Origin: Blautia faecicola
GTDB lineage: Bacteria > Bacillota > Clostridia > Lachnospirales > Lachnospiraceae
NCBI RefSeq assembly: GCF_004123145.1
Contig: NZ_SDKC01000001.1
Span: forward strand, 887,501 to 951,500
Direction: 5' to 3'
Length of the DNA: 64,000 nt
Below are positions 1 through 64,000 of the stretch, one piece after another (the first letter of the stretch is position 1; each line of letters starts with the position of its first letter). The position numbers were made by a program, and so were the translations under genes. The notes under the pieces are model-generated. The model worked only from the letters and a program-made list of their open reading frames with translations, ran no database searches and had not been told where the DNA came from.

Positions 1-1786
<1,786 letters not shown>

Positions 1787-1886
1787 GAGGGCTTAGAGAT
1801 AAGCAGAGTGGTCGATCGCAAAGCAGTAGGAAGTAAGGATGTTGTGTATATGCAGTTTTGAAGGTACATGTGGAAGAGAGAAATGA

Positions 1887-1959
1887 TCCTCCATAGCTCA
1901 GTCGGTAGAGCATGCGGCTGTTAACCGCAGTGTCGTTGGTTCGAGTCCAACTGGGGGAG
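1887..1959 (+). tRNA. tRNA-Asn (GTT)
   Basis: A 73-base cloverleaf. The acceptor arms TCCTCCA and TGGGGGA pair with one G-T pair, the anticodon loop reads GTT and the T-arm GGTTCGAGTCC is standard. CCA is not encoded. It is the first of seven tRNAs in the read-through cluster behind 23S. Confidence 0.97.
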
Positions 1960-1963
1960 TTCT

Positions 1964-2035
1964 GGCTCCGTGGTCAAGCGGTTAAGACATCGCCCTTTCA
2001 CGGCGGTAACACGGGTTCGATTCCCGTCGGAGTCA
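1964..2035 (+). tRNA. tRNA-Glu (TTC)
   Basis: A 72-base cloverleaf with acceptor arms GGCTCCG/CGGAGTC and anticodon TTC in the loop CTTTCAC. The T-arm GGGTTCGATTCCC is canonical. It lies only 4 bases after tRNA-Asn, which indicates a shared precursor. Confidence 0.97.
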
Positions 2036-2067
2036 CTTGATAGCAACCTACTTTTTGAGTTCATCAT

Positions 2068-2140
2068 GCCGATGTGGCTCAATTGGCAGAGCAGCTGATT
2101 TGTAATCAGCAGGTTATCGGTTCGAGTCCGATCATCGGCT
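2068..2140 (+). tRNA. tRNA-Thr (TGT)
   Basis: A 73-base cloverleaf with perfectly paired acceptor arms GCCGATG/CATCGGC. The anticodon TGT sits in the loop TTTGTAA. CCA is not encoded. Confidence 0.97.
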
Positions 2141-2169
2141 TCCATCAATTATCTTGGAAAGATGGTTAT

Positions 2170-2243
2170 GGACCTTTAGCTCAGTTGGTTAGAGCAACCG
2201 GCTCATAACCGGTCGGTCCTGGGTTCGAGTCCCCGAAGGTCCA
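2170..2243 (+). tRNA. tRNA-Met (CAT), probably elongator
   Basis: A 74-base cloverleaf with acceptor arms GGACCTT/AAGGTCC and anticodon CAT. The first acceptor pair is normal G-C, which argues against initiator tRNA (mispaired 1-72). An Ile2 tRNA read through lysidine is possible, but the sequence resembles Firmicutes elongator Met. Confidence 0.93.
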
Positions 2244-2269
2244 TTTTGTTGCTATTCATCATTACACAT

Positions 2270-2343
2270 GGCCCAGTGGCTCAGTTGGTTAGAGCGCCGC
2301 CCTGTCACGGCGGAGGTCACGGGTTCGAGTCCCGTCTGGGTCG
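2270..2343 (+). tRNA. tRNA-Asp (GTC)
   Basis: A 74-base cloverleaf with acceptor arms GGCCCAG/CTGGGTC, anticodon GTC and discriminator G as expected for Asp. Confidence 0.97.
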
Positions 2344-2396
2344 TTCATAAGTGAACGGCAGTCGAAAGGCTATTGTGTAACTTATGTATAAATTAT

Positions 2397-2469
2397 GGGA
2401 TCTTAGCTCAGCTGGGAGAGCATCTGCCTTACAAGCAGAGGGTCACAGGTTCGAGCCCTGTAGGTCCCA
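2397..2469 (+). tRNA. tRNA-Val (TAC)
   Basis: A 73-base cloverleaf with acceptor arms GGGATCT/AGGTCCC (one T-G pair) and anticodon TAC within CTTACAA. The T-arm GGTTCGAGCC is canonical. Confidence 0.97.
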
Positions 2470-2500
2470 TTTTTTATTTGAAAAATTATTAAAATAACAT

Positions 2501-2586
2501 GCCGCAGTGGCGGAACTGGCAGACGCCCGGGACTTAAAATCCCGTGGGTAGTGATACCCGTACCGGTTCGATTCCGGTCTGCGGCA
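2501..2586 (+). tRNA. tRNA-Leu (TAA)
   Basis: An 86-base class II tRNA with a long variable arm (GGGTAGTGATACCC). The acceptor arms are GCCGCAG/CTGCGGC and the anticodon is TAA in the loop CTTAAAA. It is the last gene of the rRNA-tRNA operon. Confidence 0.97.
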
Positions 2587-2592
2587 GCTTAT

Positions 2593-2638
2593 AAAGTGCT
2601 TCGACTCTTTTAATGGTAAAGGGTTGGGGCATTTTTTT
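2593..2638 (+). terminator. Rho-independent terminator of the rRNA-tRNA operon
   Basis: An 18-base 5' arm (2593-2610) pairs fully with 2618-2635 when G-T wobbles are allowed. The loop is 7 bases and a run of T follows. It sits 7 bases after tRNA-Leu. Confidence 0.88.
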
Positions 2639-2640
2639 TA

Positions 2641-2947
2641 CATGAACAACGAGTCAAAGTCCATGCTCGCGTAAAACATGGGAAAGCCATACCGGATACT
2701 GTGAAGTACCCGGATGGCTCTCCGGTTTTCAAAAAGATAACTGATCCTAAAAGATACAATGCCTTTTCGGTTAAATGCCTATATAGTTTAGAGAGTTACA
2801 GAAATGCCTTTATTGCTGAAAGCAGGTAAGACGGGAAAGACCTGTAGATCACAACCTGCACCAATCCACAGGTATCGAGTAGGACGTGCAGTCTTCTCTT
2901 GAAATATGATGAATAAACTGAAAAAAGTTCATTATCACCAAAACAGA
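2641..2947. other. Gene-free stretch with a degenerate hairpin module
   Basis: No open frame with a credible start or ribosome site is seen over about 300 bases. A hairpin at 2685-2719 (arm of 14-15 bases, one bulge) follows the 12-mer TGCTCGCGTAAA at 2664-2675. The same 12-mer, and the 9-mer CGGATACTG about 20 bases after it, recur in the rmlC leader near 24484-24525, so this may be a decayed copy of a dispersed element. The remainder (2720-2947) shows nothing I can name. Confidence 0.45.
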
Positions 2948-3301
2948 TTAATATAAACTACCGCCTTCCTGATTTTTCAGATGCCAGTACAGAATATCGA
3001 TAAAAGCAGTTACAGAAGGAGCCTTCTGTAGAGGATAAGGTGACATTGCCAACAGTTTTTCACGATGATCCGGTGAATTCCAATAGGCGTTGATCGCCGT
3101 TCGGATGTTGCGCTCGATGCAGCTGTATGTAGTGTCATAACGGGAAGCGATGACCGGGAAAATAGATTTACTCATATAGAGTAGATTTTTCTGATCGGTG
3201 ATCGCAAGCTCCAGAGCTGCAATCAGGAAAAAGTAGCCTTTGTAAGTTCTTTTGATTCCAAGTTCCATCGGAAGATCTGCAATTATTTTCGTATTTACCA
3301 T
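2948..3301 (-). CDS. Spo0A C-terminal-domain-like DNA-binding protein
   Basis: This 117-residue protein covers only a DNA-binding effector domain of the Spo0A type, with no receiver domain. The segment TTYSCIERNIRTAI (about residues 57-70) matches the Spo0A recognition-helix pattern (TTxSxVERxIRxAI). The preceding helix pair (GIKRTYKGYFFLIAALELAI) also fits the fold. A clear AAGGAG site precedes ATG 3301. It stands alone, convergent with the rRNA-tRNA operon and divergent from the teichoic-acid-type operon, so it may regulate that operon or itself. That role is inferred. Without a phosphoacceptor domain, any control would have to come from expression level or partners. Confidence 0.85.
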   Translation of the reverse strand: MVNTKIIADLPMELGIKRTYKGYFFLIAALELAITDQKNLLYMSKSIFPVIASRYDTTYSCIERNIRTAINAYWNSPDHREKLLAMSPYPLQKAPSVTAFIDILYWHLKNQEGGSLY

Positions 3302-3356
3302 AGGAATCTCCTTTCTTAAAGTGGTGTGTTGGTCTAAAAAATTTACTCTTATACTA

Positions 3357-3386
3357 ATAACACGGAGAAATCGCCATTTATGTCAA
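3357..3386 (-). promoter_or_regulatory. Promoter of the Spo0A-like gene, overlapping a possible 0A box
   Basis: Read on the minus strand, TTGACA (3381-3386) is followed after 18 bases by TGTTAT (3357-3362). On the plus strand the same place reads TATGTCAAA, close to the known Spo0A box TTTGTCRAA. The match partly follows from the -35 itself, so binding is only a suggestion. Confidence 0.5.
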
Positions 3387-3482
3387 AAAAATTTTAAAAA
3401 ATATGAAAAAAGTTAAAAAAGGCTGCCGGATGTCGCTTTTTCCATAAAAATACAGGGAAAACAGGAGAAAAAAGACTGGGGA

Positions 3483-3511
3483 TTGCGGAGTAGAGAGGAA
3501 AAGGGTATAAT
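3483..3511 (+). promoter_or_regulatory. Sigma-A promoter of the teichoic-acid-type operon
   Basis: TTGCGG (3483-3488), a 17-base spacer, then a perfect TATAAT (3506-3511) lie 56 bases before the first gene of operon A. The surrounding region 3302-3482 is AT-rich with several A and T runs and holds no gene. Confidence 0.8.
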
Positions 3512-3566
3512 TAATTAGATAAACAGAAGCTTGTAAAGCAATAGTAGTATCAGAAACATAACAGGA

Positions 3567-5099
3567 ATGAGAAGAGTTATGAGAGATAAGAGAAAGTGGT
3601 TGGATTATATTATTACCGTGCCGGCTACGGTGCTCTGTGCGCCGGTTCTGGTGGGAATTGCCATATGGGTGAAACTGGATTCGCCGGGACCGGTATTTTT
3701 CCGTCAGAAAAGAGTAGGTATTCATCAGAACTATTTTGAGATTTTAAAATTCCGGACGATGCGTACGGATACGCCGGAAAATGTGCCGACACATCTGCTG
3801 GAACATCCGGAACAGTATATTACAAAATCAGGGAAGTTTTTGCGTGCGACGAGTCTGGACGAACTGCCGCAGCTCTTTAATATATTAAAGGGTGATATGA
3901 GTCTGGTAGGACCAAGACCGGCTTTGTGGAATCAGTACGATCTGTTGCGTGAAAGAGAAAAATACGGCGCGAATGATGTGCTGCCGGGGCTTACCGGCTG
4001 GGCGCAGATCCATGGACGGGATACCATCAGTATTCAGGAGAAAGCGAAACTGGATGGATATTATGTGGAGAATCAGAGTACGTGGATGGATCTGAAGTGC
4101 CTGATCTTAACGGCGCTGGTTGTTCTGAGTCGGGATGGCGTGCAGGAGGGTGCTCCGGAAAAGGAAAAAACAGAACAAAACGACGGAGATGCCGGTGAGA
4201 GTATGCCGCTGGTTTCTGTTGTGATGTCCACATATCGCAGAACCCGGGAACTGGAACAGGCGCTGGAGAGTCTGGCAGAGCAGACCTGGAAACGAATGGA
4301 AATTATTCTGGTGGATGATAATGCAGATGCGAACTGGGCCGAAAAGGTTGCAGCGATTGCGGAAAAATTTCAGAAAAAATATGAGATTCCGTTCCGATAT
4401 CTGGTAAATGAGAAAAATCTGGGTTCCGCAGCATCGAGAAACCGGGGAATTGCGGAAGCTTCCGGCGCTTATATTACCTTTCTGGATGACGATGACAGGT
4501 ACGAAAAAGATAAAGTGGAATGTCAGGTAAGGCATATGAAGAGACTGGATGCGGAGGTTTCGTTGATGGATATGGCACTTTACCGGGAGGACGGAAAACT
4601 GGAAGAGATCCGCAAGAGAACGTATCTGAAGCCGGAAGCTGTGCAGGAAGAGGAACATCTTCTGGCAAAACATTTTCTGCATCATATGACGGGAACGGAT
4701 ACCTTTATGTTCCAGAGTGCCTTTTTGCGTAAAATCGGCGGTTTTCCGCCGATCGATCTGGGAGACGAGTTCTATCTGATGGAAAAAGCGATCCTGCATC
4801 ATGGAAGAATCAGTTATCTTCCACGTTGTGATGTGAAAGCACTGGTACACCGGGAGACTTCCGGGCTGTCGAGCCGGGAGGGAAAGATCCGTGGGGAAAA
4901 TCAGCTGTTTGCGCATAAAAAGAAGCGCTGGATGGATATGAGCCGCAAAGAACGAAGACAGATCTGCATGAGACACCATATGGTGCTGGGATATACGTAT
5001 CTGAGAAACCGGCAGTATCCGGCATTTATCAAAGAGGGTGTACAGGCATTTTTCTATGCTCCGTGGACGTGTGCGGAGATGGTGCTGAAAAGAAAATAA
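3567..5099 (+). CDS. Priming sugar-phosphate transferase fused to a GT2 glycosyltransferase
   Basis: Residues about 10-195 form a monotopic phosphoglycosyl transferase (bacterial sugar transferase family, PglC-like). There is one membrane helix, FRQKRVG, KFRTM and the catalytic Asp98-Glu99 in TSLDELPQ, followed by GPRP and PGLTGWAQ. This family moves a sugar-1-phosphate onto undecaprenyl phosphate. After a short acidic linker, residues 214-430 are a GT2 domain with VDD (249-251) and DDDD (307-310). The protein could therefore start the lipid-linked unit and add the second sugar. A second ATG at 3579 is possible and has better upstream spacing; the first ATG is kept here. It heads the operon with CDP-glycerol genes, so it may make the linkage unit in place of TagO/TagA. 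That role is inferred. Confidence 0.92.
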   Translation: MRRVMRDKRKWLDYIITVPATVLCAPVLVGIAIWVKLDSPGPVFFRQKRVGIHQNYFEILKFRTMRTDTPENVPTHLLEHPEQYITKSGKFLRATSLDELPQLFNILKGDMSLVGPRPALWNQYDLLREREKYGANDVLPGLTGWAQIHGRDTISIQEKAKLDGYYVENQSTWMDLKCLILTALVVLSRDGVQEGAPEKEKTEQNDGDAGESMPLVSVVMSTYRRTRELEQALESLAEQTWKRMEIILVDDNADANWAEKVAAIAEKFQKKYEIPFRYLVNEKNLGSAASRNRGIAEASGAYITFLDDDDRYEKDKVECQVRHMKRLDAEVSLMDMALYREDGKLEEIRKRTYLKPEAVQEEEHLLAKHFLHHMTGTDTFMFQSAFLRKIGGFPPIDLGDEFYLMEKAILHHGRISYLPRCDVKALVHRETSGLSSREGKIRGENQLFAHKKKRWMDMSRKERRQICMRHHMVLGYTYLRNRQYPAFIKEGVQAFFYAPWTCAEMVLKRK

Positions 5100-5112
5100 A
5101 GGATCGTGCAGT

Positions 5113-6306
5113 ATGTGGGAAAAAATAGCAAATTTACTGAAAACGTGTTATGCCAGAGCAACCTGTCATGAGCAGCCGGATCCGAAAAAATGGGTGTTTT
5201 CTTCGGTTCACAACCGTGCATTTAACTATAATTCCAGTGCGTTGTTTCAGTATGTAAAGGAGTATCATCCGGAGATTCAGGCGTTTTATGTGATGGAGGA
5301 TCCCGGAGAGCGGGAAAGACTGCAGGAACGTTTCGGGAAAGAATCGGTAATTGACACTTCTACAATAGAAGGAATCCGTAAGGTGCTGGCATGTAAAGTA
5401 TGGTTTACTTCCACGGCACCGCCTCTGTACGGTGTGGGGTTCCGGAAAAAATACCGGATCATCAACCTGTGGCACGGAGTACCGTTAAAAAAGATCGGGA
5501 TGGAACAGGAAAATCTTGGACGGCTGACAAAGCTGTACTACAAATACCTGTTTGCGGATAATTATGAAGCCGTTGTCACCACCTCGGAGGAACTGATCCC
5601 TGTGATGAGTAGAAGTTTTCTGGTGGAACCGGAGAGAGTGAAAGTGTGGGGGCAGCCGCGGAATGATATGCTCTTTCAAAAAATGGATGCCGGAGAGCAG
5701 ATGAAAAATATTTTCCGGGGAGAGCGTCTGCCCGAGTTTACGCGCCTGCTTTTGTATGCACCGACATTTCGTGATCATGGAGAGACGAAAGTATTTCCAT
5801 TTCCGGAATTTGAAGGAGTGGGACGGGAAGCGGCGCTGAAACGGCTGCAGGAGTTTCTCGAAAAGCATCAGAGTATGTTGTGTATCCGTATGCATCTGTA
5901 TGAAAAAGAAGGATATGAATGGCTGAGAGCGCTGGATCATCCGGGAAGCAGAATCCGTTTTCTGAATGAAGACAGGGTGGAAGATATTATGGAAGTGCTG
6001 GCGATGTTTGATCTGCTGATCACGGATTATTCGAGTATCTATATCGATTATCTGTTGCTGGAACGTCCGATGTTGTTTTTGCCTTATGACAGAGAAGACT
6101 ATCTGAAAACAAGAGGGTTTAATTTTGACTATGACGAGGTAACACCGGGTCCGAAACCGAAAAGTTACGCAGAGTTCTTGAATTCTATAGAGGGTTTGTT
6201 GTATAATGAAATGAATTATGTCGAAAATCGAAAGAAAATCGAAAGAAAATTTAATAAAATACAGGAACCCTGCAGTGAATATATCTGCAGAATGGTAAAA
6301 GAATAA
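5113..6306 (+). CDS. CDP-glycerol glycerophosphotransferase family protein (TagB/TagF type), copy 1
   Basis: This 397-residue protein matches the Glyphos_transf family, which moves glycerol phosphate (or ribitol phosphate) from the CDP form to a lipid-linked acceptor at the inner face of the membrane. Visible signatures are LWHGVPLKK (119-127), GQPRND (180-185), YAPTFRD (215-221) and ITDYSSIYIDY (303-313); the family's catalytic histidines fit H121 and H261. It follows the priming fusion by 13 bases and precedes tagD. It is shorter and more diverged than copies 2 and 3, which suggests a separate step such as adding the first glycerol phosphate. Which step each copy catalyses cannot be told from sequence. 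Confidence 0.9.
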   Translation: MWEKIANLLKTCYARATCHEQPDPKKWVFSSVHNRAFNYNSSALFQYVKEYHPEIQAFYVMEDPGERERLQERFGKESVIDTSTIEGIRKVLACKVWFTSTAPPLYGVGFRKKYRIINLWHGVPLKKIGMEQENLGRLTKLYYKYLFADNYEAVVTTSEELIPVMSRSFLVEPERVKVWGQPRNDMLFQKMDAGEQMKNIFRGERLPEFTRLLLYAPTFRDHGETKVFPFPEFEGVGREAALKRLQEFLEKHQSMLCIRMHLYEKEGYEWLRALDHPGSRIRFLNEDRVEDIMEVLAMFDLLITDYSSIYIDYLLLERPMLFLPYDREDYLKTRGFNFDYDEVTPGPKPKSYAEFLNSIEGLLYNEMNYVENRKKIERKFNKIQEPCSEYICRMVKE

Positions 6307-6333
6307 GGATGAAAGGTGCGAAAGGGAGAAAAA

Positions 6334-6726
6334 ATGAGAAAAGTGATCACATATGGAACATATGATCTTCTTCATTATGGACATGTGAAATTACTGCAGA
6401 GAGCCAAGGCATTAGGAGATTATCTGATCGTTGCTCTGTCTACAGACGAATTTAACTGGAATGAAAAACAGAAGAAATGTTATTTCTCTTATGAGGAGAG
6501 AAAGAGTCTTCTCGAAGCGATCCGCTATGTGGATCTGGTGATCCCGGAGGAATCCTGGGAGCAGAAGATCTCGGATGTCAAAGAATTCAAGGTGGATACG
6601 TTTGTAATCGGAGATGACTGGGAAGGCAAATTTGACTTTCTGAAAGAATACTGTGATGTGGTATATCTTCCGCGTACACCGGAGATTTCCACAACACAGA
6701 TTAAAAAGGATCTGGGAAAGAAGTAG
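6334..6726 (+). CDS. tagD: Glycerol-3-phosphate cytidylyltransferase
   Basis: The 131-residue protein makes CDP-glycerol from CTP and glycerol 3-phosphate. It has the HxGH nucleotide-binding motif (H14-Y-G-H17 in YDLLHYGH) and the RTPEISTT motif (115-122) equivalent to RTEGISTT of TagD, and its length is typical. The ATG at 6334 is chosen because GGGAG lies 8 bases upstream; a GTG at 6316 lacks a site. It supplies the donor for the three flanking CDP-glycerol transferases. Confidence 0.95.
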
Positions 6727-6736
6727 GAGTTAAGAG

Positions 6737-8050
6737 ATGAAGATTGTAAAGAAAATTCGAAAAAAGAGAAGGAAACTGATTCGGAGATTCTTTAAAAGTC
6801 CGATCAAGAAACGTCTGGCTCAGTATTCCAAAACCCATCCCCGTTTTCGCAAGTGCTGGAAAAAGGTACTGTATACAAAACGGAGAGTCTATTACTGGTG
6901 GCGCTGTCTCGGCGTAACACCGGATGAGAAAACCGTAGTATTTAACTCTTTTAACGGAAAAACGTATGGATGCAGTCCGAAGGCGGTCTATGAGTATATG
7001 CTCAGACAGGATGAGTTTAAGGACTGGACGTTTATCTGGGCATTTAAAAATGCGACAAAACACCGTTTTCTGGAAGAAAATCCGAATACGATCGTAGTAA
7101 AACAGACTGCGAGAGTGTACGAGAAAAAGCTTGCCCGGGCAAAATACTGGGTGACAAACTATCGTGTGCCGGATCACATCTGGCCGCGGAAAGATCAGGT
7201 CTATGTACAGTGCTGGCACGGAACTCCGTTAAAGCGTCTGGGATATGATCTGGAGAATTCTGAGAATGCAATCGATTCCATTGCGGATATCCGCAAAAAA
7301 TATGCGATAGATGCGGCGAAATTTAATTATATTCTGTCCCCGTCCGGATTTGCCAGTGAGAAATTTATTTCCGCCTGGAACCTGAAAGAAACCGGTATGG
7401 AAGACAAAGTGATGGAGATCGGCTATCCGAGAAATGATTTCCTGATCAACCATACACCGGAAGATATCCGGATGATCAAAGAAAGACTCGAGATTCCGGA
7501 AGATAAAAAGGTGATTCTGTATGCACCGACCTGGAGAGATAACCAGCATGAAGCGGGAACCGGATTTACCTATGATCTGAATGTTGATTTTGATGCACTG
7601 CGGGAAGAACTGGGCGATGAATATGTGATCCTGTTCCGTGTACACTATCTGGTGGCAAGCAAATTCTCGTTTGATGATTACGAAGGATTTATCTATAATG
7701 TATCCAGTTATGATGATATCAATCATCTGTATCTGATCGCGGATCTGCTGATCACGGATTATTCGAGTGTATTCTTTGACTATGGAATCCTGAAAAAACC
7801 GATGCTGTTTTACATGTATGATCTGGAGGATTACAAAGACAGTATCCGCGGATTCTACTTTGGCATTGACAAGCTTCCGGGAAGAATCATTACAGAAGAG
7901 AAGGAACTGCCGGATGCGATCCGTGACAGTATCGACAACTTCGTTTACGACGAAAAATACCGGGAATTCAATGAGACCTTCAGCAACAGGGAAGACGGTC
8001 AGGCAAGCCGGCGGTTTGTGGACTGGGTATTCCGGGGCAAGAAAGGATAA
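6737..8050 (+). CDS. CDP-glycerol glycerophosphotransferase (TagF type), copy 2
   Basis: This 437-residue protein has a basic N-terminus (about residues 1-55) that probably binds the membrane surface, then the Glyphos_transf domain. Motifs are CWHGTPLKRLGYDLE (159-173), GYPRND (229-234), YAPTWRDNQ (262-270), H303 in FRVHY and ITDYSSVFFDY (339-349). It lies 10 bases after tagD. It is clearly paralogous to copy 3 at 9686, with the same motif spacing. Probable roles are primase or polymerase for a poly(glycerol phosphate) chain; the substrate could also be another CDP-polyol. Confidence 0.92.
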   Translation: MKIVKKIRKKRRKLIRRFFKSPIKKRLAQYSKTHPRFRKCWKKVLYTKRRVYYWWRCLGVTPDEKTVVFNSFNGKTYGCSPKAVYEYMLRQDEFKDWTFIWAFKNATKHRFLEENPNTIVVKQTARVYEKKLARAKYWVTNYRVPDHIWPRKDQVYVQCWHGTPLKRLGYDLENSENAIDSIADIRKKYAIDAAKFNYILSPSGFASEKFISAWNLKETGMEDKVMEIGYPRNDFLINHTPEDIRMIKERLEIPEDKKVILYAPTWRDNQHEAGTGFTYDLNVDFDALREELGDEYVILFRVHYLVASKFSFDDYEGFIYNVSSYDDINHLYLIADLLITDYSSVFFDYGILKKPMLFYMYDLEDYKDSIRGFYFGIDKLPGRIITEEKELPDAIRDSIDNFVYDEKYREFNETFSNREDGQASRRFVDWVFRGKKG

Positions 8051-8058
8051 GAAAACGA

Positions 8059-8841
8059 ATGAAACGATTTTGGAAAGACATAAAGCGCTACATGCCTTAT
8101 GCGAAATATGCCACAAAATCGGGATTGAAGTCAGAAGTGGCCAGCTCACATTTGAGCTGGCTATGGTGGATTTTAGATCCTATTTTATTTATGCTGGTGT
8201 ACTGGTTTATCTTTATGGTGATCTTCGGACAGAAGAAAGAGTATTTTCATATCTTTGTTTTTGTAGGTCTGTCCATGTGGAACCTGTTTAACAAGACCGT
8301 ATCCGGCAGCGTGCGGATCGTGGCGGCGAACCGGGCGGTAGTGACGAAGGTATACATCCCCAAATATTTTCTGATCATTATTCTGCTGTTTCAGAATCTG
8401 TTTAAAATGGCGATCTCTTTCGGGATTGTCATTGTGATGATGATGTGGTCCCATGTACCGGTTTCGTATAATGTGATCTATGTGATTCCGATCTTTGTGG
8501 ATCTGATCCTGATAACCTTCGGTGTGAGCGCGATACTGGCTCATTTCGGGGTTTTCTTCGATGACCTTAAGAATATTACCAACGTGGGTCTGCGAATCCT
8601 TTTTTACATGTCCGGAATCTTTTATGTGATCACGGACAGGGTAAACGAGGCGATCGCAACCCTGCTTTTAAAGGTGAATCCGGTCGGATTTCTGATCGAT
8701 GCGTGCCGGTCGGCACTGGTATACTGTGAGACACCGCACAGAAAACTGATCCTGCTGTGGTTTGTGATCGGTGCTGCACTGTCTGCGATCGGAGTAGCGA
8801 TCATCTATAAAAATGAAAATAATTATGTAAAGGTAATATAA
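8059..8841 (+). CDS. tagG: ABC-2 type polymer export permease (TagG type)
   Basis: The 260-residue membrane protein has about six helices and the N-terminal amphipathic segment usual for teichoic-acid and O-antigen permeases (Wzm/TagG). The family pattern SHLSWLWWILDPILFMLVYW (27-46) is present. It starts 8 bases after the CDP-glycerol transferase and is followed by its ATPase. Together they should flip the finished lipid-linked polymer outward. The symbol is given by family and context; the exact polymer is not known. Confidence 0.9.
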   Translation: MKRFWKDIKRYMPYAKYATKSGLKSEVASSHLSWLWWILDPILFMLVYWFIFMVIFGQKKEYFHIFVFVGLSMWNLFNKTVSGSVRIVAANRAVVTKVYIPKYFLIIILLFQNLFKMAISFGIVIVMMMWSHVPVSYNVIYVIPIFVDLILITFGVSAILAHFGVFFDDLKNITNVGLRILFYMSGIFYVITDRVNEAIATLLLKVNPVGFLIDACRSALVYCETPHRKLILLWFVIGAALSAIGVAIIYKNENNYVKVI

Positions 8842-8906
8842 AAGTATTACCGGTCAGCCGAACGGAAGGTACGGTCGGTATGCAAAAGTTACGAAAGGAT
8901 TAATCT

Positions 8907-9638
8907 ATGAAACCAGGAAATGCAATTGAGGTAAAGGATCTGAAGATTACCTACAAGTGTGTCAAATCTCTTTCCATGAGAAAAAGTTTTTTTCATCTGA
9001 GAAAGAGTAAGCTGGAAGTATATGAGGCTCTGAAAGGGATCTCTTTCGAAGTGAAAAAGGGAGAAATCATGGGAATCGTCGGAAAGAACGGAAGCGGTAA
9101 ATCCACACTGCTTCGTGCGATTGCCGGAATTTTCTCGGCGGATTCGGGAAGTATTGAACTGGAGACGGATTCGGTTTCCCTTCTTTCGATCGGTGTGGGA
9201 TTTCAGAAAAAATTAAGCGGACGAGAAAACATTATCTTATCGGGCATGCTGCTGGGATTTTCCGAGCAGGAAGTGCGGGATAAGATGGATGAGATCATAA
9301 AGTTTGCCAATCTGGGAAAATTTATCGACATGCCGGTGAAGACGTATTCGAGCGGTATGTATTCGAAACTGGCATTTTCGATCACGGCGGTTCTTGAGAC
9401 GGATATCATGCTGATCGATGAGGTCCTGAGCGTGGGAGATGCCAAGTTTAAGAAAAAGAGTTATAAGAAGATGCAGGAACTGATCATGGACGAGAACCGT
9501 ACCGTAGTGATCGTATCGCACAGTACGGAGACGCTTGAGAAGCTGTGTACCAGCCTGCTATGGCTCCATGAAGGGGAGATCAAGATGCAGGGGGATACAA
9601 AAACCGTGCTGGATGCTTATAATGAATTTATGGCGTAA
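8907..9638 (+). CDS. tagH: ABC transporter ATPase for polymer export (TagH type, without C-terminal domain)
   Basis: The 243-residue ATPase has Walker A GKNGSGKST (59-67), signature YSSGMYSKL (147-155), Walker B IMLIDE (167-172) and the H-loop SHS. It belongs to the polysaccharide/teichoic-acid branch, with Y-loop-like FQKKLSGREN. Unlike Bacillus TagH or the Wzt at 26577, it ends directly after the nucleotide-binding domain, so substrate choice probably rests with the permease. GAAAGGA lies 9 bases upstream of ATG. A 65-base gap to the permease contains a weak inverted repeat. Confidence 0.92.
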   Translation: MKPGNAIEVKDLKITYKCVKSLSMRKSFFHLRKSKLEVYEALKGISFEVKKGEIMGIVGKNGSGKSTLLRAIAGIFSADSGSIELETDSVSLLSIGVGFQKKLSGRENIILSGMLLGFSEQEVRDKMDEIIKFANLGKFIDMPVKTYSSGMYSKLAFSITAVLETDIMLIDEVLSVGDAKFKKKSYKKMQELIMDENRTVVIVSHSTETLEKLCTSLLWLHEGEIKMQGDTKTVLDAYNEFMA

Positions 9639-9685
9639 CCGGATGATGTGAGATGTGATTGTATGTAGAAAGACAGGGGAAAAAG

Positions 9686-10930
9686 ATGAGTGCCTGGAAA
9701 TGGATGGCGAGGATCTGCAGTAAGACTCCATGGACAAAAACATGGAGTCTTCGTGTGTATTACTGGTGGAAAAAACTGCAGTACCGGAAGGGATATGTGG
9801 AGAAAGAAGAAATCAATCCGAAAAAGGTGGTTTTTGAGGCGTATATGGGGAAGAAGTATGCGTGTAGCCCGAAAGCGCTGTATCAGGCGATGTGCCGGGA
9901 TCCGCAGTATCGGGACTGGGAGCTGATCTGGGCGTTTCGGGAACCGGAGAGATACCGTGAGATGGAAAAAGAGCCGCATACGAAGGTGGTTCGCTATCGA
10001 AGTGGGGAATATTACCGCGCATATGCCTCGGCGAAGTTCTGGGTGACCAATTCACGGCTCCCAAGGGAATTGCAGCCGAAAGACGGACAGGAATATATCC
10101 AGTGCTGGCATGGGACACCGTTAAAACGGCTGGGCTATGATCTGGAGCATTATGCGGAGAAAAACGGCAGCCTGCGGGAAGTGAGAGAAAATTATCTGGA
10201 GGAGACGAAACGGGTGACACACATGCCGTCTCCGTCCGGTTTTTATTCGGAAAAGATCGCTTCTGCGTTTCATCTGAAGGAGGAAGGAAAGGAGCAGGTG
10301 CTTCTGGAACTGGGGTATCCGAGAAATGATGAACTGGTTGCGGTTACGGATGCAGCGTGCAAAAATATGCGCCGGACACTGGGAATCCCGGAGGGAAAGA
10401 AAGTGATCCTGTACGCACCGACCTGGCGGGAGAATCAGCATCTTCCGGGGGAAGGATATCAGTTTCAGCTGCCGGTGGACTTTAAACGGTGGCGGGAAGT
10501 GCTGGGAGATGAGTATGTGATCCTGTTCCGGGCACACTATTTTATCAGCAATTCCTTTGATTTCGTGGCATTTTCCGGATTTGTCTATGATGTGTCGCAG
10601 ATGGATGATATCAATCCGCTGTATCTGGTAGCCGATGTGCTGATCACGGATTATTCGAGTGTTTTCTTTGATTACGCCAATCTGAGACGCCCGATCCTGT
10701 TTTTTATGTATGATTATGAACAGTATAAACACGAGATGCGTGATTTTTACTTCGATATCCACATGCTTCCGGGTCCGGTGTTGATGGATCAGGAAGAAGT
10801 GTTGAAAACGTTGAAAAATCTGCCGGATGTGGTGGATAAGTATGAAAAAAAATATGTAGAATTCAATAATGTATTTAATCCACACCGGGAACAATGCAGT
10901 GAGAAGTATCTGAGAGAATGGATGAAATAA
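9686..10930 (+). CDS. CDP-glycerol glycerophosphotransferase (TagF type), copy 3
   Basis: This 414-residue protein parallels copy 2 along its length, with the same run of motifs: CWHGTPLKRLGYDLE, GYPRND, YAPTWRENQ, FRAHY and ITDYSSVFFDY. The start at 9686 is chosen because AGGGGAAAAAG lies just upstream; an upstream TTG at 9659 has no site. It is the last gene of operon A, closed by a strong hairpin. Having two close paralogues plus a third distant member suggests division of labour between chain start and elongation, or two different polyol phosphates. Confidence 0.92.
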   Translation: MSAWKWMARICSKTPWTKTWSLRVYYWWKKLQYRKGYVEKEEINPKKVVFEAYMGKKYACSPKALYQAMCRDPQYRDWELIWAFREPERYREMEKEPHTKVVRYRSGEYYRAYASAKFWVTNSRLPRELQPKDGQEYIQCWHGTPLKRLGYDLEHYAEKNGSLREVRENYLEETKRVTHMPSPSGFYSEKIASAFHLKEEGKEQVLLELGYPRNDELVAVTDAACKNMRRTLGIPEGKKVILYAPTWRENQHLPGEGYQFQLPVDFKRWREVLGDEYVILFRAHYFISNSFDFVAFSGFVYDVSQMDDINPLYLVADVLITDYSSVFFDYANLRRPILFFMYDYEQYKHEMRDFYFDIHMLPGPVLMDQEEVLKTLKNLPDVVDKYEKKYVEFNNVFNPHREQCSEKYLREWMK

Positions 10931-10957
10931 AAAAGCAGCACTTAGTGCTGCTTTTTT
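10929..10957. terminator. Bidirectional terminator between convergent operons
   Basis: A perfect 13-bp stem, AAAAAAGCAGCAC/GTGCTGCTTTTTT, closes a 3-base loop. The loop TTA (10942-10944) is at the same time the stop codon of the minus-strand DUF2304 gene, and the 5' foot overlaps the stop of the plus-strand gene. One hairpin serves both transcripts. Confidence 0.93.
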
Positions 10958-11307
10958 ATTTCATCCAGTTCTTTTTTCAGAAGAGCAATTTCCTGGGTCA
11001 GTGTCTTGTTTGTTTCCATCAGCCGGGAAAGAAGTACGGTGTGAGAGAAAACAAGCAGAAACAGCAGAATAATGGCAACCAGGAAGATCATGTTAGAAGG
11101 CAGCTGGACACCAAGGAGTTCTGACAGAAACGAAAGAATCGGTGGAAACAGATCAATGATCAGTAGACAGATGTCGATGATGATCCAGGAGAGAACATAT
11201 TTGATCTCCAGTGTCTTTTTTAATACAGCGCGCAGCAGCCGGCACAGAATAAGAAGTAACAGGACTGCCAGGATGATTTGTAAACGATATTCATGCATAT
11301 GTAACAT
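10942..11307 (-). CDS. DUF2304 family small membrane protein
   Basis: The 121-residue protein has three hydrophobic segments (about 8-28, 37-62 and 71-91) and a C-terminal charged helix, the layout of DUF2304 proteins. These commonly sit directly beside a polyprenyl-phosphate GT2 and may help membrane attachment or handing over of the lipid-linked sugar. It follows such a GT2 here by 15 bases. Its stop codon lies inside the terminator loop. Confidence 0.85.
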   Translation of the reverse strand: MLHMHEYRLQIILAVLLLLILCRLLRAVLKKTLEIKYVLSWIIIDICLLIIDLFPPILSFLSELLGVQLPSNMIFLVAIILLFLLVFSHTVLLSRLMETNKTLTQEIALLKKELDEIKKQH

Positions 11308-11322
11308 ACCTCATTTCATAAG

Positions 11323-12009
11323 TTACCGGATTCGTTCCAGAAGAATGGCGATGGTTACTTTGATCATATAGTAGACGGATTTGAGCGGAGAGATCGAAGA
11401 GACACCACCGGCACGCGCACGCATGATGACAGGAATCTCAGCCACCTTTTTCTTCCGTTTCAGGATTGCTACAATGCTTTCCGGTTCCGGATAATCCCTG
11501 GGATATTCTTTGGCAAAGTATGCAATTACATCTTTGTTGATCATACGGAGTCCGGAAGTAGGATCGGTAATGGTCTTACCGGTCAGCAGATGGATCAGCC
11601 AGGTAAAGTAACGGATACCGGTACGGCGAAGTCCGGAAGACTGGAAGCCTTCTTTGTTAATAAAACGGGATCCAATCAGCATATCCAGATCTTTTTCCTG
11701 AATTACCTGCAGCATCTCTTCGAGAAAGCGGGGATCGTGCTGACCGTCACCGTCTACCTGTACGGCAAAATCGTATCCGTGATCCAGGGCGTATTTGTAA
11801 CCGGTCTGTACGGCACCGCCGATACCAAGGTTTACCGGAAGATCAATATAATGGAAATGATTTTTTTCGCAGATCCCTCGGGTATGATCTTTGGAACAGT
11901 CATTAATTACAATATAATCAAAATCAGGAGCATGCTCGGTGATATCGCGTACCGTCTGTTCGATACATGCTTCTTCATTGTAAGCAGGAATGATAATTAA
12001 ACTTTTCAT
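11323..12009 (-). CDS. GT2 glycosyltransferase, polyprenyl-phosphate (DPM1-like) type
   Basis: The 228-residue protein starts directly with the GT2 fold: IIPAYNEE (5-12), NDCSKD and VQVDGDGQHDP carrying the DxD-type metal site. It lacks the C-terminal membrane helices of GtrB proteins, which fits partnership with the adjacent DUF2304 protein. The family transfers a sugar from a nucleotide to undecaprenyl phosphate on the cytoplasmic face. The sugar cannot be told. It overlaps the upstream GT2 gene by 4 bases (ATGA), so the two are translationally coupled. Confidence 0.9.
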   Translation of the reverse strand: MKSLIIIPAYNEEACIEQTVRDITEHAPDFDYIVINDCSKDHTRGICEKNHFHYIDLPVNLGIGGAVQTGYKYALDHGYDFAVQVDGDGQHDPRFLEEMLQVIQEKDLDMLIGSRFINKEGFQSSGLRRTGIRYFTWLIHLLTGKTITDPTSGLRMINKDVIAYFAKEYPRDYPEPESIVAILKRKKKVAEIPVIMRARAGGVSSISPLKSVYYMIKVTIAILLERIR

Positions 12010-12821
12010 TTGTTCTCCAATTCGTTTGATTTTTCACTTGAGGAATAGGCACGTGTGAGCAGGCGGGCAATCGGTTTTGGCCAGAACCTGCAAAACATCT
12101 GAAAATCCTCACTGCTGCGGGCGGAATCGCCAAGGATGGCGGAAGTTTCGGAGCCGTCATGGATCCGATGATACATCAGAATCCGGTTGCAGTATACGAA
12201 AGCGCCCTTTCTCCGGGAAAGAAGTTCCCATGCCTGCCAGTCTTCATCACTTCGAAAACCGGGGAAAAAGATCTGTTCCGGAAGATTTTCTTTGACGAAG
12301 GTCACAGAAGGACAGCAGATCGGACAGCCGAAGGAAAGAATCCGGCGGCGGACAAATTTGCTGTTCTGAAAAAGCTTTGGACGCAAAGGAAGCAGCATGG
12401 TGCGTTTTACATTTAAAAGGGGGTTGCGTGTTACGGTCTTTCCGTTTCGAAGTTCGCCGTAATCGGTGAAAGCGATCAGAGGTTTTTTTGCCTCGGAGAG
12501 TTTCTGCAAAACAGTTTCGGTATAGAAACGGTCGTAGGTATCATCCTGATGAGCGATGGTCATCAGTTCTGTCTTTGCACTTCGGTAGGCAAACATCCAG
12601 TCCTGGGTAATACCGGTTTCCCCGTGGTTGATGTGTAATTCGAGGTGGTATTTGTCGGCAAGATTGCGGATGTAGGCGTTATCGGTGGCGGTGACAATGA
12701 TGATCGTAGAAGGAACCGTCTGATCGAGGAGTGATAAAATACACTCCTCAAGAAACGGACTTTCTTTGTATGCACAAATGGCAAATGTATGGTTTTTTCC
12801 TGTATATTTCATTGATTTCAT
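12006..12821 (-). CDS. GT2 family glycosyltransferase
   Basis: The protein of up to 271 residues has an N-terminal GT2 fold (FAICAYKESPFLEECILSLLDQT, about 13-35; nucleotide-binding Asp in TATDN; metal site near AHQDDTYD). The remainder is less conserved. A second ATG at 12812 has better spacing from AAAGG and is the likelier start, giving 268 residues. It lies 37 bases after the repeat-domain surface protein gene and probably shares its transcript. Acceptor and sugar are unknown. Confidence 0.85.
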   Translation of the reverse strand: MKSMKYTGKNHTFAICAYKESPFLEECILSLLDQTVPSTIIIVTATDNAYIRNLADKYHLELHINHGETGITQDWMFAYRSAKTELMTIAHQDDTYDRFYTETVLQKLSEAKKPLIAFTDYGELRNGKTVTRNPLLNVKRTMLLPLRPKLFQNSKFVRRRILSFGCPICCPSVTFVKENLPEQIFFPGFRSDEDWQAWELLSRRKGAFVYCNRILMYHRIHDGSETSAILGDSARSSEDFQMFCRFWPKPIARLLTRAYSSSEKSNELENK

Positions 12822-12858
12822 CCTTTAAAAAAATATCATACAAACTTTAGCCTATTTT

Positions 12859-14661
12859 TTAATGCTTGTCAAGGCGTGAGGAGGAATCGTAAGAATCCTG
12901 CGAACCTTTCAGATCGATCTGTTCAAGCGTTTCAAAGAAGGCAATATCTTTCTGGCGCATCTGGCGAAGTTCCTGTTTTCTTCTCTTTTTGCGGCGCCAT
13001 CTGCGTAGTTTCAGGTAAAAGAGGATCAGCAGTAAAATTACGATCAGAACCAGAATTCCAATGAGGAAAACCAGGATCCAGTCTACCTGGCTGTATACCA
13101 GTTCAATCGTGTGATCGGCCTGAATGGATGTCAGGGTAATGTTCTGCTCTCCTTTCCGGAACGGATATTCTTTTCCATCAACAGTGCAGGAACGCAGGAT
13201 ACAGGATGCGTCCGGTGTGACTGTGGTGGTGTAGGAATCCCCGCGGTAAACAGTGACCGGTGAATTATCGACCGTACCATTTTTTACGTTCACGGTGATG
13301 GTGTAGGAAGGAACCGGTTTAAATGTCACTTCGATGGTGTGATCGGAGGCCAGGTCATCGAAGGTATAGCCGGAAGTATCGCTGGTCACCGGGACAGTCT
13401 GCCCGTCTACCGTAAGGGTATCCACCACATAATGTTCTTCCGGCGTGAAAGAAACTGTCAGGGCGTGGTGCTCTTTCCCGGAGGAGGAGGCTTCGACCTG
13501 ACCGTGGGAAGCGGAAGCAGAGACGGTGTATACCGGGATCTCTTCAAAGATAGCCTGAATCGTATGGTCTTCCTGGACATCTGTAAAGGTATAGGAGAGC
13601 GGGTACTGGCTGATATCCACTTCCTCTCCGTCCACGATAAGAGACTGGAGTCGGTGATCGTCATCACATGCGTAGGAGACGGTGCAGGAATCGCCCTCAT
13701 CAATTTCCAGATTACTGTCGGAGATTTTTCCGTTTTCCGCGCTGGTGGTCACACTGTGCACCAGCGGAAGGGTTGCTTCGTACAGACGGAAGCGTGTCGT
13801 TCCGATGATGGCGGAAGCCATAAGAAGGTGCCCCGGCTCTAACTGACAGATGCCTTCCGGTTCCACCTCGAAAGCATCATGACCAGGAAGGGTCAGATAA
13901 TAACTTCCGACACGTTTCTGCTGAGAGATCGAGTAGACATCCAGAACATTCATATAGCCTTCCCGCTGCATGTAAGGGATGCTGATGATAGAATCCCCGG
14001 AGACGCAGAAGTCCTGAAACGAACTCCGGCTGTAGGAAAGGTGAAGATTTAATTTATTCACGATCTCAAAATTACTGTCGGTAAAATAAAAAGCATAATC
14101 AGCGATTCGGTTTGCCATCAGTACATACTGATCTTTTTCCGGAACATAATCGATGCCGAAAAAGTTGATACTTCCGTTTCCCACCTGAACTTTTCTTTTA
14201 AAGTGGAGTGTATTGGCGTCCACGATAAAGACAGCACCGGCATTGGACGGATCGTTGGTAAAAAGACCGGCAATAGCGATTTCCTGTGTGTTTGGATTGT
14301 AGGTCATGCCGTTTCCGTGTTCGTAGTCGGTCTCGGTGACACTGAAGGCATAACTGTACTGTTCTACCGGGTTGCCATCAGCGTCTGTGGTATTGCGGTA
14401 GAAGGCGATCAGGGTATCCGGTTCGGTTGTCTTTTTCGAAGCATTTACCAGGCATACGATATACTGATCGGTGGCACACATGGACTGAAGCCAGCCTTTT
14501 TCATTGATAATGGAAGATTCTGTCACCATATTCCAGGGTACAGTTTCTAACTCTGAGGTTTTCAAAGCGGCTGATACGGTCTCCGGAAAGATCAACAGCA
14601 CAGTGAAAAACAGAAAACAGAACATAAGGAAAATGTGTGACCTGTATTTGAAGTGTTTCAT
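12859..14661 (-). CDS. Membrane-anchored surface protein: propeller-like domain plus three InlB-type repeats
   Basis: The 600-residue protein begins with a signal peptide (about 1-31). Residues 40-300 form a beta-rich domain whose repeated blades (for example NPNTQEIAIAGLF and DYVPEKDQYVLMAN) suggest a propeller. Three copies of a roughly 70-residue repeat follow (about 306-374, 375-447, 448-523), each ending in a DHTIxxxF/Y motif typical of bacterial InlB-B-like repeats. Then come a membrane helix (about 528-550) and a basic cytoplasmic tail. It is therefore anchored at its C-terminus and exposed outside. Function is not known; position in the polysaccharide locus suggests a wall or envelope role. 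GGGGG precedes ATG. Confidence 0.8.
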   Translation of the reverse strand: MKHFKYRSHIFLMFCFLFFTVLLIFPETVSAALKTSELETVPWNMVTESSIINEKGWLQSMCATDQYIVCLVNASKKTTEPDTLIAFYRNTTDADGNPVEQYSYAFSVTETDYEHGNGMTYNPNTQEIAIAGLFTNDPSNAGAVFIVDANTLHFKRKVQVGNGSINFFGIDYVPEKDQYVLMANRIADYAFYFTDSNFEIVNKLNLHLSYSRSSFQDFCVSGDSIISIPYMQREGYMNVLDVYSISQQKRVGSYYLTLPGHDAFEVEPEGICQLEPGHLLMASAIIGTTRFRLYEATLPLVHSVTTSAENGKISDSNLEIDEGDSCTVSYACDDDHRLQSLIVDGEEVDISQYPLSYTFTDVQEDHTIQAIFEEIPVYTVSASASHGQVEASSSGKEHHALTVSFTPEEHYVVDTLTVDGQTVPVTSDTSGYTFDDLASDHTIEVTFKPVPSYTITVNVKNGTVDNSPVTVYRGDSYTTTVTPDASCILRSCTVDGKEYPFRKGEQNITLTSIQADHTIELVYSQVDWILVFLIGILVLIVILLLILFYLKLRRWRRKKRRKQELRQMRQKDIAFFETLEQIDLKGSQDSYDSSSRLDKH

Positions 14662-14685
14662 AAGATGCCCCCATTTTTCAGATTT

Positions 14686-14720
14686 CAGCCAACAACGGCA
14701 GGATCTGCAACTGTTGGCTG
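14686..14720 (-). promoter_or_regulatory. Hairpin in the 5' leader of the repeat-domain surface protein gene
   Basis: A perfect 9-bp stem (CAGCCAACA at 14686-14694 with TGTTGGCTG at 14712-14720) closes a 17-base loop. It lies between promoter and start codon on the minus strand. There is no T-run, so it is not an ordinary terminator; it could stabilise the mRNA or bind a regulator. Confidence 0.45.
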
Positions 14721-14727
14721 GAATTTC

Positions 14728-14756
14728 AGTATAGCATGATAAAAAAAACAGGGCAA
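14728..14756 (-). promoter_or_regulatory. Sigma-A promoter of the repeat-domain surface protein gene
   Basis: On the minus strand TTGCCC (14751-14756), 17 bases, then TATACT (14728-14733). It almost touches the stop codon of the upstream ltaS-like gene at 14761. Confidence 0.75.
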
Positions 14757-14760
14757 GAGA

Positions 14761-16488
14761 CTATCGGGAAGAATAGAGCAGTTGCGAACGATATAATTTG
14801 GAATCTTTCAGTAACTCGGTGTTCAGATCGTCCATACCGTAGATTTCTGCCAGTGTGGAAGTACTGGGAAACAGGTTCGCTCCCAGTCCGAGGCGATCGC
14901 CTGGAATCGTTACACCCATAGCGGCAAGCGTTGTCGGATACATATCCAGGGAAGTAAATTTTCGATAGACATTGGTGTAGGAAACGGACGGATCCGGATT
15001 TACAATGGTGAAATACATCCGTCGGTCAAAATCTTTGGTGTTGGTTTTTTCCAGATAAACCGAGTCCATCGTGCAGTGATCTCCACACAGAACGATAGTA
15101 GTGTTATCGTAAAAATCCTGTTCCCGGATCCAGGAGAGGAACGATGTGATCTGACGGCTTGAGCAGGCAACCACGTCACTGTACTGCAGGCTGAACTCAT
15201 CCCGGCACAGGTCACAGTAATAACCATTGACAAAGTGGGAGTCTGCGGTCAGCATGGTAAAATTAAACGGTTCCCCTTTGGAAGCCAGATCCGTCAGTTC
15301 CGTCTTTGCATATTCGATCAGTTTGGAATCTTCATATCCCCACCAGACATAGTAGTCGCTGTCGATATATCCGGCATCGACAGCAGAATAGTAGTCGAAG
15401 ACTTTATAGTTTCCGTGACTGTTAAAATAAGAAGAACGTCCGGCAAAGTTACCGTCGGAACCGATCATAAACGTCTGGTTATATCCCTGATCATGCAGGA
15501 TGTCACCGATCGCGTAAACACCGGGAAGATAATTATTCTCCGAACTCCAGGTGCTGTTCAGGGTACTGTTGCTGACAATATTTTCATTTAACGGAACACC
15601 GCTGGTCTGTGCGACGAGTCCTCCCATGGTAAAGGTGGCGCCGTTTACGGCATAGGGACCGTTTAACTTGCTGTCATCCCCGGAAAACGTGATGTTATTT
15701 AATGCAAGATCCGTAAATTCCGGGATATAATTTTCAGGCATGTTGCCGCCGACTTCTTTGCTTGCGTAACTCAGTTCCATGGATTCCAGAAAGATGTAGA
15801 TCAGGTTCCGTTTGGTTTCCGGGAAGGTCAGATCGACATCTCTTGCATCCACATAATAATCTTCATAGATGGTAGATTTCTGGCTGGTGAACTTTAAGTA
15901 ATCACCGATTTCAAAGTCAATCCAGAAATTTACCAGGTTTGGAGCAAGTAAAACGAGAGCAAACACACTCCAGACCAGCCCGAAACGACGATCTTTCTGT
16001 TTTTTGTGAAGAAGCAAAACAAAAAGCAGCGTGATCAGGAAGGAGGTGGCAAAAATCACGATGCCGGTGATCAGCGGCTCTTTGATAGAATCAATACCGG
16101 TACCTTCGAGCGGTGTATGCAGATGATACAGAAGCTGTCCCCACGGAACTCCCTGGAAGTTTTCCTGAAGATAGCGGGCGACAAAGATCAGAACGCTGAT
16201 AATAGAAAAAAAGAGGGGAAGAAAGATGGTGCGCAGTACAAAGAACACGGTTTTTTTGCGGGAACGCGGGGAATCATTTTCCTGCTCAGGCGCGGAAAAC
16301 ATCCGGCTGAGAAAAAGAAGAAGTCCGAGCAATCCTGCAGAGACATAACTGGCGATCCGTAAGAAGGAATGCTCCGTGTTGGTTCGGCCCTGGATCGTCG
16401 AAACAGCGAACAGAGCGATAAGAAGCAGGGTGATCAGGCAAAAAATCACCCGAAATACTTTGGAATGCCTGATATTTTTTAGTTTCAT
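14761..16488 (-). CDS. LTA synthase family phosphoglycerol transferase
   Basis: The 575-residue protein has five N-terminal membrane helices in about the first 210 residues, then a large extracellular sulfatase-fold domain. It shows the family metal and nucleophile sites: E in FLESME, the nucleophile Thr in GATFTMGGLVAQ, and late Asp/His ligands in CGDHCTMD. LtaS-type enzymes move glycerol phosphate from phosphatidylglycerol onto an outer-face acceptor. The ATG at 16488 is used because GAAAGGA lies 9 bases upstream; the longer frame from 16530 has no site. It may build lipoteichoic acid or decorate a glycan; the operon A enzymes work separately, from CDP-glycerol. Confidence 0.9.
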   Translation of the reverse strand: MKLKNIRHSKVFRVIFCLITLLLIALFAVSTIQGRTNTEHSFLRIASYVSAGLLGLLLFLSRMFSAPEQENDSPRSRKKTVFFVLRTIFLPLFFSIISVLIFVARYLQENFQGVPWGQLLYHLHTPLEGTGIDSIKEPLITGIVIFATSFLITLLFVLLLHKKQKDRRFGLVWSVFALVLLAPNLVNFWIDFEIGDYLKFTSQKSTIYEDYYVDARDVDLTFPETKRNLIYIFLESMELSYASKEVGGNMPENYIPEFTDLALNNITFSGDDSKLNGPYAVNGATFTMGGLVAQTSGVPLNENIVSNSTLNSTWSSENNYLPGVYAIGDILHDQGYNQTFMIGSDGNFAGRSSYFNSHGNYKVFDYYSAVDAGYIDSDYYVWWGYEDSKLIEYAKTELTDLASKGEPFNFTMLTADSHFVNGYYCDLCRDEFSLQYSDVVACSSRQITSFLSWIREQDFYDNTTIVLCGDHCTMDSVYLEKTNTKDFDRRMYFTIVNPDPSVSYTNVYRKFTSLDMYPTTLAAMGVTIPGDRLGLGANLFPSTSTLAEIYGMDDLNTELLKDSKLYRSQLLYSSR

Positions 16489-16533
16489 TAACAAATGTCC
16501 TTTCATCGTATAGTAAAATGCACAGCGCAATAG

Positions 16534-16562
16534 ATTATAAAGGAAAAGCTAAAAACATACAA
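16534..16562 (-). promoter_or_regulatory. Sigma-A promoter of the LTA-synthase-like gene
   Basis: On the minus strand TTGTAT (16557-16562), 17 bases, then TATAAT (16534-16539). It is divergent from the carboxypeptidase promoter 60 bases away. Confidence 0.75.
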
Positions 16563-16621
16563 GAAATTTACGAAAATATTACAATTTTTTTAAGGTAAAT
16601 CTTTCTTTTGAAAGTCAATAC

Positions 16622-16650
16622 TTGAAGTGGATGGGGATATGGGATAGAAT
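16622..16650 (+). promoter_or_regulatory. Sigma-A promoter of the D,D-carboxypeptidase gene
   Basis: TTGAAG (16622-16627), a 17-base spacer, then TAGAAT (16645-16650), 35 bases before the start codon. Confidence 0.75.
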
Positions 16651-16685
16651 AGTAAAATAAGAATTTTCAGAAGAGGTATTGGAAA

Positions 16686-17966
16686 ATGAAGAAAAAAAGA
16701 TATAAGAAGCTGACAGCGATCCTGGCAGCTGTTCTTTTGCTGTGCAGCGGGATCCCGGTAATGGCAGCAGAGGTAAATAACGGGACAACGTATCCGGTTT
16801 CGACAAATGCAATCGCGAACTGGCCACAGGGACCGGATACATATTCCGAAACAGCAGTACTGATGGATGCGGATACGGGAGCGATTTTGTATAATAAAGG
16901 AATGGATGAGAAACGCTACCCGGCAAGTATTACCAAGATCATGACAGCACTTCTGGCACTGGAACACAGCAGTTTGGACGAAGAAGTTACATTTACAGAG
17001 GAATGTCTTGCCGATCAGACTTCTGACAGTGGAAATCTGGGAATGAAGGTTGGTGAAATTCTGACAATGCGGCAGTGTCTGATGGCACTGATGATCCGTT
17101 CGGCTAACGATGTGGCAACGCAGATTGCGGTTCATGTGGCAGGATCGGTCTCTGCGTTTGCAGATATGATGAATCAGCGTGCGCAGGAACTTGGCTGTGT
17201 GAATACACATTTTGTAAATGCCAGTGGAATGCCGGATGAAAACCATTATACGACAGCACACGATATGGCACTGATCTTTCAGCAGGCGATAAAGAATCAG
17301 GATTTTCTGGATATTATAGGAACACAGAGTTTCACGATCGAACCGACCAATATGAATCCGGAAAGCCGGGTGTTGAATACACATCATGCTCTGCTGTCAG
17401 CGTCTGCACCGGAACATTATGATGGATGTTTCGGGGGAAAAACAGGAGTGACAGCAGCATCAAAAAACACATTGGTGAGCGGAGCTGCCAGGAATGGAAT
17501 GACGCTGATTGCTGTTGCCATGCGTGCAGATGCCGGACAGGTGTGTCAGGATCATATCAATATGTTTGACTATGGATTCAACAATTTTCAAAAAGTGGAA
17601 GTTCCGGGAGGGGCTGTGACGATTCCACAAAATGCACAGATTGAGGATCTGACAACGACGGAAAGTGAAGAAGTTCGGGAAACGTATTATTTTAACCAGA
17701 ACTATTTTGTGGGAACAGGAACAAAATCTGAGGAGATTCAGCAGGAGACCGAAGAACCGGAGACACTTACACCGGAAGTAACGCAAGAACCTCAGAAAGG
17801 TCAGGTGAAAGAAACTGCGGAGAACAGTGGAGATGAAGAAAAAGAAACTTATAAACTGATAATTGATATTTTGATCGGATTAATCGGGATGACAGTGATC
17901 ATCATGATTATTTCAGTAGTCAGAAAGAAAAGAAAGAGGAAAAAACGAAAGAGAGGAAGAAAGTGA
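16686..17966 (+). CDS. D-alanyl-D-alanine carboxypeptidase (peptidase S11, DacF-like)
   Basis: The 426-residue protein has a signal peptide (1-28) and all three penicillin-binding motifs: S81-ITK84, S139-AN and K252-TG. It trims the terminal D-Ala from peptidoglycan stem peptides outside the membrane. Residues 330-385 form an acidic low-complexity linker. A C-terminal membrane helix (about 389-413) then leads into a strongly basic tail, an anchor different from the amphipathic helix of PBP5. The stop overlaps the next ATG (TGATG). Confidence 0.93.
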   Translation: MKKKRYKKLTAILAAVLLLCSGIPVMAAEVNNGTTYPVSTNAIANWPQGPDTYSETAVLMDADTGAILYNKGMDEKRYPASITKIMTALLALEHSSLDEEVTFTEECLADQTSDSGNLGMKVGEILTMRQCLMALMIRSANDVATQIAVHVAGSVSAFADMMNQRAQELGCVNTHFVNASGMPDENHYTTAHDMALIFQQAIKNQDFLDIIGTQSFTIEPTNMNPESRVLNTHHALLSASAPEHYDGCFGGKTGVTAASKNTLVSGAARNGMTLIAVAMRADAGQVCQDHINMFDYGFNNFQKVEVPGGAVTIPQNAQIEDLTTTESEEVRETYYFNQNYFVGTGTKSEEIQQETEEPETLTPEVTQEPQKGQVKETAENSGDEEKETYKLIIDILIGLIGMTVIIMIISVVRKKRKRKKRKRGRK

Positions 17967-18153
17967 TGTCGGCAGAAGCAGCTAAAAAAGTATCTGAACG
18001 CAATTATGGAATTTTCCGGCTCTGATATGCGGATGTTCGGCTGGCATTTTTATTGTATGCATTTGTATTGAAAAGATCCGTATCTGGTTGTTTAAAGGTG
18101 GAACTTATATTGTGAAACAGGCAAAGAATTATTTAAAAGGAAAAAAGAATTGA
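17966..18153 (+). pseudogene. Small membrane protein gene broken by a one-base frame loss
   Basis: ATG 17966 overlaps the carboxypeptidase stop (TGATG) and has GAGGAAG upstream, but its frame closes after 19 codons at 18025. The other end, in a frame shifted by one base, encodes a hydrophobic segment (FPALICGCSAGIFIVCIC) and a basic tail, and stops at 18151-18153, overlapping the TTG start of the next gene. The span is 188 bases, one short of 63 codons. Adding one base between 17998 and 18022, for example in GGAATTTT, would restore a 62-residue single-helix membrane protein coupled at both ends. It could be a true mutation, a sequencing error or, less likely, programmed frameshifting. Confidence 0.6.
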
Positions 18154-19166
18154 AATTAGAAAATATAACAGCAGGTAGAAATAATAATTTGAATCTGATC
18201 CGTTTTATTGCGGCAATCCTGGTCATCTATTCCCATTCATATCCGATTGGAACGGGAACAGATGCCGGGGAACCGCTGATGCGGGTGTCAGGTGGACAGA
18301 TCGGTTTTGGAAGTCTTGCGGTCTGCGTTTTCTTTGTTTTTGGAGGATTCCTGATTTGTAAGAGTATGCTTCGCGTGAGAGACGGAAAAACATATTTTAA
18401 AGCAAGATGTATCCGGATCTTCCCGCCGTTGATCTTCGTGGCAGTGTGTTCGGCGTTTCTTTTGGGACCGTTTTATACGAACCTGCCGCTCGGTGAGTAT
18501 TTTACGAGTGCAGGAACGTACCGGTATCTGTTGAACGGATGTATGGTGTTACAGCACAATCTGCCGGGGGTATTTGAAAATAATATCTATGCAGGTGTGG
18601 TCAACGGGGCACTGTGGACCTTACCGGTGGAGTTCTTATGTTACATTATGTGTTATGTGATGTACCGTCTGCGGCTTTTAGAGAGAAAAAATCTGAAGTA
18701 TACGATCGTGATTTTTGCAGTGGGATGTGTGGGTGTGCAGATCCTTTCAGAACGGGGGATTCCGATGGTCGGCTCCATGATCCGTCCGACGGTGATGTTT
18801 TTCATTGGTATGCTGTATTATCTGTATCAGGATAAAATAAAAATGTCTTGGAAAGCAGCGCTTCTGGCAGCAGTGGGACTGGTGGTCAGCACCGGTGTGG
18901 GAGTTCTGGGATATATGATTTACGTGTTCCTGCCGTATCTGCTGTTTTATCTGGGATATGCGACAAAGAAAAAGTTTGCGGGATTCGGGAAAAAGAGAGA
19001 GATCTCCTATGGAATCTATCTGGCAGGATTTCCGATCCAGCAGATGATCTGTGCACAGTTCGGTGGACAGATGATGCCGTTAGTCAACGCGGTACTCGCC
19101 ATTCCGCTGGCGATCCTTGCCGGATGGCTGATCTGGCTGTGTGTGGAAAATCCGTTGAAAAAATAA
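18150..19166 (+). CDS. Acyltransferase 3 family membrane protein (OafA-like)
   Basis: The 338-residue polytopic protein starts with the family's hallmark, an NLIRFIAAILVIYSHS segment (15-30) with the conserved Arg and His. About ten membrane helices follow. Such enzymes O-acetylate (or otherwise acylate) surface sugars, carrying the acyl group across the membrane. The start is TTG 18150, with AAAGG 8 bases upstream, overlapping the stop of the broken small gene. The acceptor glycan is not known. Confidence 0.9.
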   Translation: MKLENITAGRNNNLNLIRFIAAILVIYSHSYPIGTGTDAGEPLMRVSGGQIGFGSLAVCVFFVFGGFLICKSMLRVRDGKTYFKARCIRIFPPLIFVAVCSAFLLGPFYTNLPLGEYFTSAGTYRYLLNGCMVLQHNLPGVFENNIYAGVVNGALWTLPVEFLCYIMCYVMYRLRLLERKNLKYTIVIFAVGCVGVQILSERGIPMVGSMIRPTVMFFIGMLYYLYQDKIKMSWKAALLAAVGLVVSTGVGVLGYMIYVFLPYLLFYLGYATKKKFAGFGKKREISYGIYLAGFPIQQMICAQFGGQMMPLVNAVLAIPLAILAGWLIWLCVENPLKK

Positions 19167-19217
19167 AAGAAGTGGAATACATATCAGAAAACGGTATGTA
19201 TTCCACTTCTTTTTTTT
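19165..19217. terminator. Bidirectional terminator between convergent genes
   Basis: A 19-bp perfect stem (19165-19183 with 19195-19213) flanked by an A-run on one side and a T-run on the other. It serves both the acyltransferase and the convergent wall-binding protein gene. Confidence 0.93.
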
Positions 19218-19231
19218 CGTTTATTTTGGTA

Positions 19232-22183
19232 TTAGCGTTTCCAGACACCGGAGTGGTCGAGATAACAGCCGTCCACCCAAGTATCCGAAGCCATGACGCC
19301 GGAGGTCGGATCCAGATAGTACCAGGAGCCGTTCAGGTTGAGCCATCCGGTCTGCATGACACCGTCACTGTTCAGGTAATACCAGTTATCTTTCAGATGC
19401 AGCCAGCCAACAGCCATGGACCCGTTCGAAGTCAGATAATACCAGGAACTGCCCTGCTGGAACCATCCGGTTACCATTGCGCCGTTACTGTTCAGGTAAT
19501 ACCAGGAACCGTTCTGGCCTATCCAGCCGGTCATCATCCATCCGTCGGCATCAAAGTAGTACCAGCGGCCGTTGATATATTCCCAGTCGGAAGTGGTGTA
19601 AGTGCCGTTTGCATGGCGATACCACCAGCGGGAGCCTTTCTGGATCCATTCCGGGGTGTTGGTAGTCTTTCCTTTGACCCAGGCTCCGGAACTGTCCACG
19701 TAGTCATAATCGATCCAGGTATCCGCCGCCATCGCACCGGAAGAATACATGTAGTAGCATTTGTCCCCGATCCAGTGCCAGCCAGGGCCGGTCATAGCAC
19801 CATCGGAAGAAAAGTGATACCAGTTGTTCAGCATGTAGTACCAGCCGATGACCATGGAACCATCGGAAGAAAGGTAATACCAGTTATCTTTGTAGGAAAG
19901 CCATCCGGTCTTCATTTTTCCATAGCTGTCCAGATAATAGTAAGAGGAACCCAGACGAAGCCATCCGGTTACCATATATCCGTCGGAACCAAAATAGTAC
20001 CAGGAATTATCGATCAGCGACCAGGTACTGGTCAGGTAAGAACCATCCGGGTTGGAATACCGGTAGCCCTTACTGTCGTGATGCCAGCGGTTATTGACTT
20101 TGGAGGTATCTTTTGCACCACTGGCGCCGTAATAGGTTCCGTTTACCCAGGTGGATACTGCCATGGAACCGTCGGAATTGAAAAAGTATTCCGAAGCATT
20201 GATGACTCTTGTACCGGTAGTCATGGCGCCGGAATCCGGATCCAGATAGTAATAGGTGCCGGAACGGTACAGCCATCCGGTCTGCATCGCGCCGGTGGAA
20301 GGATTCAGGAAATAATAGTGATTCTTATGAAACAGCCATCCGGTTTCTATGATTCCATCGCTTCCCAGGTAATACCATAAGCCCTTGCTTAAAACAAACT
20401 GATCTCTGAGCGGAAGGGAGGAATTGTTAAAATAGTAATAATTGCCTTCGGTATCCTGTTTCCAGCCGGATACTGCGGTCGGGAATCCGTTCTTATAATA
20501 GACGACAACCGGCGGTGCTTCGATGTCTCCGATCGCAACGCGTTCTTTATTTGCCGGAATGTTGTTGGAGAGAGAATCGTCCAGCTGGATCTGCAGCGCA
20601 CCGATGCCGTCTTTGGCATACCAGGCAGTCGGGTACAGCGGAATGTTATTGGCTCCCATCTCGAGCAGGGTGTCCAACGTACTGGTTTCCGTGCGGAAGG
20701 TACGGGAGGTTACATAGGCAAACGTACCGGTCATGACCGCCATTTTCGGGCTGAGGGTGCGGATATAGGAACTGGTGTTGGAACCGTAGGAACCGTGATG
20801 TCCGAGTTTCAGAAGATCTACATGTCCAAGCTTCTGTGCAAGTGCAGTTTCCGCACCAATGTAATTGTTGATATCACCGGAGAGGAAAGCGGTTGCACCG
20901 GTCTGCATGGAAGTTACTTTTACGCCAAGACTGAAATAATTGGCATCCGGCAGAGCACCCCAGGTTTGATAGACACCGTAATTCATAATCTCAATCTGTA
21001 ATCCGTCTTTGCCGCCGAGATAGAAGATCGGTGAGGCTGTATACCCCTGTTCATTTTCATGGACACCACTGCGGGCGGAAGCACTTTCCTGCCCCTCCTG
21101 CAGGTTGGCAGGATCGAGTGGATTGTCAGCTGCCACCTGATCGCTCTCTGGGATCGCATCGGTAGAAAGTCCGTCGGTGAGAGCGGAAGTGACCGCCGGT
21201 TCGGATTCGTCGATCACCGCATCCGGGAAATCGGAAGCGGAAAAGAGTGCAGTTGTCTGAGCATCCGCTGTGACTGCGGATGCTGTCTCATCGGTGTCCG
21301 TGCCCGCAGGCGTGCAGATAAAATCATAAGGAGAATCTGCGGATACAGTGAAAACCGCATTGTCTGCGGATGGTGTGATCTGATAACGGAGTTCATTCTT
21401 ATCATCATCGTATTTTGGAACACCGGTAAAGGTGTAGGTCCATGTACCGTTTTCCGAAGAAAATTCAGGGGAGACGGAGAAAGTTTTTACATCTTCCGTA
21501 TCGCTCTGACAGGTAAGCTCGACGGAAACTGCTTCCGGGGGAAGCGAAGCCAAAGCATCTGCATCTTCTTCGGAAGAATCCTGCCAGGTGATCGTTCCCT
21601 GAATGGTAACGGTCTGCGGATATACCGGGGCATCCGGATCAAAATACTGGATCAGAGGGGCACCGGTATCTTTTGCCGCAGAAACTACATGGTCGTATAC
21701 ATAAAGATTGTCAAACAGATGCGTGGGGTTACTGATCCATTCATCCGAATAAGGCTCAATATAGACACGCTTTGGTTTAAAGGTACGGATGATCTCATCC
21801 CCGGAACCGATATGATCGCTGTGCGGGTGGGTTGCAATATAGAACTCAAAATTGCTTTCGTTTACACCGCGGGAGCGCAGATAGGAAATTACCGTATTTT
21901 CCTGACCGGCAGAAGTAACGATGCCGGGACGGTAAGGATATCTGCTGTCGGAACCATCGGGATAATCGCTGTCTTCTCCGGAGTCCACCATACCGAACTT
22001 TCCGTTACATTCGAGCAAGATCGCATCGCCGTTGGCATCGAGGGTCAGAAAATGAATCGTGCCGGGATCTCCCGTGGATGCAGTGGAAAGCGTTTCGGCG
22101 GATACCGAAACAGCGGAGAAAAAGAAACACATGGAGCATATCAGAAGCAGCCATGCAAGGATCTGTTTTTTTGAAACTGTCAT
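19232..22183 (-). CDS. Secreted metallo-beta-lactamase-fold protein with wall-binding repeats
   Basis: The 983-residue protein has a signal peptide (about 1-29). A ComEC-like metallo-beta-lactamase fold follows, with H119-x-H121-x-D123-H124 and a later LKLGHHGSYGS motif. Between them (about residues 172-275) sits a beta domain resembling Cna-B repeats (W-x-D, WTYTFTGVP, YQITPS). From about 565 to the end run some 18 choline-binding-type repeats (GW...WYYL...G.M.TGW), which in related proteins bind choline or other wall teichoic-acid decorations. A perfect AAAGGAGG site precedes ATG. It probably acts as a wall-bound hydrolase; the substrate (nucleic acid, phosphodiester or other) is unknown. 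The licD gene at 43243 could supply choline decoration, but that is inference. Confidence 0.88.
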   Translation of the reverse strand: MTVSKKQILAWLLLICSMCFFFSAVSVSAETLSTASTGDPGTIHFLTLDANGDAILLECNGKFGMVDSGEDSDYPDGSDSRYPYRPGIVTSAGQENTVISYLRSRGVNESNFEFYIATHPHSDHIGSGDEIIRTFKPKRVYIEPYSDEWISNPTHLFDNLYVYDHVVSAAKDTGAPLIQYFDPDAPVYPQTVTIQGTITWQDSSEEDADALASLPPEAVSVELTCQSDTEDVKTFSVSPEFSSENGTWTYTFTGVPKYDDDKNELRYQITPSADNAVFTVSADSPYDFICTPAGTDTDETASAVTADAQTTALFSASDFPDAVIDESEPAVTSALTDGLSTDAIPESDQVAADNPLDPANLQEGQESASARSGVHENEQGYTASPIFYLGGKDGLQIEIMNYGVYQTWGALPDANYFSLGVKVTSMQTGATAFLSGDINNYIGAETALAQKLGHVDLLKLGHHGSYGSNTSSYIRTLSPKMAVMTGTFAYVTSRTFRTETSTLDTLLEMGANNIPLYPTAWYAKDGIGALQIQLDDSLSNNIPANKERVAIGDIEAPPVVVYYKNGFPTAVSGWKQDTEGNYYYFNNSSLPLRDQFVLSKGLWYYLGSDGIIETGWLFHKNHYYFLNPSTGAMQTGWLYRSGTYYYLDPDSGAMTTGTRVINASEYFFNSDGSMAVSTWVNGTYYGASGAKDTSKVNNRWHHDSKGYRYSNPDGSYLTSTWSLIDNSWYYFGSDGYMVTGWLRLGSSYYYLDSYGKMKTGWLSYKDNWYYLSSDGSMVIGWYYMLNNWYHFSSDGAMTGPGWHWIGDKCYYMYSSGAMAADTWIDYDYVDSSGAWVKGKTTNTPEWIQKGSRWWYRHANGTYTTSDWEYINGRWYYFDADGWMMTGWIGQNGSWYYLNSNGAMVTGWFQQGSSWYYLTSNGSMAVGWLHLKDNWYYLNSDGVMQTGWLNLNGSWYYLDPTSGVMASDTWVDGCYLDHSGVWKR

Positions 22184-22205
22184 AGGACCTCCTTTGTGGA
22201 TCGTT

Positions 22206-22234
22206 AATATATAATATAATTCAGTATGTCAGAA
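22206..22234 (-). promoter_or_regulatory. Possible promoter of the wall-binding protein gene
   Basis: On the minus strand TTCTGA (22229-22234), 17 bases, TATATT (22206-22211). The -35 is poor, so this is tentative. Another reading uses CTGACA with a 15-base spacer. Confidence 0.35.
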
Positions 22235-22275
22235 CGGCGAAAAAAAATCAAGAAGTATCTTCACGGAATGTCCGC

Positions 22276-22304
22276 TTGATTATAAGAAACAGAGATGATA
22301 TTAT
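22276..22304 (+). promoter_or_regulatory. Sigma-A promoter of the DUF2142 gene
   Basis: TTGATT (22276-22281), a 17-base spacer, then TATTAT (22299-22304). It lies 58 bases before the start codon in the divergent gap. Confidence 0.7.
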
Positions 22305-22361
22305 AAGGAAGATTCGAAAAAATGAAATCAACGAAATTATCAGATAAAAAGGAAGAACGAA

Positions 22362-24332
22362 ATGAAAAAAACAAAATATAAGAACTGGTGTGTGTTGTTG
22401 TTGCTCATGATCGGGCTGGGCAGCATGATTCTGATGTTTTACTATTACAAGGTCAGGGAGGTTGCCAATCAGGAACGGTCGTATATCAATATTGCGGCAT
22501 CGTCTGAACAGATCAGGGACAGTTCCTTTTTCTGGGGAGAGCATGAGATCGTGCAGCAGATCCGTCCGGAAGAAAATAAGATCACAAAGTTCTGTATCAT
22601 GTTCCAGAGGAATATGGAAGTACCTGCCGAGGGCATCCTTCATGTGGAACTGTACGATGTGCAGAATGATACGGTGGTTCAGCAGTGGGATTTTCATGAA
22701 AGCAAGATCCAGGGAATCGATTATCAGATCTTTCCGCTGGCACAGCCGTTAAAGAATACGGCAGGAAGAATCTACCAGATCAGAGTGAGTGCCTCGGCGG
22801 ACTGCCATGCATTTCCGGCTGTGACGAATTACAAATCCTACAGTTATAATGCGATGGTCGACGGAGAGCAGCTGTTTGGTACGATGGTGTTTAACGTGCA
22901 GTCAGATAATGCATTTTTAAAACCGATTTATGTGGCCTTTTCGGTGATCCTCCTTCTGGGCGTACTCTGTCTGGGGGCGGCCTATATTCTGGGGATCCGC
23001 AGACCGGAGGCGTATTTCCTGATTCTGGGAATCTTTATGGGAAGTATGTATATCGTCCTGTTTCCGCCGAATGTGGCACCGGATGAACATGCCCATATGG
23101 CTGCAACGTATGCGGATGTGAATAAGATCCTGATGCGGGATGTCACGGATGAGAAGGGAAAAGTGTATGTGCGTGCGACCGATGCGGATATCACGGAAAA
23201 GATGCAGCTGACGCTGGATAACATGGCGTATGATTACGGACAGCTTTTCAAAGTGACAGACACGACGATGGTTTCCTATAACCGGGCACCGATCGCGGTT
23301 CCGATGATCGCACATCTTCCGCAGACGGTCGGTGTGCTGATCGGCAATCTCTTCCATATGAATGGAATGTGGACCCTCTATATGGGAAAAATCACCGCGC
23401 TGCTGTTTTATTTGATCTGTATCTATTTTGCGATTAAGATCCTTCCTTGGGGAAAGATGATCATGGCGGTGATCGCGCTGTTTCCGATGAGTCTGGAACT
23501 TGCGGCATCGTATTCGTATGACTGTGAGGTCAATGCACTGAGTTTTCTGTTTATCGCCTATACGATGTATCTGATCTTTGAAAAAAATGTGGTAGGATGG
23601 AAGGAATGCCTGTTCCTGCTGGTGGTAGGAAGCTGGATGGCTCCATGTAAAGTTGCCTATATCTTTATCTGCGGATTTGCCTTCGCGATTCCGTACAGAA
23701 AGTTCAAAAACAAAAAGGCGGCACTGGTGTTTAAGGTCGCTTTTGTGTCGATCCTTCTGATCGCGACGGTCGGAATCCGAAGCACGATGATCCAGGGGCT
23801 GCTTGGTTCTTCCGACAGCAGCAGTACATCGGAGGTGGGATGGACCATCGGACAGATCCTGAGCGACCCGGTACACAGCCTCGGGGTGCTGTTCAACACC
23901 TATTTTGAGCAGATGGAATACTATGTGGGAACGATCGTAGGAAAATCTCTTGGATGGTTCCAGATCGAGATACCGTGGCACATTATCGTCGGTTTTATCC
24001 TGTGTCTTGCCTACGCTCTGTATGCGGATGCCGGAAAAGTCATGTACCTGAAAAAATGGCAGAAAGCACTCGCCATCGTATTATCCGTGATCATGACAGG
24101 CGGAATCGTGCTGAGCATGTGGCTGGACTTTACGCCGTCCTACTGGGGCAATGTGGCCGGTGTGCAGGGAAGATACTTTTTGCCGTTTTTACCAATGCTG
24201 TTGTTTACAATCAAGAGCAAACGGACAAAATATCATGAAAATATAGAAAATAAGATAGCAATCGGCATGTGTACGCTGCAGATTCTGACATTTTTTGAAG
24301 TCTGGCTGACCATTCTGGTGCAAAGTGAGTAA
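22362..24332 (+). CDS. DUF2142 family polytopic membrane protein (GT-C-like)
   Basis: The 656-residue protein has an N-terminal helix (about 9-27) and an extracytoplasmic beta-rich domain (about 35-185). About ten further helices follow. The VAPDEHAHM motif (about 239-247) is the acidic signature of DUF2142 and of GT-C glycosyltransferases, which use polyprenyl-phosphate sugars outside the membrane. It is therefore a candidate outer-face glycosyltransferase or polymerase. It lies ahead of the rmlC operon but a strong promoter and leader separate them. Confidence 0.85.
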   Translation: MKKTKYKNWCVLLLLMIGLGSMILMFYYYKVREVANQERSYINIAASSEQIRDSSFFWGEHEIVQQIRPEENKITKFCIMFQRNMEVPAEGILHVELYDVQNDTVVQQWDFHESKIQGIDYQIFPLAQPLKNTAGRIYQIRVSASADCHAFPAVTNYKSYSYNAMVDGEQLFGTMVFNVQSDNAFLKPIYVAFSVILLLGVLCLGAAYILGIRRPEAYFLILGIFMGSMYIVLFPPNVAPDEHAHMAATYADVNKILMRDVTDEKGKVYVRATDADITEKMQLTLDNMAYDYGQLFKVTDTTMVSYNRAPIAVPMIAHLPQTVGVLIGNLFHMNGMWTLYMGKITALLFYLICIYFAIKILPWGKMIMAVIALFPMSLELAASYSYDCEVNALSFLFIAYTMYLIFEKNVVGWKECLFLLVVGSWMAPCKVAYIFICGFAFAIPYRKFKNKKAALVFKVAFVSILLIATVGIRSTMIQGLLGSSDSSSTSEVGWTIGQILSDPVHSLGVLFNTYFEQMEYYVGTIVGKSLGWFQIEIPWHIIVGFILCLAYALYADAGKVMYLKKWQKALAIVLSVIMTGGIVLSMWLDFTPSYWGNVAGVQGRYFLPFLPMLLFTIKSKRTKYHENIENKIAIGMCTLQILTFFEVWLTILVQSE

Positions 24333-24357
24333 AGAGCTGGCAAATCAACGGTTAGAG

Positions 24358-24386
24358 TTGAAGAATAAGGACAGCAATGTTATAAT
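24358..24386 (+). promoter_or_regulatory. Sigma-A promoter of the rmlC-export operon
   Basis: TTGAAG (24358-24363), a 17-base spacer, then a perfect TATAAT (24381-24386). Transcription would start near 24393, leaving a leader of about 200 bases before rmlC. Confidence 0.85.
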
Positions 24387-24392
24387 ATAAAG

Positions 24393-24593
24393 CTGGATAG
24401 AACGAGCTAAAATACGCTTCGCGAATTTTACTCGTTATCGCGGCAGTCGTCAAGGTCTCGTGCAAGCACGGACTTTGACTTGTTGCTCGCGTAAATCAAA
24501 ACGGCAGTATCCATTTCGGATACTGCTCGTTTGTATTGCATAGCAATCATGACAGAAGATGACTGAGAAACAGAAAAAAGAGAGGAAAAAAAG
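24393..24593 (+). ncRNA. Structured mRNA leader with four hairpins
   Basis: Four stems follow one another: 24401-24436 (15 pairs with small bulges), 24449-24479 (13 pairs, loop CAAG), 24504-24526 (9 perfect pairs, loop ATTTC) and 24535-24547 (5 pairs). None has a clear T-tract, so this is not a simple attenuator. The leader does not fit a riboswitch class I can recognise. It could control operon expression, bind a processive antiterminator or be an inserted palindromic element. A related fragment is at 2653-2701. Confidence 0.55.
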
Positions 24594-25157
24594 ATGGGAA
24601 AAATTACAGTAGAAACATGTGAAATTGAAGGACTGAAAGTGATTACACCTACCGTGTTCGGGGATGAACGTGGATATTTTATGGAAACTTATAACTACAA
24701 CGATTACAAGGCAGCAGGCATTGACATGGAATTTGTGCAGGACAATCAGTCCAGCTCCAAAAAGGGAGTTTTAAGAGGTCTGCATTTCCAGATTAATTAT
24801 CCGCAGGATAAACTGGTGCGCGTGGTAAGCGGAGAAGTGTTTGACGTTGCAGTAGATCTGCGTCCGGGTTCTGAGACATACGGAAAATGGTTTGGCGTTG
24901 TGCTGTCCGCAGAAAATAAAAAACAGTTCTTTATTCCGAAGAATTTTGCACACGGATTTATCGTACTGTCCGAGTCCGCAGAATTTGCATACAAATGTAC
25001 GGATTTCTATCATCCAAACGATGAAGGCGGACTGAAATGGGATGATCCGGAGATCGGTGTGGAATGGCCGATGCCGGAAGGAATGACAAAAGAAGAACTG
25101 ACCATCTCTGAGAAAGACCAGAAGTGGGGAAGTTTTGCGGAGTACAAAAATCGATAA
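24594..25157 (+). CDS. rfbC: dTDP-4-dehydrorhamnose 3,5-epimerase
   Basis: The 187-residue protein is an RmlC cupin that epimerises dTDP-4-keto-6-deoxyglucose on the way to dTDP-L-rhamnose. The active-site His64 (RGLHFQ) and Tyr139 (DFYHP) are visible and the length is typical. GAGAGG lies upstream of ATG. The partner genes rmlA, rmlB and rmlD are not in the window and must be elsewhere. Rhamnose as a component fits the many rhamnosyltransferase-like GT2 proteins here. Confidence 0.95.
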   Translation: MGKITVETCEIEGLKVITPTVFGDERGYFMETYNYNDYKAAGIDMEFVQDNQSSSKKGVLRGLHFQINYPQDKLVRVVSGEVFDVAVDLRPGSETYGKWFGVVLSAENKKQFFIPKNFAHGFIVLSESAEFAYKCTDFYHPNDEGGLKWDDPEIGVEWPMPEGMTKEELTISEKDQKWGSFAEYKNR

Positions 25158-25169
25158 GAGGGAAATGAA

Positions 25170-26552
25170 ATGGGAAGAAAGAAAAAGATTCTGGCCGGTA
25201 TCTGCGTTTTGTTTTTACTGGTTTTAAATGTGCTGATCGTAGGTCACAGAGGAAGCGTGGGAGGAAACTATGAACTTCATCTTACTGTGACCAGCGACAA
25301 GGAACAGGAGATTCAGGTTTATTACAGTGTAGCCAGAGAACTTTCAGAAAAGATGAGCCAGGTACAGTCGTATAACCAGGTGGGAGAAAGTCAGGAACTT
25401 GTTTTCTCAGTTCCATTTCAGTGTAATATGGTACGCCTGGATCTGGGCACACAGCCGGGAACATTTACGATCCAGGATGTGTACCTTGGATGCAAGGATG
25501 TAAAAGAACAGATTCCGGAGATGAATGATCCGAAACTGATCGAGGGACAGCAGATTGAGAGTATGGAGTCCAATAAAGGAACATTAAAAGTCTGGACCAA
25601 TGGAAACGATCCGTATATCTGGCTGACGATTGACAAAGACCAGCTGTATCCGGTTCTGGAAAAAGATTATACCCAGAAACTGTGGATCAAGAATATCCTG
25701 ATGCTTCTGCTGATCGACGGCGGAGCAGTGGTTGCGTTTGTTTTCCGGAAAAAAGTGCTGACACTTCCGATCGAGCTTTTGCAGAACCGGAAGCTGATCA
25801 TGAATCTGGCAAAGAATGACTTCAAGACCAAATATGCAGGTTCCTATCTGGGAATCGTATGGGCATTTGTACAGCCGATCGTTACGATCCTGGTATACTG
25901 GTTCGTATTCTCCGTCGGACTGAAGGCGGGAAATATATCGGATTATCCGTTTGTTCTTTATCTGGTATCCGGTATCGTTCCGTGGTTCTTCTTCCAGGAT
26001 GCGTTAAACGGCGGAACCAACGCCCTGATGGAATATAATTATCTCGTTAAAAAAGTAGTGTTTAAGATCAGTGTACTGCCAATCGTAAAGATGATCTCGG
26101 CACTGTTTGTACATGCATTTTTCGTTGTGTTTTCACTGGTTCTGTGCAGCCTGTACGGATACACACCGTCTCTGGCAACACTGCAGATTCTGTATTATTC
26201 GTTCTGTACGTTTATGCTTACGCTGGGACTGGTATATGCAACCAGTGCGATCGTTGTATTTTTCAGAGATCTGACACAGATCATCAGCATTTTCTTACAG
26301 GTAGGTGTCTGGCTGACACCGATCATGTGGGATGTCAACATGTTGTCCAACTATCCGTGGCTGATCAAACTGTTCAAATTAAATCCGATGTACTATATCG
26401 TCACCGGATACCGTGATTCCATGCTGGGTCACGTATGGTTCTGGAATCACTGGGGATGGACCGTATACTTCTGGATCGTAACAGTCGTATTGTTTGCGCT
26501 GGGTTCTTGGATCTTCAAGAGACTGAAACCACATTTTGCAGATGTACTTTAA
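25170..26552 (+). CDS. ABC-2 export permease fused to an N-terminal extracytoplasmic domain (Wzm type)
   Basis: Residues about 205-460 are a normal Wzm/RfbA-type permease (SYLGIVWAFVQPIVTILVYW, about 225-244; six helices). Unusually it is preceded by a membrane helix (7-24), a beta-rich domain of about 145 residues outside the membrane (25-170) and a second helix (172-192). The usual permease is about 260 residues, so some 200 are extra. The extra domain could receive the polymer outside or contact a wall ligase; that is inferred. It starts 12 bases after rfbC and is followed by its ATPase. Confidence 0.9.
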   Translation: MGRKKKILAGICVLFLLVLNVLIVGHRGSVGGNYELHLTVTSDKEQEIQVYYSVARELSEKMSQVQSYNQVGESQELVFSVPFQCNMVRLDLGTQPGTFTIQDVYLGCKDVKEQIPEMNDPKLIEGQQIESMESNKGTLKVWTNGNDPYIWLTIDKDQLYPVLEKDYTQKLWIKNILMLLLIDGGAVVAFVFRKKVLTLPIELLQNRKLIMNLAKNDFKTKYAGSYLGIVWAFVQPIVTILVYWFVFSVGLKAGNISDYPFVLYLVSGIVPWFFFQDALNGGTNALMEYNYLVKKVVFKISVLPIVKMISALFVHAFFVVFSLVLCSLYGYTPSLATLQILYYSFCTFMLTLGLVYATSAIVVFFRDLTQIISIFLQVGVWLTPIMWDVNMLSNYPWLIKLFKLNPMYYIVTGYRDSMLGHVWFWNHWGWTVYFWIVTVVLFALGSWIFKRLKPHFADVL

Positions 26553-26576
26553 GAGAAATCAAAGAGAGGATTACAG

Positions 26577-27854
26577 ATGTCAGAGATTGCAATTTCAGTG
26601 AATAACATCAGTAAGATGTATAAACTGTATGAGAATCCGATGGATCGGTTGAAAGAATCCCTTGGATTGACAAGAAAGAAACGATATAAAGAACACTATG
26701 CCTTGAACAACGTAAGTTTTCAGGTGAAAAAAGGGGAAACCGTGGGAATTATCGGAACAAATGGTTCCGGTAAATCCACGATCTTAAAGATCATCACCGG
26801 TGTGCTGAATCCCACACAGGGAGAAGTGGTGGTGGATGGAAGAATCTCCGCACTGCTGGAGCTGGGAGCCGGATTTAACGGTGAGTATTCCGGTATCGAA
26901 AACGTATATCTGAATGGTCAGATGATCGGATTCAGCAAAGAAGAGATCGATGCGAAATTGCAGGATATCCTGGATTTTGCGGATATCGGAGAATTTATCC
27001 ATCAGCCGGTAAAAACGTATTCGAGTGGTATGTTTGTCCGACTGGCTTTTGCCGTGGCGATCAATATCGAACCGGAAATCCTGATCGTAGATGAAGCGCT
27101 TTCCGTAGGAGATGTCTTTTTCCAGGCAAAATGTTACCGGAAGTTTGAAGAATTTAAAGAAATGGGAAAAACCATTCTGTTTGTAAGCCATGACCTGAGC
27201 AGTATCGGAAAATACTGTGACCGGGTTGTTCTGCTGAACAAAGGAGAAAAGCTGGCGGAAGGCGATGCGAAAGAAATGGTCAACCTGTATCGTCGCGTTC
27301 TGGTGAATCAGTATGACGAACCGGGCGAGAACAACGATACGAAGGAGACACAGGAGAAGGGAACAGCTGTACAGGAAGAGAAGAGTATGAAGGAACAGCT
27401 GAACCTGAATCCGAAGGTGCTGGAGTACGGAAGCAAGCTGGCAGAGATCCAGGATTTTGCCATCCGTGAGAAATCCGGAATGATCACCAATGTGATCGAA
27501 AAAGGGGAAGAATTTTCCGTGGATATGAAGATTCATTTTCATGAGACGATCCAAGAACCGATTTTTGCTTTTACGATCAAAGACCTGAAGGGAACGGAGA
27601 TCACCGGAACCAATACGATGTATGAAAACACACCGGTGGGTACACAGAAAGCAGGGGAGACCAGACGGATTCGATTCACGCAGAAGATGCCGTTAGAGGC
27701 GGGAGAGTATATGCTGTGTCTGGGATGTACCGGCTATCGTGACGGTGATTTTACTGTGTTCCACCGGCTGTATGATGTGTGTAATCTGACGGTCATTACC
27801 GATAAAAAAGCGGTTGGATACTTTGATCTGTTCTCAAAGGTCACGTTAAAGTAA
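26577..27854 (+). CDS. ABC transporter ATPase with Wzt-C-like carbohydrate-binding domain
   Basis: The 425-residue protein has a nucleotide-binding domain with Walker A GTNGSGKST (60-68), signature YSSGMF (148-153) and Walker B ILIVDE (168-173). A charged linker follows (about 248-280), then a beta-sandwich (about 285-425) matching the Wzt C-terminal domain. In Gram-negative O-antigen systems that domain recognises the modified non-reducing end of the finished chain. It directly precedes the giant methyltransferase/kinase-like protein, the kind of enzyme that makes such an end cap in E. coli O8/O9a. Gap to the next gene is 15 bases. Confidence 0.92.
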   Translation: MSEIAISVNNISKMYKLYENPMDRLKESLGLTRKKRYKEHYALNNVSFQVKKGETVGIIGTNGSGKSTILKIITGVLNPTQGEVVVDGRISALLELGAGFNGEYSGIENVYLNGQMIGFSKEEIDAKLQDILDFADIGEFIHQPVKTYSSGMFVRLAFAVAINIEPEILIVDEALSVGDVFFQAKCYRKFEEFKEMGKTILFVSHDLSSIGKYCDRVVLLNKGEKLAEGDAKEMVNLYRRVLVNQYDEPGENNDTKETQEKGTAVQEEKSMKEQLNLNPKVLEYGSKLAEIQDFAIREKSGMITNVIEKGEEFSVDMKIHFHETIQEPIFAFTIKDLKGTEITGTNTMYENTPVGTQKAGETRRIRFTQKMPLEAGEYMLCLGCTGYRDGDFTVFHRLYDVCNLTVITDKKAVGYFDLFSKVTLK

Positions 27855-27869
27855 CTGAGGAGGAAAAGA

Positions 27870-30800
27870 ATGGCGATACTGAACTTGGAGTATTATACGC
27901 AAAAAGATCTGTATTCAGATGGTGATATTGAAGAACAGATGTTAAAGATGGCAAAAGAAGGAATAACCTGCGAGGATCTTTCTAGTGAGCAGGTTTCCTT
28001 TCCTGTGATCTATCATTTTTCAGATCTGCGTGCAAATATCCTGAACTGGTATCCGATCACAAAATCGGACAGTGTACTGGAAATCGGTGCGGGATGCGGT
28101 GCGATCACCGGTACGCTCTGTGAAAAGGCAGGTCAGGTCACATCTGTGGAACTCTCAAAAAGAAGAGCACAGATCAATTATTACCGCAACGAGAAGAAAG
28201 AAAATCTGACGATCATGGTGGGAAATCTCAATGACATGGATCTGGGACAGCAGTATGACTATGTGGTAGTCAACGGAGTGCTGGAATATGCCATGAGTTT
28301 TACAGAGGGTGACACGCCATATGAAACTTTTTTAAGAAAGATGGGTTCCTATCTGAAAGATACGGGAAAACTGCTGATCGCGATTGAGAACAAGCTGGGA
28401 ATGAAGTATTTTGCCGGTGCGCCGGAAGATCATACGGACATTCCCTTCTTTGGCATCAACGGGTATCCGGGAAATCACAGTGTCAGAACATTTTCCAAAA
28501 CAGAATTGCAGGAACTGGTGAAAGAAAGCGGATTTCCTTTTCAGAAATTCTATTACCCGTATCCGGATTATAAGTTTCCGACGGAGATCTTCACGGATGC
28601 GTCACTGACTACCAATCATTATGGAAAAAATTATCCGATCTATACGGACAAAACCGTGGATCTGTTTTCAGAGACTGCCGGTATCGAGGCGATGAAGAAA
28701 GAACAGATAGCAGACCGTTTTGTGAATTCGTTTCTTCTGGTTGCAGGAAAGCAGGAACTCAAAGAAAAAGAAGAACTTTTATATGTCAAACTGAATCAGG
28801 GACGCAGGAAAGAATTCCGGACACTGACACAGCTGGTACGAAGAGATGACGGCGTGTGGGCAGAGAAAAAACCACTGTGCCCGGAGGCGGAAAGCTTTGT
28901 AGCGGGACTGGAAAAAACAGGAGCGCAGAAACCGGGAAAAGGATTTCACAATCTTCCGTGCCGGTATGAAAACGGCGGAATCGTGTATCCGGTACTGAGC
29001 GGGAAGACACTCGAAGACCGGATCTGTGATCTGGTGGAAAAAGAACAGACCGGTGAGATTCTGAGAACCCTGAAACATGTATATGAGCAGGTGTTCGCAC
29101 AGCGGAAAAGAGAACCGGAGTATCAGACGGAGGCTTTCAGAGAAGTATTCGGAGAACATCCGGGAAAGGACTATTATGAATGTGTAAGTCCGGCAAATGT
29201 TGATCTGATCTGTGCCAATATCTTTGAGTCCGGGGAGGACTACGAGATCATCGACTATGAATGGACCTTTGATTTCCCGATTCCGGCTGCTTTTATCATG
29301 TGGAGAATGATCCATGAACTGTATTGCCGGATTCCGAAACTGGGTGCGTTGTATACACAGGATGACATGAACCACGAATTTGGCATAGAGCCGTCGGACA
29401 GTGAGATCTTTCTGGCGTGGACGATGCATTTTACCTATGAATATGCAGGAAGCGATTCTCTGGATATTTACCGGAAAGACAGAATCCCTGTGGATCTGTC
29501 AGAGACTGTCCGGATATATCGGGAGAAAAAACAGTTCCCCAGCAAACTGTATTATGATACCGGTGCGGGGCTGTCGGAAGAGAACAGCATCGAGACGACG
29601 GTGGAGCTGAACCGGGGAAGATTTCAGGTTACGTTTGATCTGCACAATGTGGAAAATATCCGTGGAATCCGGTGGAATCTGTTAAGCGATACGTTTTGTG
29701 AGGTGAAAGTGGAAGTTCTCGACTGCGGATGCCACGGGGAGCTGATCCCGTTTGGCATGCGGATTGACAAAGCGGCGGATACGGTAGTATTTCTGAATCT
29801 GGCAGGCGGTTATTTTATCCATGTGACGGAACCTTCCGAACTGGAGAAGATTACGATTTCCGGTCAGATCCGTTTTCTGTCACAGAAAGAGATCGCAGAA
29901 GAGATCCAGCTGGAGCAGGAACGAAGAGAGGCAGTGCGCCGGGAAGAGGAACGAAAACTGCAGCAGCGGATGCAGAAGGAAGAACGGCTGGCAGCCAAAA
30001 AGGCGGAGGAAGCGAGAAGGCAGGAAGAACTTCGGGCAGTTCTGGAATTCCAGCAGCAGCCGAAGCAGAGAGCAAAACGGCTGGTGAAGAAGATGCTTGG
30101 ACGCCCGGTTGCCCCGCTGGTTACAGAGGATCAGCCGGCAGAACAACCGGCATCAAGCTGTGTGGGAAGCATCGACAGCTTCAGCTATGAAAACAGTGTG
30201 CTGCAGATCATCGGCTGGGCGTTTGACCGTGCGTATGCGATGGAAAACACCCATCTTGCCTTTTTACAGAATGGGGAAATCGTGGCGGAAGAACCGCTGA
30301 CCGTAGTGTACCGGAGCGATGTGGCAGCTGTTTTACAGATTCCGGAGGCAGAATCCTGCGGATTTTCCTGTGTGCTGGTGGTGCAGTCACCGGTGGAGAC
30401 GGAAGTGGCAGTTGCTTACGATACCGTAGACGGAGAAAAGACATATCCGTTATGTAAGATCCCGGCAGATCCGACCTACAATGAGATTCAGGTGTATACC
30501 CTGGAGGGACAGGAGAGCATCGGAAACATTCGGTATTTTAAGGAACGGTATCTGGAAGAAACACCGGTATTTGATGCGAAGATCCCTTCGGATGAAGTGA
30601 TCGATATTATTATTCCGATTTATAACGGCTTACAGTATTTTGACAAGCTGTTTGCGGGGATTGAAAAGACAAAGATGAAGTACCGTCTGATCCTGGTGGA
30701 CGATCAGAGTCCGGATCCGGCAGTACGGGAATATCTGGATCGATACGTGGCGGAACATGAGGGAACGGTTCTGCTTCGAAATGAGAAAAATATGGGATTC

Positions 30801-33542
30801 CTCCCGTCCGTAAACCGTGCCCTTGCAATTGCAGAGCATCATGTAGCACTGGTCAATACCGATGTGGAAGTGCCGGAGGGATGGCTGGAGCGACTGATGT
30901 GGCCGATCTTTACCAAAGAAAAAGTGGCATCCTCCACACCGTTTACAACCTGCGGAACGATCTGCAGTTTTCCGAATTTCTGTGAGGATAATGTCATTTT
31001 TGAAGGTATGCCATTATGGCAGATCGACGATGCTTTCCGCCAGATCCGTCCGCAGTATGCGACCATGCCGACCGGTATCGGTTTCTGCATGGGTATGAAT
31101 CTGGAAGCGATCAGGGAAGTAGGTCTTCTGGATGAGGAGAACTTTGACAAGGGATACGGAGAAGAAAATGACTGGTGCCAGCGTGCGATCCAGGCAGGTT
31201 ATACCAATGTACAGGTGGAGAATCTGTTTGTCTATCACAAACATGGCGGAAGCTTTTCTTCCGAAGAAAAATTACGGCTGTTAAAGAGTCATCTGGAGAG
31301 ATTGGCGAAGAAACATCCGAATTATAACAGCGATACGGCAGCTTTCTGCCGGAGAGATCCGGCAAGAACGATCCGGCTGTATGTGGAAACACAGCTGTTA
31401 AATCAGCTGCTGGATGTACCGGTGATCGTTGCCTTTGATCATAACCTCGGCGGCGGCGCCACGGAATATCTGATCGAGAAGCGCAAACTCGCGCTGAAAG
31501 AAGAAAAACGTTTCCTGACTGTCCGGTTTGACATCGATAATATGCGTTATTATCTGGAATATGAATACAAAAAATATAAAATCCAGTATTTTGCCAAAGA
31601 TCTGGATATGATCCTGGATGAGATCCCGAGAGTGGATGAGATCTGGATCAATGAGCTGGTAACCTACCAGGAGATCTATCAGGTACTGGATCAGATCCTT
31701 GCACTGAAAGAAAAACATCAGGCACATCTGAAGATGCTGCTTCACGACTTTTTCTTCATGTGTCCGGCAGTAAATCTGATGAATGATCAGGGAAAATACT
31801 GTCAGGGCGCGGATGCACAGACCTGTAACCAGTGTATCCCGGCAAACCGAAGCAATGCATGCCTGGACTATGAGTCCGGAACCGCATGGAGAACACACTG
31901 GAGAGAGTTTTTATCCCGGTGTGACGAGATCCTGGCATTCTCCGATGATACGGCACAGTTATTTAAAAAGACTTATCCGTATCTGTGTCAGTTACATGTA
32001 CTGCCGCACAAACCGCATTATGTGACGGCGCTGGATAAAAAGGCGAAGACGACAAAGACACTGAACATTGGTCTGCTCGGTGTGCTGTGTTATAAAAAAG
32101 GTCTGGATGTTGTCAAGGAGATGGTCAAAGAGATCGAGGCACAGAATCTGAATATCCGGATGAAGCTGATCGGTGTATCGGATGAAGAGATCGACAGTCC
32201 GGTATTCTCCTGTACGGGAAGATACACCAGAGATGAACTTCCGAGATTGACGATGGAAGAAGATATTGATCTGTTCTTTATCCCGTCCATCTGGCCGGAG
32301 ACCTTCTCGTATACAACTTCCGAGATCATGTCCATGCATATGCCGGTTGCCGTATTCCCGATCGGTGCGCCGGTGGAACGTGTAAAATATTACGAAAAAG
32401 GTCTGGTTCTGAAAGAGACGGATGCAAAATCGGCTCTGAAAGAATTGCAGGAGTTTGCAGAACATACACTGCACTGTCAGGAGATGCCGGTGCGCGAAAA
32501 GAAGATCCTGTTTGTGGGCGAGGAAATCTCGTTTGCTTCCCGTTACCGGGTGGAACACTTCCGGGAACAGCTGCACTATCAGGGCTATGGATCTGATTTT
32601 TATCAGGCAGATGAGGTCGCAGACCTTGACTGGAGCGAGTACCGTGCGGTCGTATGTTACCGCTGCAGCCGGGAAGATGTGGTACGCGCGGTAGTGGAAC
32701 AGGCGAAAAAAGTTGGATTAAAAGTATATTATGACATTGACGATCTGATCTTTGATTACGAAAAAATCTCTTATCTGCATTTCCTGACCGGAAGTGAGTA
32801 TAAAGATTTCAAAAAGACAACAGAGCAGATCCATTCCTGTATGGAACTGTGTGACGGCTACTTTACCTCCACCCATACACTGGCGGGAGAGATCCGGAGC
32901 GAATTTTCGGGAAAACCGGTGGTGATCAACCGAAATTGTGCAAGCATGGAGATGCAGATCCTGTCCCATGATGCAGTGGAGCAGGTGGAAAAAGACACCG
33001 AACATATTTCCATCGGTTACTTCAGTGGATCGAAGACCCACGATCAGGATTTTGAGGTGGCGGAAGAGGCACTTCTGGAAGTGATGAAAGAACATCCGGA
33101 AGTACGCCTGAAGCTGGTCGGTGTGCTTTCAGACAGAAAAATGGAAAAATTCGGAAATAAAGTGGAAAAACTTCCGTTTATGGACTGGAAACAGTTACCG
33201 GCTGTCATGGCAGGTATCGATATCAACCTGATGCCTCTGGAGGACAGTATCTTCCATTGCAGCAAATCCGAGAATAAATGGATGGAAGCCGCACTGGTGA
33301 AAGTGCCGTCTGTGATGAGCAGAAACCGGGAGATGGAAGGCGTGATCGAAAACGGTGTGGATGGCTGGCTTTGTAGCGACAAAGAAGAGTGGAAAAAAGC
33401 ACTCACCACATTGATCGAAGTGAAAACAGCCAGAGTGCAGATGGGCGAAAAGGCTCATGAAAAAGCGATGCGTCAGTATGTAACTCAGAATACAGGAAAA
33501 GATGCAAGAGAGGAATTACTATGCAGCGAGAAGTATTCGTAG
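27870..33542 (+). CDS. Giant multidomain protein: methyltransferase, kinase-like, coiled coil, GT2, two GT4-like
   Basis: The 1890-residue protein reads as follows. Residues 45-210 are a SAM methyltransferase (motif I VLEIGAGCGAITG, 69-81; acidic end of strand 2 at E94). Residues 290-490 look like an aminoglycoside-kinase-type fold, with K333/E339, a catalytic-loop-like VDLICANIF (444-452: D445, N450) and a metal site IIDYE (460-464). Residues 555-668 are beta-rich. Residues 672-745 are a highly charged coiled coil. Residues 762-870 form a beta domain with the GWAFD motif. Residues 908-1165 are a GT2 (IPIYNG, VDDQS, NTDVE). Residues 1183-1535 and 1545-1880 are GT4-like modules (PETFSYTTSE; IGYFSGSK...KWMEAALVKVPSV). 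The first part matches the domain order of WbdD. GGAGG precedes ATG. Its end overlaps the next gene by 22 bases. Confidence 0.88.
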   Translation: MAILNLEYYTQKDLYSDGDIEEQMLKMAKEGITCEDLSSEQVSFPVIYHFSDLRANILNWYPITKSDSVLEIGAGCGAITGTLCEKAGQVTSVELSKRRAQINYYRNEKKENLTIMVGNLNDMDLGQQYDYVVVNGVLEYAMSFTEGDTPYETFLRKMGSYLKDTGKLLIAIENKLGMKYFAGAPEDHTDIPFFGINGYPGNHSVRTFSKTELQELVKESGFPFQKFYYPYPDYKFPTEIFTDASLTTNHYGKNYPIYTDKTVDLFSETAGIEAMKKEQIADRFVNSFLLVAGKQELKEKEELLYVKLNQGRRKEFRTLTQLVRRDDGVWAEKKPLCPEAESFVAGLEKTGAQKPGKGFHNLPCRYENGGIVYPVLSGKTLEDRICDLVEKEQTGEILRTLKHVYEQVFAQRKREPEYQTEAFREVFGEHPGKDYYECVSPANVDLICANIFESGEDYEIIDYEWTFDFPIPAAFIMWRMIHELYCRIPKLGALYTQDDMNHEFGIEPSDSEIFLAWTMHFTYEYAGSDSLDIYRKDRIPVDLSETVRIYREKKQFPSKLYYDTGAGLSEENSIETTVELNRGRFQVTFDLHNVENIRGIRWNLLSDTFCEVKVEVLDCGCHGELIPFGMRIDKAADTVVFLNLAGGYFIHVTEPSELEKITISGQIRFLSQKEIAEEIQLEQERREAVRREEERKLQQRMQKEERLAAKKAEEARRQEELRAVLEFQQQPKQRAKRLVKKMLGRPVAPLVTEDQPAEQPASSCVGSIDSFSYENSVLQIIGWAFDRAYAMENTHLAFLQNGEIVAEEPLTVVYRSDVAAVLQIPEAESCGFSCVLVVQSPVETEVAVAYDTVDGEKTYPLCKIPADPTYNEIQVYTLEGQESIGNIRYFKERYLEETPVFDAKIPSDEVIDIIIPIYNGLQYFDKLFAGIEKTKMKYRLILVDDQSPDPAVREYLDRYVAEHEGTVLLRNEKNMGFLPSVNRALAIAEHHVALVNTDVEVPEGWLERLMWPIFTKEKVASSTPFTTCGTICSFPNFCEDNVIFEGMPLWQIDDAFRQIRPQYATMPTGIGFCMGMNLEAIREVGLLDEENFDKGYGEENDWCQRAIQAGYTNVQVENLFVYHKHGGSFSSEEKLRLLKSHLERLAKKHPNYNSDTAAFCRRDPARTIRLYVETQLLNQLLDVPVIVAFDHNLGGGATEYLIEKRKLALKEEKRFLTVRFDIDNMRYYLEYEYKKYKIQYFAKDLDMILDEIPRVDEIWINELVTYQEIYQVLDQILALKEKHQAHLKMLLHDFFFMCPAVNLMNDQGKYCQGADAQTCNQCIPANRSNACLDYESGTAWRTHWREFLSRCDEILAFSDDTAQLFKKTYPYLCQLHVLPHKPHYVTALDKKAKTTKTLNIGLLGVLCYKKGLDVVKEMVKEIEAQNLNIRMKLIGVSDEEIDSPVFSCTGRYTRDELPRLTMEEDIDLFFIPSIWPETFSYTTSEIMSMHMPVAVFPIGAPVERVKYYEKGLVLKETDAKSALKELQEFAEHTLHCQEMPVREKKILFVGEEISFASRYRVEHFREQLHYQGYGSDFYQADEVADLDWSEYRAVVCYRCSREDVVRAVVEQAKKVGLKVYYDIDDLIFDYEKISYLHFLTGSEYKDFKKTTEQIHSCMELCDGYFTSTHTLAGEIRSEFSGKPVVINRNCASMEMQILSHDAVEQVEKDTEHISIGYFSGSKTHDQDFEVAEEALLEVMKEHPEVRLKLVGVLSDRKMEKFGNKVEKLPFMDWKQLPAVMAGIDINLMPLEDSIFHCSKSENKWMEAALVKVPSVMSRNREMEGVIENGVDGWLCSDKEEWKKALTTLIEVKTARVQMGEKAHEKAMRQYVTQNTGKDAREELLCSEKYS

Positions 33543-35971
33543 TAGAAAAGGAAAGATTTGACCTTGCAGATGATAGAATCTATCATCTGCAGGGTACCTG
33601 GCCAAAGGAACATACCGCAGCAGCGGAGCTGGACGGGAAACCGCTGGAGGTAAATCTGAAGCAGCAGGAGCGCATCAGTGCCCTGGAGCGTTTTCAGGAT
33701 CTGGATCTGGTGGATGCAGTCCGCATCCAGATGGAAATTCGGTTTCCGGAAAAGCTGGAACAGTATAAGAAGCTGGTGGTTTATGCGGTACAGGGTGGAA
33801 AAAAAGATGTCTGGTTTTCGATTCCGGTAAAACAGCTGATCCGAAGACAGGGCATGCCGCAGTATTTTATTGAGAGTTCTGAAGTTGACCGGAAACTCGG
33901 TATCTGCCGGGTGCGTGGATGGGCAGCTTATACGGAACCGTTGAAAGTATACCTGGAGAATTCCCGTGGAAACAGAATTCCATGTGAGATCCAGTATCTG
34001 AAACGTGTCGATGTGCAGAATCAGTATCCGGAGGCAGAGGTAGAAGAAAAATGCGGGTTCTTTTTTGAACTGCATTACCAGCAGCTGAAAGAATTTTATA
34101 TTGTTTTTGAGGCGGGTTCGGTACAGGTGAGAAGACAGATCCATCTGCAGCCGGTACAGCTTGCCGCGGAAAAGATGAATGAATACTGCAAAAAGGGCAG
34201 CCGCTATCTGAAACTGCACGGACCGGTGGCACTTGCGGAAAAAGTGGTCGGAAAAGTGAAAAATAAAAACAAAGCCGCTGTGATCTATCAGAAATGGCTT
34301 CCGAAACATCTGCCGAGCAAAGCAGAACTCGAACGCCAGCGGCAGGAACGTTTTTCCTGGGAACCGACCTTCAGTGTGGTTGTACCGCTCTATAAAACAC
34401 CGGAAAAATATCTCCGTGCACTGGTGGAATCCCTGCAGGCGCAGACCTACGGCAAATGGGAACTCTGCCTGTCTGACGGAAGCGGTGCAGATTCTCCGAT
34501 CCGGGAACTGTTAAAACAGTTACAGAAGGAAGAGGGCAGAATCAGAGTCATCGATCATCAGGAACAGTTACAGATCTCAGAAAATACGAATGCTGCGATC
34601 GAGGCGGCAACGGGTGAGTTTGTGGTATTTGCCGATCACGACGACGAACTGACGGCACATGCGCTGTATGAGTGTGTGAAAGCACTGAATGAGAAACCGG
34701 AGACAGAGGTGCTGTATTCGGATGAAGATAAGATGACGATGGACGGACACAAGTTCTTCCAGCCGCATTTCAAACCGGATTATAACGTAGATCTGCTGTG
34801 TACGGTCAATTATATCTGCCATCTGTTTGTGGCAAAGAAAACACTGATCGACGAGGTTGGAATGTTACGCAGAGAATTCGACGGAGCGCAGGATTATGAC
34901 TTTATCTTCCGCTGTGTGGAACATGCGGGAGCGGAAAAGATCCATCATGTTCCGAAGATCCTGTATCACTGGCGCTGCCATGAAGATTCCACATCAGAGA
35001 ATCCGGAGAGCAAGCTGTATGCGTTTGATGCGGGACAGCGGGCGGTGCAGGCGCACTACGACCGGATTGGTGTGAAAGTGGAAGTGAGCAAGGGAGAGTT
35101 CCTGGGACTCTACCGGACAAAATTCCTGCGGGATTATGATCCGCTGATTTCCATCATTATCCCGAACAAAGATCATATCGATGATCTGAAACGGTGTATC
35201 GATTCGATCGAGGAGAAGTCCACGTATAAAAACTACGAGTATATTATCGTAGAGAACAACAGTGAAGAGAAAGAAACCTTTGCGTATTACCAGCAGCTTG
35301 AGGCAGTCAATTCGAAAGTACATGTGGTGTATTATAAAGGGCACTTTAACTACTCTGCGATCAACAATTTCGGTGTGCAGTATGCAAAAGGAGAGTATTT
35401 CCTGCTGTTAAATAACGATACGGAAATTATCAATGAGGACTGTCTGGAGGAGCTGCTTGGCTACTGTACCAGAGAAGATGTGGGTGCTGTGGGTGCGCGG
35501 CTGTATTATGAAGATGATACGATCCAGCACGCCGGTGTGGTCATCGGTTTCGGTGGAATCGCCGGACACTGTTTCGTACAGCAGAAGCGTGGATTTACCG
35601 GATACTGTCACCGGATCATCTGTGCACAGGATTACAGTGCGGTAACGGCGGCGTGTATGATGGTAAAACGGAAAGCGTTTGAGGAAGTCGGTGGTTTGAG
35701 CGAAGAACTGCAGGTGGCATTTAACGATATTGATTTCTGTATGAAACTTCGACAGGCAGGATATCTGATCGTGTATAATCCATATGCGGAACTGTACCAT
35801 TACGAATCCAAATCCAGAGGACTTGAAGATACACCGGAAAAAGTGGCAAGATTCAATCAGGAGATCGCCACTTTCGAGAAACGCTGGCCGGAGATTTTAA
35901 AGAACGGCGATCCGTTCTACAATCCGAACCTGACCCTGGACAGCCAGGATTTCTCACTGAAACGGTTATAA
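33521..35971 (+). CDS. Tandem-domain GT2 glycosyltransferase with N-terminal beta domain
   Basis: The 816-residue protein has a beta-rich N-terminal part (about 1-210) containing RGWAAY (132-137), similar in pattern to the GWAFD domain of the upstream giant protein. Two GT2 domains follow: 283-510 (VVPLYKTPE, ADHDDE 371-376) and 541-790 (IIPNKD, LNNDTE 630-635). This two-GT2 type is known among rhamnosyltransferase-like enzymes that add two sugars in turn. It closely parallels the 605-residue protein at 48442, which lacks the beta domain. The start overlaps the giant gene by 22 bases, so expression is coupled. Confidence 0.9.
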   Translation: MQREVFVVEKERFDLADDRIYHLQGTWPKEHTAAAELDGKPLEVNLKQQERISALERFQDLDLVDAVRIQMEIRFPEKLEQYKKLVVYAVQGGKKDVWFSIPVKQLIRRQGMPQYFIESSEVDRKLGICRVRGWAAYTEPLKVYLENSRGNRIPCEIQYLKRVDVQNQYPEAEVEEKCGFFFELHYQQLKEFYIVFEAGSVQVRRQIHLQPVQLAAEKMNEYCKKGSRYLKLHGPVALAEKVVGKVKNKNKAAVIYQKWLPKHLPSKAELERQRQERFSWEPTFSVVVPLYKTPEKYLRALVESLQAQTYGKWELCLSDGSGADSPIRELLKQLQKEEGRIRVIDHQEQLQISENTNAAIEAATGEFVVFADHDDELTAHALYECVKALNEKPETEVLYSDEDKMTMDGHKFFQPHFKPDYNVDLLCTVNYICHLFVAKKTLIDEVGMLRREFDGAQDYDFIFRCVEHAGAEKIHHVPKILYHWRCHEDSTSENPESKLYAFDAGQRAVQAHYDRIGVKVEVSKGEFLGLYRTKFLRDYDPLISIIIPNKDHIDDLKRCIDSIEEKSTYKNYEYIIVENNSEEKETFAYYQQLEAVNSKVHVVYYKGHFNYSAINNFGVQYAKGEYFLLLNNDTEIINEDCLEELLGYCTREDVGAVGARLYYEDDTIQHAGVVIGFGGIAGHCFVQQKRGFTGYCHRIICAQDYSAVTAACMMVKRKAFEEVGGLSEELQVAFNDIDFCMKLRQAGYLIVYNPYAELYHYESKSRGLEDTPEKVARFNQEIATFEKRWPEILKNGDPFYNPNLTLDSQDFSLKRL

Positions 35972-35981
35972 GGAGCAAAAG

Positions 35982-36018
35982 AAAAGCGGGTGCATGGTGG
36001 AAATGTACCTGCTTTTTT
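35982..36018 (+). terminator. Terminator-like hairpin after the tandem GT2 gene
   Basis: A 14-bp stem (35982-35995 with 36003-36016, two G-T pairs) is followed by T residues. It lies only 24 bases before the gtrA ATG, so it may be a partial terminator within the operon. Confidence 0.7.
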
Positions 36019-36041
36019 GAAAAAACAAAATAGGTGGAAAA

Positions 36042-36455
36042 ATGAATATAAAAAATTTATGGGACAAATACAGAGACATTCTTCCCTATGGTGTCTTCGG
36101 TGTCCTAACAACGATTGTCAATATTGGAACCTACTGGTTCTTTGCCCATCCGGTGGGAGGTTCGGTGATGGTCAGTACGGTTCTGGCATGGATCGCATCG
36201 GTACTGTTTGCCTATCTGACCAACCGGAAATGGGTTTTTCACAGTGAGGCGCGGACAGGAAAAGAAGTGGGGAAAGAGATCGTTTCTTTCTTCTCCTGCC
36301 GGCTGGCTACCGGGGTACTGGACTGGGTGTGCATGTTTGTCTTTGTGGATCTGTGTGGATGGAATGATGTGCTGATCAAGTGTGTGGCAAATGTGCTTGT
36401 GATCGTGCTGAATTATGTGACAAGTAAACTGGTTATTTTCAGGCATAAAGGGTGA
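36042..36455 (+). CDS. GtrA family small membrane protein
   Basis: The 137-residue protein has four membrane helices and the family motifs FGVLTTIVNIGTYW (19-32) and LTNRKWVF (59-66). GtrA proteins take part in flipping or handling of undecaprenyl-phosphate-linked sugars, often beside a GtrB-like GT2. No GtrB lies next to it on this strand; the GtrB-like GT2 at 42146 is a possible partner. Four bases separate it from the next gene. Confidence 0.88.
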   Translation: MNIKNLWDKYRDILPYGVFGVLTTIVNIGTYWFFAHPVGGSVMVSTVLAWIASVLFAYLTNRKWVFHSEARTGKEVGKEIVSFFSCRLATGVLDWVCMFVFVDLCGWNDVLIKCVANVLVIVLNYVTSKLVIFRHKG

Positions 36456-36459
36456 ATGA

Positions 36460-37890
36460 ATGAAAAAAGCAGGAAATGTAGGAAAAAAAGAATATGCGGT
36501 ATGGATCTTTGTGTTTGCGGTTTTTGTGTTTTACCTTGCCTGGGCGCTGGCGGCACCGTTTGATGCATCACCGGATGAGAGTATGCGTTACCAGATCGTG
36601 GAGTTTATTGCAAAGCACGGAAGTCTGCCGGACGGCAGAGATCCGGAAATCCGCAATGCCAACTGGGGCATCTCCTATGCGTTTAACCCGATCCTTCCGT
36701 ACATGGCGGGGGCAGTCCTGGTAAAAATCGTACAGCTGTTTACAGCAAGTTTCCGGGCAACTGTGATCGCTGCGCGTATGGTGAATGTTCTTTTGGGAGG
36801 CGGAATGGCATGGTTTACCTGGAAAATCGGGGAACTGATGTTTCGGCGGAAAGAAGCGGGAAGATTTTTTGCGGTTCTGGTATGTTTTCTTCCGGGCACG
36901 TGCTTTCTGTTCTCGTATATCAATACGGACGGGCTGGCACTGTTTACCACAGCTTGGATCCTGTACGGCTGGTGCAGGGCGTGTAAGGAAGGATGGAGTC
37001 TTTCGGTCTGTATCCAAATGGGAATTGCGATGGGACTGTGCATGCTGTCGTATTACAATGCCTATGGATATCTGCTGATGAGTGCGGTATTTTTTGTCGG
37101 CTGTATGATGAAATGCCAGGAACAGAAATGGGACTGGAAACAGATGATGAAGAAAGGCTGTCTGATGCTGGGAATCGTCTTTCTGGTGGCAGGATGGTGG
37201 TTTATTCGCAGCGGGATCCTGTATGACGGAGATTTTCTGGGAATGAAAACTTCCTCGATCTATGCGGAAAAATACGCGATCGATGAGTTAAAACCTTCGA
37301 ACCGGGTGCTTCCGGTCAATATGGACATGAGTGTTCTGGATATGATGCTCTGGGTGCCGGGAAGCTGGCAGCACAACTGGCTGGTTACGGTACTGGTAAG
37401 TTTTGTCGGAACGTTCGGGCATCTGGATATCTTCATGCCGTATCTGTGGAGTAAACTGTATCTGCTTGTGTTTACTGTGGGAATCCTCGGAAACCTCTGG
37501 AAACTGCGCTGGGACTTTGATGTGGCAACCGAATTTATCAGAAAAGCGAAAAAAGCCGATGGGGATGGAGTGACGGTCACAGAGGTTTGGAGAAAAAATA
37601 AAAAATGGAATGTGCGAAACTGGATGCATATCTGTATGGCGGTCGCGATGGTGATACCTGCCGGTCTGCTGGTATATTATGCGTATGCCAGTGATTTTCA
37701 GGCACAGGGGCGGTATATGATGCCGATGGTATTTCCGTTTTTGTATTTTGTGACACTTGGCTATGAGAACTGGCTGGAGAAGCTGACAGGAAAAGAAAAG
37801 ATCAAAATGTGGATCAGTAGAGGCGGACAGGCGATAGCCGTGCTCTCCGCATTGTTGACATACTTTCTGGTATATCGGGCTGCTTACTGA
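36460..37890 (+). CDS. Polytopic membrane protein, GT-C / DUF2142-like
   Basis: The 476-residue protein has about ten membrane helices. An early acidic motif FDASPDESMRYQ (about 30-41) after the first helix corresponds to the catalytic loop position of GT-C enzymes and to the PDE.H motif of the DUF2142 protein at 22362. It is a likely outer-face glycosyltransferase using a polyprenyl-phosphate sugar, consistent with the neighbouring gtrA. Substrate unknown. It ends operon B before a strong terminator. Confidence 0.78.
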   Translation: MKKAGNVGKKEYAVWIFVFAVFVFYLAWALAAPFDASPDESMRYQIVEFIAKHGSLPDGRDPEIRNANWGISYAFNPILPYMAGAVLVKIVQLFTASFRATVIAARMVNVLLGGGMAWFTWKIGELMFRRKEAGRFFAVLVCFLPGTCFLFSYINTDGLALFTTAWILYGWCRACKEGWSLSVCIQMGIAMGLCMLSYYNAYGYLLMSAVFFVGCMMKCQEQKWDWKQMMKKGCLMLGIVFLVAGWWFIRSGILYDGDFLGMKTSSIYAEKYAIDELKPSNRVLPVNMDMSVLDMMLWVPGSWQHNWLVTVLVSFVGTFGHLDIFMPYLWSKLYLLVFTVGILGNLWKLRWDFDVATEFIRKAKKADGDGVTVTEVWRKNKKWNVRNWMHICMAVAMVIPAGLLVYYAYASDFQAQGRYMMPMVFPFLYFVTLGYENWLEKLTGKEKIKMWISRGGQAIAVLSALLTYFLVYRAAY

Positions 37891-37912
37891 TGTACGCTCG
37901 AAGTAACTACTG

Positions 37913-37963
37913 AAAAACGGAGGTTACAGAACATTATTTTTGGTTCTGTAACCTCCGTTTTTT
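37913..37963. terminator. Bidirectional terminator between convergent operons
   Basis: A 20-bp stem (about 37913-37932 with 37943-37962) with A-run and T-run flanks and a 10-base loop. It separates the plus-strand operon B from the minus-strand four-gene operon. Confidence 0.93.
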
Positions 37964-37983
37964 GCTATTGGTTGAAGCAAAAA

Positions 37984-39867
37984 TCAGTCCTGGGACTGAC
38001 TGCACCGAAACAGTGAAAATTCATCATTCTGCCAGATACAGGTAAAGCTTTCCGGCAGTGTGTTCTCCGGAAGTGTTCGGGTATATAAGACAAGATAGTC
38101 AATACCGGACGATTGCATCTGCTGTTCAATCTGTGCTGCATCCCAGTGACAGTCCTCGTACAGTGGCGTATAGAGCTGTGTCTGCAGGCTGCTGTACTCC
38201 GCGGCTTTTTTGTTTACTTCAAACGTACCGCTGGAATAGCGGTTGATGAATGTGGCGATATCGCCGCAGTATTCCCGGATTCCATAGGAAATTTCTTCCG
38301 GAAGAAATAATGTTTTGGAAGAATCTGTGCCGACATCCGCATGGATGGCATCGGCAATCTGTACGCTCCGGGAATCCAGCTTGTATGGATTTTCACGAAG
38401 CTCCCAGGTTCCGTTTTCAAAAACAGAACTGCCACAGGAGAAAATAAGCGTGGCGGCAACCGATACGGCAAGGACCCGTTCCCGGTTACTGACACATTTT
38501 TCTGCCAGGAGGATCATCGCGATCACCATAGTCAGGGGAATGTGAAGTAACCAGAAGATTCTCCAGTATACCGCTGTTCCGGTGACCAGCTGCGCAACGG
38601 GAGTGATGGCAGCGGGATTGGCAAAGGTAAGAAACAGGATCAGTGTCGGATAGACAATGACCTGTCGGATCCGTTTCATGGAAAAAAGCAGGACAATGAG
38701 CAGAGCGGCTATAAAGCCGATCAGAAAGATCCCCCGGCTGTTCAGAAAACGTGTAAACAGCTGATCAAAATAAGAGAGGGTATCCACGCCCTCGGTCACC
38801 TGCTCCTGTACCGAAACGGTATCCGCACTTCCGGTGTAGATCAGCACCAGTTTCGTCAGTACCCATGGGAGAACGCCCAGAATGGGCAGGCAAAGCATGG
38901 CGGAAGAACGAAACTTCCGTTCCGAAATACTTTTTCCCGCCCAGAGGCAGAAATACAGGATCGGGTAGAGATATACGGCAACTGTCGTTGTGCCAAAACC
39001 GGCTAAGAGAATCAGCCAGAGGAACACAACCTCACGAAATGATATCTTTTCGGAAAGTTCCAGGAACGCCAGAATCATAATCGGAAGGAAGATGGCTACG
39101 AAAAATGATTTTCCCTGCCAGATCCGCTGTAACAGGAACGATCCGCTTCCATAGATCGTAGATCCGCCATACAGGTTGATGATGCTGTAAAGAAGGCAGA
39201 ACTCCAGGTGGAGCGAACGGCTGACTTTTCTGGCAATTGCGCGGATGACCGCATAGTGGCATACGATGGCAAAGACCGGCCAGACCGTATGAGCCAGAAA
39301 GGCGATATTTACACCGAAAACGTTGTGGATCAGTGCATAAAGGATCTCAAAACTCACCAGTGCGTACTGATTGGAAGCAGAAAAACCGGCAAGACCGGAA
39401 GATGGTTCCACGGTTCCGACGGAGCCGGTGAAAGCAAAGGTATTTGCCTGTGCCAGATAATAGCTGTCATCAATATCCGTATGCTGGAACAAAACAACGT
39501 AACTGATCTGCCAGACAATCATTACAAGGAAGAGCAGAAACAGTAGAAGATGATACCGGTCAGCTGCGAAGGTCCGTAACTGTCCGGTAATCCGTTTTTT
39601 GTTTTTTCTGAGATACTTCAGAGTGACCGGAACAGCAAAACAAAAGCAGATGCCGTAGAAAACGGTCAGTGCAAGGAGCAGATACCGGATATTCCATCCC
39701 AACAGCATAAACGGGGTGGCAAACAGATAAAAGGACGCAAAGAAAACAATGAGTCCAGTGACGAACAGGTGACGATCCGAGGGCTTCCCGGAAAGGTTTC
39801 GAAACGTAATTCCCAGTACAAGGCAGATGCACCATAGCAGCAGGGGAATGGCAACAATAGCGATCAT
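37984..39867 (-). CDS. Large polytopic membrane protein of unknown function (GT-C-like)
   Basis: The 627-residue protein has about twelve membrane helices and a C-terminal soluble part (about 495-627). After the fourth helix it carries HTDIDDSYYLAQA (about 135-147), a DxDD motif in the loop position where GT-C enzymes hold catalytic acids. It may act as an outer-face glycosyltransferase or a polymerase; no wzy is otherwise obvious in the window. It overlaps the ATP-grasp gene by 4 bases. Confidence 0.7.
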   Translation of the reverse strand: MIAIVAIPLLLWCICLVLGITFRNLSGKPSDRHLFVTGLIVFFASFYLFATPFMLLGWNIRYLLLALTVFYGICFCFAVPVTLKYLRKNKKRITGQLRTFAADRYHLLLFLLFLVMIVWQISYVVLFQHTDIDDSYYLAQANTFAFTGSVGTVEPSSGLAGFSASNQYALVSFEILYALIHNVFGVNIAFLAHTVWPVFAIVCHYAVIRAIARKVSRSLHLEFCLLYSIINLYGGSTIYGSGSFLLQRIWQGKSFFVAIFLPIMILAFLELSEKISFREVVFLWLILLAGFGTTTVAVYLYPILYFCLWAGKSISERKFRSSAMLCLPILGVLPWVLTKLVLIYTGSADTVSVQEQVTEGVDTLSYFDQLFTRFLNSRGIFLIGFIAALLIVLLFSMKRIRQVIVYPTLILFLTFANPAAITPVAQLVTGTAVYWRIFWLLHIPLTMVIAMILLAEKCVSNRERVLAVSVAATLIFSCGSSVFENGTWELRENPYKLDSRSVQIADAIHADVGTDSSKTLFLPEEISYGIREYCGDIATFINRYSSGTFEVNKKAAEYSSLQTQLYTPLYEDCHWDAAQIEQQMQSSGIDYLVLYTRTLPENTLPESFTCIWQNDEFSLFRCSQSQD

Positions 39868-41156
39868 AAGCCCTCCCCGGACCCGGAAAGATCCGTATCC
39901 GCCGGATATACCGGCATCTGGTTGCGATAAAGAACTTCATTTCCATCGTCATCCGGTATGATCATGGTGGTAAAAAATTCCTCTGTCACCTGATCCAGTT
40001 CTTTCCTGGACGGACAGGAGATATAGTACAGCGCCACATAAGGATTCGGTCCGTGGGCGATGACAGATTCTCCTTCATGATAAAAAATCCATGGCTTTTT
40101 CACTGCCGGATGAGATGCCAGTTTCTGCGGAACGGAAAGATCACGAATCGGTAACAGACGCCCCTGAAAATACAGGACTGCGCCGTGGCAGACCGGCTTT
40201 CGTGGATCGTGCTGAGCCAGCATCTGTTCCAGCGCAGGAACATCATACAGATAATTTAACAGCAGATCTTCGATGGAGAATCCGTATACCATATCGGTGA
40301 GTTCATGTTCGTATCCGAAGAAACGGGCGGCAATCTCACAGACCTGGATACCGCTTTCTGGTTTCCAGAAAAACTGCATGGATAAAGCGCCTTCTTTCTG
40401 ACCGGTTCGGTCGGCGTAGCGCTGTAAAAGATCGGCTGCCGGAGAAACCACCTGCTCGTAGAGGCAGGATGGATAGACATTTCTGGTGCTGATCGGGATC
40501 TCACCCGGTCCGATGTCGGTTTTTTCGCGGTCTGCGATGCTGATCACATGGACGTTTCCTTTATGTACCCAGGTCATCATATTGAATTCGTACCCGTCGT
40601 TGTACTCTTCCACAAGAATCTCCGGAAGATCGGTAAAGGAAGCGGTTTCTGTGATCGCCTGTTTCAGTTCTTCGAGATTGTGTACCACATAGATGCCGCG
40701 GGATCCGTATTTATCCAGTGGTTTTGTCACCAGCGGAAAATGCAGGTGAGAGATCAGCTCCGGAGCAAATCCAGTGGTTGGGATCTTCGCAAAACCGGGA
40801 GAGGGAAGACCGAGTTCTTCGAGCAGTCCCCGGGTGGCGGATTTGTCGCGATACCAGGGAAGCTGTTCCGGGTTCAGATAGCAGGGAAGACCGGCTTTCG
40901 CGGAAATCTTCACCATACATTCCAGCAGAAGATCGGAAAACGAGGTGAGGATGCCATCCACCTGTTTTTCTTTGCAGAGAGCGGCGATCCGGTCCGTATC
41001 GGTGACCGGGATCACATAAGATTCGTCGGCAAAGGCACGTGCCGGACCGTCCGGGTAGCCGTCGCAGACGATGGTATAGATACCCCGGGCTCTGGCTTTC
41101 TGCACCAGCTGTTCAAATTCCCCGAGGGTTCCAAGAATCAGTAAGCGTTTGTTCAT
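39864..41156 (-). CDS. ATP-grasp domain protein (carboxylate-amine ligase type)
   Basis: The 430-residue protein has a Rossmann-like N-domain (LILGTLGEFEQLVQKAR, 5-21) and an ATP-grasp core with KSATRGLLEELGLPSP (109-124), VTKPLDKYGSRGIY and later metal ligands near EIAARFFG. Enzymes of this fold join a carboxylate to an amine via an acyl phosphate. In a glycan locus it might attach an amino acid or amidate an acidic sugar. That reaction is inferred. It lies 14 bases after the DegT-like gene and overlaps the membrane protein gene by 4. Confidence 0.82.
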   Translation of the reverse strand: MNKRLLILGTLGEFEQLVQKARARGIYTIVCDGYPDGPARAFADESYVIPVTDTDRIAALCKEKQVDGILTSFSDLLLECMVKISAKAGLPCYLNPEQLPWYRDKSATRGLLEELGLPSPGFAKIPTTGFAPELISHLHFPLVTKPLDKYGSRGIYVVHNLEELKQAITETASFTDLPEILVEEYNDGYEFNMMTWVHKGNVHVISIADREKTDIGPGEIPISTRNVYPSCLYEQVVSPAADLLQRYADRTGQKEGALSMQFFWKPESGIQVCEIAARFFGYEHELTDMVYGFSIEDLLLNYLYDVPALEQMLAQHDPRKPVCHGAVLYFQGRLLPIRDLSVPQKLASHPAVKKPWIFYHEGESVIAHGPNPYVALYYISCPSRKELDQVTEEFFTTMIIPDDDGNEVLYRNQMPVYPADTDLSGSGEGL

Positions 41157-41170
41157 AATAATCCTTTCTT

Positions 41171-42133
41171 CTAAGGTTCCAGTGCATGGATCACATCGGC
41201 GATCCGCTGCATCTCTTCTTTCCCGTAACGCTGGTCACAGGGGAGCGGGAGAATATCTGCCGCCCACTGATATTCGTAAGAGTCGGGCGCACAGTCCCGG
41301 ATCACGTTGGACCAGTTGGTTGGAACAAAGATTTTTTCTTTCGCCAGCGCTTTTCGCAGCGCAATCCCGTTTTTATGATAATACGGATAGGCGAAAGGTC
41401 CGTCCGGTATCACGCGGGTAAACGGTGACTCGGAGGGGAGCAGTTCTTTCAGAAAAGCGTAATTTTCATTTCGTTTCTGACGGATCTGTTCGTAGTCGAT
41501 CGCTTTTAACAGGTTCTGCGTCAGGCGGGACATTGTGCGGATCTCCATCTGGTGATAGGTCGCTGCGTTGTCTAACATTTTCTGATAATACGTTCCGGCA
41601 TCTTTTTCGAAGCGGCCGAGAATATGTCCCATACGTTTTGCGGAGACGTCCTGCTCCTTTTCGGCAGTGAGCGTGGCATCTGTGGAAAGATAGGCGCCGT
41701 CACTCAGCCCGAAAAATTTCCGGCAGGAATACAGAGTATCCACACCGGGAAGCGGACGCTGGTAAAAAGCGTGGGTGTGATCCACGATGATATTTTCATA
41801 GTGTTTTTTATAATACAGAATCTTTTCATCCGTCAGCTGTCCGTAATAATTGACCAGATAGAGGTACTCCCCGGTATGCAGGGAAAGGTCAGGGGGGAGA
41901 ACCGGTGCAAGATCTTTATCCAGCGGATAGAAGATCACATGGGTTCCCTGTCTTTCACAGGCATCGATCACGGAGTCACAGAGGAAAAACGGAAGATAGA
42001 GTGTCTCAATCTTACGGGATTCCAGCAGCCAGCAGAGGGCTGTACGGCCAAGATTCACTTTTACAAGATCAGGATAATATTCTTTCCCGTGGAAAACTTC
42101 CAGTTCCAGATATCCACCAATTTCCTGTTTCAT
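41171..42133 (-). CDS. DegT/DnrJ-like aminotransferase-fold protein (short)
   Basis: The 320-residue protein has the type I PLP fold pattern: a VDHTHAF motif (117-123) with the cofactor Asp118, and SCRKFFGLSDGAYL (136-149) where K139 is the likely PLP lysine. It is shorter than usual for sugar aminotransferases (about 370-390). It may act on a nucleotide sugar or provide the amine that the adjacent ATP-grasp enzyme uses. The target is unknown. Confidence 0.78.
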   Translation of the reverse strand: MKQEIGGYLELEVFHGKEYYPDLVKVNLGRTALCWLLESRKIETLYLPFFLCDSVIDACERQGTHVIFYPLDKDLAPVLPPDLSLHTGEYLYLVNYYGQLTDEKILYYKKHYENIIVDHTHAFYQRPLPGVDTLYSCRKFFGLSDGAYLSTDATLTAEKEQDVSAKRMGHILGRFEKDAGTYYQKMLDNAATYHQMEIRTMSRLTQNLLKAIDYEQIRQKRNENYAFLKELLPSESPFTRVIPDGPFAYPYYHKNGIALRKALAKEKIFVPTNWSNVIRDCAPDSYEYQWAADILPLPCDQRYGKEEMQRIADVIHALEP

Positions 42134-42145
42134 ACAATCCTCCTG

Positions 42146-43075
42146 TCAGACATCTTTTCTTCGGATGACATAATGCGGCATTTTCTTGGATTCGTTCAGA
42201 ATATTCATCAGATAAATCCCCATGATTCCGATGGAAAGCAGAGTGATACCGAAGAATGCCAGCAGTACGAGCATCAGGGAAGTCCAGCCTTCCACGGAGA
42301 CACCGTAGAGGAAATACCGGATCAGGAAGAAAATTCCGAGTCCCACACTGACCAGAAAACTGCAGATACCGAAATCACGAACCAGAAGCAGCGGGAAGGC
42401 TGAGTGGGAAGTGATATCGTAGAGCAGATCTTTGACCAGGCGGCGGAAAGAATAACCGCTTTTTCCGTAGGCTCTCGCATCATGGTGCACCGGTACATTG
42501 ATGATCCGGTTGGAACTTAACACCAGAAGGTTGCCGATCTGTGGAAGATAGGTGTTTGTCTGCAACATGGCTTCCACGAGGAACCGGCGGATCAGACGGA
42601 AACTGGTGATCTGCAGATCCGGGTCTTTTCCGAGCATCTTGGAGGTAGCCCAGACAGAGACTTTGGTTCCGAGCCGGCGGATCGGTCCGTGCTTTCTTCC
42701 CTCGTAACTTGCGATGATGACATCCACATCGTCCCGTTCTTTGATGGTGTTGATCAGTTTCGGGATCTCTTCCGGCGGATGCTGAAGATCGTCATCCATG
42801 GTGATGATGAAATCTCCCTCCGCATGGGAAAATCCACACAGGAGAGCTGGATGCTGTCCGAAGTTTCTCGCCATCTGGATGATCTTTACGCGGGAATCCT
42901 TCTGCCGCAGTTCTTCCATGATCTGGTAGGAACGGTCTTTGGAACCGTCATCCACAAGGATCAGTTCAAACGGTTCCTGCACGGTTTCGCGGAAGACTTT
43001 CTCGAGACGTGTATAAAGTTCCGTTAAGGTATGTTCCGAATTATACACCGGAACAACAACAGAATATAAACTCAT
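42146..43075 (-). CDS. GT2 glycosyltransferase with two C-terminal membrane helices (GtrB/ArnC type)
   Basis: The 309-residue protein has SVVVPVYNSE (4-13), VDDGSKD (41-47) and DDDLQHPPEE (94-103), followed by two membrane helices (about 228-252 and 266-292). This layout belongs to enzymes that make undecaprenyl-phosphate-linked monosaccharides for outer-face transferases. It is the first gene of the four-gene minus operon, so the lipid-linked sugar could feed the membrane protein at its end. CTTTCTT on the plus strand gives an AAGAAAGG site before ATG. Confidence 0.92.
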   Translation of the reverse strand: MSLYSVVVPVYNSEHTLTELYTRLEKVFRETVQEPFELILVDDGSKDRSYQIMEELRQKDSRVKIIQMARNFGQHPALLCGFSHAEGDFIITMDDDLQHPPEEIPKLINTIKERDDVDVIIASYEGRKHGPIRRLGTKVSVWATSKMLGKDPDLQITSFRLIRRFLVEAMLQTNTYLPQIGNLLVLSSNRIINVPVHHDARAYGKSGYSFRRLVKDLLYDITSHSAFPLLLVRDFGICSFLVSVGLGIFFLIRYFLYGVSVEGWTSLMLVLLAFFGITLLSIGIMGIYLMNILNESKKMPHYVIRRKDV

Positions 43076-43119
43076 AGTATCTTGTGTTTCCTTTCTTAAA
43101 GGGTTGTTTTCTGTGCTTC

Positions 43120-43148
43120 ATCATATCATTTTCAATCCCTTATTTCAA
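43120..43148 (-). promoter_or_regulatory. Sigma-A promoter of the GT2/DegT/ATP-grasp operon
   Basis: On the minus strand TTGAAA (43143-43148), 17 bases, TATGAT (43120-43125). It is divergent from the licD promoter only 24 bases away. Confidence 0.8.
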
Positions 43149-43172
43149 GGTTTTCCGGGGAAACGGCTCACC

Positions 43173-43201
43173 TTGACAAGGGATTTTACAACAGATATAA
43201 T
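43173..43201 (+). promoter_or_regulatory. Full-consensus sigma-A promoter of licD-GT2-wzx
   Basis: A perfect TTGACA (43173-43178), a 17-base spacer and a perfect TATAAT (43196-43201), the strongest match in the window together with the one at 51254. Confidence 0.92.
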
Positions 43202-43242
43202 GGTGCAAGATCAAAGCACGTAAAAGGCGGGGAGGAACAGTT

Positions 43243-44115
43243 TTGCAGTACAGAGAATACGATACGGAAATATTGAATCGAATCAAGGATGTGGAAAAAC
43301 AGATTTTATGCAAATATATCGAAATCTGTGAAAAATATCATCTGCGCTATTTCGTGGCGTTCGGAACGCTGCTCGGAACGGTGCGGCATAAGGGATTTAT
43401 TCCCTGGGACGATGATATTGATGTGGGAATGCCGAGAGAAGATTATGAAAAATTCCTTCAGATCGCACAGAAAGAATGCGGGGAAGAGTATTTTCTTCAG
43501 ACTGTCGATACGGATCCGGAGTATCATCTGTATTTTGCAAAGTTGCGTATGAATCACACCCGTTTTGTGGAAAACAGTCTGCAAAAGGCGGGAAGCGTTA
43601 CCGGATTCTATATTGATATCTTTCCTTATGATGAGATCTCGGATGATGAGGCAGAGATGGAAAAACAGCTGAACCGGGCGGTGCGCTGGGGGATGATCCT
43701 GAGTATCTATAAGGTTAAAGAGCCGCAGATCGGTCAGTACGGACCGGCAAAAGATTTTGTGATGCGCTCCATCTGGCATATTCTGCACGGGGGGATGCAT
43801 CTTTGCGGGATCTCTGCAAAGACGGTCTGGAAAAAGTGCAACCAGGCATTTATGCAGAAACCGGAGAAGGGAAGTTCCCGGATGACAACCTTTGCCGCAG
43901 ATGCAAAAAAATGGATCATTGAGAAAAAAGAGATCGAACAGCTGGTGGATGTGCCGTTTGAGGATATCACCGTGAAGATTCCAGGCGGATACGATGCCAT
44001 TCTTACCAGATGTTACGGAGATTATATGAAACTTCCGGATGAAAAAGACAGGGTAAACCATATGCCTGTAGAGATCCAGTTTCCGGGAGAAGAGGTAATG
44101 ACATTTGGAAAATGA
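43243..44115 (+). CDS. LicD family phosphotransferase
   Basis: The 290-residue protein carries the LicD core GTLLGTVRHKGFIPWDDDID (41-60) with the Asp cluster 56-60. LicD enzymes move a phosphodiester-linked group, classically phosphocholine from CDP-choline, onto sugars of teichoic acids or glycans. The start is TTG, with GGGAGG 7 bases upstream. No choline kinase or cytidylyltransferase gene is visible here, so the donor could be another CDP-alcohol, such as CDP-glycerol from tagD. It overlaps the next gene by 11 bases. Confidence 0.92.
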   Translation: MQYREYDTEILNRIKDVEKQILCKYIEICEKYHLRYFVAFGTLLGTVRHKGFIPWDDDIDVGMPREDYEKFLQIAQKECGEEYFLQTVDTDPEYHLYFAKLRMNHTRFVENSLQKAGSVTGFYIDIFPYDEISDDEAEMEKQLNRAVRWGMILSIYKVKEPQIGQYGPAKDFVMRSIWHILHGGMHLCGISAKTVWKKCNQAFMQKPEKGSSRMTTFAADAKKWIIEKKEIEQLVDVPFEDITVKIPGGYDAILTRCYGDYMKLPDEKDRVNHMPVEIQFPGEEVMTFGK

Positions 44116-45106
44116 AAAGAAAGCACCTATCAGAGTATCGGTGATCGTTCCGGTCTATAACGCGGAAAGCTATCTTCGCACATGCCTGGATTCGATTTTA
44201 CAGCAGACACTTGAGGATATTGAAATCCTTGCGGTAGATGACGGAAGCAAAGATCACTCAGCGGAGATACTGAGAGAATATGAAAAAAACTATCCGGATA
44301 CGATCCATGCGATCTATCAGGAAAACCAGGGGCAGTCAGTGGCGCGAAACCATGCACTGGCGATGGCGTCCGGAGAGTTCGTGGCGTTTGTGGACAGCGA
44401 CGATTACATAGGAAAAGATTTTCTGAAGAAAATGTATGACACCGCCATAGAACAGAAGTCGGACATGGTGATGTGCAATTATACCAAGGTGACGGAGCAG
44501 GGCGAGATCATTCAGAAGTATGAGATCAATTATCAGGAAAACGGGATCCGGATCCCGTCGTATCTTTGCTGTAACCGTCTGGTTCGAAGACAACTGTTTG
44601 ACACCTGGAAGATCCGCTTCCGGGAAGGCGTGATCTGCGAAGATATTCCGCTGATCTTAAAACTGGAAGCTGTTGCCGCAAACATTCAGACCATCGGGGA
44701 CGGAGAATATTATTACCGTGCGAATCCCCAGTCGACAACCTCGACGATCAAAAACCGGAAACTGGAGATGCGGCAGCTGCCTTTCGGAGAGCTGCGGGAT
44801 GCCATCACATTTTGTACAGATAAAGAGCATCCGATGGATCCGTTAAAACTGGAATTTTTTATCTGCCGGATCATGACAAGCCTGTTGTTTGACACGGGAA
44901 GAGGATGCCGCAAAGAGGTGAAAGACGGAATGTGCCGGGAAGTACAGGAGATTATGAAGAACTGTTTCCCGAAATGCTATAAAAATCCTTATATAAAAGT
45001 GGGATATTTTCACCAACTTCCGGCGGTACAAAAGATCGGACCGTGGATTTTTGTGTGTGCACTCCGGGTACACGGACTGAAACTTCTGGCGAAACTGATA
45101 GGCTGA
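44105..45106 (+). CDS. GT2 family glycosyltransferase
   Basis: The 333-residue protein has the GT2 signature VSVIVPVYNAESYLRTCLDS (12-31), VDDGSKD and VDSDDY (metal site, about 95-100). The start codon is TTG 44105, inside the end of licD, so translation is coupled. Sugar and acceptor are unknown. Confidence 0.9.
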   Translation: MENEKKAPIRVSVIVPVYNAESYLRTCLDSILQQTLEDIEILAVDDGSKDHSAEILREYEKNYPDTIHAIYQENQGQSVARNHALAMASGEFVAFVDSDDYIGKDFLKKMYDTAIEQKSDMVMCNYTKVTEQGEIIQKYEINYQENGIRIPSYLCCNRLVRRQLFDTWKIRFREGVICEDIPLILKLEAVAANIQTIGDGEYYYRANPQSTTSTIKNRKLEMRQLPFGELRDAITFCTDKEHPMDPLKLEFFICRIMTSLLFDTGRGCRKEVKDGMCREVQEIMKNCFPKCYKNPYIKVGYFHQLPAVQKIGPWIFVCALRVHGLKLLAKLIG

Positions 45107-45122
45107 ACAAAAAGGAAAAAAT

Positions 45123-46370
45123 ATGGAAGAAAAAAAAGTATCAATACAAAAGAGCATTATCTGGAACTCGGCGGGAAGTATGGTATATCTGATCACGCAG
45201 TGGCTGATCAGTGTACTGGTAGTCCGGCTCTCCGGTGTGGAAACGGCGGGAGTCCTGACCCTTGCCATGTCGGTCAATAACGTATTTTACAGCATCGCCA
45301 TGCAGGGGATCCGCAATTATCAGGTATCGGACATGAAAGAAAAATACACTTCCGGTATCTATGTGAGCAGCCGTCTGATTATCTGTATCCTCTCGTTCCT
45401 GGCGTGTGGGGGTTATGCACTGATCGCCGGATACAGCTACGGATCGAGTCTGTGTATCGTTGCCTACTGCCTGTTTAAGATGGCGGAGGCGTTCTACGAT
45501 GTCTATGCCGGAATTTGTCAGAAAAAATGGCGGATGGACTGGATCGGAAAATCCTGGCTGGTGAAAGGACTTCTTTCTTTTGCGGGATTTGTGGTGGTAC
45601 TGGCAGTGACGCAGAGTCTGCTGGCAGCTATTCTTGCCATGGCGCTGGTCTCCTGGCTGGTGATCTTTTTCTATGATATTCCACGGGCAAAGAAGCTGGA
45701 TACCATAAAGATTCATCTGAAAGAGAAAAAAAATATAACGTTGATGGCGGAATGTTTTCCGCTGTTATGTTACCAGACCATGGCATCCGTTATTCCGACG
45801 ATCCCGCGTCTTGTGATGGAAAAACTTCTGGGAGGTGCGGCACTCGGTATCTACGGATCGGTTTCCGCACCGACGATGATCGTCCAGATGGGAGCGTCTT
45901 ATGTATTTAACCCGTTTATCACGCTGTTTGCCGAACAGTACAGCAGTGGAAATATCCGGGATTTCTGGAAAACTTTTCGCAAATGCATGGCAGCGATCGC
46001 ACTGATCAGCGTTGTCGCCCTTGGTGGCGGAAAGATCCTCGGACACTGGGGGCTGGAACTTCTGTACGGGGATGAGGTGGCAGCGCATGAAGATCTGTTG
46101 CTTCCTCTCATCGGCTGTACGATTCTGACCGCCATCGTGTGGTTTTTATGTGCGCTGCTTACGGTAGTAAGAGAGATCAAAGGACTGGTGATCTGCAATG
46201 TGATCATACTTCCGGTCAGCTATTTCGGCGCCTATCCGCTGATCCGCCAGTTTGGGATGCAGGGAGGAAGTATTTCCCTGGCGGTGAGTTATCTGATCGA
46301 GATCGTCGCACTCTGGATCTGGCTGTTACGGAAAGTCAGACAGAGGGAGAAACAACATATGGAAAAATAA
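45123..46370 (+). CDS. Polysaccharide flippase (Wzx / oligosaccharide flippase family)
   Basis: The 415-residue protein has about twelve membrane helices and the N-terminal pattern SIIWNSAGSMVYLITQWLIS (11-30) common in polysaccharide biosynthesis flippases. It would turn lipid-linked repeat units to the outer face, a route separate from the two ABC exporters in the window. It follows the GT2 gene by 16 bases and ends the licD operon. Confidence 0.9.
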   Translation: MEEKKVSIQKSIIWNSAGSMVYLITQWLISVLVVRLSGVETAGVLTLAMSVNNVFYSIAMQGIRNYQVSDMKEKYTSGIYVSSRLIICILSFLACGGYALIAGYSYGSSLCIVAYCLFKMAEAFYDVYAGICQKKWRMDWIGKSWLVKGLLSFAGFVVVLAVTQSLLAAILAMALVSWLVIFFYDIPRAKKLDTIKIHLKEKKNITLMAECFPLLCYQTMASVIPTIPRLVMEKLLGGAALGIYGSVSAPTMIVQMGASYVFNPFITLFAEQYSSGNIRDFWKTFRKCMAAIALISVVALGGGKILGHWGLELLYGDEVAAHEDLLLPLIGCTILTAIVWFLCALLTVVREIKGLVICNVIILPVSYFGAYPLIRQFGMQGGSISLAVSYLIEIVALWIWLLRKVRQREKQHMEK

Positions 46371-46371
46371 G

Positions 46372-46398
46372 AAAAAGTGCCTGTTTTCGGCACTTTTT
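46372..46398 (+). terminator. Terminator of the licD-GT2-wzx operon
   Basis: A 10-bp stem AAAAAGTGCC/GGCACTTTTT with a 7-base loop, directly after the wzx stop codon, followed by a further T. Confidence 0.92.
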
Positions 46399-46418
46399 TG
46401 ATCGTAAGAAAAGTATTC

Positions 46419-46447
46419 TTGAAGCGAAAGTATAAGAATGGTATAAT
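46419..46447 (+). promoter_or_regulatory. Sigma-A promoter of the arnE/F-like and wecE operon
   Basis: TTGAAG (46419-46424), 17 bases, TATAAT (46442-46447), 59 bases before the first start codon. Confidence 0.88.
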
Positions 46448-46505
46448 AAGATGATATGGTATCGTCTGTAAAGAGGATATACAAAAAGAACAAAAGGAAA
46501 AAACG

Positions 46506-46856
46506 ATGGAAAAAGTAAAGAATTACATACAGCTTCACCTGAATATTCTGCTGTTTTCGCTGACCAGTGTATTTTCCAAGATGGCGTCCGTTCAGTATAA
46601 TAAGCACGGGCTGGGAAGTATCTGGCTTTATGTGTTTCTGGCACTGATGATCGGAAACTGCGGGATCTATGCCATTGCATGGCAGCAGGTGATAAAGAAG
46701 TTCTCCCTGTCCACAGCGTATGCAAACAAGAGTGTGTACCTGTTATGGTCGCAGATCTGGGCAGTGGTGATCTTTCATGAAAATCTGTCGGCGCAGAATA
46801 TTATCGGAATCCTGGTAGTACTCGCCGGCGTATGGGTGGTGCAGCGCTATGAATAG
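46506..46856 (+). CDS. Small EamA/SMR-like transporter subunit (ArnE-like)
   Basis: The 116-residue protein has four membrane helices, half the size of an EamA transporter. Its C-terminal pattern AQNIIGILVVLAGVWVVQ (97-114) is typical for the family. It overlaps a second such gene by 8 bases; the pair resembles ArnE/ArnF, the heterodimer proposed to flip undecaprenyl-phosphate-aminoarabinose. The wecE gene downstream makes the same link to an amino sugar plausible. Confidence 0.83.
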   Translation: MEKVKNYIQLHLNILLFSLTSVFSKMASVQYNKHGLGSIWLYVFLALMIGNCGIYAIAWQQVIKKFSLSTAYANKSVYLLWSQIWAVVIFHENLSAQNIIGILVVLAGVWVVQRYE

Positions 46857-47187
46857 AATGTTTATGTTACTGATGCTGGCAGGCACATTTTTTACTGCCA
46901 TCTCCCAGGTACTCTTAAAACAGAGTGCCAATAAAAAATACAGCAATCCGCTGCTGGAATATCTGAACTGGCGGGTGATCGTGGCGTACGGGATCTTTTT
47001 CGGCGTATTGCTTCTGAACACCTGGTGTTATACGAAAGTGGATATGCGTTTCGGGCCGGTGATCGATACTGCGGCGTATGTATTTGTACTGATCTTTTCA
47101 AGATTGATTCTGAACGAGAAGATCACAAAAGGAAAACTTGTCGGAAATCTGCTGATCATAGCAGGAATTTTGATTTATACGATGTGA
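46849..47187 (+). CDS. Small EamA/SMR-like transporter subunit (ArnF-like)
   Basis: The 112-residue protein has four helices and ends LVGNLLIIAGILIYTM. Like its partner it covers half of a drug/metabolite transporter. The 8-base overlap of the two genes indicates coupled synthesis in equal amounts. Confidence 0.83.
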   Translation: MNRMFMLLMLAGTFFTAISQVLLKQSANKKYSNPLLEYLNWRVIVAYGIFFGVLLLNTWCYTKVDMRFGPVIDTAAYVFVLIFSRLILNEKITKGKLVGNLLIIAGILIYTM

Positions 47188-47253
47188 GATACCAGAGGCA
47201 GAAGTACGGAACAATCCGGTATCAAAGAAAAACAATAAACAGGAGTGAGAAGA

Positions 47254-48408
47254 GTGAGAATCAGTTTTAACCGCCCACCGTTTGTGGGAAAAGAAACAGA
47301 GTATATTAAAGAAGCCGTAGAAAAAAACGGTATGATCTGCGGAGACGGTCCGTTTACAAAAAAATGTTCCGAGTGGATGAAGGACAGGTTTCAGACGAAA
47401 AACGTATTGCTGACAACTTCCTGTACGCATGCACTGGAGATGGCGGCATTTCTGGCGGATATCCAGCCAGGAGATGAAGTGATCATGCCGTCGTATACGT
47501 TTGTATCCACCGCGGATGCTTTCGTTTTGCGGGGCGCTACCTGTGTGTTTGTGGATATCCGCCCGGATACGATGAATATCGATGAGACAAAAATCGAGGA
47601 AGCGATCACAGAGAAGACGAAAGCAATCGTGCCGGTGCATTATGCCGGTGTCAGCTGTGCGATGGATGAGATCATGGCAATCGCGAAAAAATACAATCTG
47701 AAAGTGGTGGAAGATGCCGCGCAGGGAGTGAATGCTTTTTATAAGGGAAAAGCACTGGGAACGATCGGTGATTTCGGATGCTACAGTTTCCATGAGACCA
47801 AGAATTATTCCATGGGAGAGGGTGGTGCGATTCTCTTTCAGGATGACAAATATCTGGAACCGGCGGAAATTTTACGGGAAAAGGGAACGAACCGCAGCCA
47901 GTATTTCCGTGGACAGATCGACAAATATACCTGGGTGGGCTATGGTTCTTCTTACCTGCCAAGCGATATGAATGCCGCCTATCTGTGGGCGCAGCTGGAA
48001 GTGGCAGATAAGATCAATGACAAGAGACTGTCTATCTGGAACTTCTATCACGAAGAACTGAAAGAACTGGAAGACAGAGGAGTGCTGGAACGCCCGTATA
48101 TCCCGGAATATGCAACACACAATGCCCATATGTATTACATCAAAGTAAAAGATCTGAAGGTGCGGACAAAACTTCTGGCATATCTGAAACAGCGCGGGAT
48201 CCTGAGCGTCTTTCATTATGTACCGCTTCACACGGCAACTGCAGGAAAGAAATTTGGAAGATTCCACGGCGAGGATGTCTACACGACAAAAGAGAGCGAA
48301 CGGCTGTGCCGTCTGCCGATGTATTACAGCCTGTCTCTGGAAGAAGCGGCGGAAGTGGTAAAAGCACTGAAGGAATTTACGGAGTATGAGACAATAGAAG
48401 GAAGATAA
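47254..48408 (+). CDS. wecE: dTDP-4-amino-4,6-dideoxygalactose transaminase (WecE/RffA type)
   Basis: The 384-residue PLP enzyme has the WecE-like N-terminus RISFNRPPFVGKE, VVEDAAQG (with the cofactor Asp) and the PLP lysine K183 in FHETKNYSMGEGG. It aminates dTDP-4-keto-6-deoxyglucose to dTDP-Fuc4N. Its substrate is the same intermediate that rfbC uses, so two dTDP sugars may be made. GTG 47254 is preferred over GTG 47245 because AGGAG then has an 8-base spacing. Confidence 0.92.
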   Translation: MRISFNRPPFVGKETEYIKEAVEKNGMICGDGPFTKKCSEWMKDRFQTKNVLLTTSCTHALEMAAFLADIQPGDEVIMPSYTFVSTADAFVLRGATCVFVDIRPDTMNIDETKIEEAITEKTKAIVPVHYAGVSCAMDEIMAIAKKYNLKVVEDAAQGVNAFYKGKALGTIGDFGCYSFHETKNYSMGEGGAILFQDDKYLEPAEILREKGTNRSQYFRGQIDKYTWVGYGSSYLPSDMNAAYLWAQLEVADKINDKRLSIWNFYHEELKELEDRGVLERPYIPEYATHNAHMYYIKVKDLKVRTKLLAYLKQRGILSVFHYVPLHTATAGKKFGRFHGEDVYTTKESERLCRLPMYYSLSLEEAAEVVKALKEFTEYETIEGR

Positions 48409-48441
48409 AAGGCAGATAAACGGCAACAGAAAGGAGTATCG

Positions 48442-50259
48442 ATGAGTTCAGGAAACTGGATGCGTTATCTGAAAAAGATAAAACCGTATACGATCAAAAA
48501 GGGGTTTCGTTATCTGAAACATTACGGACCGAAGGAGTTCTGGGTGCGCCTGTGCGAGCGGATGGAACCGGAAGAAGTGCCTTACGGACCATGGTTTGAA
48601 AGCCATAAACCAACGGAAAAAGAACTGGAAGCACAGAGAAAGAAACAGTGGAAAAAACAGCCGCTGATCAGTGTGGTTGTCCCGGCATATAAAACGCCTG
48701 AAAAATTCCTGCGGGAAATGATCAAATCTCTGGAGGCGCAGACCTACACAAACTGGGAACTGTGTATCGCCAATGCAAGTCCGGAAGACACAGCGATGGC
48801 GGAAGTGCTCCGGGAGTACACCGGGAAAGATGCCAGAGTAAAAGTGGAAGATCTGAAAGAAAATCTCGGAATCGCGGAAAATACGAATGCCGCGATGGAG
48901 ATGGCAGTCGGGGAATTTACCGGGCTGCTCGATCATGACGATCTGCTGGCACCGCAGGCACTCTACCGGATCGTGGAGGCGTTGAATCAAAGTTCAGAAG
49001 AGCCGGACGTTTTTTATTCGGATGAGGATAAGGTGACAACGGATCTGAGCGAACATTTTCAGCCGCATTTCAAACCGGATTTTAATATCGATCTGTTAAG
49101 ATCCAATAATTATATTACACATTTCTTTGTGGTGAGAACGAATCTGATCCGTCAGGTTGGCGGGTTCCGCAGAGAGTATGACGGTGCGCAGGATTATGAT
49201 TTCATCTTCCGGTGTACGGAGGCGGCGAAACACATCTGCCACATCCCGGAAGTGCTGTATCACTGGCGGACGCATCAGGCATCTACGGCGGACAATCCGG
49301 CAAGCAAGATGTATGCGTTTGACGCGGGAAAACGTGCCATCGAAGCGCATCTGAAACGACAGGGTGTGGAGGGAACCGTGAGCCATACGAAAGACCTTGG
49401 TTTCTATCAGGTGGAATATCCGGTACAGGGAAATCCGCTGGTGTCCATCCTGATTCCGAACAAAGATCAGAAAGATACGTTGAAACAGTGTCTGGACTCC
49501 GTATTTTCTAAGACTGCATATGCCAATTATGAAGTGATCATCATAGAGAATAACAGCCAGGAGAAAGAAACCTGGGAATACTATGAAGAACTGAAGCAGC
49601 GGGACAACGTAAAGATCGTGACCTGGGAATCCGGATTTAACTATTCGGCGATCAATAATTTCGGAGAAAAATCGGCCTCCGGAGAGTATCTGCTGTTTTT
49701 AAATAATGATGTGGAAGTGATCAATCCGCATTGGATGGAAGAACTGCTGGGAAACTGCCAGCGAAAAGAAGTGGGGATCGTGGGAGCAAAATTGTATTAC
49801 CCAGACGATACGATCCAGCATGCGGGAACGATCATCGGAATCGGCGGGATCGCCGGTCATGCCTTTTTAAATATGCCGCGTTCGCGAAGCGGTTACCTGC
49901 ACAAGGCATCTTTGCAGATGGATTTGAGTGCGGTGACAGCGGCATGCATGATGATGAAACGGTCTGTATTTGAAAGCCTGGGTGGATTTGAAGAAAAACT
50001 TGCGGTGGCTTTTAACGATGTGGATCTGTGTTTGCGCTGTGTGAAAGCCGGCTATCTGGTGGTTTACAATCCGAAAGTGGAACTGTATCATTACGAATCC
50101 AAATCCAGAGGATCGGAGGACAGCGAAGAAAAGGTGCGCCGGTTCCAGCAGGAGACCGAATTTATGCGGACCCGATGGATCGATCTGCTAAAACAGGGAG
50201 ATCCCTATTACAATAAAAACCTTACTCTGAGCAAATGGAATTATTCCCTGCGGGCGTAA
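48442..50259 (+). CDS. Tandem-domain GT2 glycosyltransferase
   Basis: The 605-residue protein has two GT2 domains. The first spans about 75-300 (VVVPAYKTPE; LDHDD 163-167; SDEDK) and the second about 328-580 (ILIPNKD; LNNDVE). It parallels the 816-residue protein at 33521 over its whole length except for that protein's N-terminal beta domain. Such enzymes probably add two successive residues, often rhamnose. AGAAAGGAG lies upstream of ATG. Confidence 0.92.
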   Translation: MSSGNWMRYLKKIKPYTIKKGFRYLKHYGPKEFWVRLCERMEPEEVPYGPWFESHKPTEKELEAQRKKQWKKQPLISVVVPAYKTPEKFLREMIKSLEAQTYTNWELCIANASPEDTAMAEVLREYTGKDARVKVEDLKENLGIAENTNAAMEMAVGEFTGLLDHDDLLAPQALYRIVEALNQSSEEPDVFYSDEDKVTTDLSEHFQPHFKPDFNIDLLRSNNYITHFFVVRTNLIRQVGGFRREYDGAQDYDFIFRCTEAAKHICHIPEVLYHWRTHQASTADNPASKMYAFDAGKRAIEAHLKRQGVEGTVSHTKDLGFYQVEYPVQGNPLVSILIPNKDQKDTLKQCLDSVFSKTAYANYEVIIIENNSQEKETWEYYEELKQRDNVKIVTWESGFNYSAINNFGEKSASGEYLLFLNNDVEVINPHWMEELLGNCQRKEVGIVGAKLYYPDDTIQHAGTIIGIGGIAGHAFLNMPRSRSGYLHKASLQMDLSAVTAACMMMKRSVFESLGGFEEKLAVAFNDVDLCLRCVKAGYLVVYNPKVELYHYESKSRGSEDSEEKVRRFQQETEFMRTRWIDLLKQGDPYYNKNLTLSKWNYSLRA

Positions 50260-50272
50260 GGAAGGAGATACG

Positions 50273-51226
50273 ATGAAAAAGATAACCGTTGTGATTCCCA
50301 ACTTTAACGGGATGCAGTATGTGGAACGTTGTCTGGACAGTCTGGAGAGACAGACATTTTCCGATTTTGATGTGATTTTTGTGGACAATGGTTCCGTGGA
50401 TGGAAGCAGAGAACTGACCGAAGAAAAATACCCATGGGTGAAGGTGATCGCGCTGGCGGAAAACACCGGGTTCTGTAAGGCGGTAAATCTCGGAATCGAG
50501 GCGACACAGACACCGTATGTGGTGTTGTTAAACAATGATACCGAGGCGGAACCGGATTTTCTGAAAGAGCTGTATCTTGGAATTGAAAGAAAAAAGAACG
50601 CTTTTTCCGGGGCAGCGCGGATGCTGCAGTTTCATGACCGGGGAAAGATGGATGACGCCGGGAATTATTATAACTGCCTTGGCTGGGCATTTGCTCTGGG
50701 AAAAGGAAAACCGGAAGAAAATTATCTGAAAGAGCGGAAAATATTTGCCTCCTGCGGGGGAGCGGCGATTTACCGGACGGAACTGGTAAAGAAACTCGGC
50801 GGATTTGACGAGGAGCATTTTGCTTATCTCGAAGACATCGATCTCGGATACCGGGCGCAGATCGCCGGGTACAAAAACTGGTATCTGCCGAAAGCAGGGG
50901 TGTACCATGTGGGAAGCGGAACTTCCGGCTCCCGCTACAATCAATTCAAGATCCGATATTCTTCGAGAAATAATATCTATATGCTTTATAAAAACATGCC
51001 CCTTTTGCAGATCCTTCTGAACCTGCCGTTTCTGATCCTGGGATTTGGCACGAAACTGGTGTTCTTTGCCACGAAAAAGTACGGACGGGAATATGCCGCG
51101 GGAATCAAGAATGGATTTTCCCTGTGCAAGAAAGAAAAAAAAGTACCGTTTTCCTGGAAACATCTGCCAAATTACGCAAAGATCCAGTTGCAATTATGGA
51201 TCAATGTGATCCGGAGATTTGGATAG
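50273..51226 (+). CDS. GT2 glycosyltransferase, rhamnosyltransferase type
   Basis: The 317-residue protein has VVIPNFNGMQYVERCLDSL (5-23), VDNGS, NTGFCKAVN and LNNDTE (about 85-90), then the family's late motif GSRYNQFKIRYSSRNN (about 221-236) before a membrane-near helix. This is the WbbL/RfbF-like branch, in which dTDP-rhamnose is a common donor. AGGAAGGAG precedes ATG. It ends the arnE/F-wecE operon; no strong terminator follows before the next promoter. Confidence 0.9.
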   Translation: MKKITVVIPNFNGMQYVERCLDSLERQTFSDFDVIFVDNGSVDGSRELTEEKYPWVKVIALAENTGFCKAVNLGIEATQTPYVVLLNNDTEAEPDFLKELYLGIERKKNAFSGAARMLQFHDRGKMDDAGNYYNCLGWAFALGKGKPEENYLKERKIFASCGGAAIYRTELVKKLGGFDEEHFAYLEDIDLGYRAQIAGYKNWYLPKAGVYHVGSGTSGSRYNQFKIRYSSRNNIYMLYKNMPLLQILLNLPFLILGFGTKLVFFATKKYGREYAAGIKNGFSLCKKEKKVPFSWKHLPNYAKIQLQLWINVIRRFG

Positions 51227-51253
51227 GGGAGGCATACGGGAACGTAAGTTTTG

Positions 51254-51282
51254 TTGACAGGAAAATGCTTCCTGACTATAAT
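51254..51282 (+). promoter_or_regulatory. Full-consensus sigma-A promoter of the second priming transferase gene
   Basis: TTGACA (51254-51259), 17 bases, TATAAT (51277-51282), leaving a leader of about 110 bases. The spacer holds a small AGGAA/TTCCT repeat. The gap 51227-51399 has nothing else that I can name. Confidence 0.92.
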
Positions 51283-51399
51283 ATGTAAGAAAAGTGTAAG
51301 TTAATTAATAAAATGTTTGGTTGAGCTTTTTGGGGTTCCGTATTATAGTAATATGGTAAACAGAAAGGGATACCGAAAACGATTAAAAGGTGAAAAATA

Positions 51400-52806
51400 T
51401 TGATTAAAGATAATCAGAAGTACTTTAATCGTATGCACGTAGTGATAGATGCCGTTGTGATCATCATTTCCTATCTGGCGGCATGGTTATTAAAATTCGT
51501 GGGTCCGTTTTCCGGCGATGCGGTCAGGAGCTTGTCTTTTGAGTGGTATATGACAGCACTGTTTGGAATTGTCCCTGTTTATCTGATTCTGTATTATGCA
51601 TTTAATTTGTATACACCCAAACGGGTACAGGGACGCAGGCTGGAATTTTCCAACATTGTAAAAGCGAATACAGTGGGACTCCTGTTGTTGATCGGCGGCA
51701 TCTATGTGTTGCTCAAAGAGATCAACTTTTCCCGTGACATGTTGTTTTACTTTTATTTTATCAACATGTGTCTGGAAGAACTGGTTCGTATGGCGATCCG
51801 CTATCTGTTGCGGGATATCCGCAAGAGAGGACTGAATCAGAAGCATATCTTACTGGTTGGTTACAGCAAGGCAGCGGAAGGATATATCGACCGGATCCTG
51901 GAAAATCCGCAGTGGGGTTATCAGATTCGGGGAATCCTCGATGACAATGTGGAAGCGGGAACTACGTACCGCGGAATTAAAGTACTTGGAAGAATTGCTA
52001 ATCTGATGGTGATCTTACCGGAAAACCGGCTGGATGAGATCGCGATCACTTTGGGACTGAGTGAGTATTACCGGCTGCAGGAAATTGTGGCAATGTGTGA
52101 AAAGTCAGGAGTTCATACGAAGTTTATTCCTGATTATAACAATATCATTCCGACAAAACCGTATACGGAAGATTTACTGGGACTTCCGGTCATCAATATC
52201 CGGTATGTGCCACTGACCAATACGTTCAACGCGGTGGTGAAACGGCTGATGGATATCTTCGGATCGCTGGTTGCAATCATCCTGTTTTCTCCGGTGATGC
52301 TGTTTGCCGTGATCATGATCAAACTGACGTCTCCGGGACCGTTGATCTATAAACAGGAGCGGGTGGGACTTCACAATCATACGTTTATGATGTACAAGTT
52401 CCGTTCGATGGAAGTACAGTCAAAGGAAAGTGAAAAGAAGGCATGGACCGTGAAAAACGATCCAAGAGTGACCGGAATCGGAAAACTGATGCGAAGGACG
52501 AGTATCGATGAACTGCCACAGCTGTTCAACATCCTGAAAGGGGATATGAGTTTGGTGGGACCAAGACCGGAGCGTCCGTTTTTCGTGGAAAAATTCAGGG
52601 AAGAAATTCCGAGATATATGGTGAAACATCAGGTACGTCCGGGTCTTACCGGCTGGGCACAGGTGAACGGATACAGGGGCAATACCTCGATCCGGAAACG
52701 AATCGAATACGACCTGTATTACATCGAAAACTGGTCGATCGGACTGGATATAAAGATTATTTTGCTGACATTTTTAAAAGGCTTTATCAACAAGAATGCG
52801 TATTAG
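51400..52806 (+). CDS. Undecaprenyl-phosphate sugar phosphotransferase (WcaJ/WbaP-like, full length)
   Basis: The 468-residue protein has four N-terminal membrane helices (about 12-130), a CoA-binding-like soluble domain (145-250), a further membrane segment (about 282-310) and the catalytic domain with D370-E371 in TSIDELPQ, GPRPERP and RPGLTGWAQ. It attaches the first sugar phosphate to undecaprenyl phosphate. Its TTG start has AAAAGG 9 bases upstream. It is the second priming enzyme of the locus; the other, at 3567, is a minimal form fused to GT2, so at least two glycans are probably begun here. Confidence 0.93.
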   Translation: MIKDNQKYFNRMHVVIDAVVIIISYLAAWLLKFVGPFSGDAVRSLSFEWYMTALFGIVPVYLILYYAFNLYTPKRVQGRRLEFSNIVKANTVGLLLLIGGIYVLLKEINFSRDMLFYFYFINMCLEELVRMAIRYLLRDIRKRGLNQKHILLVGYSKAAEGYIDRILENPQWGYQIRGILDDNVEAGTTYRGIKVLGRIANLMVILPENRLDEIAITLGLSEYYRLQEIVAMCEKSGVHTKFIPDYNNIIPTKPYTEDLLGLPVINIRYVPLTNTFNAVVKRLMDIFGSLVAIILFSPVMLFAVIMIKLTSPGPLIYKQERVGLHNHTFMMYKFRSMEVQSKESEKKAWTVKNDPRVTGIGKLMRRTSIDELPQLFNILKGDMSLVGPRPERPFFVEKFREEIPRYMVKHQVRPGLTGWAQVNGYRGNTSIRKRIEYDLYYIENWSIGLDIKIILLTFLKGFINKNAY

Positions 52807-52857
52807 GCAAAAGGTCCGCAAGATAGGAAACGAAAAGGAATCATAAGGAGTAGATAC

Positions 52858-54123
52858 ATGGCGAAGAAGAAAAACCTGACGGACAGACAGAAAAGAGTCC
52901 GACGCAGACGTCGGAGAAGTACGTTGAGCAGAGTGATGTTCGCACTGGAAATTATCGTTCTGGTAGTCCTGATGGGCGGACTGTTTGTATATGCGAAACT
53001 TGGAAAGCTGAATCACGAGACGATCAATGAAGAAGAACTTGATGTGAATGAGAGCGTGACGGAAAACCAGGTCATGAAAGGATATACCACGATCGCACTG
53101 GTAGGAATCGACAGCCGGGATGACAAGCTGAAGAGTGACTGGAACAGTGATACGATGATCATAGCAAGCATCAATAACGACACCAAGAAAGTAAAACTGG
53201 TGTCGGTATACCGGGATACCTATCTGTGTCTGGGAGAAGATGAAGATGAAAATAATTCCTATGGACTTGCCAATTCGGCGTATTGTACCGGCGGTGCCAA
53301 GAAAATGATCAACATGCTGAACAAAAATCTGGATATGAACATTTCCGATTTTGTTACCGTGAATTTTCAGGCAGTGGCAGAGACGGTGGAACTGCTTGGT
53401 GGAATTGATGTGGAGATGAAAAAAGAAGAGGTTGTTCATCTGAACAATTATTGTGTGGAAACCTCGGAAGTGACAGGGATGGATTACACCCCGCTGGAGG
53501 AAATCGAGGGTGTGCATCATCTGAACGGTGTACAGGCAGTAGCTTATGCACGAATCCGAAAAACATCCGGAAACGATTTCCGCCGTGCGGCAAGACAGAG
53601 GGAAGTGATCTACAGAATTGTAGAAAAAGCGAAGAATTCAAGTATTGCCACGTTAAATACGGTACTGGATAAAATTTTCCCTATGATCTATACCTCATTA
53701 ACGGAAAAAGAGATTTTATCGATGGGAATGAATATGCTGTCATATGATATTGAAGATCAGACCGGTTTTCCGTTTGATCATCTGTATGGCGATACGGTGA
53801 AAGAGGCGATGGATGGTGTGGACTGCGTACTGCCGATCACCCTGGAGTCGAATGTAATCAAACTTCATGAATTCCTGTACCCGGAAGACAGTTATGTACC
53901 GTCAAACGAGGTGAAGACATACAGTCAGGAAATTATCGATAAGAGTGGATTTGGTGAAGAATCCAGACTGGAACACTCGGAAGACGGATCGCTGGCAGCT
54001 TATCGGGAAACGGATACAGAATCCGCTGATACGACAGAAAATACTGCGGATACACAGGAAGAGAGTACGGCAGATACAACCGGTGACACACAGGGATATG
54101 ATGAGTCTTCCCTGGCACAGTAA
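52858..54123 (+). CDS. LytR-CpsA-Psr (LCP) family protein, copy 1
   Basis: The 421-residue protein has a very basic N-terminus (1-25), one membrane helix (about 27-46) and an extracellular LCP domain with SDTMIIASIN (97-106), the catalytic-type Arg in VYRDTY (117-122), ARIR (231-234) and FRRAARQ (241-247). LCP enzymes join lipid-linked teichoic acids or capsules to peptidoglycan. The last 40 residues are Thr/Asp/Glu-rich. It follows the priming transferase by 51 bases and precedes a close paralogue. Confidence 0.94.
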   Translation: MAKKKNLTDRQKRVRRRRRRSTLSRVMFALEIIVLVVLMGGLFVYAKLGKLNHETINEEELDVNESVTENQVMKGYTTIALVGIDSRDDKLKSDWNSDTMIIASINNDTKKVKLVSVYRDTYLCLGEDEDENNSYGLANSAYCTGGAKKMINMLNKNLDMNISDFVTVNFQAVAETVELLGGIDVEMKKEEVVHLNNYCVETSEVTGMDYTPLEEIEGVHHLNGVQAVAYARIRKTSGNDFRRAARQREVIYRIVEKAKNSSIATLNTVLDKIFPMIYTSLTEKEILSMGMNMLSYDIEDQTGFPFDHLYGDTVKEAMDGVDCVLPITLESNVIKLHEFLYPEDSYVPSNEVKTYSQEIIDKSGFGEESRLEHSEDGSLAAYRETDTESADTTENTADTQEESTADTTGDTQGYDESSLAQ

Positions 54124-54157
54124 ACCTTAGGGGATACAAAAGAGGGAGGGGAAGTCT

Positions 54158-55315
54158 ATGGCTAAGAAGAAACCACTGACCAAAAAACAAAAGAGAATCT
54201 TACAGAGAAGAAGACGCAGAAGAATCCTGTTCGGAATAGAGATTTTTCTTCTGCTGATTCTGATTGGCGGAGTATTTATCTATGCAAAACTGGGCAAGAT
54301 GAATTTTACCGATCTTGATTTCAGTAAGATTGGTGTGAATACCGGTGTCAGTGACAATAACGTGATGAAGGGATATACGACGATCGGACTGATCGGTCTG
54401 GATGGTCGTGACGGAGAACTGAAATCGGGCGCCCGCAGTGATACGATGATCATAGCAAGTATCAACAATGACACCAAAAAGGTGAAACTGGTGTCGGTAT
54501 ATCGTGATACCTATCTGCGGATCGGGGAAGATTCTGAGGGAAACGGTCAGTATAATAAAGCGAATGCTGCCTATGCAGAAGGTGGTCCGGAACAGTTTCT
54601 GAGTATGCTGAATACCAATCTGGATCTGAATGTGACAGATTTTGTGAGTGTAGACTTCCAGGCAGTTGCGGAAGCCGTGGAACTGCTTGGTGGAATTGAT
54701 GTGGAACTGAAAGAAGAAGAAGTGGTTCATCTGAACAATTACTGTGTGGGGACCTCAAAAGTTACCGGCATGGATTATACACCGCTGGAGGAAAAAGCAG
54801 GTGTCCATCATCTGAACGGTGTACAGACGGTATCTTATGCACGAATCCGTTATACATCCGGAAATGATTTCCGCCGTGCGGCAAGACAGCGAGAGGTAAT
54901 CTACAAAATTGTAGAGAAAGCAAAGAACTCGGATATTGCCACCCTGAGCAAGATTCTGGATAAGGTATTTCCAAAGGTATATACTTCCTTTACAAAAGCA
55001 GAAATCCTGCAGATGGGAATGAGCATGATGTCATATGACATCGAAGATCAGACCGGTTTCCCGTTTGATCATCTGTATGGAGAACGGGTAAAAGATGCGA
55101 TGGGTGGTCTGGATGTGGTACTCCCGGTTACGCTGGAATCCAATGTAATCAAACTGCATGAGTTCCTGTATCCGGAAGACAGTTATACTCCTTCCGATGA
55201 GGTAAAAGCATACAGTCAGAGAATCGTGGATAAGAGTGGTTTCGGAGATGAGTCCCGACTGGATCATTCAGAGGATGGATCTCTTGCCGCTTATCGTACG
55301 GGTGGTACGGAGTAA
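54158..55315 (+). CDS. LytR-CpsA-Psr (LCP) family protein, copy 2
   Basis: The 385-residue protein is a close tandem copy of the previous gene, with the same basic start, helix and LCP motifs (SDTMIIASIN, VYRDTY, FRRAARQ), but without the acidic tail. Long stretches are also similar at the nucleotide level, pointing to a recent duplication. The two could attach different polymers or form a pair. AGAGGGAGGGG lies upstream of ATG. Confidence 0.94.
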   Translation: MAKKKPLTKKQKRILQRRRRRRILFGIEIFLLLILIGGVFIYAKLGKMNFTDLDFSKIGVNTGVSDNNVMKGYTTIGLIGLDGRDGELKSGARSDTMIIASINNDTKKVKLVSVYRDTYLRIGEDSEGNGQYNKANAAYAEGGPEQFLSMLNTNLDLNVTDFVSVDFQAVAEAVELLGGIDVELKEEEVVHLNNYCVGTSKVTGMDYTPLEEKAGVHHLNGVQTVSYARIRYTSGNDFRRAARQREVIYKIVEKAKNSDIATLSKILDKVFPKVYTSFTKAEILQMGMSMMSYDIEDQTGFPFDHLYGERVKDAMGGLDVVLPVTLESNVIKLHEFLYPEDSYTPSDEVKAYSQRIVDKSGFGDESRLDHSEDGSLAAYRTGGTE

Positions 55316-55333
55316 GAGAAAAAATAAAATAAT

Positions 55334-55369
55334 AAAGAACTGTCGTGTAAGTCATGCGGCAGTTCTTTT
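55334..55369 (+). terminator. Terminator after the LCP genes
   Basis: A 12-bp stem (55334-55345 with 55357-55368, one G-T pair) with an 11-base loop and a short T-run. The next gene starts 31 bases later, so read-through is possible. Confidence 0.75.
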
Positions 55370-55399
55370 CGCATGTATAAAAAAGGAATGGAGCAGAGC

Positions 55400-56320
55400 A
55401 TGGAAAAGAAAACGGTAGATGTGATCATCCCGGCATACCGTCCGGGGGAAGGGTGGAAGCTGCTGCTGCGGGGACTGGAAGGACAGACCTGGCCGGTACA
55501 CCGCCTGATCGTGATGAATACAGGAGAGGAAAACTGGGAAGCGGCTTATGAGAAAACGACGATTCCGATGGAAGTGCATCATCTGACCAGAGAGGAATTC
55601 GATCATGGGAAGACAAGAGATCAGGCGGCACGAATGAGTCAGGCAGATTATCTGCTGTTTATGACACAGGATGCGCTGCCGGAAGACCGCCATCTGATTG
55701 AAAAACTGGTGGAGGCGATTGAACAGGAAGAAAAGATCGGCGCGGCGTATGCGAGACAGCTGCCGCGGGAGGACTGCCGGCTGATGGAACAGTATACGAG
55801 GCAGTTTAACTATCCGGAAAAAAGTCGGGTGAAATGGCTGGCAGACCTGCCGGAACTCGGTATCAAGACGTATTTCTGTTCCAATGTGTGCGCGATGTAT
55901 AAGCGGGAGCTGTATTTGCAACTGGGTGGCTTTGTGAAGAAAACGATTTTTAATGAGGATATGATCTTTGCCGGCGGGCTGATCCAGAAGGGATATGGAG
56001 TGGCTTATGCGGCAGAGGCAAAGGTGGTACATTCCCATAATCATTCGGCAATCCAGCAGTTTCACCGGAACTTTGATCTGGCAGTTTCACAGGCGGATCA
56101 CCCGGAAGTTTTTGACGGGATCCGATCGGAAGGAGAGGGGATCCGTCTGGTGAAAAAGACGGCGGGCTGGCTCTGCCGCCAGGGAAAACCGTGGCTGGTG
56201 ATCCAGCTGGTATGGCAAAGCGGCTGGAAGTATCTGGGCTATCTTCTGGGGAAAAAATACCGAAAGCTTCCACGCTGGGTGATCGATCGCTGCACGATGA
56301 ATCCGAAATATTGGGAATAA
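55400..56320 (+). CDS. GT2 glycosyltransferase, rhamnosyltransferase type
   Basis: The 306-residue protein has VDVIIPAYRPGEGW (6-19), a TRDQAARMSQADYLLFMTQDA segment giving the metal site in TQDA, and a late HSHNH motif. It is of the RgpB/WchF-like rhamnosyltransferase type. ATG 55400 is used because GGAG sits 6 bases upstream; the frame stays open back to 55373. It lies alone at the right edge of the glycan locus. Confidence 0.87.
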   Translation: MEKKTVDVIIPAYRPGEGWKLLLRGLEGQTWPVHRLIVMNTGEENWEAAYEKTTIPMEVHHLTREEFDHGKTRDQAARMSQADYLLFMTQDALPEDRHLIEKLVEAIEQEEKIGAAYARQLPREDCRLMEQYTRQFNYPEKSRVKWLADLPELGIKTYFCSNVCAMYKRELYLQLGGFVKKTIFNEDMIFAGGLIQKGYGVAYAAEAKVVHSHNHSAIQQFHRNFDLAVSQADHPEVFDGIRSEGEGIRLVKKTAGWLCRQGKPWLVIQLVWQSGWKYLGYLLGKKYRKLPRWVIDRCTMNPKYWE

Positions 56321-56422
56321 GCGGGAAAGTTCACAATTTCAACACAATTTTCGGATATGATAAACAGATACACAAGACGCGAAAAAGAATAGAAATACAG
56401 ATAAAGGACAGGGAGAAAAACG

Positions 56423-58549
56423 ATGAGTGATGAATGGAAAGTGCCGGGAACGGAACCGGAAGAAAATCAGCAGACAGTCGTTGAGGAAACGGAGACTGCT
56501 GAAGTGACAGATGGAAAAGAGAATGAGGAAGCTGCAGCAGAGGAAACAGCAGAAACGACAGAATCTACAGAGCAGGATGTAACACCGGAACAGGCAGAGG
56601 TGACAGAAACGGCGGAAGAAGTGAGACCGGACGCAGATGCACAGGCTGGGGAGACCGGAGAAGTGAAAACACGGTATCCATGGGAAGCGGTGCTTGGAAA
56701 AGAAGAAAGAAAAGAAGCTGATCAGGAGCAGGTAGAACAGTCTGCGCCGGAGACACCGGTACAGCCACAGGAACAGGCAGCACCGCAGAGTGATGCACAG
56801 ACGACAGATCCACAGGCAGCAGGTTCCTATCACTGGGTGAATCCGGAGTATCAGAAACGCCAGAACGGAACGGACGGCGAGGAACGTACCAGTCAGAACA
56901 CGTATGAGAATCAGAATTACCGGGAAGATGTCAGTGGAACCGCAGATACGCAGAACCGGACAGAGACAACAGCCAATGAACCGAATAACGGAGGCTGGGG
57001 ACAGCCGGTAGGTGGAAACCAGACAACAAAAGAGACAGAGAGTAACCATTCTTCCGGACAGGCAACCGGGGGCTATCAGAATGGCAACTGGGGCTGTGCG
57101 GGAAACGGTCAGAACAGCCAGAATACGCAGAATGGCGGAGCATATCAGAACGGAAATTCCTGGACGAGCCGGGAACAGAGTACGCAGAACGGTCCGGTGA
57201 CCGGTCAGAGAAAGTATGGAAATTATACGTATTACCAGCCACAGCAGGATCCGAATCAACCACAGGATCACAGAAAACCGGGCGGAACAGGAAAAAAAGT
57301 ATTAGTAACGCTTGGTCTGGCGGTACTTTTTGGTGTAGTTGCAGGCGGTATCATCATCGGATCCAGTATGATCGTGCATAAAGAAATTAAAAATGAGCAG
57401 AAAACAGAGTATCAGCTTCCGACCACGGAACTGCCGCAGCAGGAGAATGCTGACGGGGACAGTAACAGTGCAGCAGGAAGCGGAAGTGATGCAACGGAGG
57501 AAGTAAGCGCAGGCACAACGGGAGAATACACCGTTGCACAGGTGGCAAAAAGTTGTATGCCGTCTGTTGTATCTATTACGAATGCGTCTGTAAAAATGGT
57601 ACAGGATTTCTTTGGCGGCGTGCAGCAGTACCCGAGTGAGAGTTCCGGTTCCGGTATCATTGTAGGACAGAATGACAGTGAAATCCTGGTAGCAACGAAT
57701 AATCATGTAGTAGCTGATGCAGATACTATTACGGTCGCTTTTGATGATGATGCGGTGTATGAAGCTCAGGTCAAGGGAACGGATTCCGACAACGATCTGG
57801 CGGTAGTCGCTGTGAAAATTTCGGATATGAGTGAAGATACTCTGAAATCCATTAAAGTAGTAAGCATCGGCAATTCCGACGAGCTGGAAATCGGGGAACA
57901 GGTAGTTGCCATTGGTAATGCACTGGGATATGGACAGTCCGTAACTTCCGGATGGATCAGTGCGGTGGATCGTGAAGTAACCGACGAAGACGGAAAGACA
58001 ACCGGAAAACTGATCCAGACCGATGCAGCGATCAATCCTGGAAACAGCGGTGGCGCACTGCTGAACATGCAGGGAGAACTGATCGGTATCAACTCTGCGA
58101 AAGCGGCAGCTACCGAGGTAGAAGGAATGGGTTATGCGATTCCGGTATCTGTGGCACAGCCGATTCTGGACGAACTGATGAACCGTGAGACAAGATATAA
58201 GACGGATGAGGAGCATGCGGGTTATATCGGTGTGACCTGTCTGAATGTGGATTCTACTTCCGCACAGACTTACGGTATTCCGCTGGGTGCGTTTGTGGAT
58301 TCCGTAGAAGAAGGCGGACCGGCGCAGACAGCCGGTATCCAGAAAGGGGATGTCATTGTCAAGTTTGACGGTATGACAGTTTCCGGAAGTTCTGATCTGG
58401 TTGGAAAACTGGAGTATTATCAGGCTGGTGAGACTGTGGATGTTGTGATCAGCCGGGCACAGAACGGGGAGTATCAGGAGCAGACGGTTTCGGTTACTCT
58501 TGGAAAGAAGAGTGAGATGAAGCAGGCGGATCCCCAGCAGGGTAAGTAA
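56423..58549 (+). CDS. HtrA/DegP-like membrane-anchored serine protease with PDZ domain
   Basis: The 708-residue protein has a long disordered cytoplasmic N-terminus (1-290), first Glu/Thr-rich, then Gln/Asn/Gly-rich. A membrane helix follows (292-318). The extracellular trypsin-like domain has H428, D458 and S542 (PGNSGG), and the PDZ domain spans about 600-695. HtrA proteases cut misfolded proteins at the wall face. The disordered part is much longer than in most Firmicutes HtrA proteins, which have a short cytoplasmic lead. Confidence 0.94.
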   Translation: MSDEWKVPGTEPEENQQTVVEETETAEVTDGKENEEAAAEETAETTESTEQDVTPEQAEVTETAEEVRPDADAQAGETGEVKTRYPWEAVLGKEERKEADQEQVEQSAPETPVQPQEQAAPQSDAQTTDPQAAGSYHWVNPEYQKRQNGTDGEERTSQNTYENQNYREDVSGTADTQNRTETTANEPNNGGWGQPVGGNQTTKETESNHSSGQATGGYQNGNWGCAGNGQNSQNTQNGGAYQNGNSWTSREQSTQNGPVTGQRKYGNYTYYQPQQDPNQPQDHRKPGGTGKKVLVTLGLAVLFGVVAGGIIIGSSMIVHKEIKNEQKTEYQLPTTELPQQENADGDSNSAAGSGSDATEEVSAGTTGEYTVAQVAKSCMPSVVSITNASVKMVQDFFGGVQQYPSESSGSGIIVGQNDSEILVATNNHVVADADTITVAFDDDAVYEAQVKGTDSDNDLAVVAVKISDMSEDTLKSIKVVSIGNSDELEIGEQVVAIGNALGYGQSVTSGWISAVDREVTDEDGKTTGKLIQTDAAINPGNSGGALLNMQGELIGINSAKAAATEVEGMGYAIPVSVAQPILDELMNRETRYKTDEEHAGYIGVTCLNVDSTSAQTYGIPLGAFVDSVEEGGPAQTAGIQKGDVIVKFDGMTVSGSSDLVGKLEYYQAGETVDVVISRAQNGEYQEQTVSVTLGKKSEMKQADPQQGK

Positions 58550-58575
58550 GTGAATAAGTAGTATCATAGACGGAC

Positions 58576-58670
58576 GCGGCAGGGGTTCCCGCCAGAGTCC
58601 GGCAACGTGGGGCAGAGCAACTTTAAGCGCCCACACAGTGTTGCCGGACCCTGGCGGGAACCCCTGCCGC
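58576..58670. repeat. Long GC-rich palindrome (31-base arms)
   Basis: The arms 58576-58606 and 58640-58670 are complementary at 30 of 31 positions. Part of the loop (GTGGG with CCCAC) pairs further. The element is much richer in GC than its surroundings and has no T-run after it, so it does not look like a standard terminator. It may be a dispersed palindromic unit, an RNA-processing or mRNA 3'-stabilising structure, or a strong block to convergent transcription. The rest of the gap 58671-58817 is purine-rich and otherwise unremarkable. Confidence 0.85.
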
Positions 58671-58817
58671 TGTGCGTTGACGGTGGGAGAAAGTTGAAAT
58701 ATGGTGGGAATGGCAGGAAATAAAAGGAATGAAGGGATAGAACTTATTCAGAGGGGGAGAACAGAAGGAAAATAGGGGGAGACAGTATGTTGAAAGCTGT
58801 GTTTAGAAAAAGTTTAC

Positions 58818-58846
58818 TTGAGGGCAGGAGGATTCTGTTTTATAAT
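58818..58846 (+). promoter_or_regulatory. Sigma-A promoter of clpX
   Basis: TTGAGG (58818-58823), 17 bases, TATAAT (58841-58846), 88 bases before the clpX start. No CtsR or HrcA operator was recognised. Confidence 0.82.
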
Positions 58847-58934
58847 ATAGGTTAAGTAACCGGAGGCACGGGGAGTGATGGGTGGTTTCGGGGACAGTGT
58901 CTCATGGAATGTGGGATGAGAAAGGGATAAAGGG

Positions 58935-60356
58935 ATGTCAGAAGACAAGGATTTACAGGAAAAAGAGATGCAGGGGCGGGAGGCTTCTGATGGAAATACG
59001 AAGGAAGACGAGTACGAAAAAGTCTGCTTTCTGTGTCGGAGACCGGAGAGTAAGACGGGACCGATGATTACGCTTCCTCAGAATATACATATCTGTACGG
59101 AATGTATGCAGAAGAGTTTTGATACCATGAATAACGGCAATATGAATTACGGAGATCTGATGAGTCATATGCCGAATATCAGCATGATGGATCTGTCGAG
59201 TATTCCGAATCAGGTATCAGAGAAACAGAGAGTGAAGAAAAAAAAGAAAACAGAAGAAAAGAAACAGGAATTTACCATGAAGGATGTTCCGCCGCCACAT
59301 AAGATCAAAGCGAAGCTGGATGAATATGTGATCGGACAGGAGCATGCGAAGAAAGTTGTCTCTGTCGGCGTCTACAATCATTACAAACGGGTGCTCAGTT
59401 CGGAACAGAAAAGCGGTGAGGTGGAGATCGCGAAGTCCAATATGCTGATGATTGGACCGACCGGAAGCGGTAAGACTTACTTGGTGCAGACATTGGCAAA
59501 ACTGCTGGATGTGCCGCTTGCGATCACGGATGCAACTTCCCTGACGGAAGCCGGTTATATCGGTGATGATATCGAGAGCGTGGTTTCCAAACTGCTTGCG
59601 GCAGCCGATAACGATGTGGAGCGGGCGGAGCATGGAATTATCTTTATCGATGAGATTGACAAGATTGCCAAAAAGAAAAATACGAACCAGAGAGATGTCA
59701 GCGGTGAGGCGGTACAGCAGGGGATGCTGAAGCTTCTCGAGGGCAGTGATGTGGAAGTGCCGGTCGGCGCGAACAGCAAGAATGCTATGGTACCGCTGGC
59801 TACGGTAAATACCAGCAATATTTTATTTATCTGCGGTGGTGCATTCCCGGATCTGACTGAGATCATCAAAGAGCGGTTAAATAAAAAATCGTCGATCGGT
59901 TTCCAGGCGGATCTGAAGGACAAATACGATAACGATAAAAACCTGCTGGATAAAGTGACGGTGGAAGACCTGAGAGCCTTCGGTATGGTGCCGGAATTTC
60001 TGGGAAGACTGCCGATTATTTTCACGTTGCAGGGACTTGATGAGGATATGCTGGTGAAGATCCTGAAAGAGCCGCGCAATGCAATCCTCAAACAGTATGA
60101 AAAACTACTGGAGATGGACGAAGTGAAGCTGGAATTTGAAGAGAATGCGCTGCGGGCGATTGCGAAAAAAGCACTGGAAAAAGATACCGGTGCGAGAGCA
60201 CTGCGGGCGATTCTGGAAGAATACATGCTGGATATCATGTATGAGATTCCGAAAGATGACAGCATCGGAGAGGTGATCATCACCGAAGAGTATATCGAAC
60301 ACATCGGTGGTCCGAAGATCCTTCTGAGAGGACAGGAACCGCTGTTGTTGCAGTAA
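58935..60356 (+). CDS. clpX: ATP-dependent Clp protease ATP-binding subunit ClpX
   Basis: The 473-residue protein has the N-terminal C4 zinc domain (C31, C34, C54, C57), Walker A GPTGSGKT (174-181) and Walker B IIFIDE (235-240), plus the LEGSDVEVPVG segment typical of ClpX. ClpX unfolds proteins and passes them to ClpP. It is about 45-60 residues longer than usual, owing to an N-terminal extension and a Lys/Glu-rich linker before the AAA+ domain (about 97-115). No clpP lies next to it in the window. Confidence 0.97.
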   Translation: MSEDKDLQEKEMQGREASDGNTKEDEYEKVCFLCRRPESKTGPMITLPQNIHICTECMQKSFDTMNNGNMNYGDLMSHMPNISMMDLSSIPNQVSEKQRVKKKKKTEEKKQEFTMKDVPPPHKIKAKLDEYVIGQEHAKKVVSVGVYNHYKRVLSSEQKSGEVEIAKSNMLMIGPTGSGKTYLVQTLAKLLDVPLAITDATSLTEAGYIGDDIESVVSKLLAAADNDVERAEHGIIFIDEIDKIAKKKNTNQRDVSGEAVQQGMLKLLEGSDVEVPVGANSKNAMVPLATVNTSNILFICGGAFPDLTEIIKERLNKKSSIGFQADLKDKYDNDKNLLDKVTVEDLRAFGMVPEFLGRLPIIFTLQGLDEDMLVKILKEPRNAILKQYEKLLEMDEVKLEFEENALRAIAKKALEKDTGARALRAILEEYMLDIMYEIPKDDSIGEVIITEEYIEHIGGPKILLRGQEPLLLQ

Positions 60357-60397
60357 AAAGGATACAAATGGGGTTAATATGCAAGGAGGTATGACTT

Positions 60398-60979
60398 ATG
60401 AACGAAGATTTATTTGGAAGCATCAAACAGACGATCACAGAGACCGCAGGAGCTGTGGGAAAGAAAACAGAGGAATTTGTTGAGACACAGAAGATGCGAA
60501 ACAAAGTGCGGACACTGCAAAGAGAAATTCGGAAAAAATATGCGGATGTCGGTGAAATTGTGTATAAGCGCTATGTAGACGGAGATACCATGGATGAAGA
60601 ACTGACCGGTCACTGTGAAGTGGTGATGGGTCTGCAGAAAGAACTGGCAGAGTGTAAAGAGAGCATGGCTGCAAAACAGGGAAAAAATGTATGCCCTGCC
60701 TGTGGAATCTCCAATCCGAAAGATGCCGTATTCTGCATGTACTGCGGTACGGAACTTCCGGGGGAAGAGGAAGAAAAAGAAGAGGAATGGTTTACCCAGG
60801 GACCGGTAGAGGAGACGGAAGACCAGGAAGAGAAAGAAGGCGAAGAGCCGGAAACAGAAGTTGAAGAAGAAACCGAAGAACCCCAGGAAGAAACAAAAGA
60901 AGAAACAGCGCCGGAACAGGATGCAGAGCAGGAAGTATGGGATGCCTGCGCACAGAAGGAGGACGGCGATGAAGAGTGA
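60398..60979 (+). CDS. Zinc-ribbon protein with acidic tail
   Basis: The 193-residue protein has an N-terminal helical part (1-90, possibly coiled coil). One zinc ribbon follows (C99, C102, C113, C116 in the CPACG...CMYCG pattern). The strongly acidic Glu-rich tail runs from about 122 to the end. AAGGAGG precedes ATG. It lies between clpX and the purine nucleoside phosphorylase gene, overlapping the latter by 11 bases. Function not known. Confidence 0.85.
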   Translation: MNEDLFGSIKQTITETAGAVGKKTEEFVETQKMRNKVRTLQREIRKKYADVGEIVYKRYVDGDTMDEELTGHCEVVMGLQKELAECKESMAAKQGKNVCPACGISNPKDAVFCMYCGTELPGEEEEKEEEWFTQGPVEETEDQEEKEGEEPETEVEEETEEPQEETKEETAPEQDAEQEVWDACAQKEDGDEE

Positions 60980-61808
60980 AGAAAAACTGGATCAGTGTTA
61001 TGAGGCAGTGAAAGATCAGCTCCCATTTGTACCGAAACTGGCGCTGATCCTTGGATCTGGTCTTGGTGATTATGCAGACCATGTGACTGTGGAAAAGGTT
61101 ATTCCGTACGAGAGCATCGAAGGATTTCCGCGGTCTACGGTAGCCGGACACAAAGGACAGTTTGTATATGCAAAGGTAGAAGGGGTACCGACCGTTATGA
61201 TGCAGGGGCGGGTACACTATTATGAAGGCTATCCGATGCAGGATGTGGTACTTCCGGTGCGTCTGATGAAGAAAATGGGTGCGGAGATCCTGTTTCTGAC
61301 CAATGCCGCCGGTGGTGTCAATGAGAACTTCCATGCCGGGGATCTGATGATGATCACCGATCAGATTTCAAGTTTTGTACCGTCTCCGCTGATCGGAGCC
61401 AACAGAGAAGATCTGGGACCGCGTTTTCCGGATATGAGTGAGATTTACCGGAGGGAGTACCGGAAGATCATCCGGGAGAGCAGCAAAGCGTTGAACATTG
61501 ATCTTCAGGAAGGAACGTATCTGCAGTTTACCGGTCCGGCGTATGAGTCTCCGGCAGAGATCCGCATGGTACGGACACTGGGGGCAGATGCGGTGGGAAT
61601 GAGTACCGCGTGTGAAGCTGTCGCAGCCAACCATATGGGAATGAAGATCCTGGGAATTTCCTTTATTTCGAATCTGGCAGCCGGCATGAGTACACAGCCG
61701 CTGTCCCACAAAGAGGTGCAGGAAGCCGCCGATCTTGCCGCACCGAAATTCCGTGCGCTGGTAACGGAAGTGATCCGAAGAATCGGTGAACATGAAAAGT
61801 CAGAATAG
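60969..61808 (+). CDS. Purine-nucleoside phosphorylase (trimeric PNP type)
   Basis: The 279-residue enzyme splits purine nucleosides with phosphate into base and ribose 1-phosphate. It shows GSGLGDYAD (the phosphate-site loop), GRVHYYEGY, TNAAGG and GMSTACEAVAANHMG, all typical of the trimeric PunA/PNP group. ATG 60969 has AGGAGG 6 bases upstream, within the end of the zinc-ribbon gene, so the two are coupled. Confidence 0.95.
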   Translation: MKSEEKLDQCYEAVKDQLPFVPKLALILGSGLGDYADHVTVEKVIPYESIEGFPRSTVAGHKGQFVYAKVEGVPTVMMQGRVHYYEGYPMQDVVLPVRLMKKMGAEILFLTNAAGGVNENFHAGDLMMITDQISSFVPSPLIGANREDLGPRFPDMSEIYRREYRKIIRESSKALNIDLQEGTYLQFTGPAYESPAEIRMVRTLGADAVGMSTACEAVAANHMGMKILGISFISNLAAGMSTQPLSHKEVQEAADLAAPKFRALVTEVIRRIGEHEKSE

Positions 61809-61813
61809 TATAG

Positions 61814-61851
61814 AAAAAGGGGAGAAAAATGGAAGTTTTTCGCCCTTTTTT
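61814..61851 (+). terminator. Terminator after the purine-nucleoside phosphorylase gene
   Basis: Arms AAAAAGGGGAGAAAAA and TTTTTCGCCCTTTTT pair apart from one mismatch and are followed by T residues. The gap to 61923 has no clear promoter. Confidence 0.8.
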
Positions 61852-61922
61852 CGGTTATGATGAGAGTATCTGGTGTTTGGCAAAAACACAAAATGATAAA
61901 TGTAAAAGGGAGAGATAAAACT

Positions 61923-63590
61923 ATGGAAAAAAGATGGTGGAAAGAAAGTATCGTATATCAGATTTATCCGAGAAGTTTTAAGGACAGCAACGGAGATGGA
62001 ATCGGTGATCTGAACGGTATCACAGAAAAGATGGATTATCTGGAAAAACTGGGAGTGAATGTCGTATGGTTATCACCGGTATACCAGTCTCCGAATGATG
62101 ATAATGGATACGATATCAGCGATTATCGTGCGATCATGACCGAGTTCGGAACCATGGAAGATTTTGACCGGATGCTGGCAGCAGCACATGAGCATGGAAT
62201 CAAAATCGTCATGGATCTGGTAGTCAACCATACCTCCGATGAACATCCATGGTTTATAGAGAGCAGAAAGTCTAAAGACAATCCATATCGCGACTATTAT
62301 ATCTGGAGAGATGGAAAAGATGGAAAGGAACCGAATAACTGGGGCTCCTGTTTCTCCGGGCCGGCATGGGAGTATGATGAAGAAACGGATATGTATTATC
62401 TGCATCTGTTTTCAAAAAAACAGCCGGATCTGAACTGGGATAATCCAAAAGTCCGGGAAGAAGTATTTGACATGATGAACTGGTGGCTGGAAAAAGGAGT
62501 AGATGGATTCCGTATGGATGTGATCAGCCTGATCTCCAAAAAGCCGGATCTGCCGGATGGAAAGCCGGGAATCAATGGATACGCAAGCTTTAATGAGCCG
62601 GCAAACGGTCCTCATGTCCATGAATATCTGCAGGAGATGCGTGAAAAAGTATTAAACAATGCGGATACCATTACCGTAGGCGAGTGTTCCGGTGTGACTC
62701 TGGAAGAAGCTAAAAAATACGCAAGAAGCGATGAAAAAGAGCTGAATATGGTATTCCAGTTTGAACATATGGATGTGGATGCTGATGCGGATAACAAATG
62801 GACCGATAAAAAGATGGATCTGCGCGAGATGAAAGCTGTTCTGACCAAATGGCAGAAAGGTCTGGAGGATATTGCCTGGAACAGTCTGTTCTGGGAGAAT
62901 CACGATCAGCCACGTTCGGTATCCAGATATGCCGATGATTCCGCAAAATATCATGATGTATCTGCAAAGATGCTGGCAACCTGTATTCACATGATGCAGG
63001 GAACTCCTTATGTATATCAGGGAGAAGAACTTGGCATGACGAACGTTCCGTTCACATCGATCGATCAGTTCCGTGATCTGGACAGCATCAATGCTTACAG
63101 AGAACTGGTAGAAGAACAGCATGTATTTACCGCGGAAGAAATGATGCGTTATCTGTGCCGTAAGAGCCGTGACAATGCGAGAACACCGTTCCAGTGGGAT
63201 GACAGTGCTTATGCAGGATTTTCCACCGTAGAACCATGGATCATGGTCAATCCGAACTATAAAGAGATCAATGCGAAGAAACAGGTCGACGATCCGGAAT
63301 CTGTATTTAATTATTACAGAAAGCTGATCGCACTGCGAAAAGAAAAAGAGATCATCGTATACGGAACTTATGATCTGTTACTGCCGGAGTCCGAAGAAAT
63401 CTATATGTATACAAGAACACTGGGAGAAGAAAAACTGTTGGTGGTATGTAACTTCAGTGAAAAAGAAGTAGCAGTAGAGATTCCGGAGGAATTCCGCAAG
63501 GGAAGCTATCTGATCGCAAATTATCCGGAAGGAGAAATCAAAGAACAGATGACGATTCGCCCGTATGAAGCATTTGTGCTTGAAAAATAA
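61923..63590 (+). CDS. GH13 alpha-glucosidase (oligo-1,6-glucosidase / MalL type)
   Basis: The 555-residue enzyme hydrolyses alpha-linked gluco-oligosaccharides in the cytoplasm (no signal peptide). Visible are the N-terminal WWKESIVYQIYPRSF, the VVNHTSDEHPWF region (100-111), nucleophile D199 (GFRMDV), acid/base E254 (TVGEC) and D328 (NHDQ). The VVNHTSDEH pattern points to the GH13_31 branch (1,6-glucosidase, sucrose isomerase or trehalose-6-P hydrolase relatives); exact specificity is open. ATG 61923 has GGGAGAG upstream. Confidence 0.93.
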   Translation: MEKRWWKESIVYQIYPRSFKDSNGDGIGDLNGITEKMDYLEKLGVNVVWLSPVYQSPNDDNGYDISDYRAIMTEFGTMEDFDRMLAAAHEHGIKIVMDLVVNHTSDEHPWFIESRKSKDNPYRDYYIWRDGKDGKEPNNWGSCFSGPAWEYDEETDMYYLHLFSKKQPDLNWDNPKVREEVFDMMNWWLEKGVDGFRMDVISLISKKPDLPDGKPGINGYASFNEPANGPHVHEYLQEMREKVLNNADTITVGECSGVTLEEAKKYARSDEKELNMVFQFEHMDVDADADNKWTDKKMDLREMKAVLTKWQKGLEDIAWNSLFWENHDQPRSVSRYADDSAKYHDVSAKMLATCIHMMQGTPYVYQGEELGMTNVPFTSIDQFRDLDSINAYRELVEEQHVFTAEEMMRYLCRKSRDNARTPFQWDDSAYAGFSTVEPWIMVNPNYKEINAKKQVDDPESVFNYYRKLIALRKEKEIIVYGTYDLLLPESEEIYMYTRTLGEEKLLVVCNFSEKEVAVEIPEEFRKGSYLIANYPEGEIKEQMTIRPYEAFVLEK

Positions 63591-63635
63591 AAGGAAACTG
63601 TGAGGGTATTGAACAGTTATAAGAAGAGATGAAAG

Positions 63636-63683
63636 AAAAGGTCGCTGTGTTTACAGAAAAATGTGAATGCAGCGATCTTTTTA
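63636..63683. terminator. Terminator between the alpha-glucosidase gene and tRNA-Leu
   Basis: 19-base arms (63636-63654 with 63663-63681) pair completely when G-T pairs are allowed (four). An 8-base loop and T residues follow. It serves the plus-strand gene and may also stop the minus-strand tRNA transcript. Confidence 0.82.
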
Positions 63684-63726
63684 CGATTGCAGAAAATAAA
63701 TAGCCTGTACAAAGACAAAAAAATAG

Positions 63727-63810
63727 TGCAGGAAGCGGGACTTGAACCCGCACGATATTGCTACCACAGGCACCTGAAGCCTGCGCGTCTGCCAATTCCG
63801 CCATTCCTGC
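63727..63810 (-). tRNA. tRNA-Leu (CAG)
   Basis: Read on the minus strand it is an 84-base class II cloverleaf. The acceptor arms are GCAGGAA/TTCCTGC, the anticodon loop TTCAGGT gives CAG, the variable arm is long and the T-arm is GGGTTCAAGTCCC. CCA is not encoded. Confidence 0.96.
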
Positions 63811-63855
63811 ACAACTTTTATTATGAAGTTTCGTTGCATCTCAACAACATAATGT

Positions 63856-63884
63856 ACTATACATGAAAAAACACTGGTTGTCAA
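63856..63884 (-). promoter_or_regulatory. Promoter of tRNA-Leu (CAG)
   Basis: On the minus strand a perfect TTGACA (63879-63884), 17 bases, TATAGT (63856-63861), 46 bases upstream of the tRNA. The remaining bases to 64000 show no gene. Confidence 0.88.
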
Positions 63885-64000
63885 CAGATTTTTTGAAAAA
63901 ACATAGAAAAATATAGAAAATAGAGAACTTTTATGAAATGCGTAATTGAATAATGTATTCCGACGATTCGCGGAAATTAACTGTAAAAACATTTTCTGAC

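What the first reader, a model, noticed from the sequence alone, without database searches (positions are those of the whole stretch)
26577..33542. WbdD-like chain-end module fused to three glycosyltransferase modules, beside a Wzt with an end-reading domain
The 1890-residue protein starts with a methyltransferase, a kinase-like fold (D445, N450, D462 in the expected motif order) and a 74-residue charged coiled coil. This is the order of E. coli WbdD, whose cap ends the O-antigen chain and whose coiled coil acts as a length ruler. Here the module is continued by GT2 and two GT4-like domains, in an apparent Gram-positive. The gene lies 15 bases after an ATPase with a Wzt-C-like domain, the part that reads such caps. 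A single polypeptide may polymerise, cap, measure and hand over a surface glycan. Domains and gene order are seen; the joint function is inference.
Basis: partly seen in the sequence, partly recalled or inferred. Interest (0 to 1): 0.82.

Follow-up and report, generated by a model that had tools for sequence, protein, structure and literature searches.

The report
Six-module glycan-cap enzyme beside end-reading exporter
A gut bacterium of the Gram-positive type carries one giant enzyme that appears to help build a surface sugar chain and seal its tip with a methylated phosphate, next to an export pump whose tip-reading domain looks matched to that seal; the trick is known from some outer-membrane bacteria, and here it proves common in a major gut bacterial family.

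Summary
Window 25170-35971 encodes Wzm, a Wzt with a true Wzt_C reader and, 15 bases on, a 1890-residue protein: methyltransferase, kinase, beta-sandwich, charged helix, second beta domain, GT2, GT4, GT4. The kinase is invisible to Pfam, but its model matches aminoglycoside-type kinases (Z 14.1), and D445/N450/D462 are invariant in 41 of 41 aligned sequences. The methyltransferase-kinase pair occurs in 149 of 299 family genomes, fused or as adjacent genes, and shares a locus with Wzt_C in 97 of 110 distinct loci. Best filing is not WbdD but the Klebsiella O7 ORF6 terminator, which puts methylphosphate on a rhamnose chain end. The pocket position that is Trp in methyl-reading Aquifex Wzt is Arg in O9a and in 97 of 97 Wzt_C from these loci; 22 control Wzt_C with another residue have no kinase within 1.5 kb. 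The coiled-coil 'ruler' is weak: no heptad pattern, short or absent in same-architecture relatives. Likely function: phosphorylate and methylate the chain end, stop growth, license export. The chemistry is inferred. New variant of a known kind.

The parts
24594..25157 (+). dTDP-4-dehydrorhamnose 3,5-epimerase (RfbC/RmlC), 187 aa
   Evidence: Pfam PF00908 E 6.5e-74
25170..26552 (+). Wzm, ABC-2 type permease with an extra N-terminal domain, 460 aa
   Evidence: Pfam ABC2_membrane E 2.1e-17; NCBIfam galactan_ABC_perm E 5.8e-16, below its cut-off
26577..27311 (+). Wzt, nucleotide-binding domain (residues 1-245)
   Evidence: phmmer to Aquifex Wzt 8dku, residues 6-245 (whole-protein E 3.6e-83)
27417..27854 (+). 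Wzt_C, chain-end reading domain (residues 281-425); N346 and R397 (codon 27765-27767) are the pocket positions discussed
   Evidence: PF14524 E 3.6e-42; Bacillota-only profile to 2r5o (E. coli O9a Wzt-C) E 1.6e-14 and to Aquifex 1.7e-8; R397 97/97
27870..28760 (+). Methyltransferase domain of the 1890-aa protein (residues 1-297)
   Evidence: Pfam Methyltransf_12 E 2.3e-8; VIA Z 17.2 to 6f5z_A and 16.1 to CgnL 7pd7
28764..29489 (+). Kinase domain, APH/choline-kinase type (residues 299-540); D445 codon 29202-29204, D462 codon 29253-29255
   Evidence: VIA Z 14.1 to APH(3')-Ia; motif invariant 41/41
29532..29879 (+). Beta-sandwich-like domain (residues 555-670), at the place of the CBM of K. pneumoniae O7 ORF6
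   Evidence: ten strands in the model, similar; own fold search not done
29883..30053 (+).
   Evidence: single helix in the model; no heptad register
30057..30110 (+). Basic amphipathic segment (residues 730-747), candidate membrane contact
   Evidence: 18-residue window with moment 0.49, net charge +7; basic stretch aligned in L072-L075, but L073 scores 0.31 and L075 has no window that passes
30159..30461 (+). Second beta domain (residues 764-864)
   Evidence: strands in the model
30555..31409 (+). GT2 glycosyltransferase module (residues 896-1180)
   Evidence: PF00535 E 5.5e-13, residues 913-1084
31410..32609 (+). GT4-type glycosyltransferase module (residues 1181-1580)
   Evidence: PF00534 best stretch 1391-1533
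32610..33524 (+). GT4-type glycosyltransferase module (residues 1581-1885)
   Evidence: PF13692 best stretch 1726-1850
33521..35971 (+). Dual-GT2 protein (816 aa), homologous to the C-terminal GT2-GT2 half of an O7-like terminator
   Evidence: two PF00535 stretches, E 8.4e-43; 500.6 bits to residues 920-1449 of the P. asturiensis protein
51400..52806 (+). Initiating sugar-phosphate transferase (Bac_transf), possible start of the glycan
   Evidence: PF02397 E 8.3e-73; link to this operon inferred
52858..55315 (+). Two LytR-CpsA-Psr proteins, possible attachment of the glycan to the wall
   Evidence: PF03816 E 9.8e-33 and 2.1e-35; link to this operon inferred

Best explanation
The 1890-residue protein is a Gram-positive, O7-ORF6-type chain terminator fused to three glycosyltransferase modules. 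Its kinase phosphorylates the non-reducing terminal sugar (probably rhamnose) of an undecaprenyl-linked glycan that its own GT modules and the neighbouring dual-GT2 protein elongate; its methyltransferase then methylates that phosphate; the methylphosphate cap stops growth. The Wzt_C domain of the neighbouring exporter recognises the cap, with an arginine in the pocket where the methyl-reading Aquifex Wzt has tryptophan, and Wzm-Wzt exports the finished chain. Shown here: domain order, kinase and methyltransferase folds (predicted models), invariant catalytic residues, strong linkage of methyltransferase, kinase and Wzt_C, homology of the methyltransferase-kinase to an O7-like Gram-negative protein, and the arginine shared with the O9a reader. 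Inferred: substrate, order of reactions, methylphosphate as the product, cap reading.
For: Kinase fold with D445/N450/D462 invariant in 41 of 41; spacing +5/+17 against +5/+18 for D351/N356/D369 of WbdD (PMC3482155). Published O7 ORF6 landmarks Y28, Y66, G91, G93, E112, Y158 (PMC11231755) are the same letters at the same positions in the 1457-aa protein of Pseudomonas asturiensis (its kinase Asp is two places off D441), which our methyltransferase and kinase profiles hit with 208 and 32.5 bits (its E-values are for a four-sequence file); in the window they are Y15, Y48, G73, G75, E94, Y140 (read). Kinase fused to or next to the methyltransferase in 110 of 110 distinct loci. Wzt_C in 97 of 110. 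In 299 family genomes both in 142, methyltransferase-kinase alone in 7, Wzt_C alone in 38, neither in 112. Bacillota-only reader profile: O9a Wzt 2r5o 57.1 bits, Aquifex 37.5 bits. Arg at the Trp362 position in 97 of 97 Wzt_C from the window and these loci, against another residue in 22 control Wzt_C, none of which has a kinase hit within 1.5 kb. The second exporter of the same window (8059-9638, among TagF-like genes) has neither reader nor terminator beside it.
Against: No glycan structure was found for this organism. WbdD itself did not appear among the fold matches. The window's Wzt_C alone scores Aquifex slightly above O9a (29.7 against 25.7 bits). The coiled coil that marks characterised terminators is not convincing in this protein. 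In L042, L052, L055, L096, L100, L136 and L150 no Wzt_C is near the pair (L042 and L052: one on another contig of the genome), L078 is cut too close to tell; L073, L097, L098, L114 and L130 show an ATPase without a Wzt_C hit. The Citrobacter relative lacks the second kinase Asp by alignment, so not every member need be an active kinase. Loci are not phylogenetically independent, the set-1 loci were chosen among the closest matches, and the 97 Wzt_C were collected by similarity to the window's.
Confidence: 0.7

Rival explanations
1. A WbdD homologue proper: same family as the E. coli O9a enzyme, with a coiled-coil length ruler, extended by GT modules.
For: Same order methyltransferase-kinase-helix; D445/N450/D462 spacing close to that of WbdD; reader profile closest to the O9a Wzt.
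Against: The kinase matches aminoglycoside-type kinases, as the O7 ORF6 kinase does (AmiN), and PMC11231755 states that the O7 and WbdD kinases differ in sequence and structure; an O7-like protein is a sequence relative, whereas WbdD did not surface in the lists shown, which excludes nothing; no heptad pattern in the helix.
Confidence: 0.1
2. The cap carries phosphate but not methylphosphate: the kinase makes a phosphate or cyclic phosphate on the terminal rhamnose, and the methyltransferase methylates a hydroxyl, as WsaE does in Geobacillus S-layer glycans.
For: The rhamnose-containing glycan of C. difficile Ox247, thought to be ABC-exported, appears to end in a cyclophospho-rhamnose (PMC6254364); WsaE is credited with a 2-O-methyl cap (PMC2943079).
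Against: Methyltransferase and kinase occur together in 110 of 110 loci, though the loci were found through the methyltransferase-kinase query; the nearest characterised relative makes methylphosphate; the capping enzymes of Ox247 are not named in the passages read.
Confidence: 0.18
3. The methyltransferase-kinase decorates internal or side-chain sugars and the link to Wzt_C reflects only common residence in polysaccharide clusters.
For: Polysaccharide clusters hold many modifying enzymes (general knowledge); 13 of 110 loci lack a Wzt_C neighbour.
Confidence: 0.08

Closest known systems
ORF6 of Klebsiella pneumoniae O7 (PMC11231755; abstract, found passages and part 1 of 2 of the Discussion read)
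   Same: N-terminal methyltransferase, kinase domain without annotation and APH-like in fold, Ig-like domain, helix, C-terminal GT modules in one polypeptide; six landmark residues kept; chain containing rhamnose. In an O7-like relative the gene follows Wzm and Wzt.
   Different: Here in Bacillota; one GT2 and two GT4 modules instead of two GT2, the dual GT2 being the next gene; an extra beta domain after the helix; no clear coiled coil. In the passages read the paper names relatives in alpha- and gammaproteobacteria, cyanobacteria and Methanoculleus, not in Bacillota.
WbdD of E. coli O9a / K. pneumoniae O3 (PMC3482155; abstract, section 7 and passages read)
   Same: Methyltransferase then kinase; Asp-x4-Asn and a downstream Asp; partner of a Wzt with a chain-end reader.
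   Different: Its kinase is described as eukaryotic-type and as different from that of O7; long coiled coil; polymerase WbdA is a separate protein.
WsaE of Geobacillus stearothermophilus NRS 2004/3a (PMC2943079; passages read)
   Same: Gram-positive; methyltransferase fused to rhamnosyltransferases; Wzm and Wzt just upstream; [quoted passage not shown]
   Different: No kinase described in the passages read; cap is 2-O-methyl; two GT modules.
Wzt-C of E. coli O9a (2R5O; identity from a figure legend in PMC6286764)
   Different: Reads a mannan end; sequence is distant, and the window's Wzt_C alone scores Aquifex slightly higher.
C. difficile Ox247 S-layer glycan (PMC6254364; passages read)
   Same: Clostridial, rhamnose-containing glycan with an ABC transporter in the locus and a phosphate at the non-reducing end.
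   Different: Cap is assigned as a cyclic phosphate; capping enzymes not named in the passages read.

Membership tests
K. pneumoniae O7 ORF6-type methyltransferase-kinase terminator | SAM-site residues Y28, Y66, G91, G93, E112, Y158 | tested here: met
   Same letters at Y15, Y48, G73, G75, E94, Y140 of the window; Y15, Y48, G73, G75, Y140 invariant in 51 of 51
K. pneumoniae O7 ORF6-type methyltransferase-kinase terminator | APH-like kinase with catalytic Asp (D441) | tested here: met
   D445 invariant 41/41; model fold Z 14.1 to APH(3')-Ia
K. pneumoniae O7 ORF6-type methyltransferase-kinase terminator | Sequence homology of both domains to O7-type proteins | tested here: met
   P. asturiensis O7-like protein: methyltransferase profile 208 bits, kinase profile 32.5 bits; the K. 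pneumoniae sequence itself was not available, its identity rests on six landmark positions
K. pneumoniae O7 ORF6-type methyltransferase-kinase terminator | Ig-like CBM after the kinase | tested here: inconclusive
   Ten-stranded domain at 555-670 in the model; not searched alone
K. pneumoniae O7 ORF6-type methyltransferase-kinase terminator | Coiled coil between terminator and GT modules | tested here: inconclusive
   Helix 672-728 modelled, no heptad register, short or missing in L073-L076
K. pneumoniae O7 ORF6-type methyltransferase-kinase terminator | Makes methylphosphate on terminal rhamnose | not testable with these tools
   Needs enzyme assay or glycan structure
WbdD (E. coli O9a) | Kinase Asp-x4-Asn ... 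Asp motif | tested here: met
   D445/N450/D462 against D351/N356/D369
WbdD (E. coli O9a) | WbdD-type kinase and methyltransferase fold | tested here: inconclusive
   WbdD chains not among the rows shown, which excludes nothing
WbdD (E. coli O9a) | Long heptad coiled coil | tested here: not met
   6 of 14 hydrophobics in best a/d frame, 74% of shuffles as good; a simple count, not a coiled-coil predictor
Wzt with chain-end reading domain | Wzt_C fused to the ATPase | tested here: met
   PF14524 E 3.6e-42
Wzt with chain-end reading domain | Sugar pocket Asn (Aquifex Asn313) | tested here: met
   N346, 97/97
Wzt with chain-end reading domain | Methyl pocket of Aquifex (Leu300, Thr346, Ala348, Trp362) and His350 | tested here: not met
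   T333, C381, G383, R397 and T385 in the window (alignment)
Wzt with chain-end reading domain | Binds the cap and not the bare chain | not testable with these tools
   Needs binding assay
WsaE | Methyltransferase fused to rhamnosyltransferases, no kinase | tested here: not met
   Kinase domain present

The most novel reading that the evidence does not exclude
About half of Lachnospiraceae genera wear surface glycans capped by methylphosphate, and terminator and exporter co-evolve through a readable cap code: an arginine in the Wzt_C pocket goes with methyltransferase-kinase terminators (charged cap), other residues at that place go with other caps. The cap of an unknown glycan could then be predicted from one residue of its exporter.
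Probability: 0.45. Interest if true: 0.75.

Novelty: new variant of a known kind. Interest (0 to 1): 0.62.

Why it matters
If right, chain capping by methylphosphate, worked out in a few Gram-negative O antigens, is a common surface feature of a dominant family of gut commensals, where immune lectins, antibodies and phages meet the chain ends. The Arg-versus-other rule at one pocket position of Wzt_C makes the question of how an exporter knows a finished chain directly testable by one point mutation. The fusion of terminator and three glycosyltransferase modules in one chain, with split versions in relatives, gives a natural series for asking how termination and polymerisation are coupled and how length is set without an obvious coiled-coil ruler.

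Tried and rejected
WbdD was looked for by sequence (profile of methyltransferase-kinase against PDB; best 60 of 144 matches shown, and the best stretches shown lie on the methyltransferase) and by fold: not in the rows shown. This excludes nothing, since generic methyltransferases or kinases fill the lists. Pfam and NCBIfam do not show the kinase (the 25 best of 42 NCBIfam matches).

The coiled-coil ruler idea was tested by a heptad count and by alignment of the linker in six proteins of the same architecture: the helix is E/R/K-rich without register; the same screen gives 33 residues in L073, 30 in L074 and nothing in that place in L075 and L076. Several other family members do have heptad-like segments after the kinase (for example L102, L110, L096, L137), so a ruler may exist elsewhere in the family. 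A C-terminal basic amphipathic helix as membrane contact was counted: 21 of 61 kinase proteins without a recognised GT, against 0 of 70 Wzt and 21 of 135 GT proteins, pass the same threshold; suggestive only.

The phylum-level search gave 9 of 299 genomes at E <= 1e-40, four of them of the window's family, so the pair is concentrated in the family rather than general in the phylum. The plasmid collection gave 2 records, which became the Gram-negative comparisons.

The control list was not clean: of 8 supposed 'Wzt_C without terminator' loci with the Arg motif, 6 do have methyltransferase and/or kinase hits beside them, missed by the earlier cut-off; so the genome table understates the link.

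'Closest to O9a' holds for the profile, not for the window sequence alone; confidence in the best explanation was lowered from 0.72 to 0.70 for this.

The survey most likely to list Gram-positive terminators (Mann, Kimber, Whitfield 2019, Glycobiology) is not held, nor is the paper on the O9a reader; so 'not described in Bacillota' rests only on the passages read in PMC11231755 and on the listings.
Full report
What is there. In the window a run of genes on the + strand reads RmlC-type epimerase (24594-25157), Wzm (25170-26552), Wzt (26577-27854), the 1890-aa protein (27870-33542) and a dual-GT2 protein (33521-35971). The organism is near Oliverpabstia intestinalis: the methyltransferase-kinase part is 93% identical to contig NZ_VUMS01000018.1, a member of the Lachnospiraceae, and the second genome of the same genus holds an 1890-aa protein with the same modules.

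The kinase. Pfam shows nothing between the methyltransferase and the coiled-coil-like stretch. With 51 aligned sequences AlphaFold gives a model of residues 1-690 at pLDDT 93.6; a second model of 285-905 has 83.8. The 50 VIA rows shown for the second model are kinases, phosphotransferases or complexes that hold one, led by APH(3')-Ia (Z 14.1, rmsd 3.8, 203 residues aligned), with macrolide kinases, LicA choline kinase and PRPK/Bud32 below; Foldseek's own list is weaker and mixed (4 matches at E <= 0.001, all kinases; non-kinases further down). D445, N450, D462, E464 and W465 do not vary in 41 aligned sequences. WbdD uses D351, N356 and D369 for catalysis and metal (PMC3482155): spacing +5 and +18, here +5 and +17. 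The methyltransferase domain matches class I enzymes, CgnL among them (7pd7, Z 16.1), which PMC11231755 reports as the closest match of the O7 ORF6 methyltransferase.

Relatives. The methyltransferase-kinase query (residues 1-677) hits 149 of 299 genomes of the family at E <= 1e-10, 148 of 298 genera. I fetched 20-kb or shorter stretches for 40 of these genomes, taken from the top of the ranking with some skipped, and 80 named loci from genome contigs, the best 80 of 576; 10 pairs are the same locus, leaving 110. In all 110 the kinase is either fused to the methyltransferase or the adjacent gene. Forms counted (set 1 + set 2 without duplicates): fused pair alone 67 (23 + 44), separate adjacent genes 22 (11 + 11), methyltransferase beside kinase-GT 10 (3 + 7), fused pair with GT2-GT4-GT4 as in the window 5 (1 + 4), fused pair with GT2 and GT4 3 (1 + 2), fused pair with GT2-GT2 as in O7 3 (1 + 2). 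Named carriers outside the family include Paenibacillus, Schinkia, Clostridium puniceum, Sulfurovum and a deltaproteobacterium.

Link to the exporter. A Wzt_C gene on the same strand lies upstream within 200 bases in 32 of 40 and 56 of 80 loci, 1.5 to 3.2 kb upstream in 5 of 40 and 13 of 80, downstream in 1 of 80; it is missing in 3 of 40 and 10 of 80, of which five have an ATPase without a Wzt_C hit and one is cut 237 bases upstream of the gene. Per genome: both 142, pair only 7, Wzt_C only 38, neither 112 of 299 (odds ratio 60, p 2e-39, species taken as independent, which they are not).

Which family. A 1457-aa protein of Pseudomonas asturiensis (L153) carries the six published SAM-site residues of K. 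pneumoniae O7 ORF6 at the published positions, its kinase Asp two places off, and sits after an ABC permease and an ATPase with a Wzt_C match; our methyltransferase and kinase profiles find it with 208 and 32.5 bits, and its C-terminal half matches the window's next gene with 500.6 bits. The O7 protein phosphorylates and then methylates the end of a rhamnose-containing repeat mimic, with D441 needed (PMC11231755). So the window module is best filed as an O7-ORF6-type terminator. What works like WbdD need not be WbdD: PMC11231755 says the two kinases differ in sequence and structure.

The reader domain. A profile of nine Wzt_C from Bacillota loci plus the window finds E. coli O9a Wzt-C (2r5o) with 57.1 bits and Aquifex Wzt with 37.5; the window alone gives Aquifex 29.7 and O9a 25.7, the Schinkia reader alone O9a 28.9 and Aquifex 17.1. 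An earlier profile with a stronger O9a match included two Gram-negative readers and is not relied on. A figure legend in PMC6286764 identifies 2R5O. The O9a chain ends in methylphosphate (PMC3482155), the Aquifex chain in 3-O-methyl sugars, whose methyl is lidded by Trp362 (PMC9445017). The alignment puts Asn313, His350 and Trp362 of Aquifex on N346, T385 and R397 of the window (chain numbering is one ahead of the paper's), and the methyl pocket is otherwise not kept (T333, C381, G383). Arg stands at the Trp362 place in 97 of 97 distinct Wzt_C from the window and the loci, in the Citrobacter and Pseudomonas readers, and in O9a. Of 30 Wzt_C (30 of the 38 genomes first taken as controls without the pair), 8 have the Arg motif, and 6 of these 8 turn out to have methyltransferase and/or kinase hits beside them; the other 22 have Tyr, Phe, Trp or Cys there and no kinase hit within 1.5 kb (one, L181, has a weak methyltransferase hit). 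Fisher p 1e-22 with loci taken as independent. Divergent Wzt_C could have been missed in the 97, since they were collected by similarity to the window's.

How it most likely works. GT modules of this protein and the dual-GT2 neighbour extend a lipid-linked rhamnose-containing chain; the kinase phosphorylates its end, the methyltransferase methylates the phosphate, growth stops, Wzt_C binds the charged cap through R397 and neighbours, Wzm-Wzt exports. Initiation (Bac_transf, 51400-52806) and wall attachment (two LCP proteins, 52858-55315) are in the window but their part in this pathway is inferred. A Clostridium difficile S-layer glycan with a phosphorylated rhamnose end (PMC6254364) shows that phosphate-ended glycans with an ABC transporter in the locus exist in clostridia.

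Length control. Characterised terminators hold polymerase and terminator apart by a coiled coil (PMC11231755; PMC6286764). Here a 57-residue E/R/K helix sits between them, without heptad order, and it is short or missing in L073-L076. Either length is set in another way, or the helix is a monomeric spacer, or residues outside it matter. A basic amphipathic segment follows the helix; WbdD has a membrane-associated amphipathic helix beyond its coiled coil (PMC11231755).

Internal control. The window has a second polysaccharide ABC exporter (8059-9638) among TagF-like genes; its ATPase is 243 aa without Wzt_C, and the methyltransferase and kinase queries hit nothing beside it; the genome holds one Wzt_C match in all.

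Standing. The design, terminator fused to polymerase and read by Wzt_C, is known; its spread through half of the sampled genera of a Gram-positive gut family, the GT2-GT4-GT4 fusion, and the one-residue correlation between reader and terminator did not turn up in the searches, with the reservation that the 2019 survey of such systems could not be read.

Noticed in passing
L097 8298-9947, L098 8309-9952 (Paenibacillus): The methyltransferase-kinase gene follows an ABC ATPase whose roughly 300-residue C-terminal part has no Wzt_C match; in L098 it has an NHL-repeat hit (E 1.1e-6). A candidate other kind of chain-end reader.
   Followed up: partly
window 3567-10930: A second polysaccharide cluster: Bac_transf-GT2 fusion, three CDP-glycerol glycerophosphotransferase (TagF-like) genes and a Wzm/Wzt-like exporter without Wzt_C.
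   Followed up: partly
window 22362-24332, 36042-36455, 36460-37890: Two DUF2142 membrane proteins and a GtrA protein flank the terminator operon; may add side branches outside the membrane.
   Followed up: no
window 37984-43075: Block on the minus strand: DUF6077 membrane protein, ATP-grasp protein, a protein without Pfam hit (41171-42133) and a GT2-like protein.
   Followed up: no
window 43243-44115: LicD-family protein (PF04991) next to glycosyltransferases, pointing to a phosphocholine-like or other phospho-substituent.
   Followed up: no
window 19232-22183: 983-aa protein with an N-terminal hydrolase-like part (HxHxDH-like motif) and many C-terminal aromatic cell-wall-binding-like repeats; read by eye, not searched.
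   Followed up: no
L092: Gene order turned round: methyltransferase-kinase upstream of Wzm and Wzt.
   Followed up: no
L162-L183: A second kind of Wzt_C in the family without the Arg motif and without a kinase hit nearby; its cap and terminator are unknown.
   Followed up: partly
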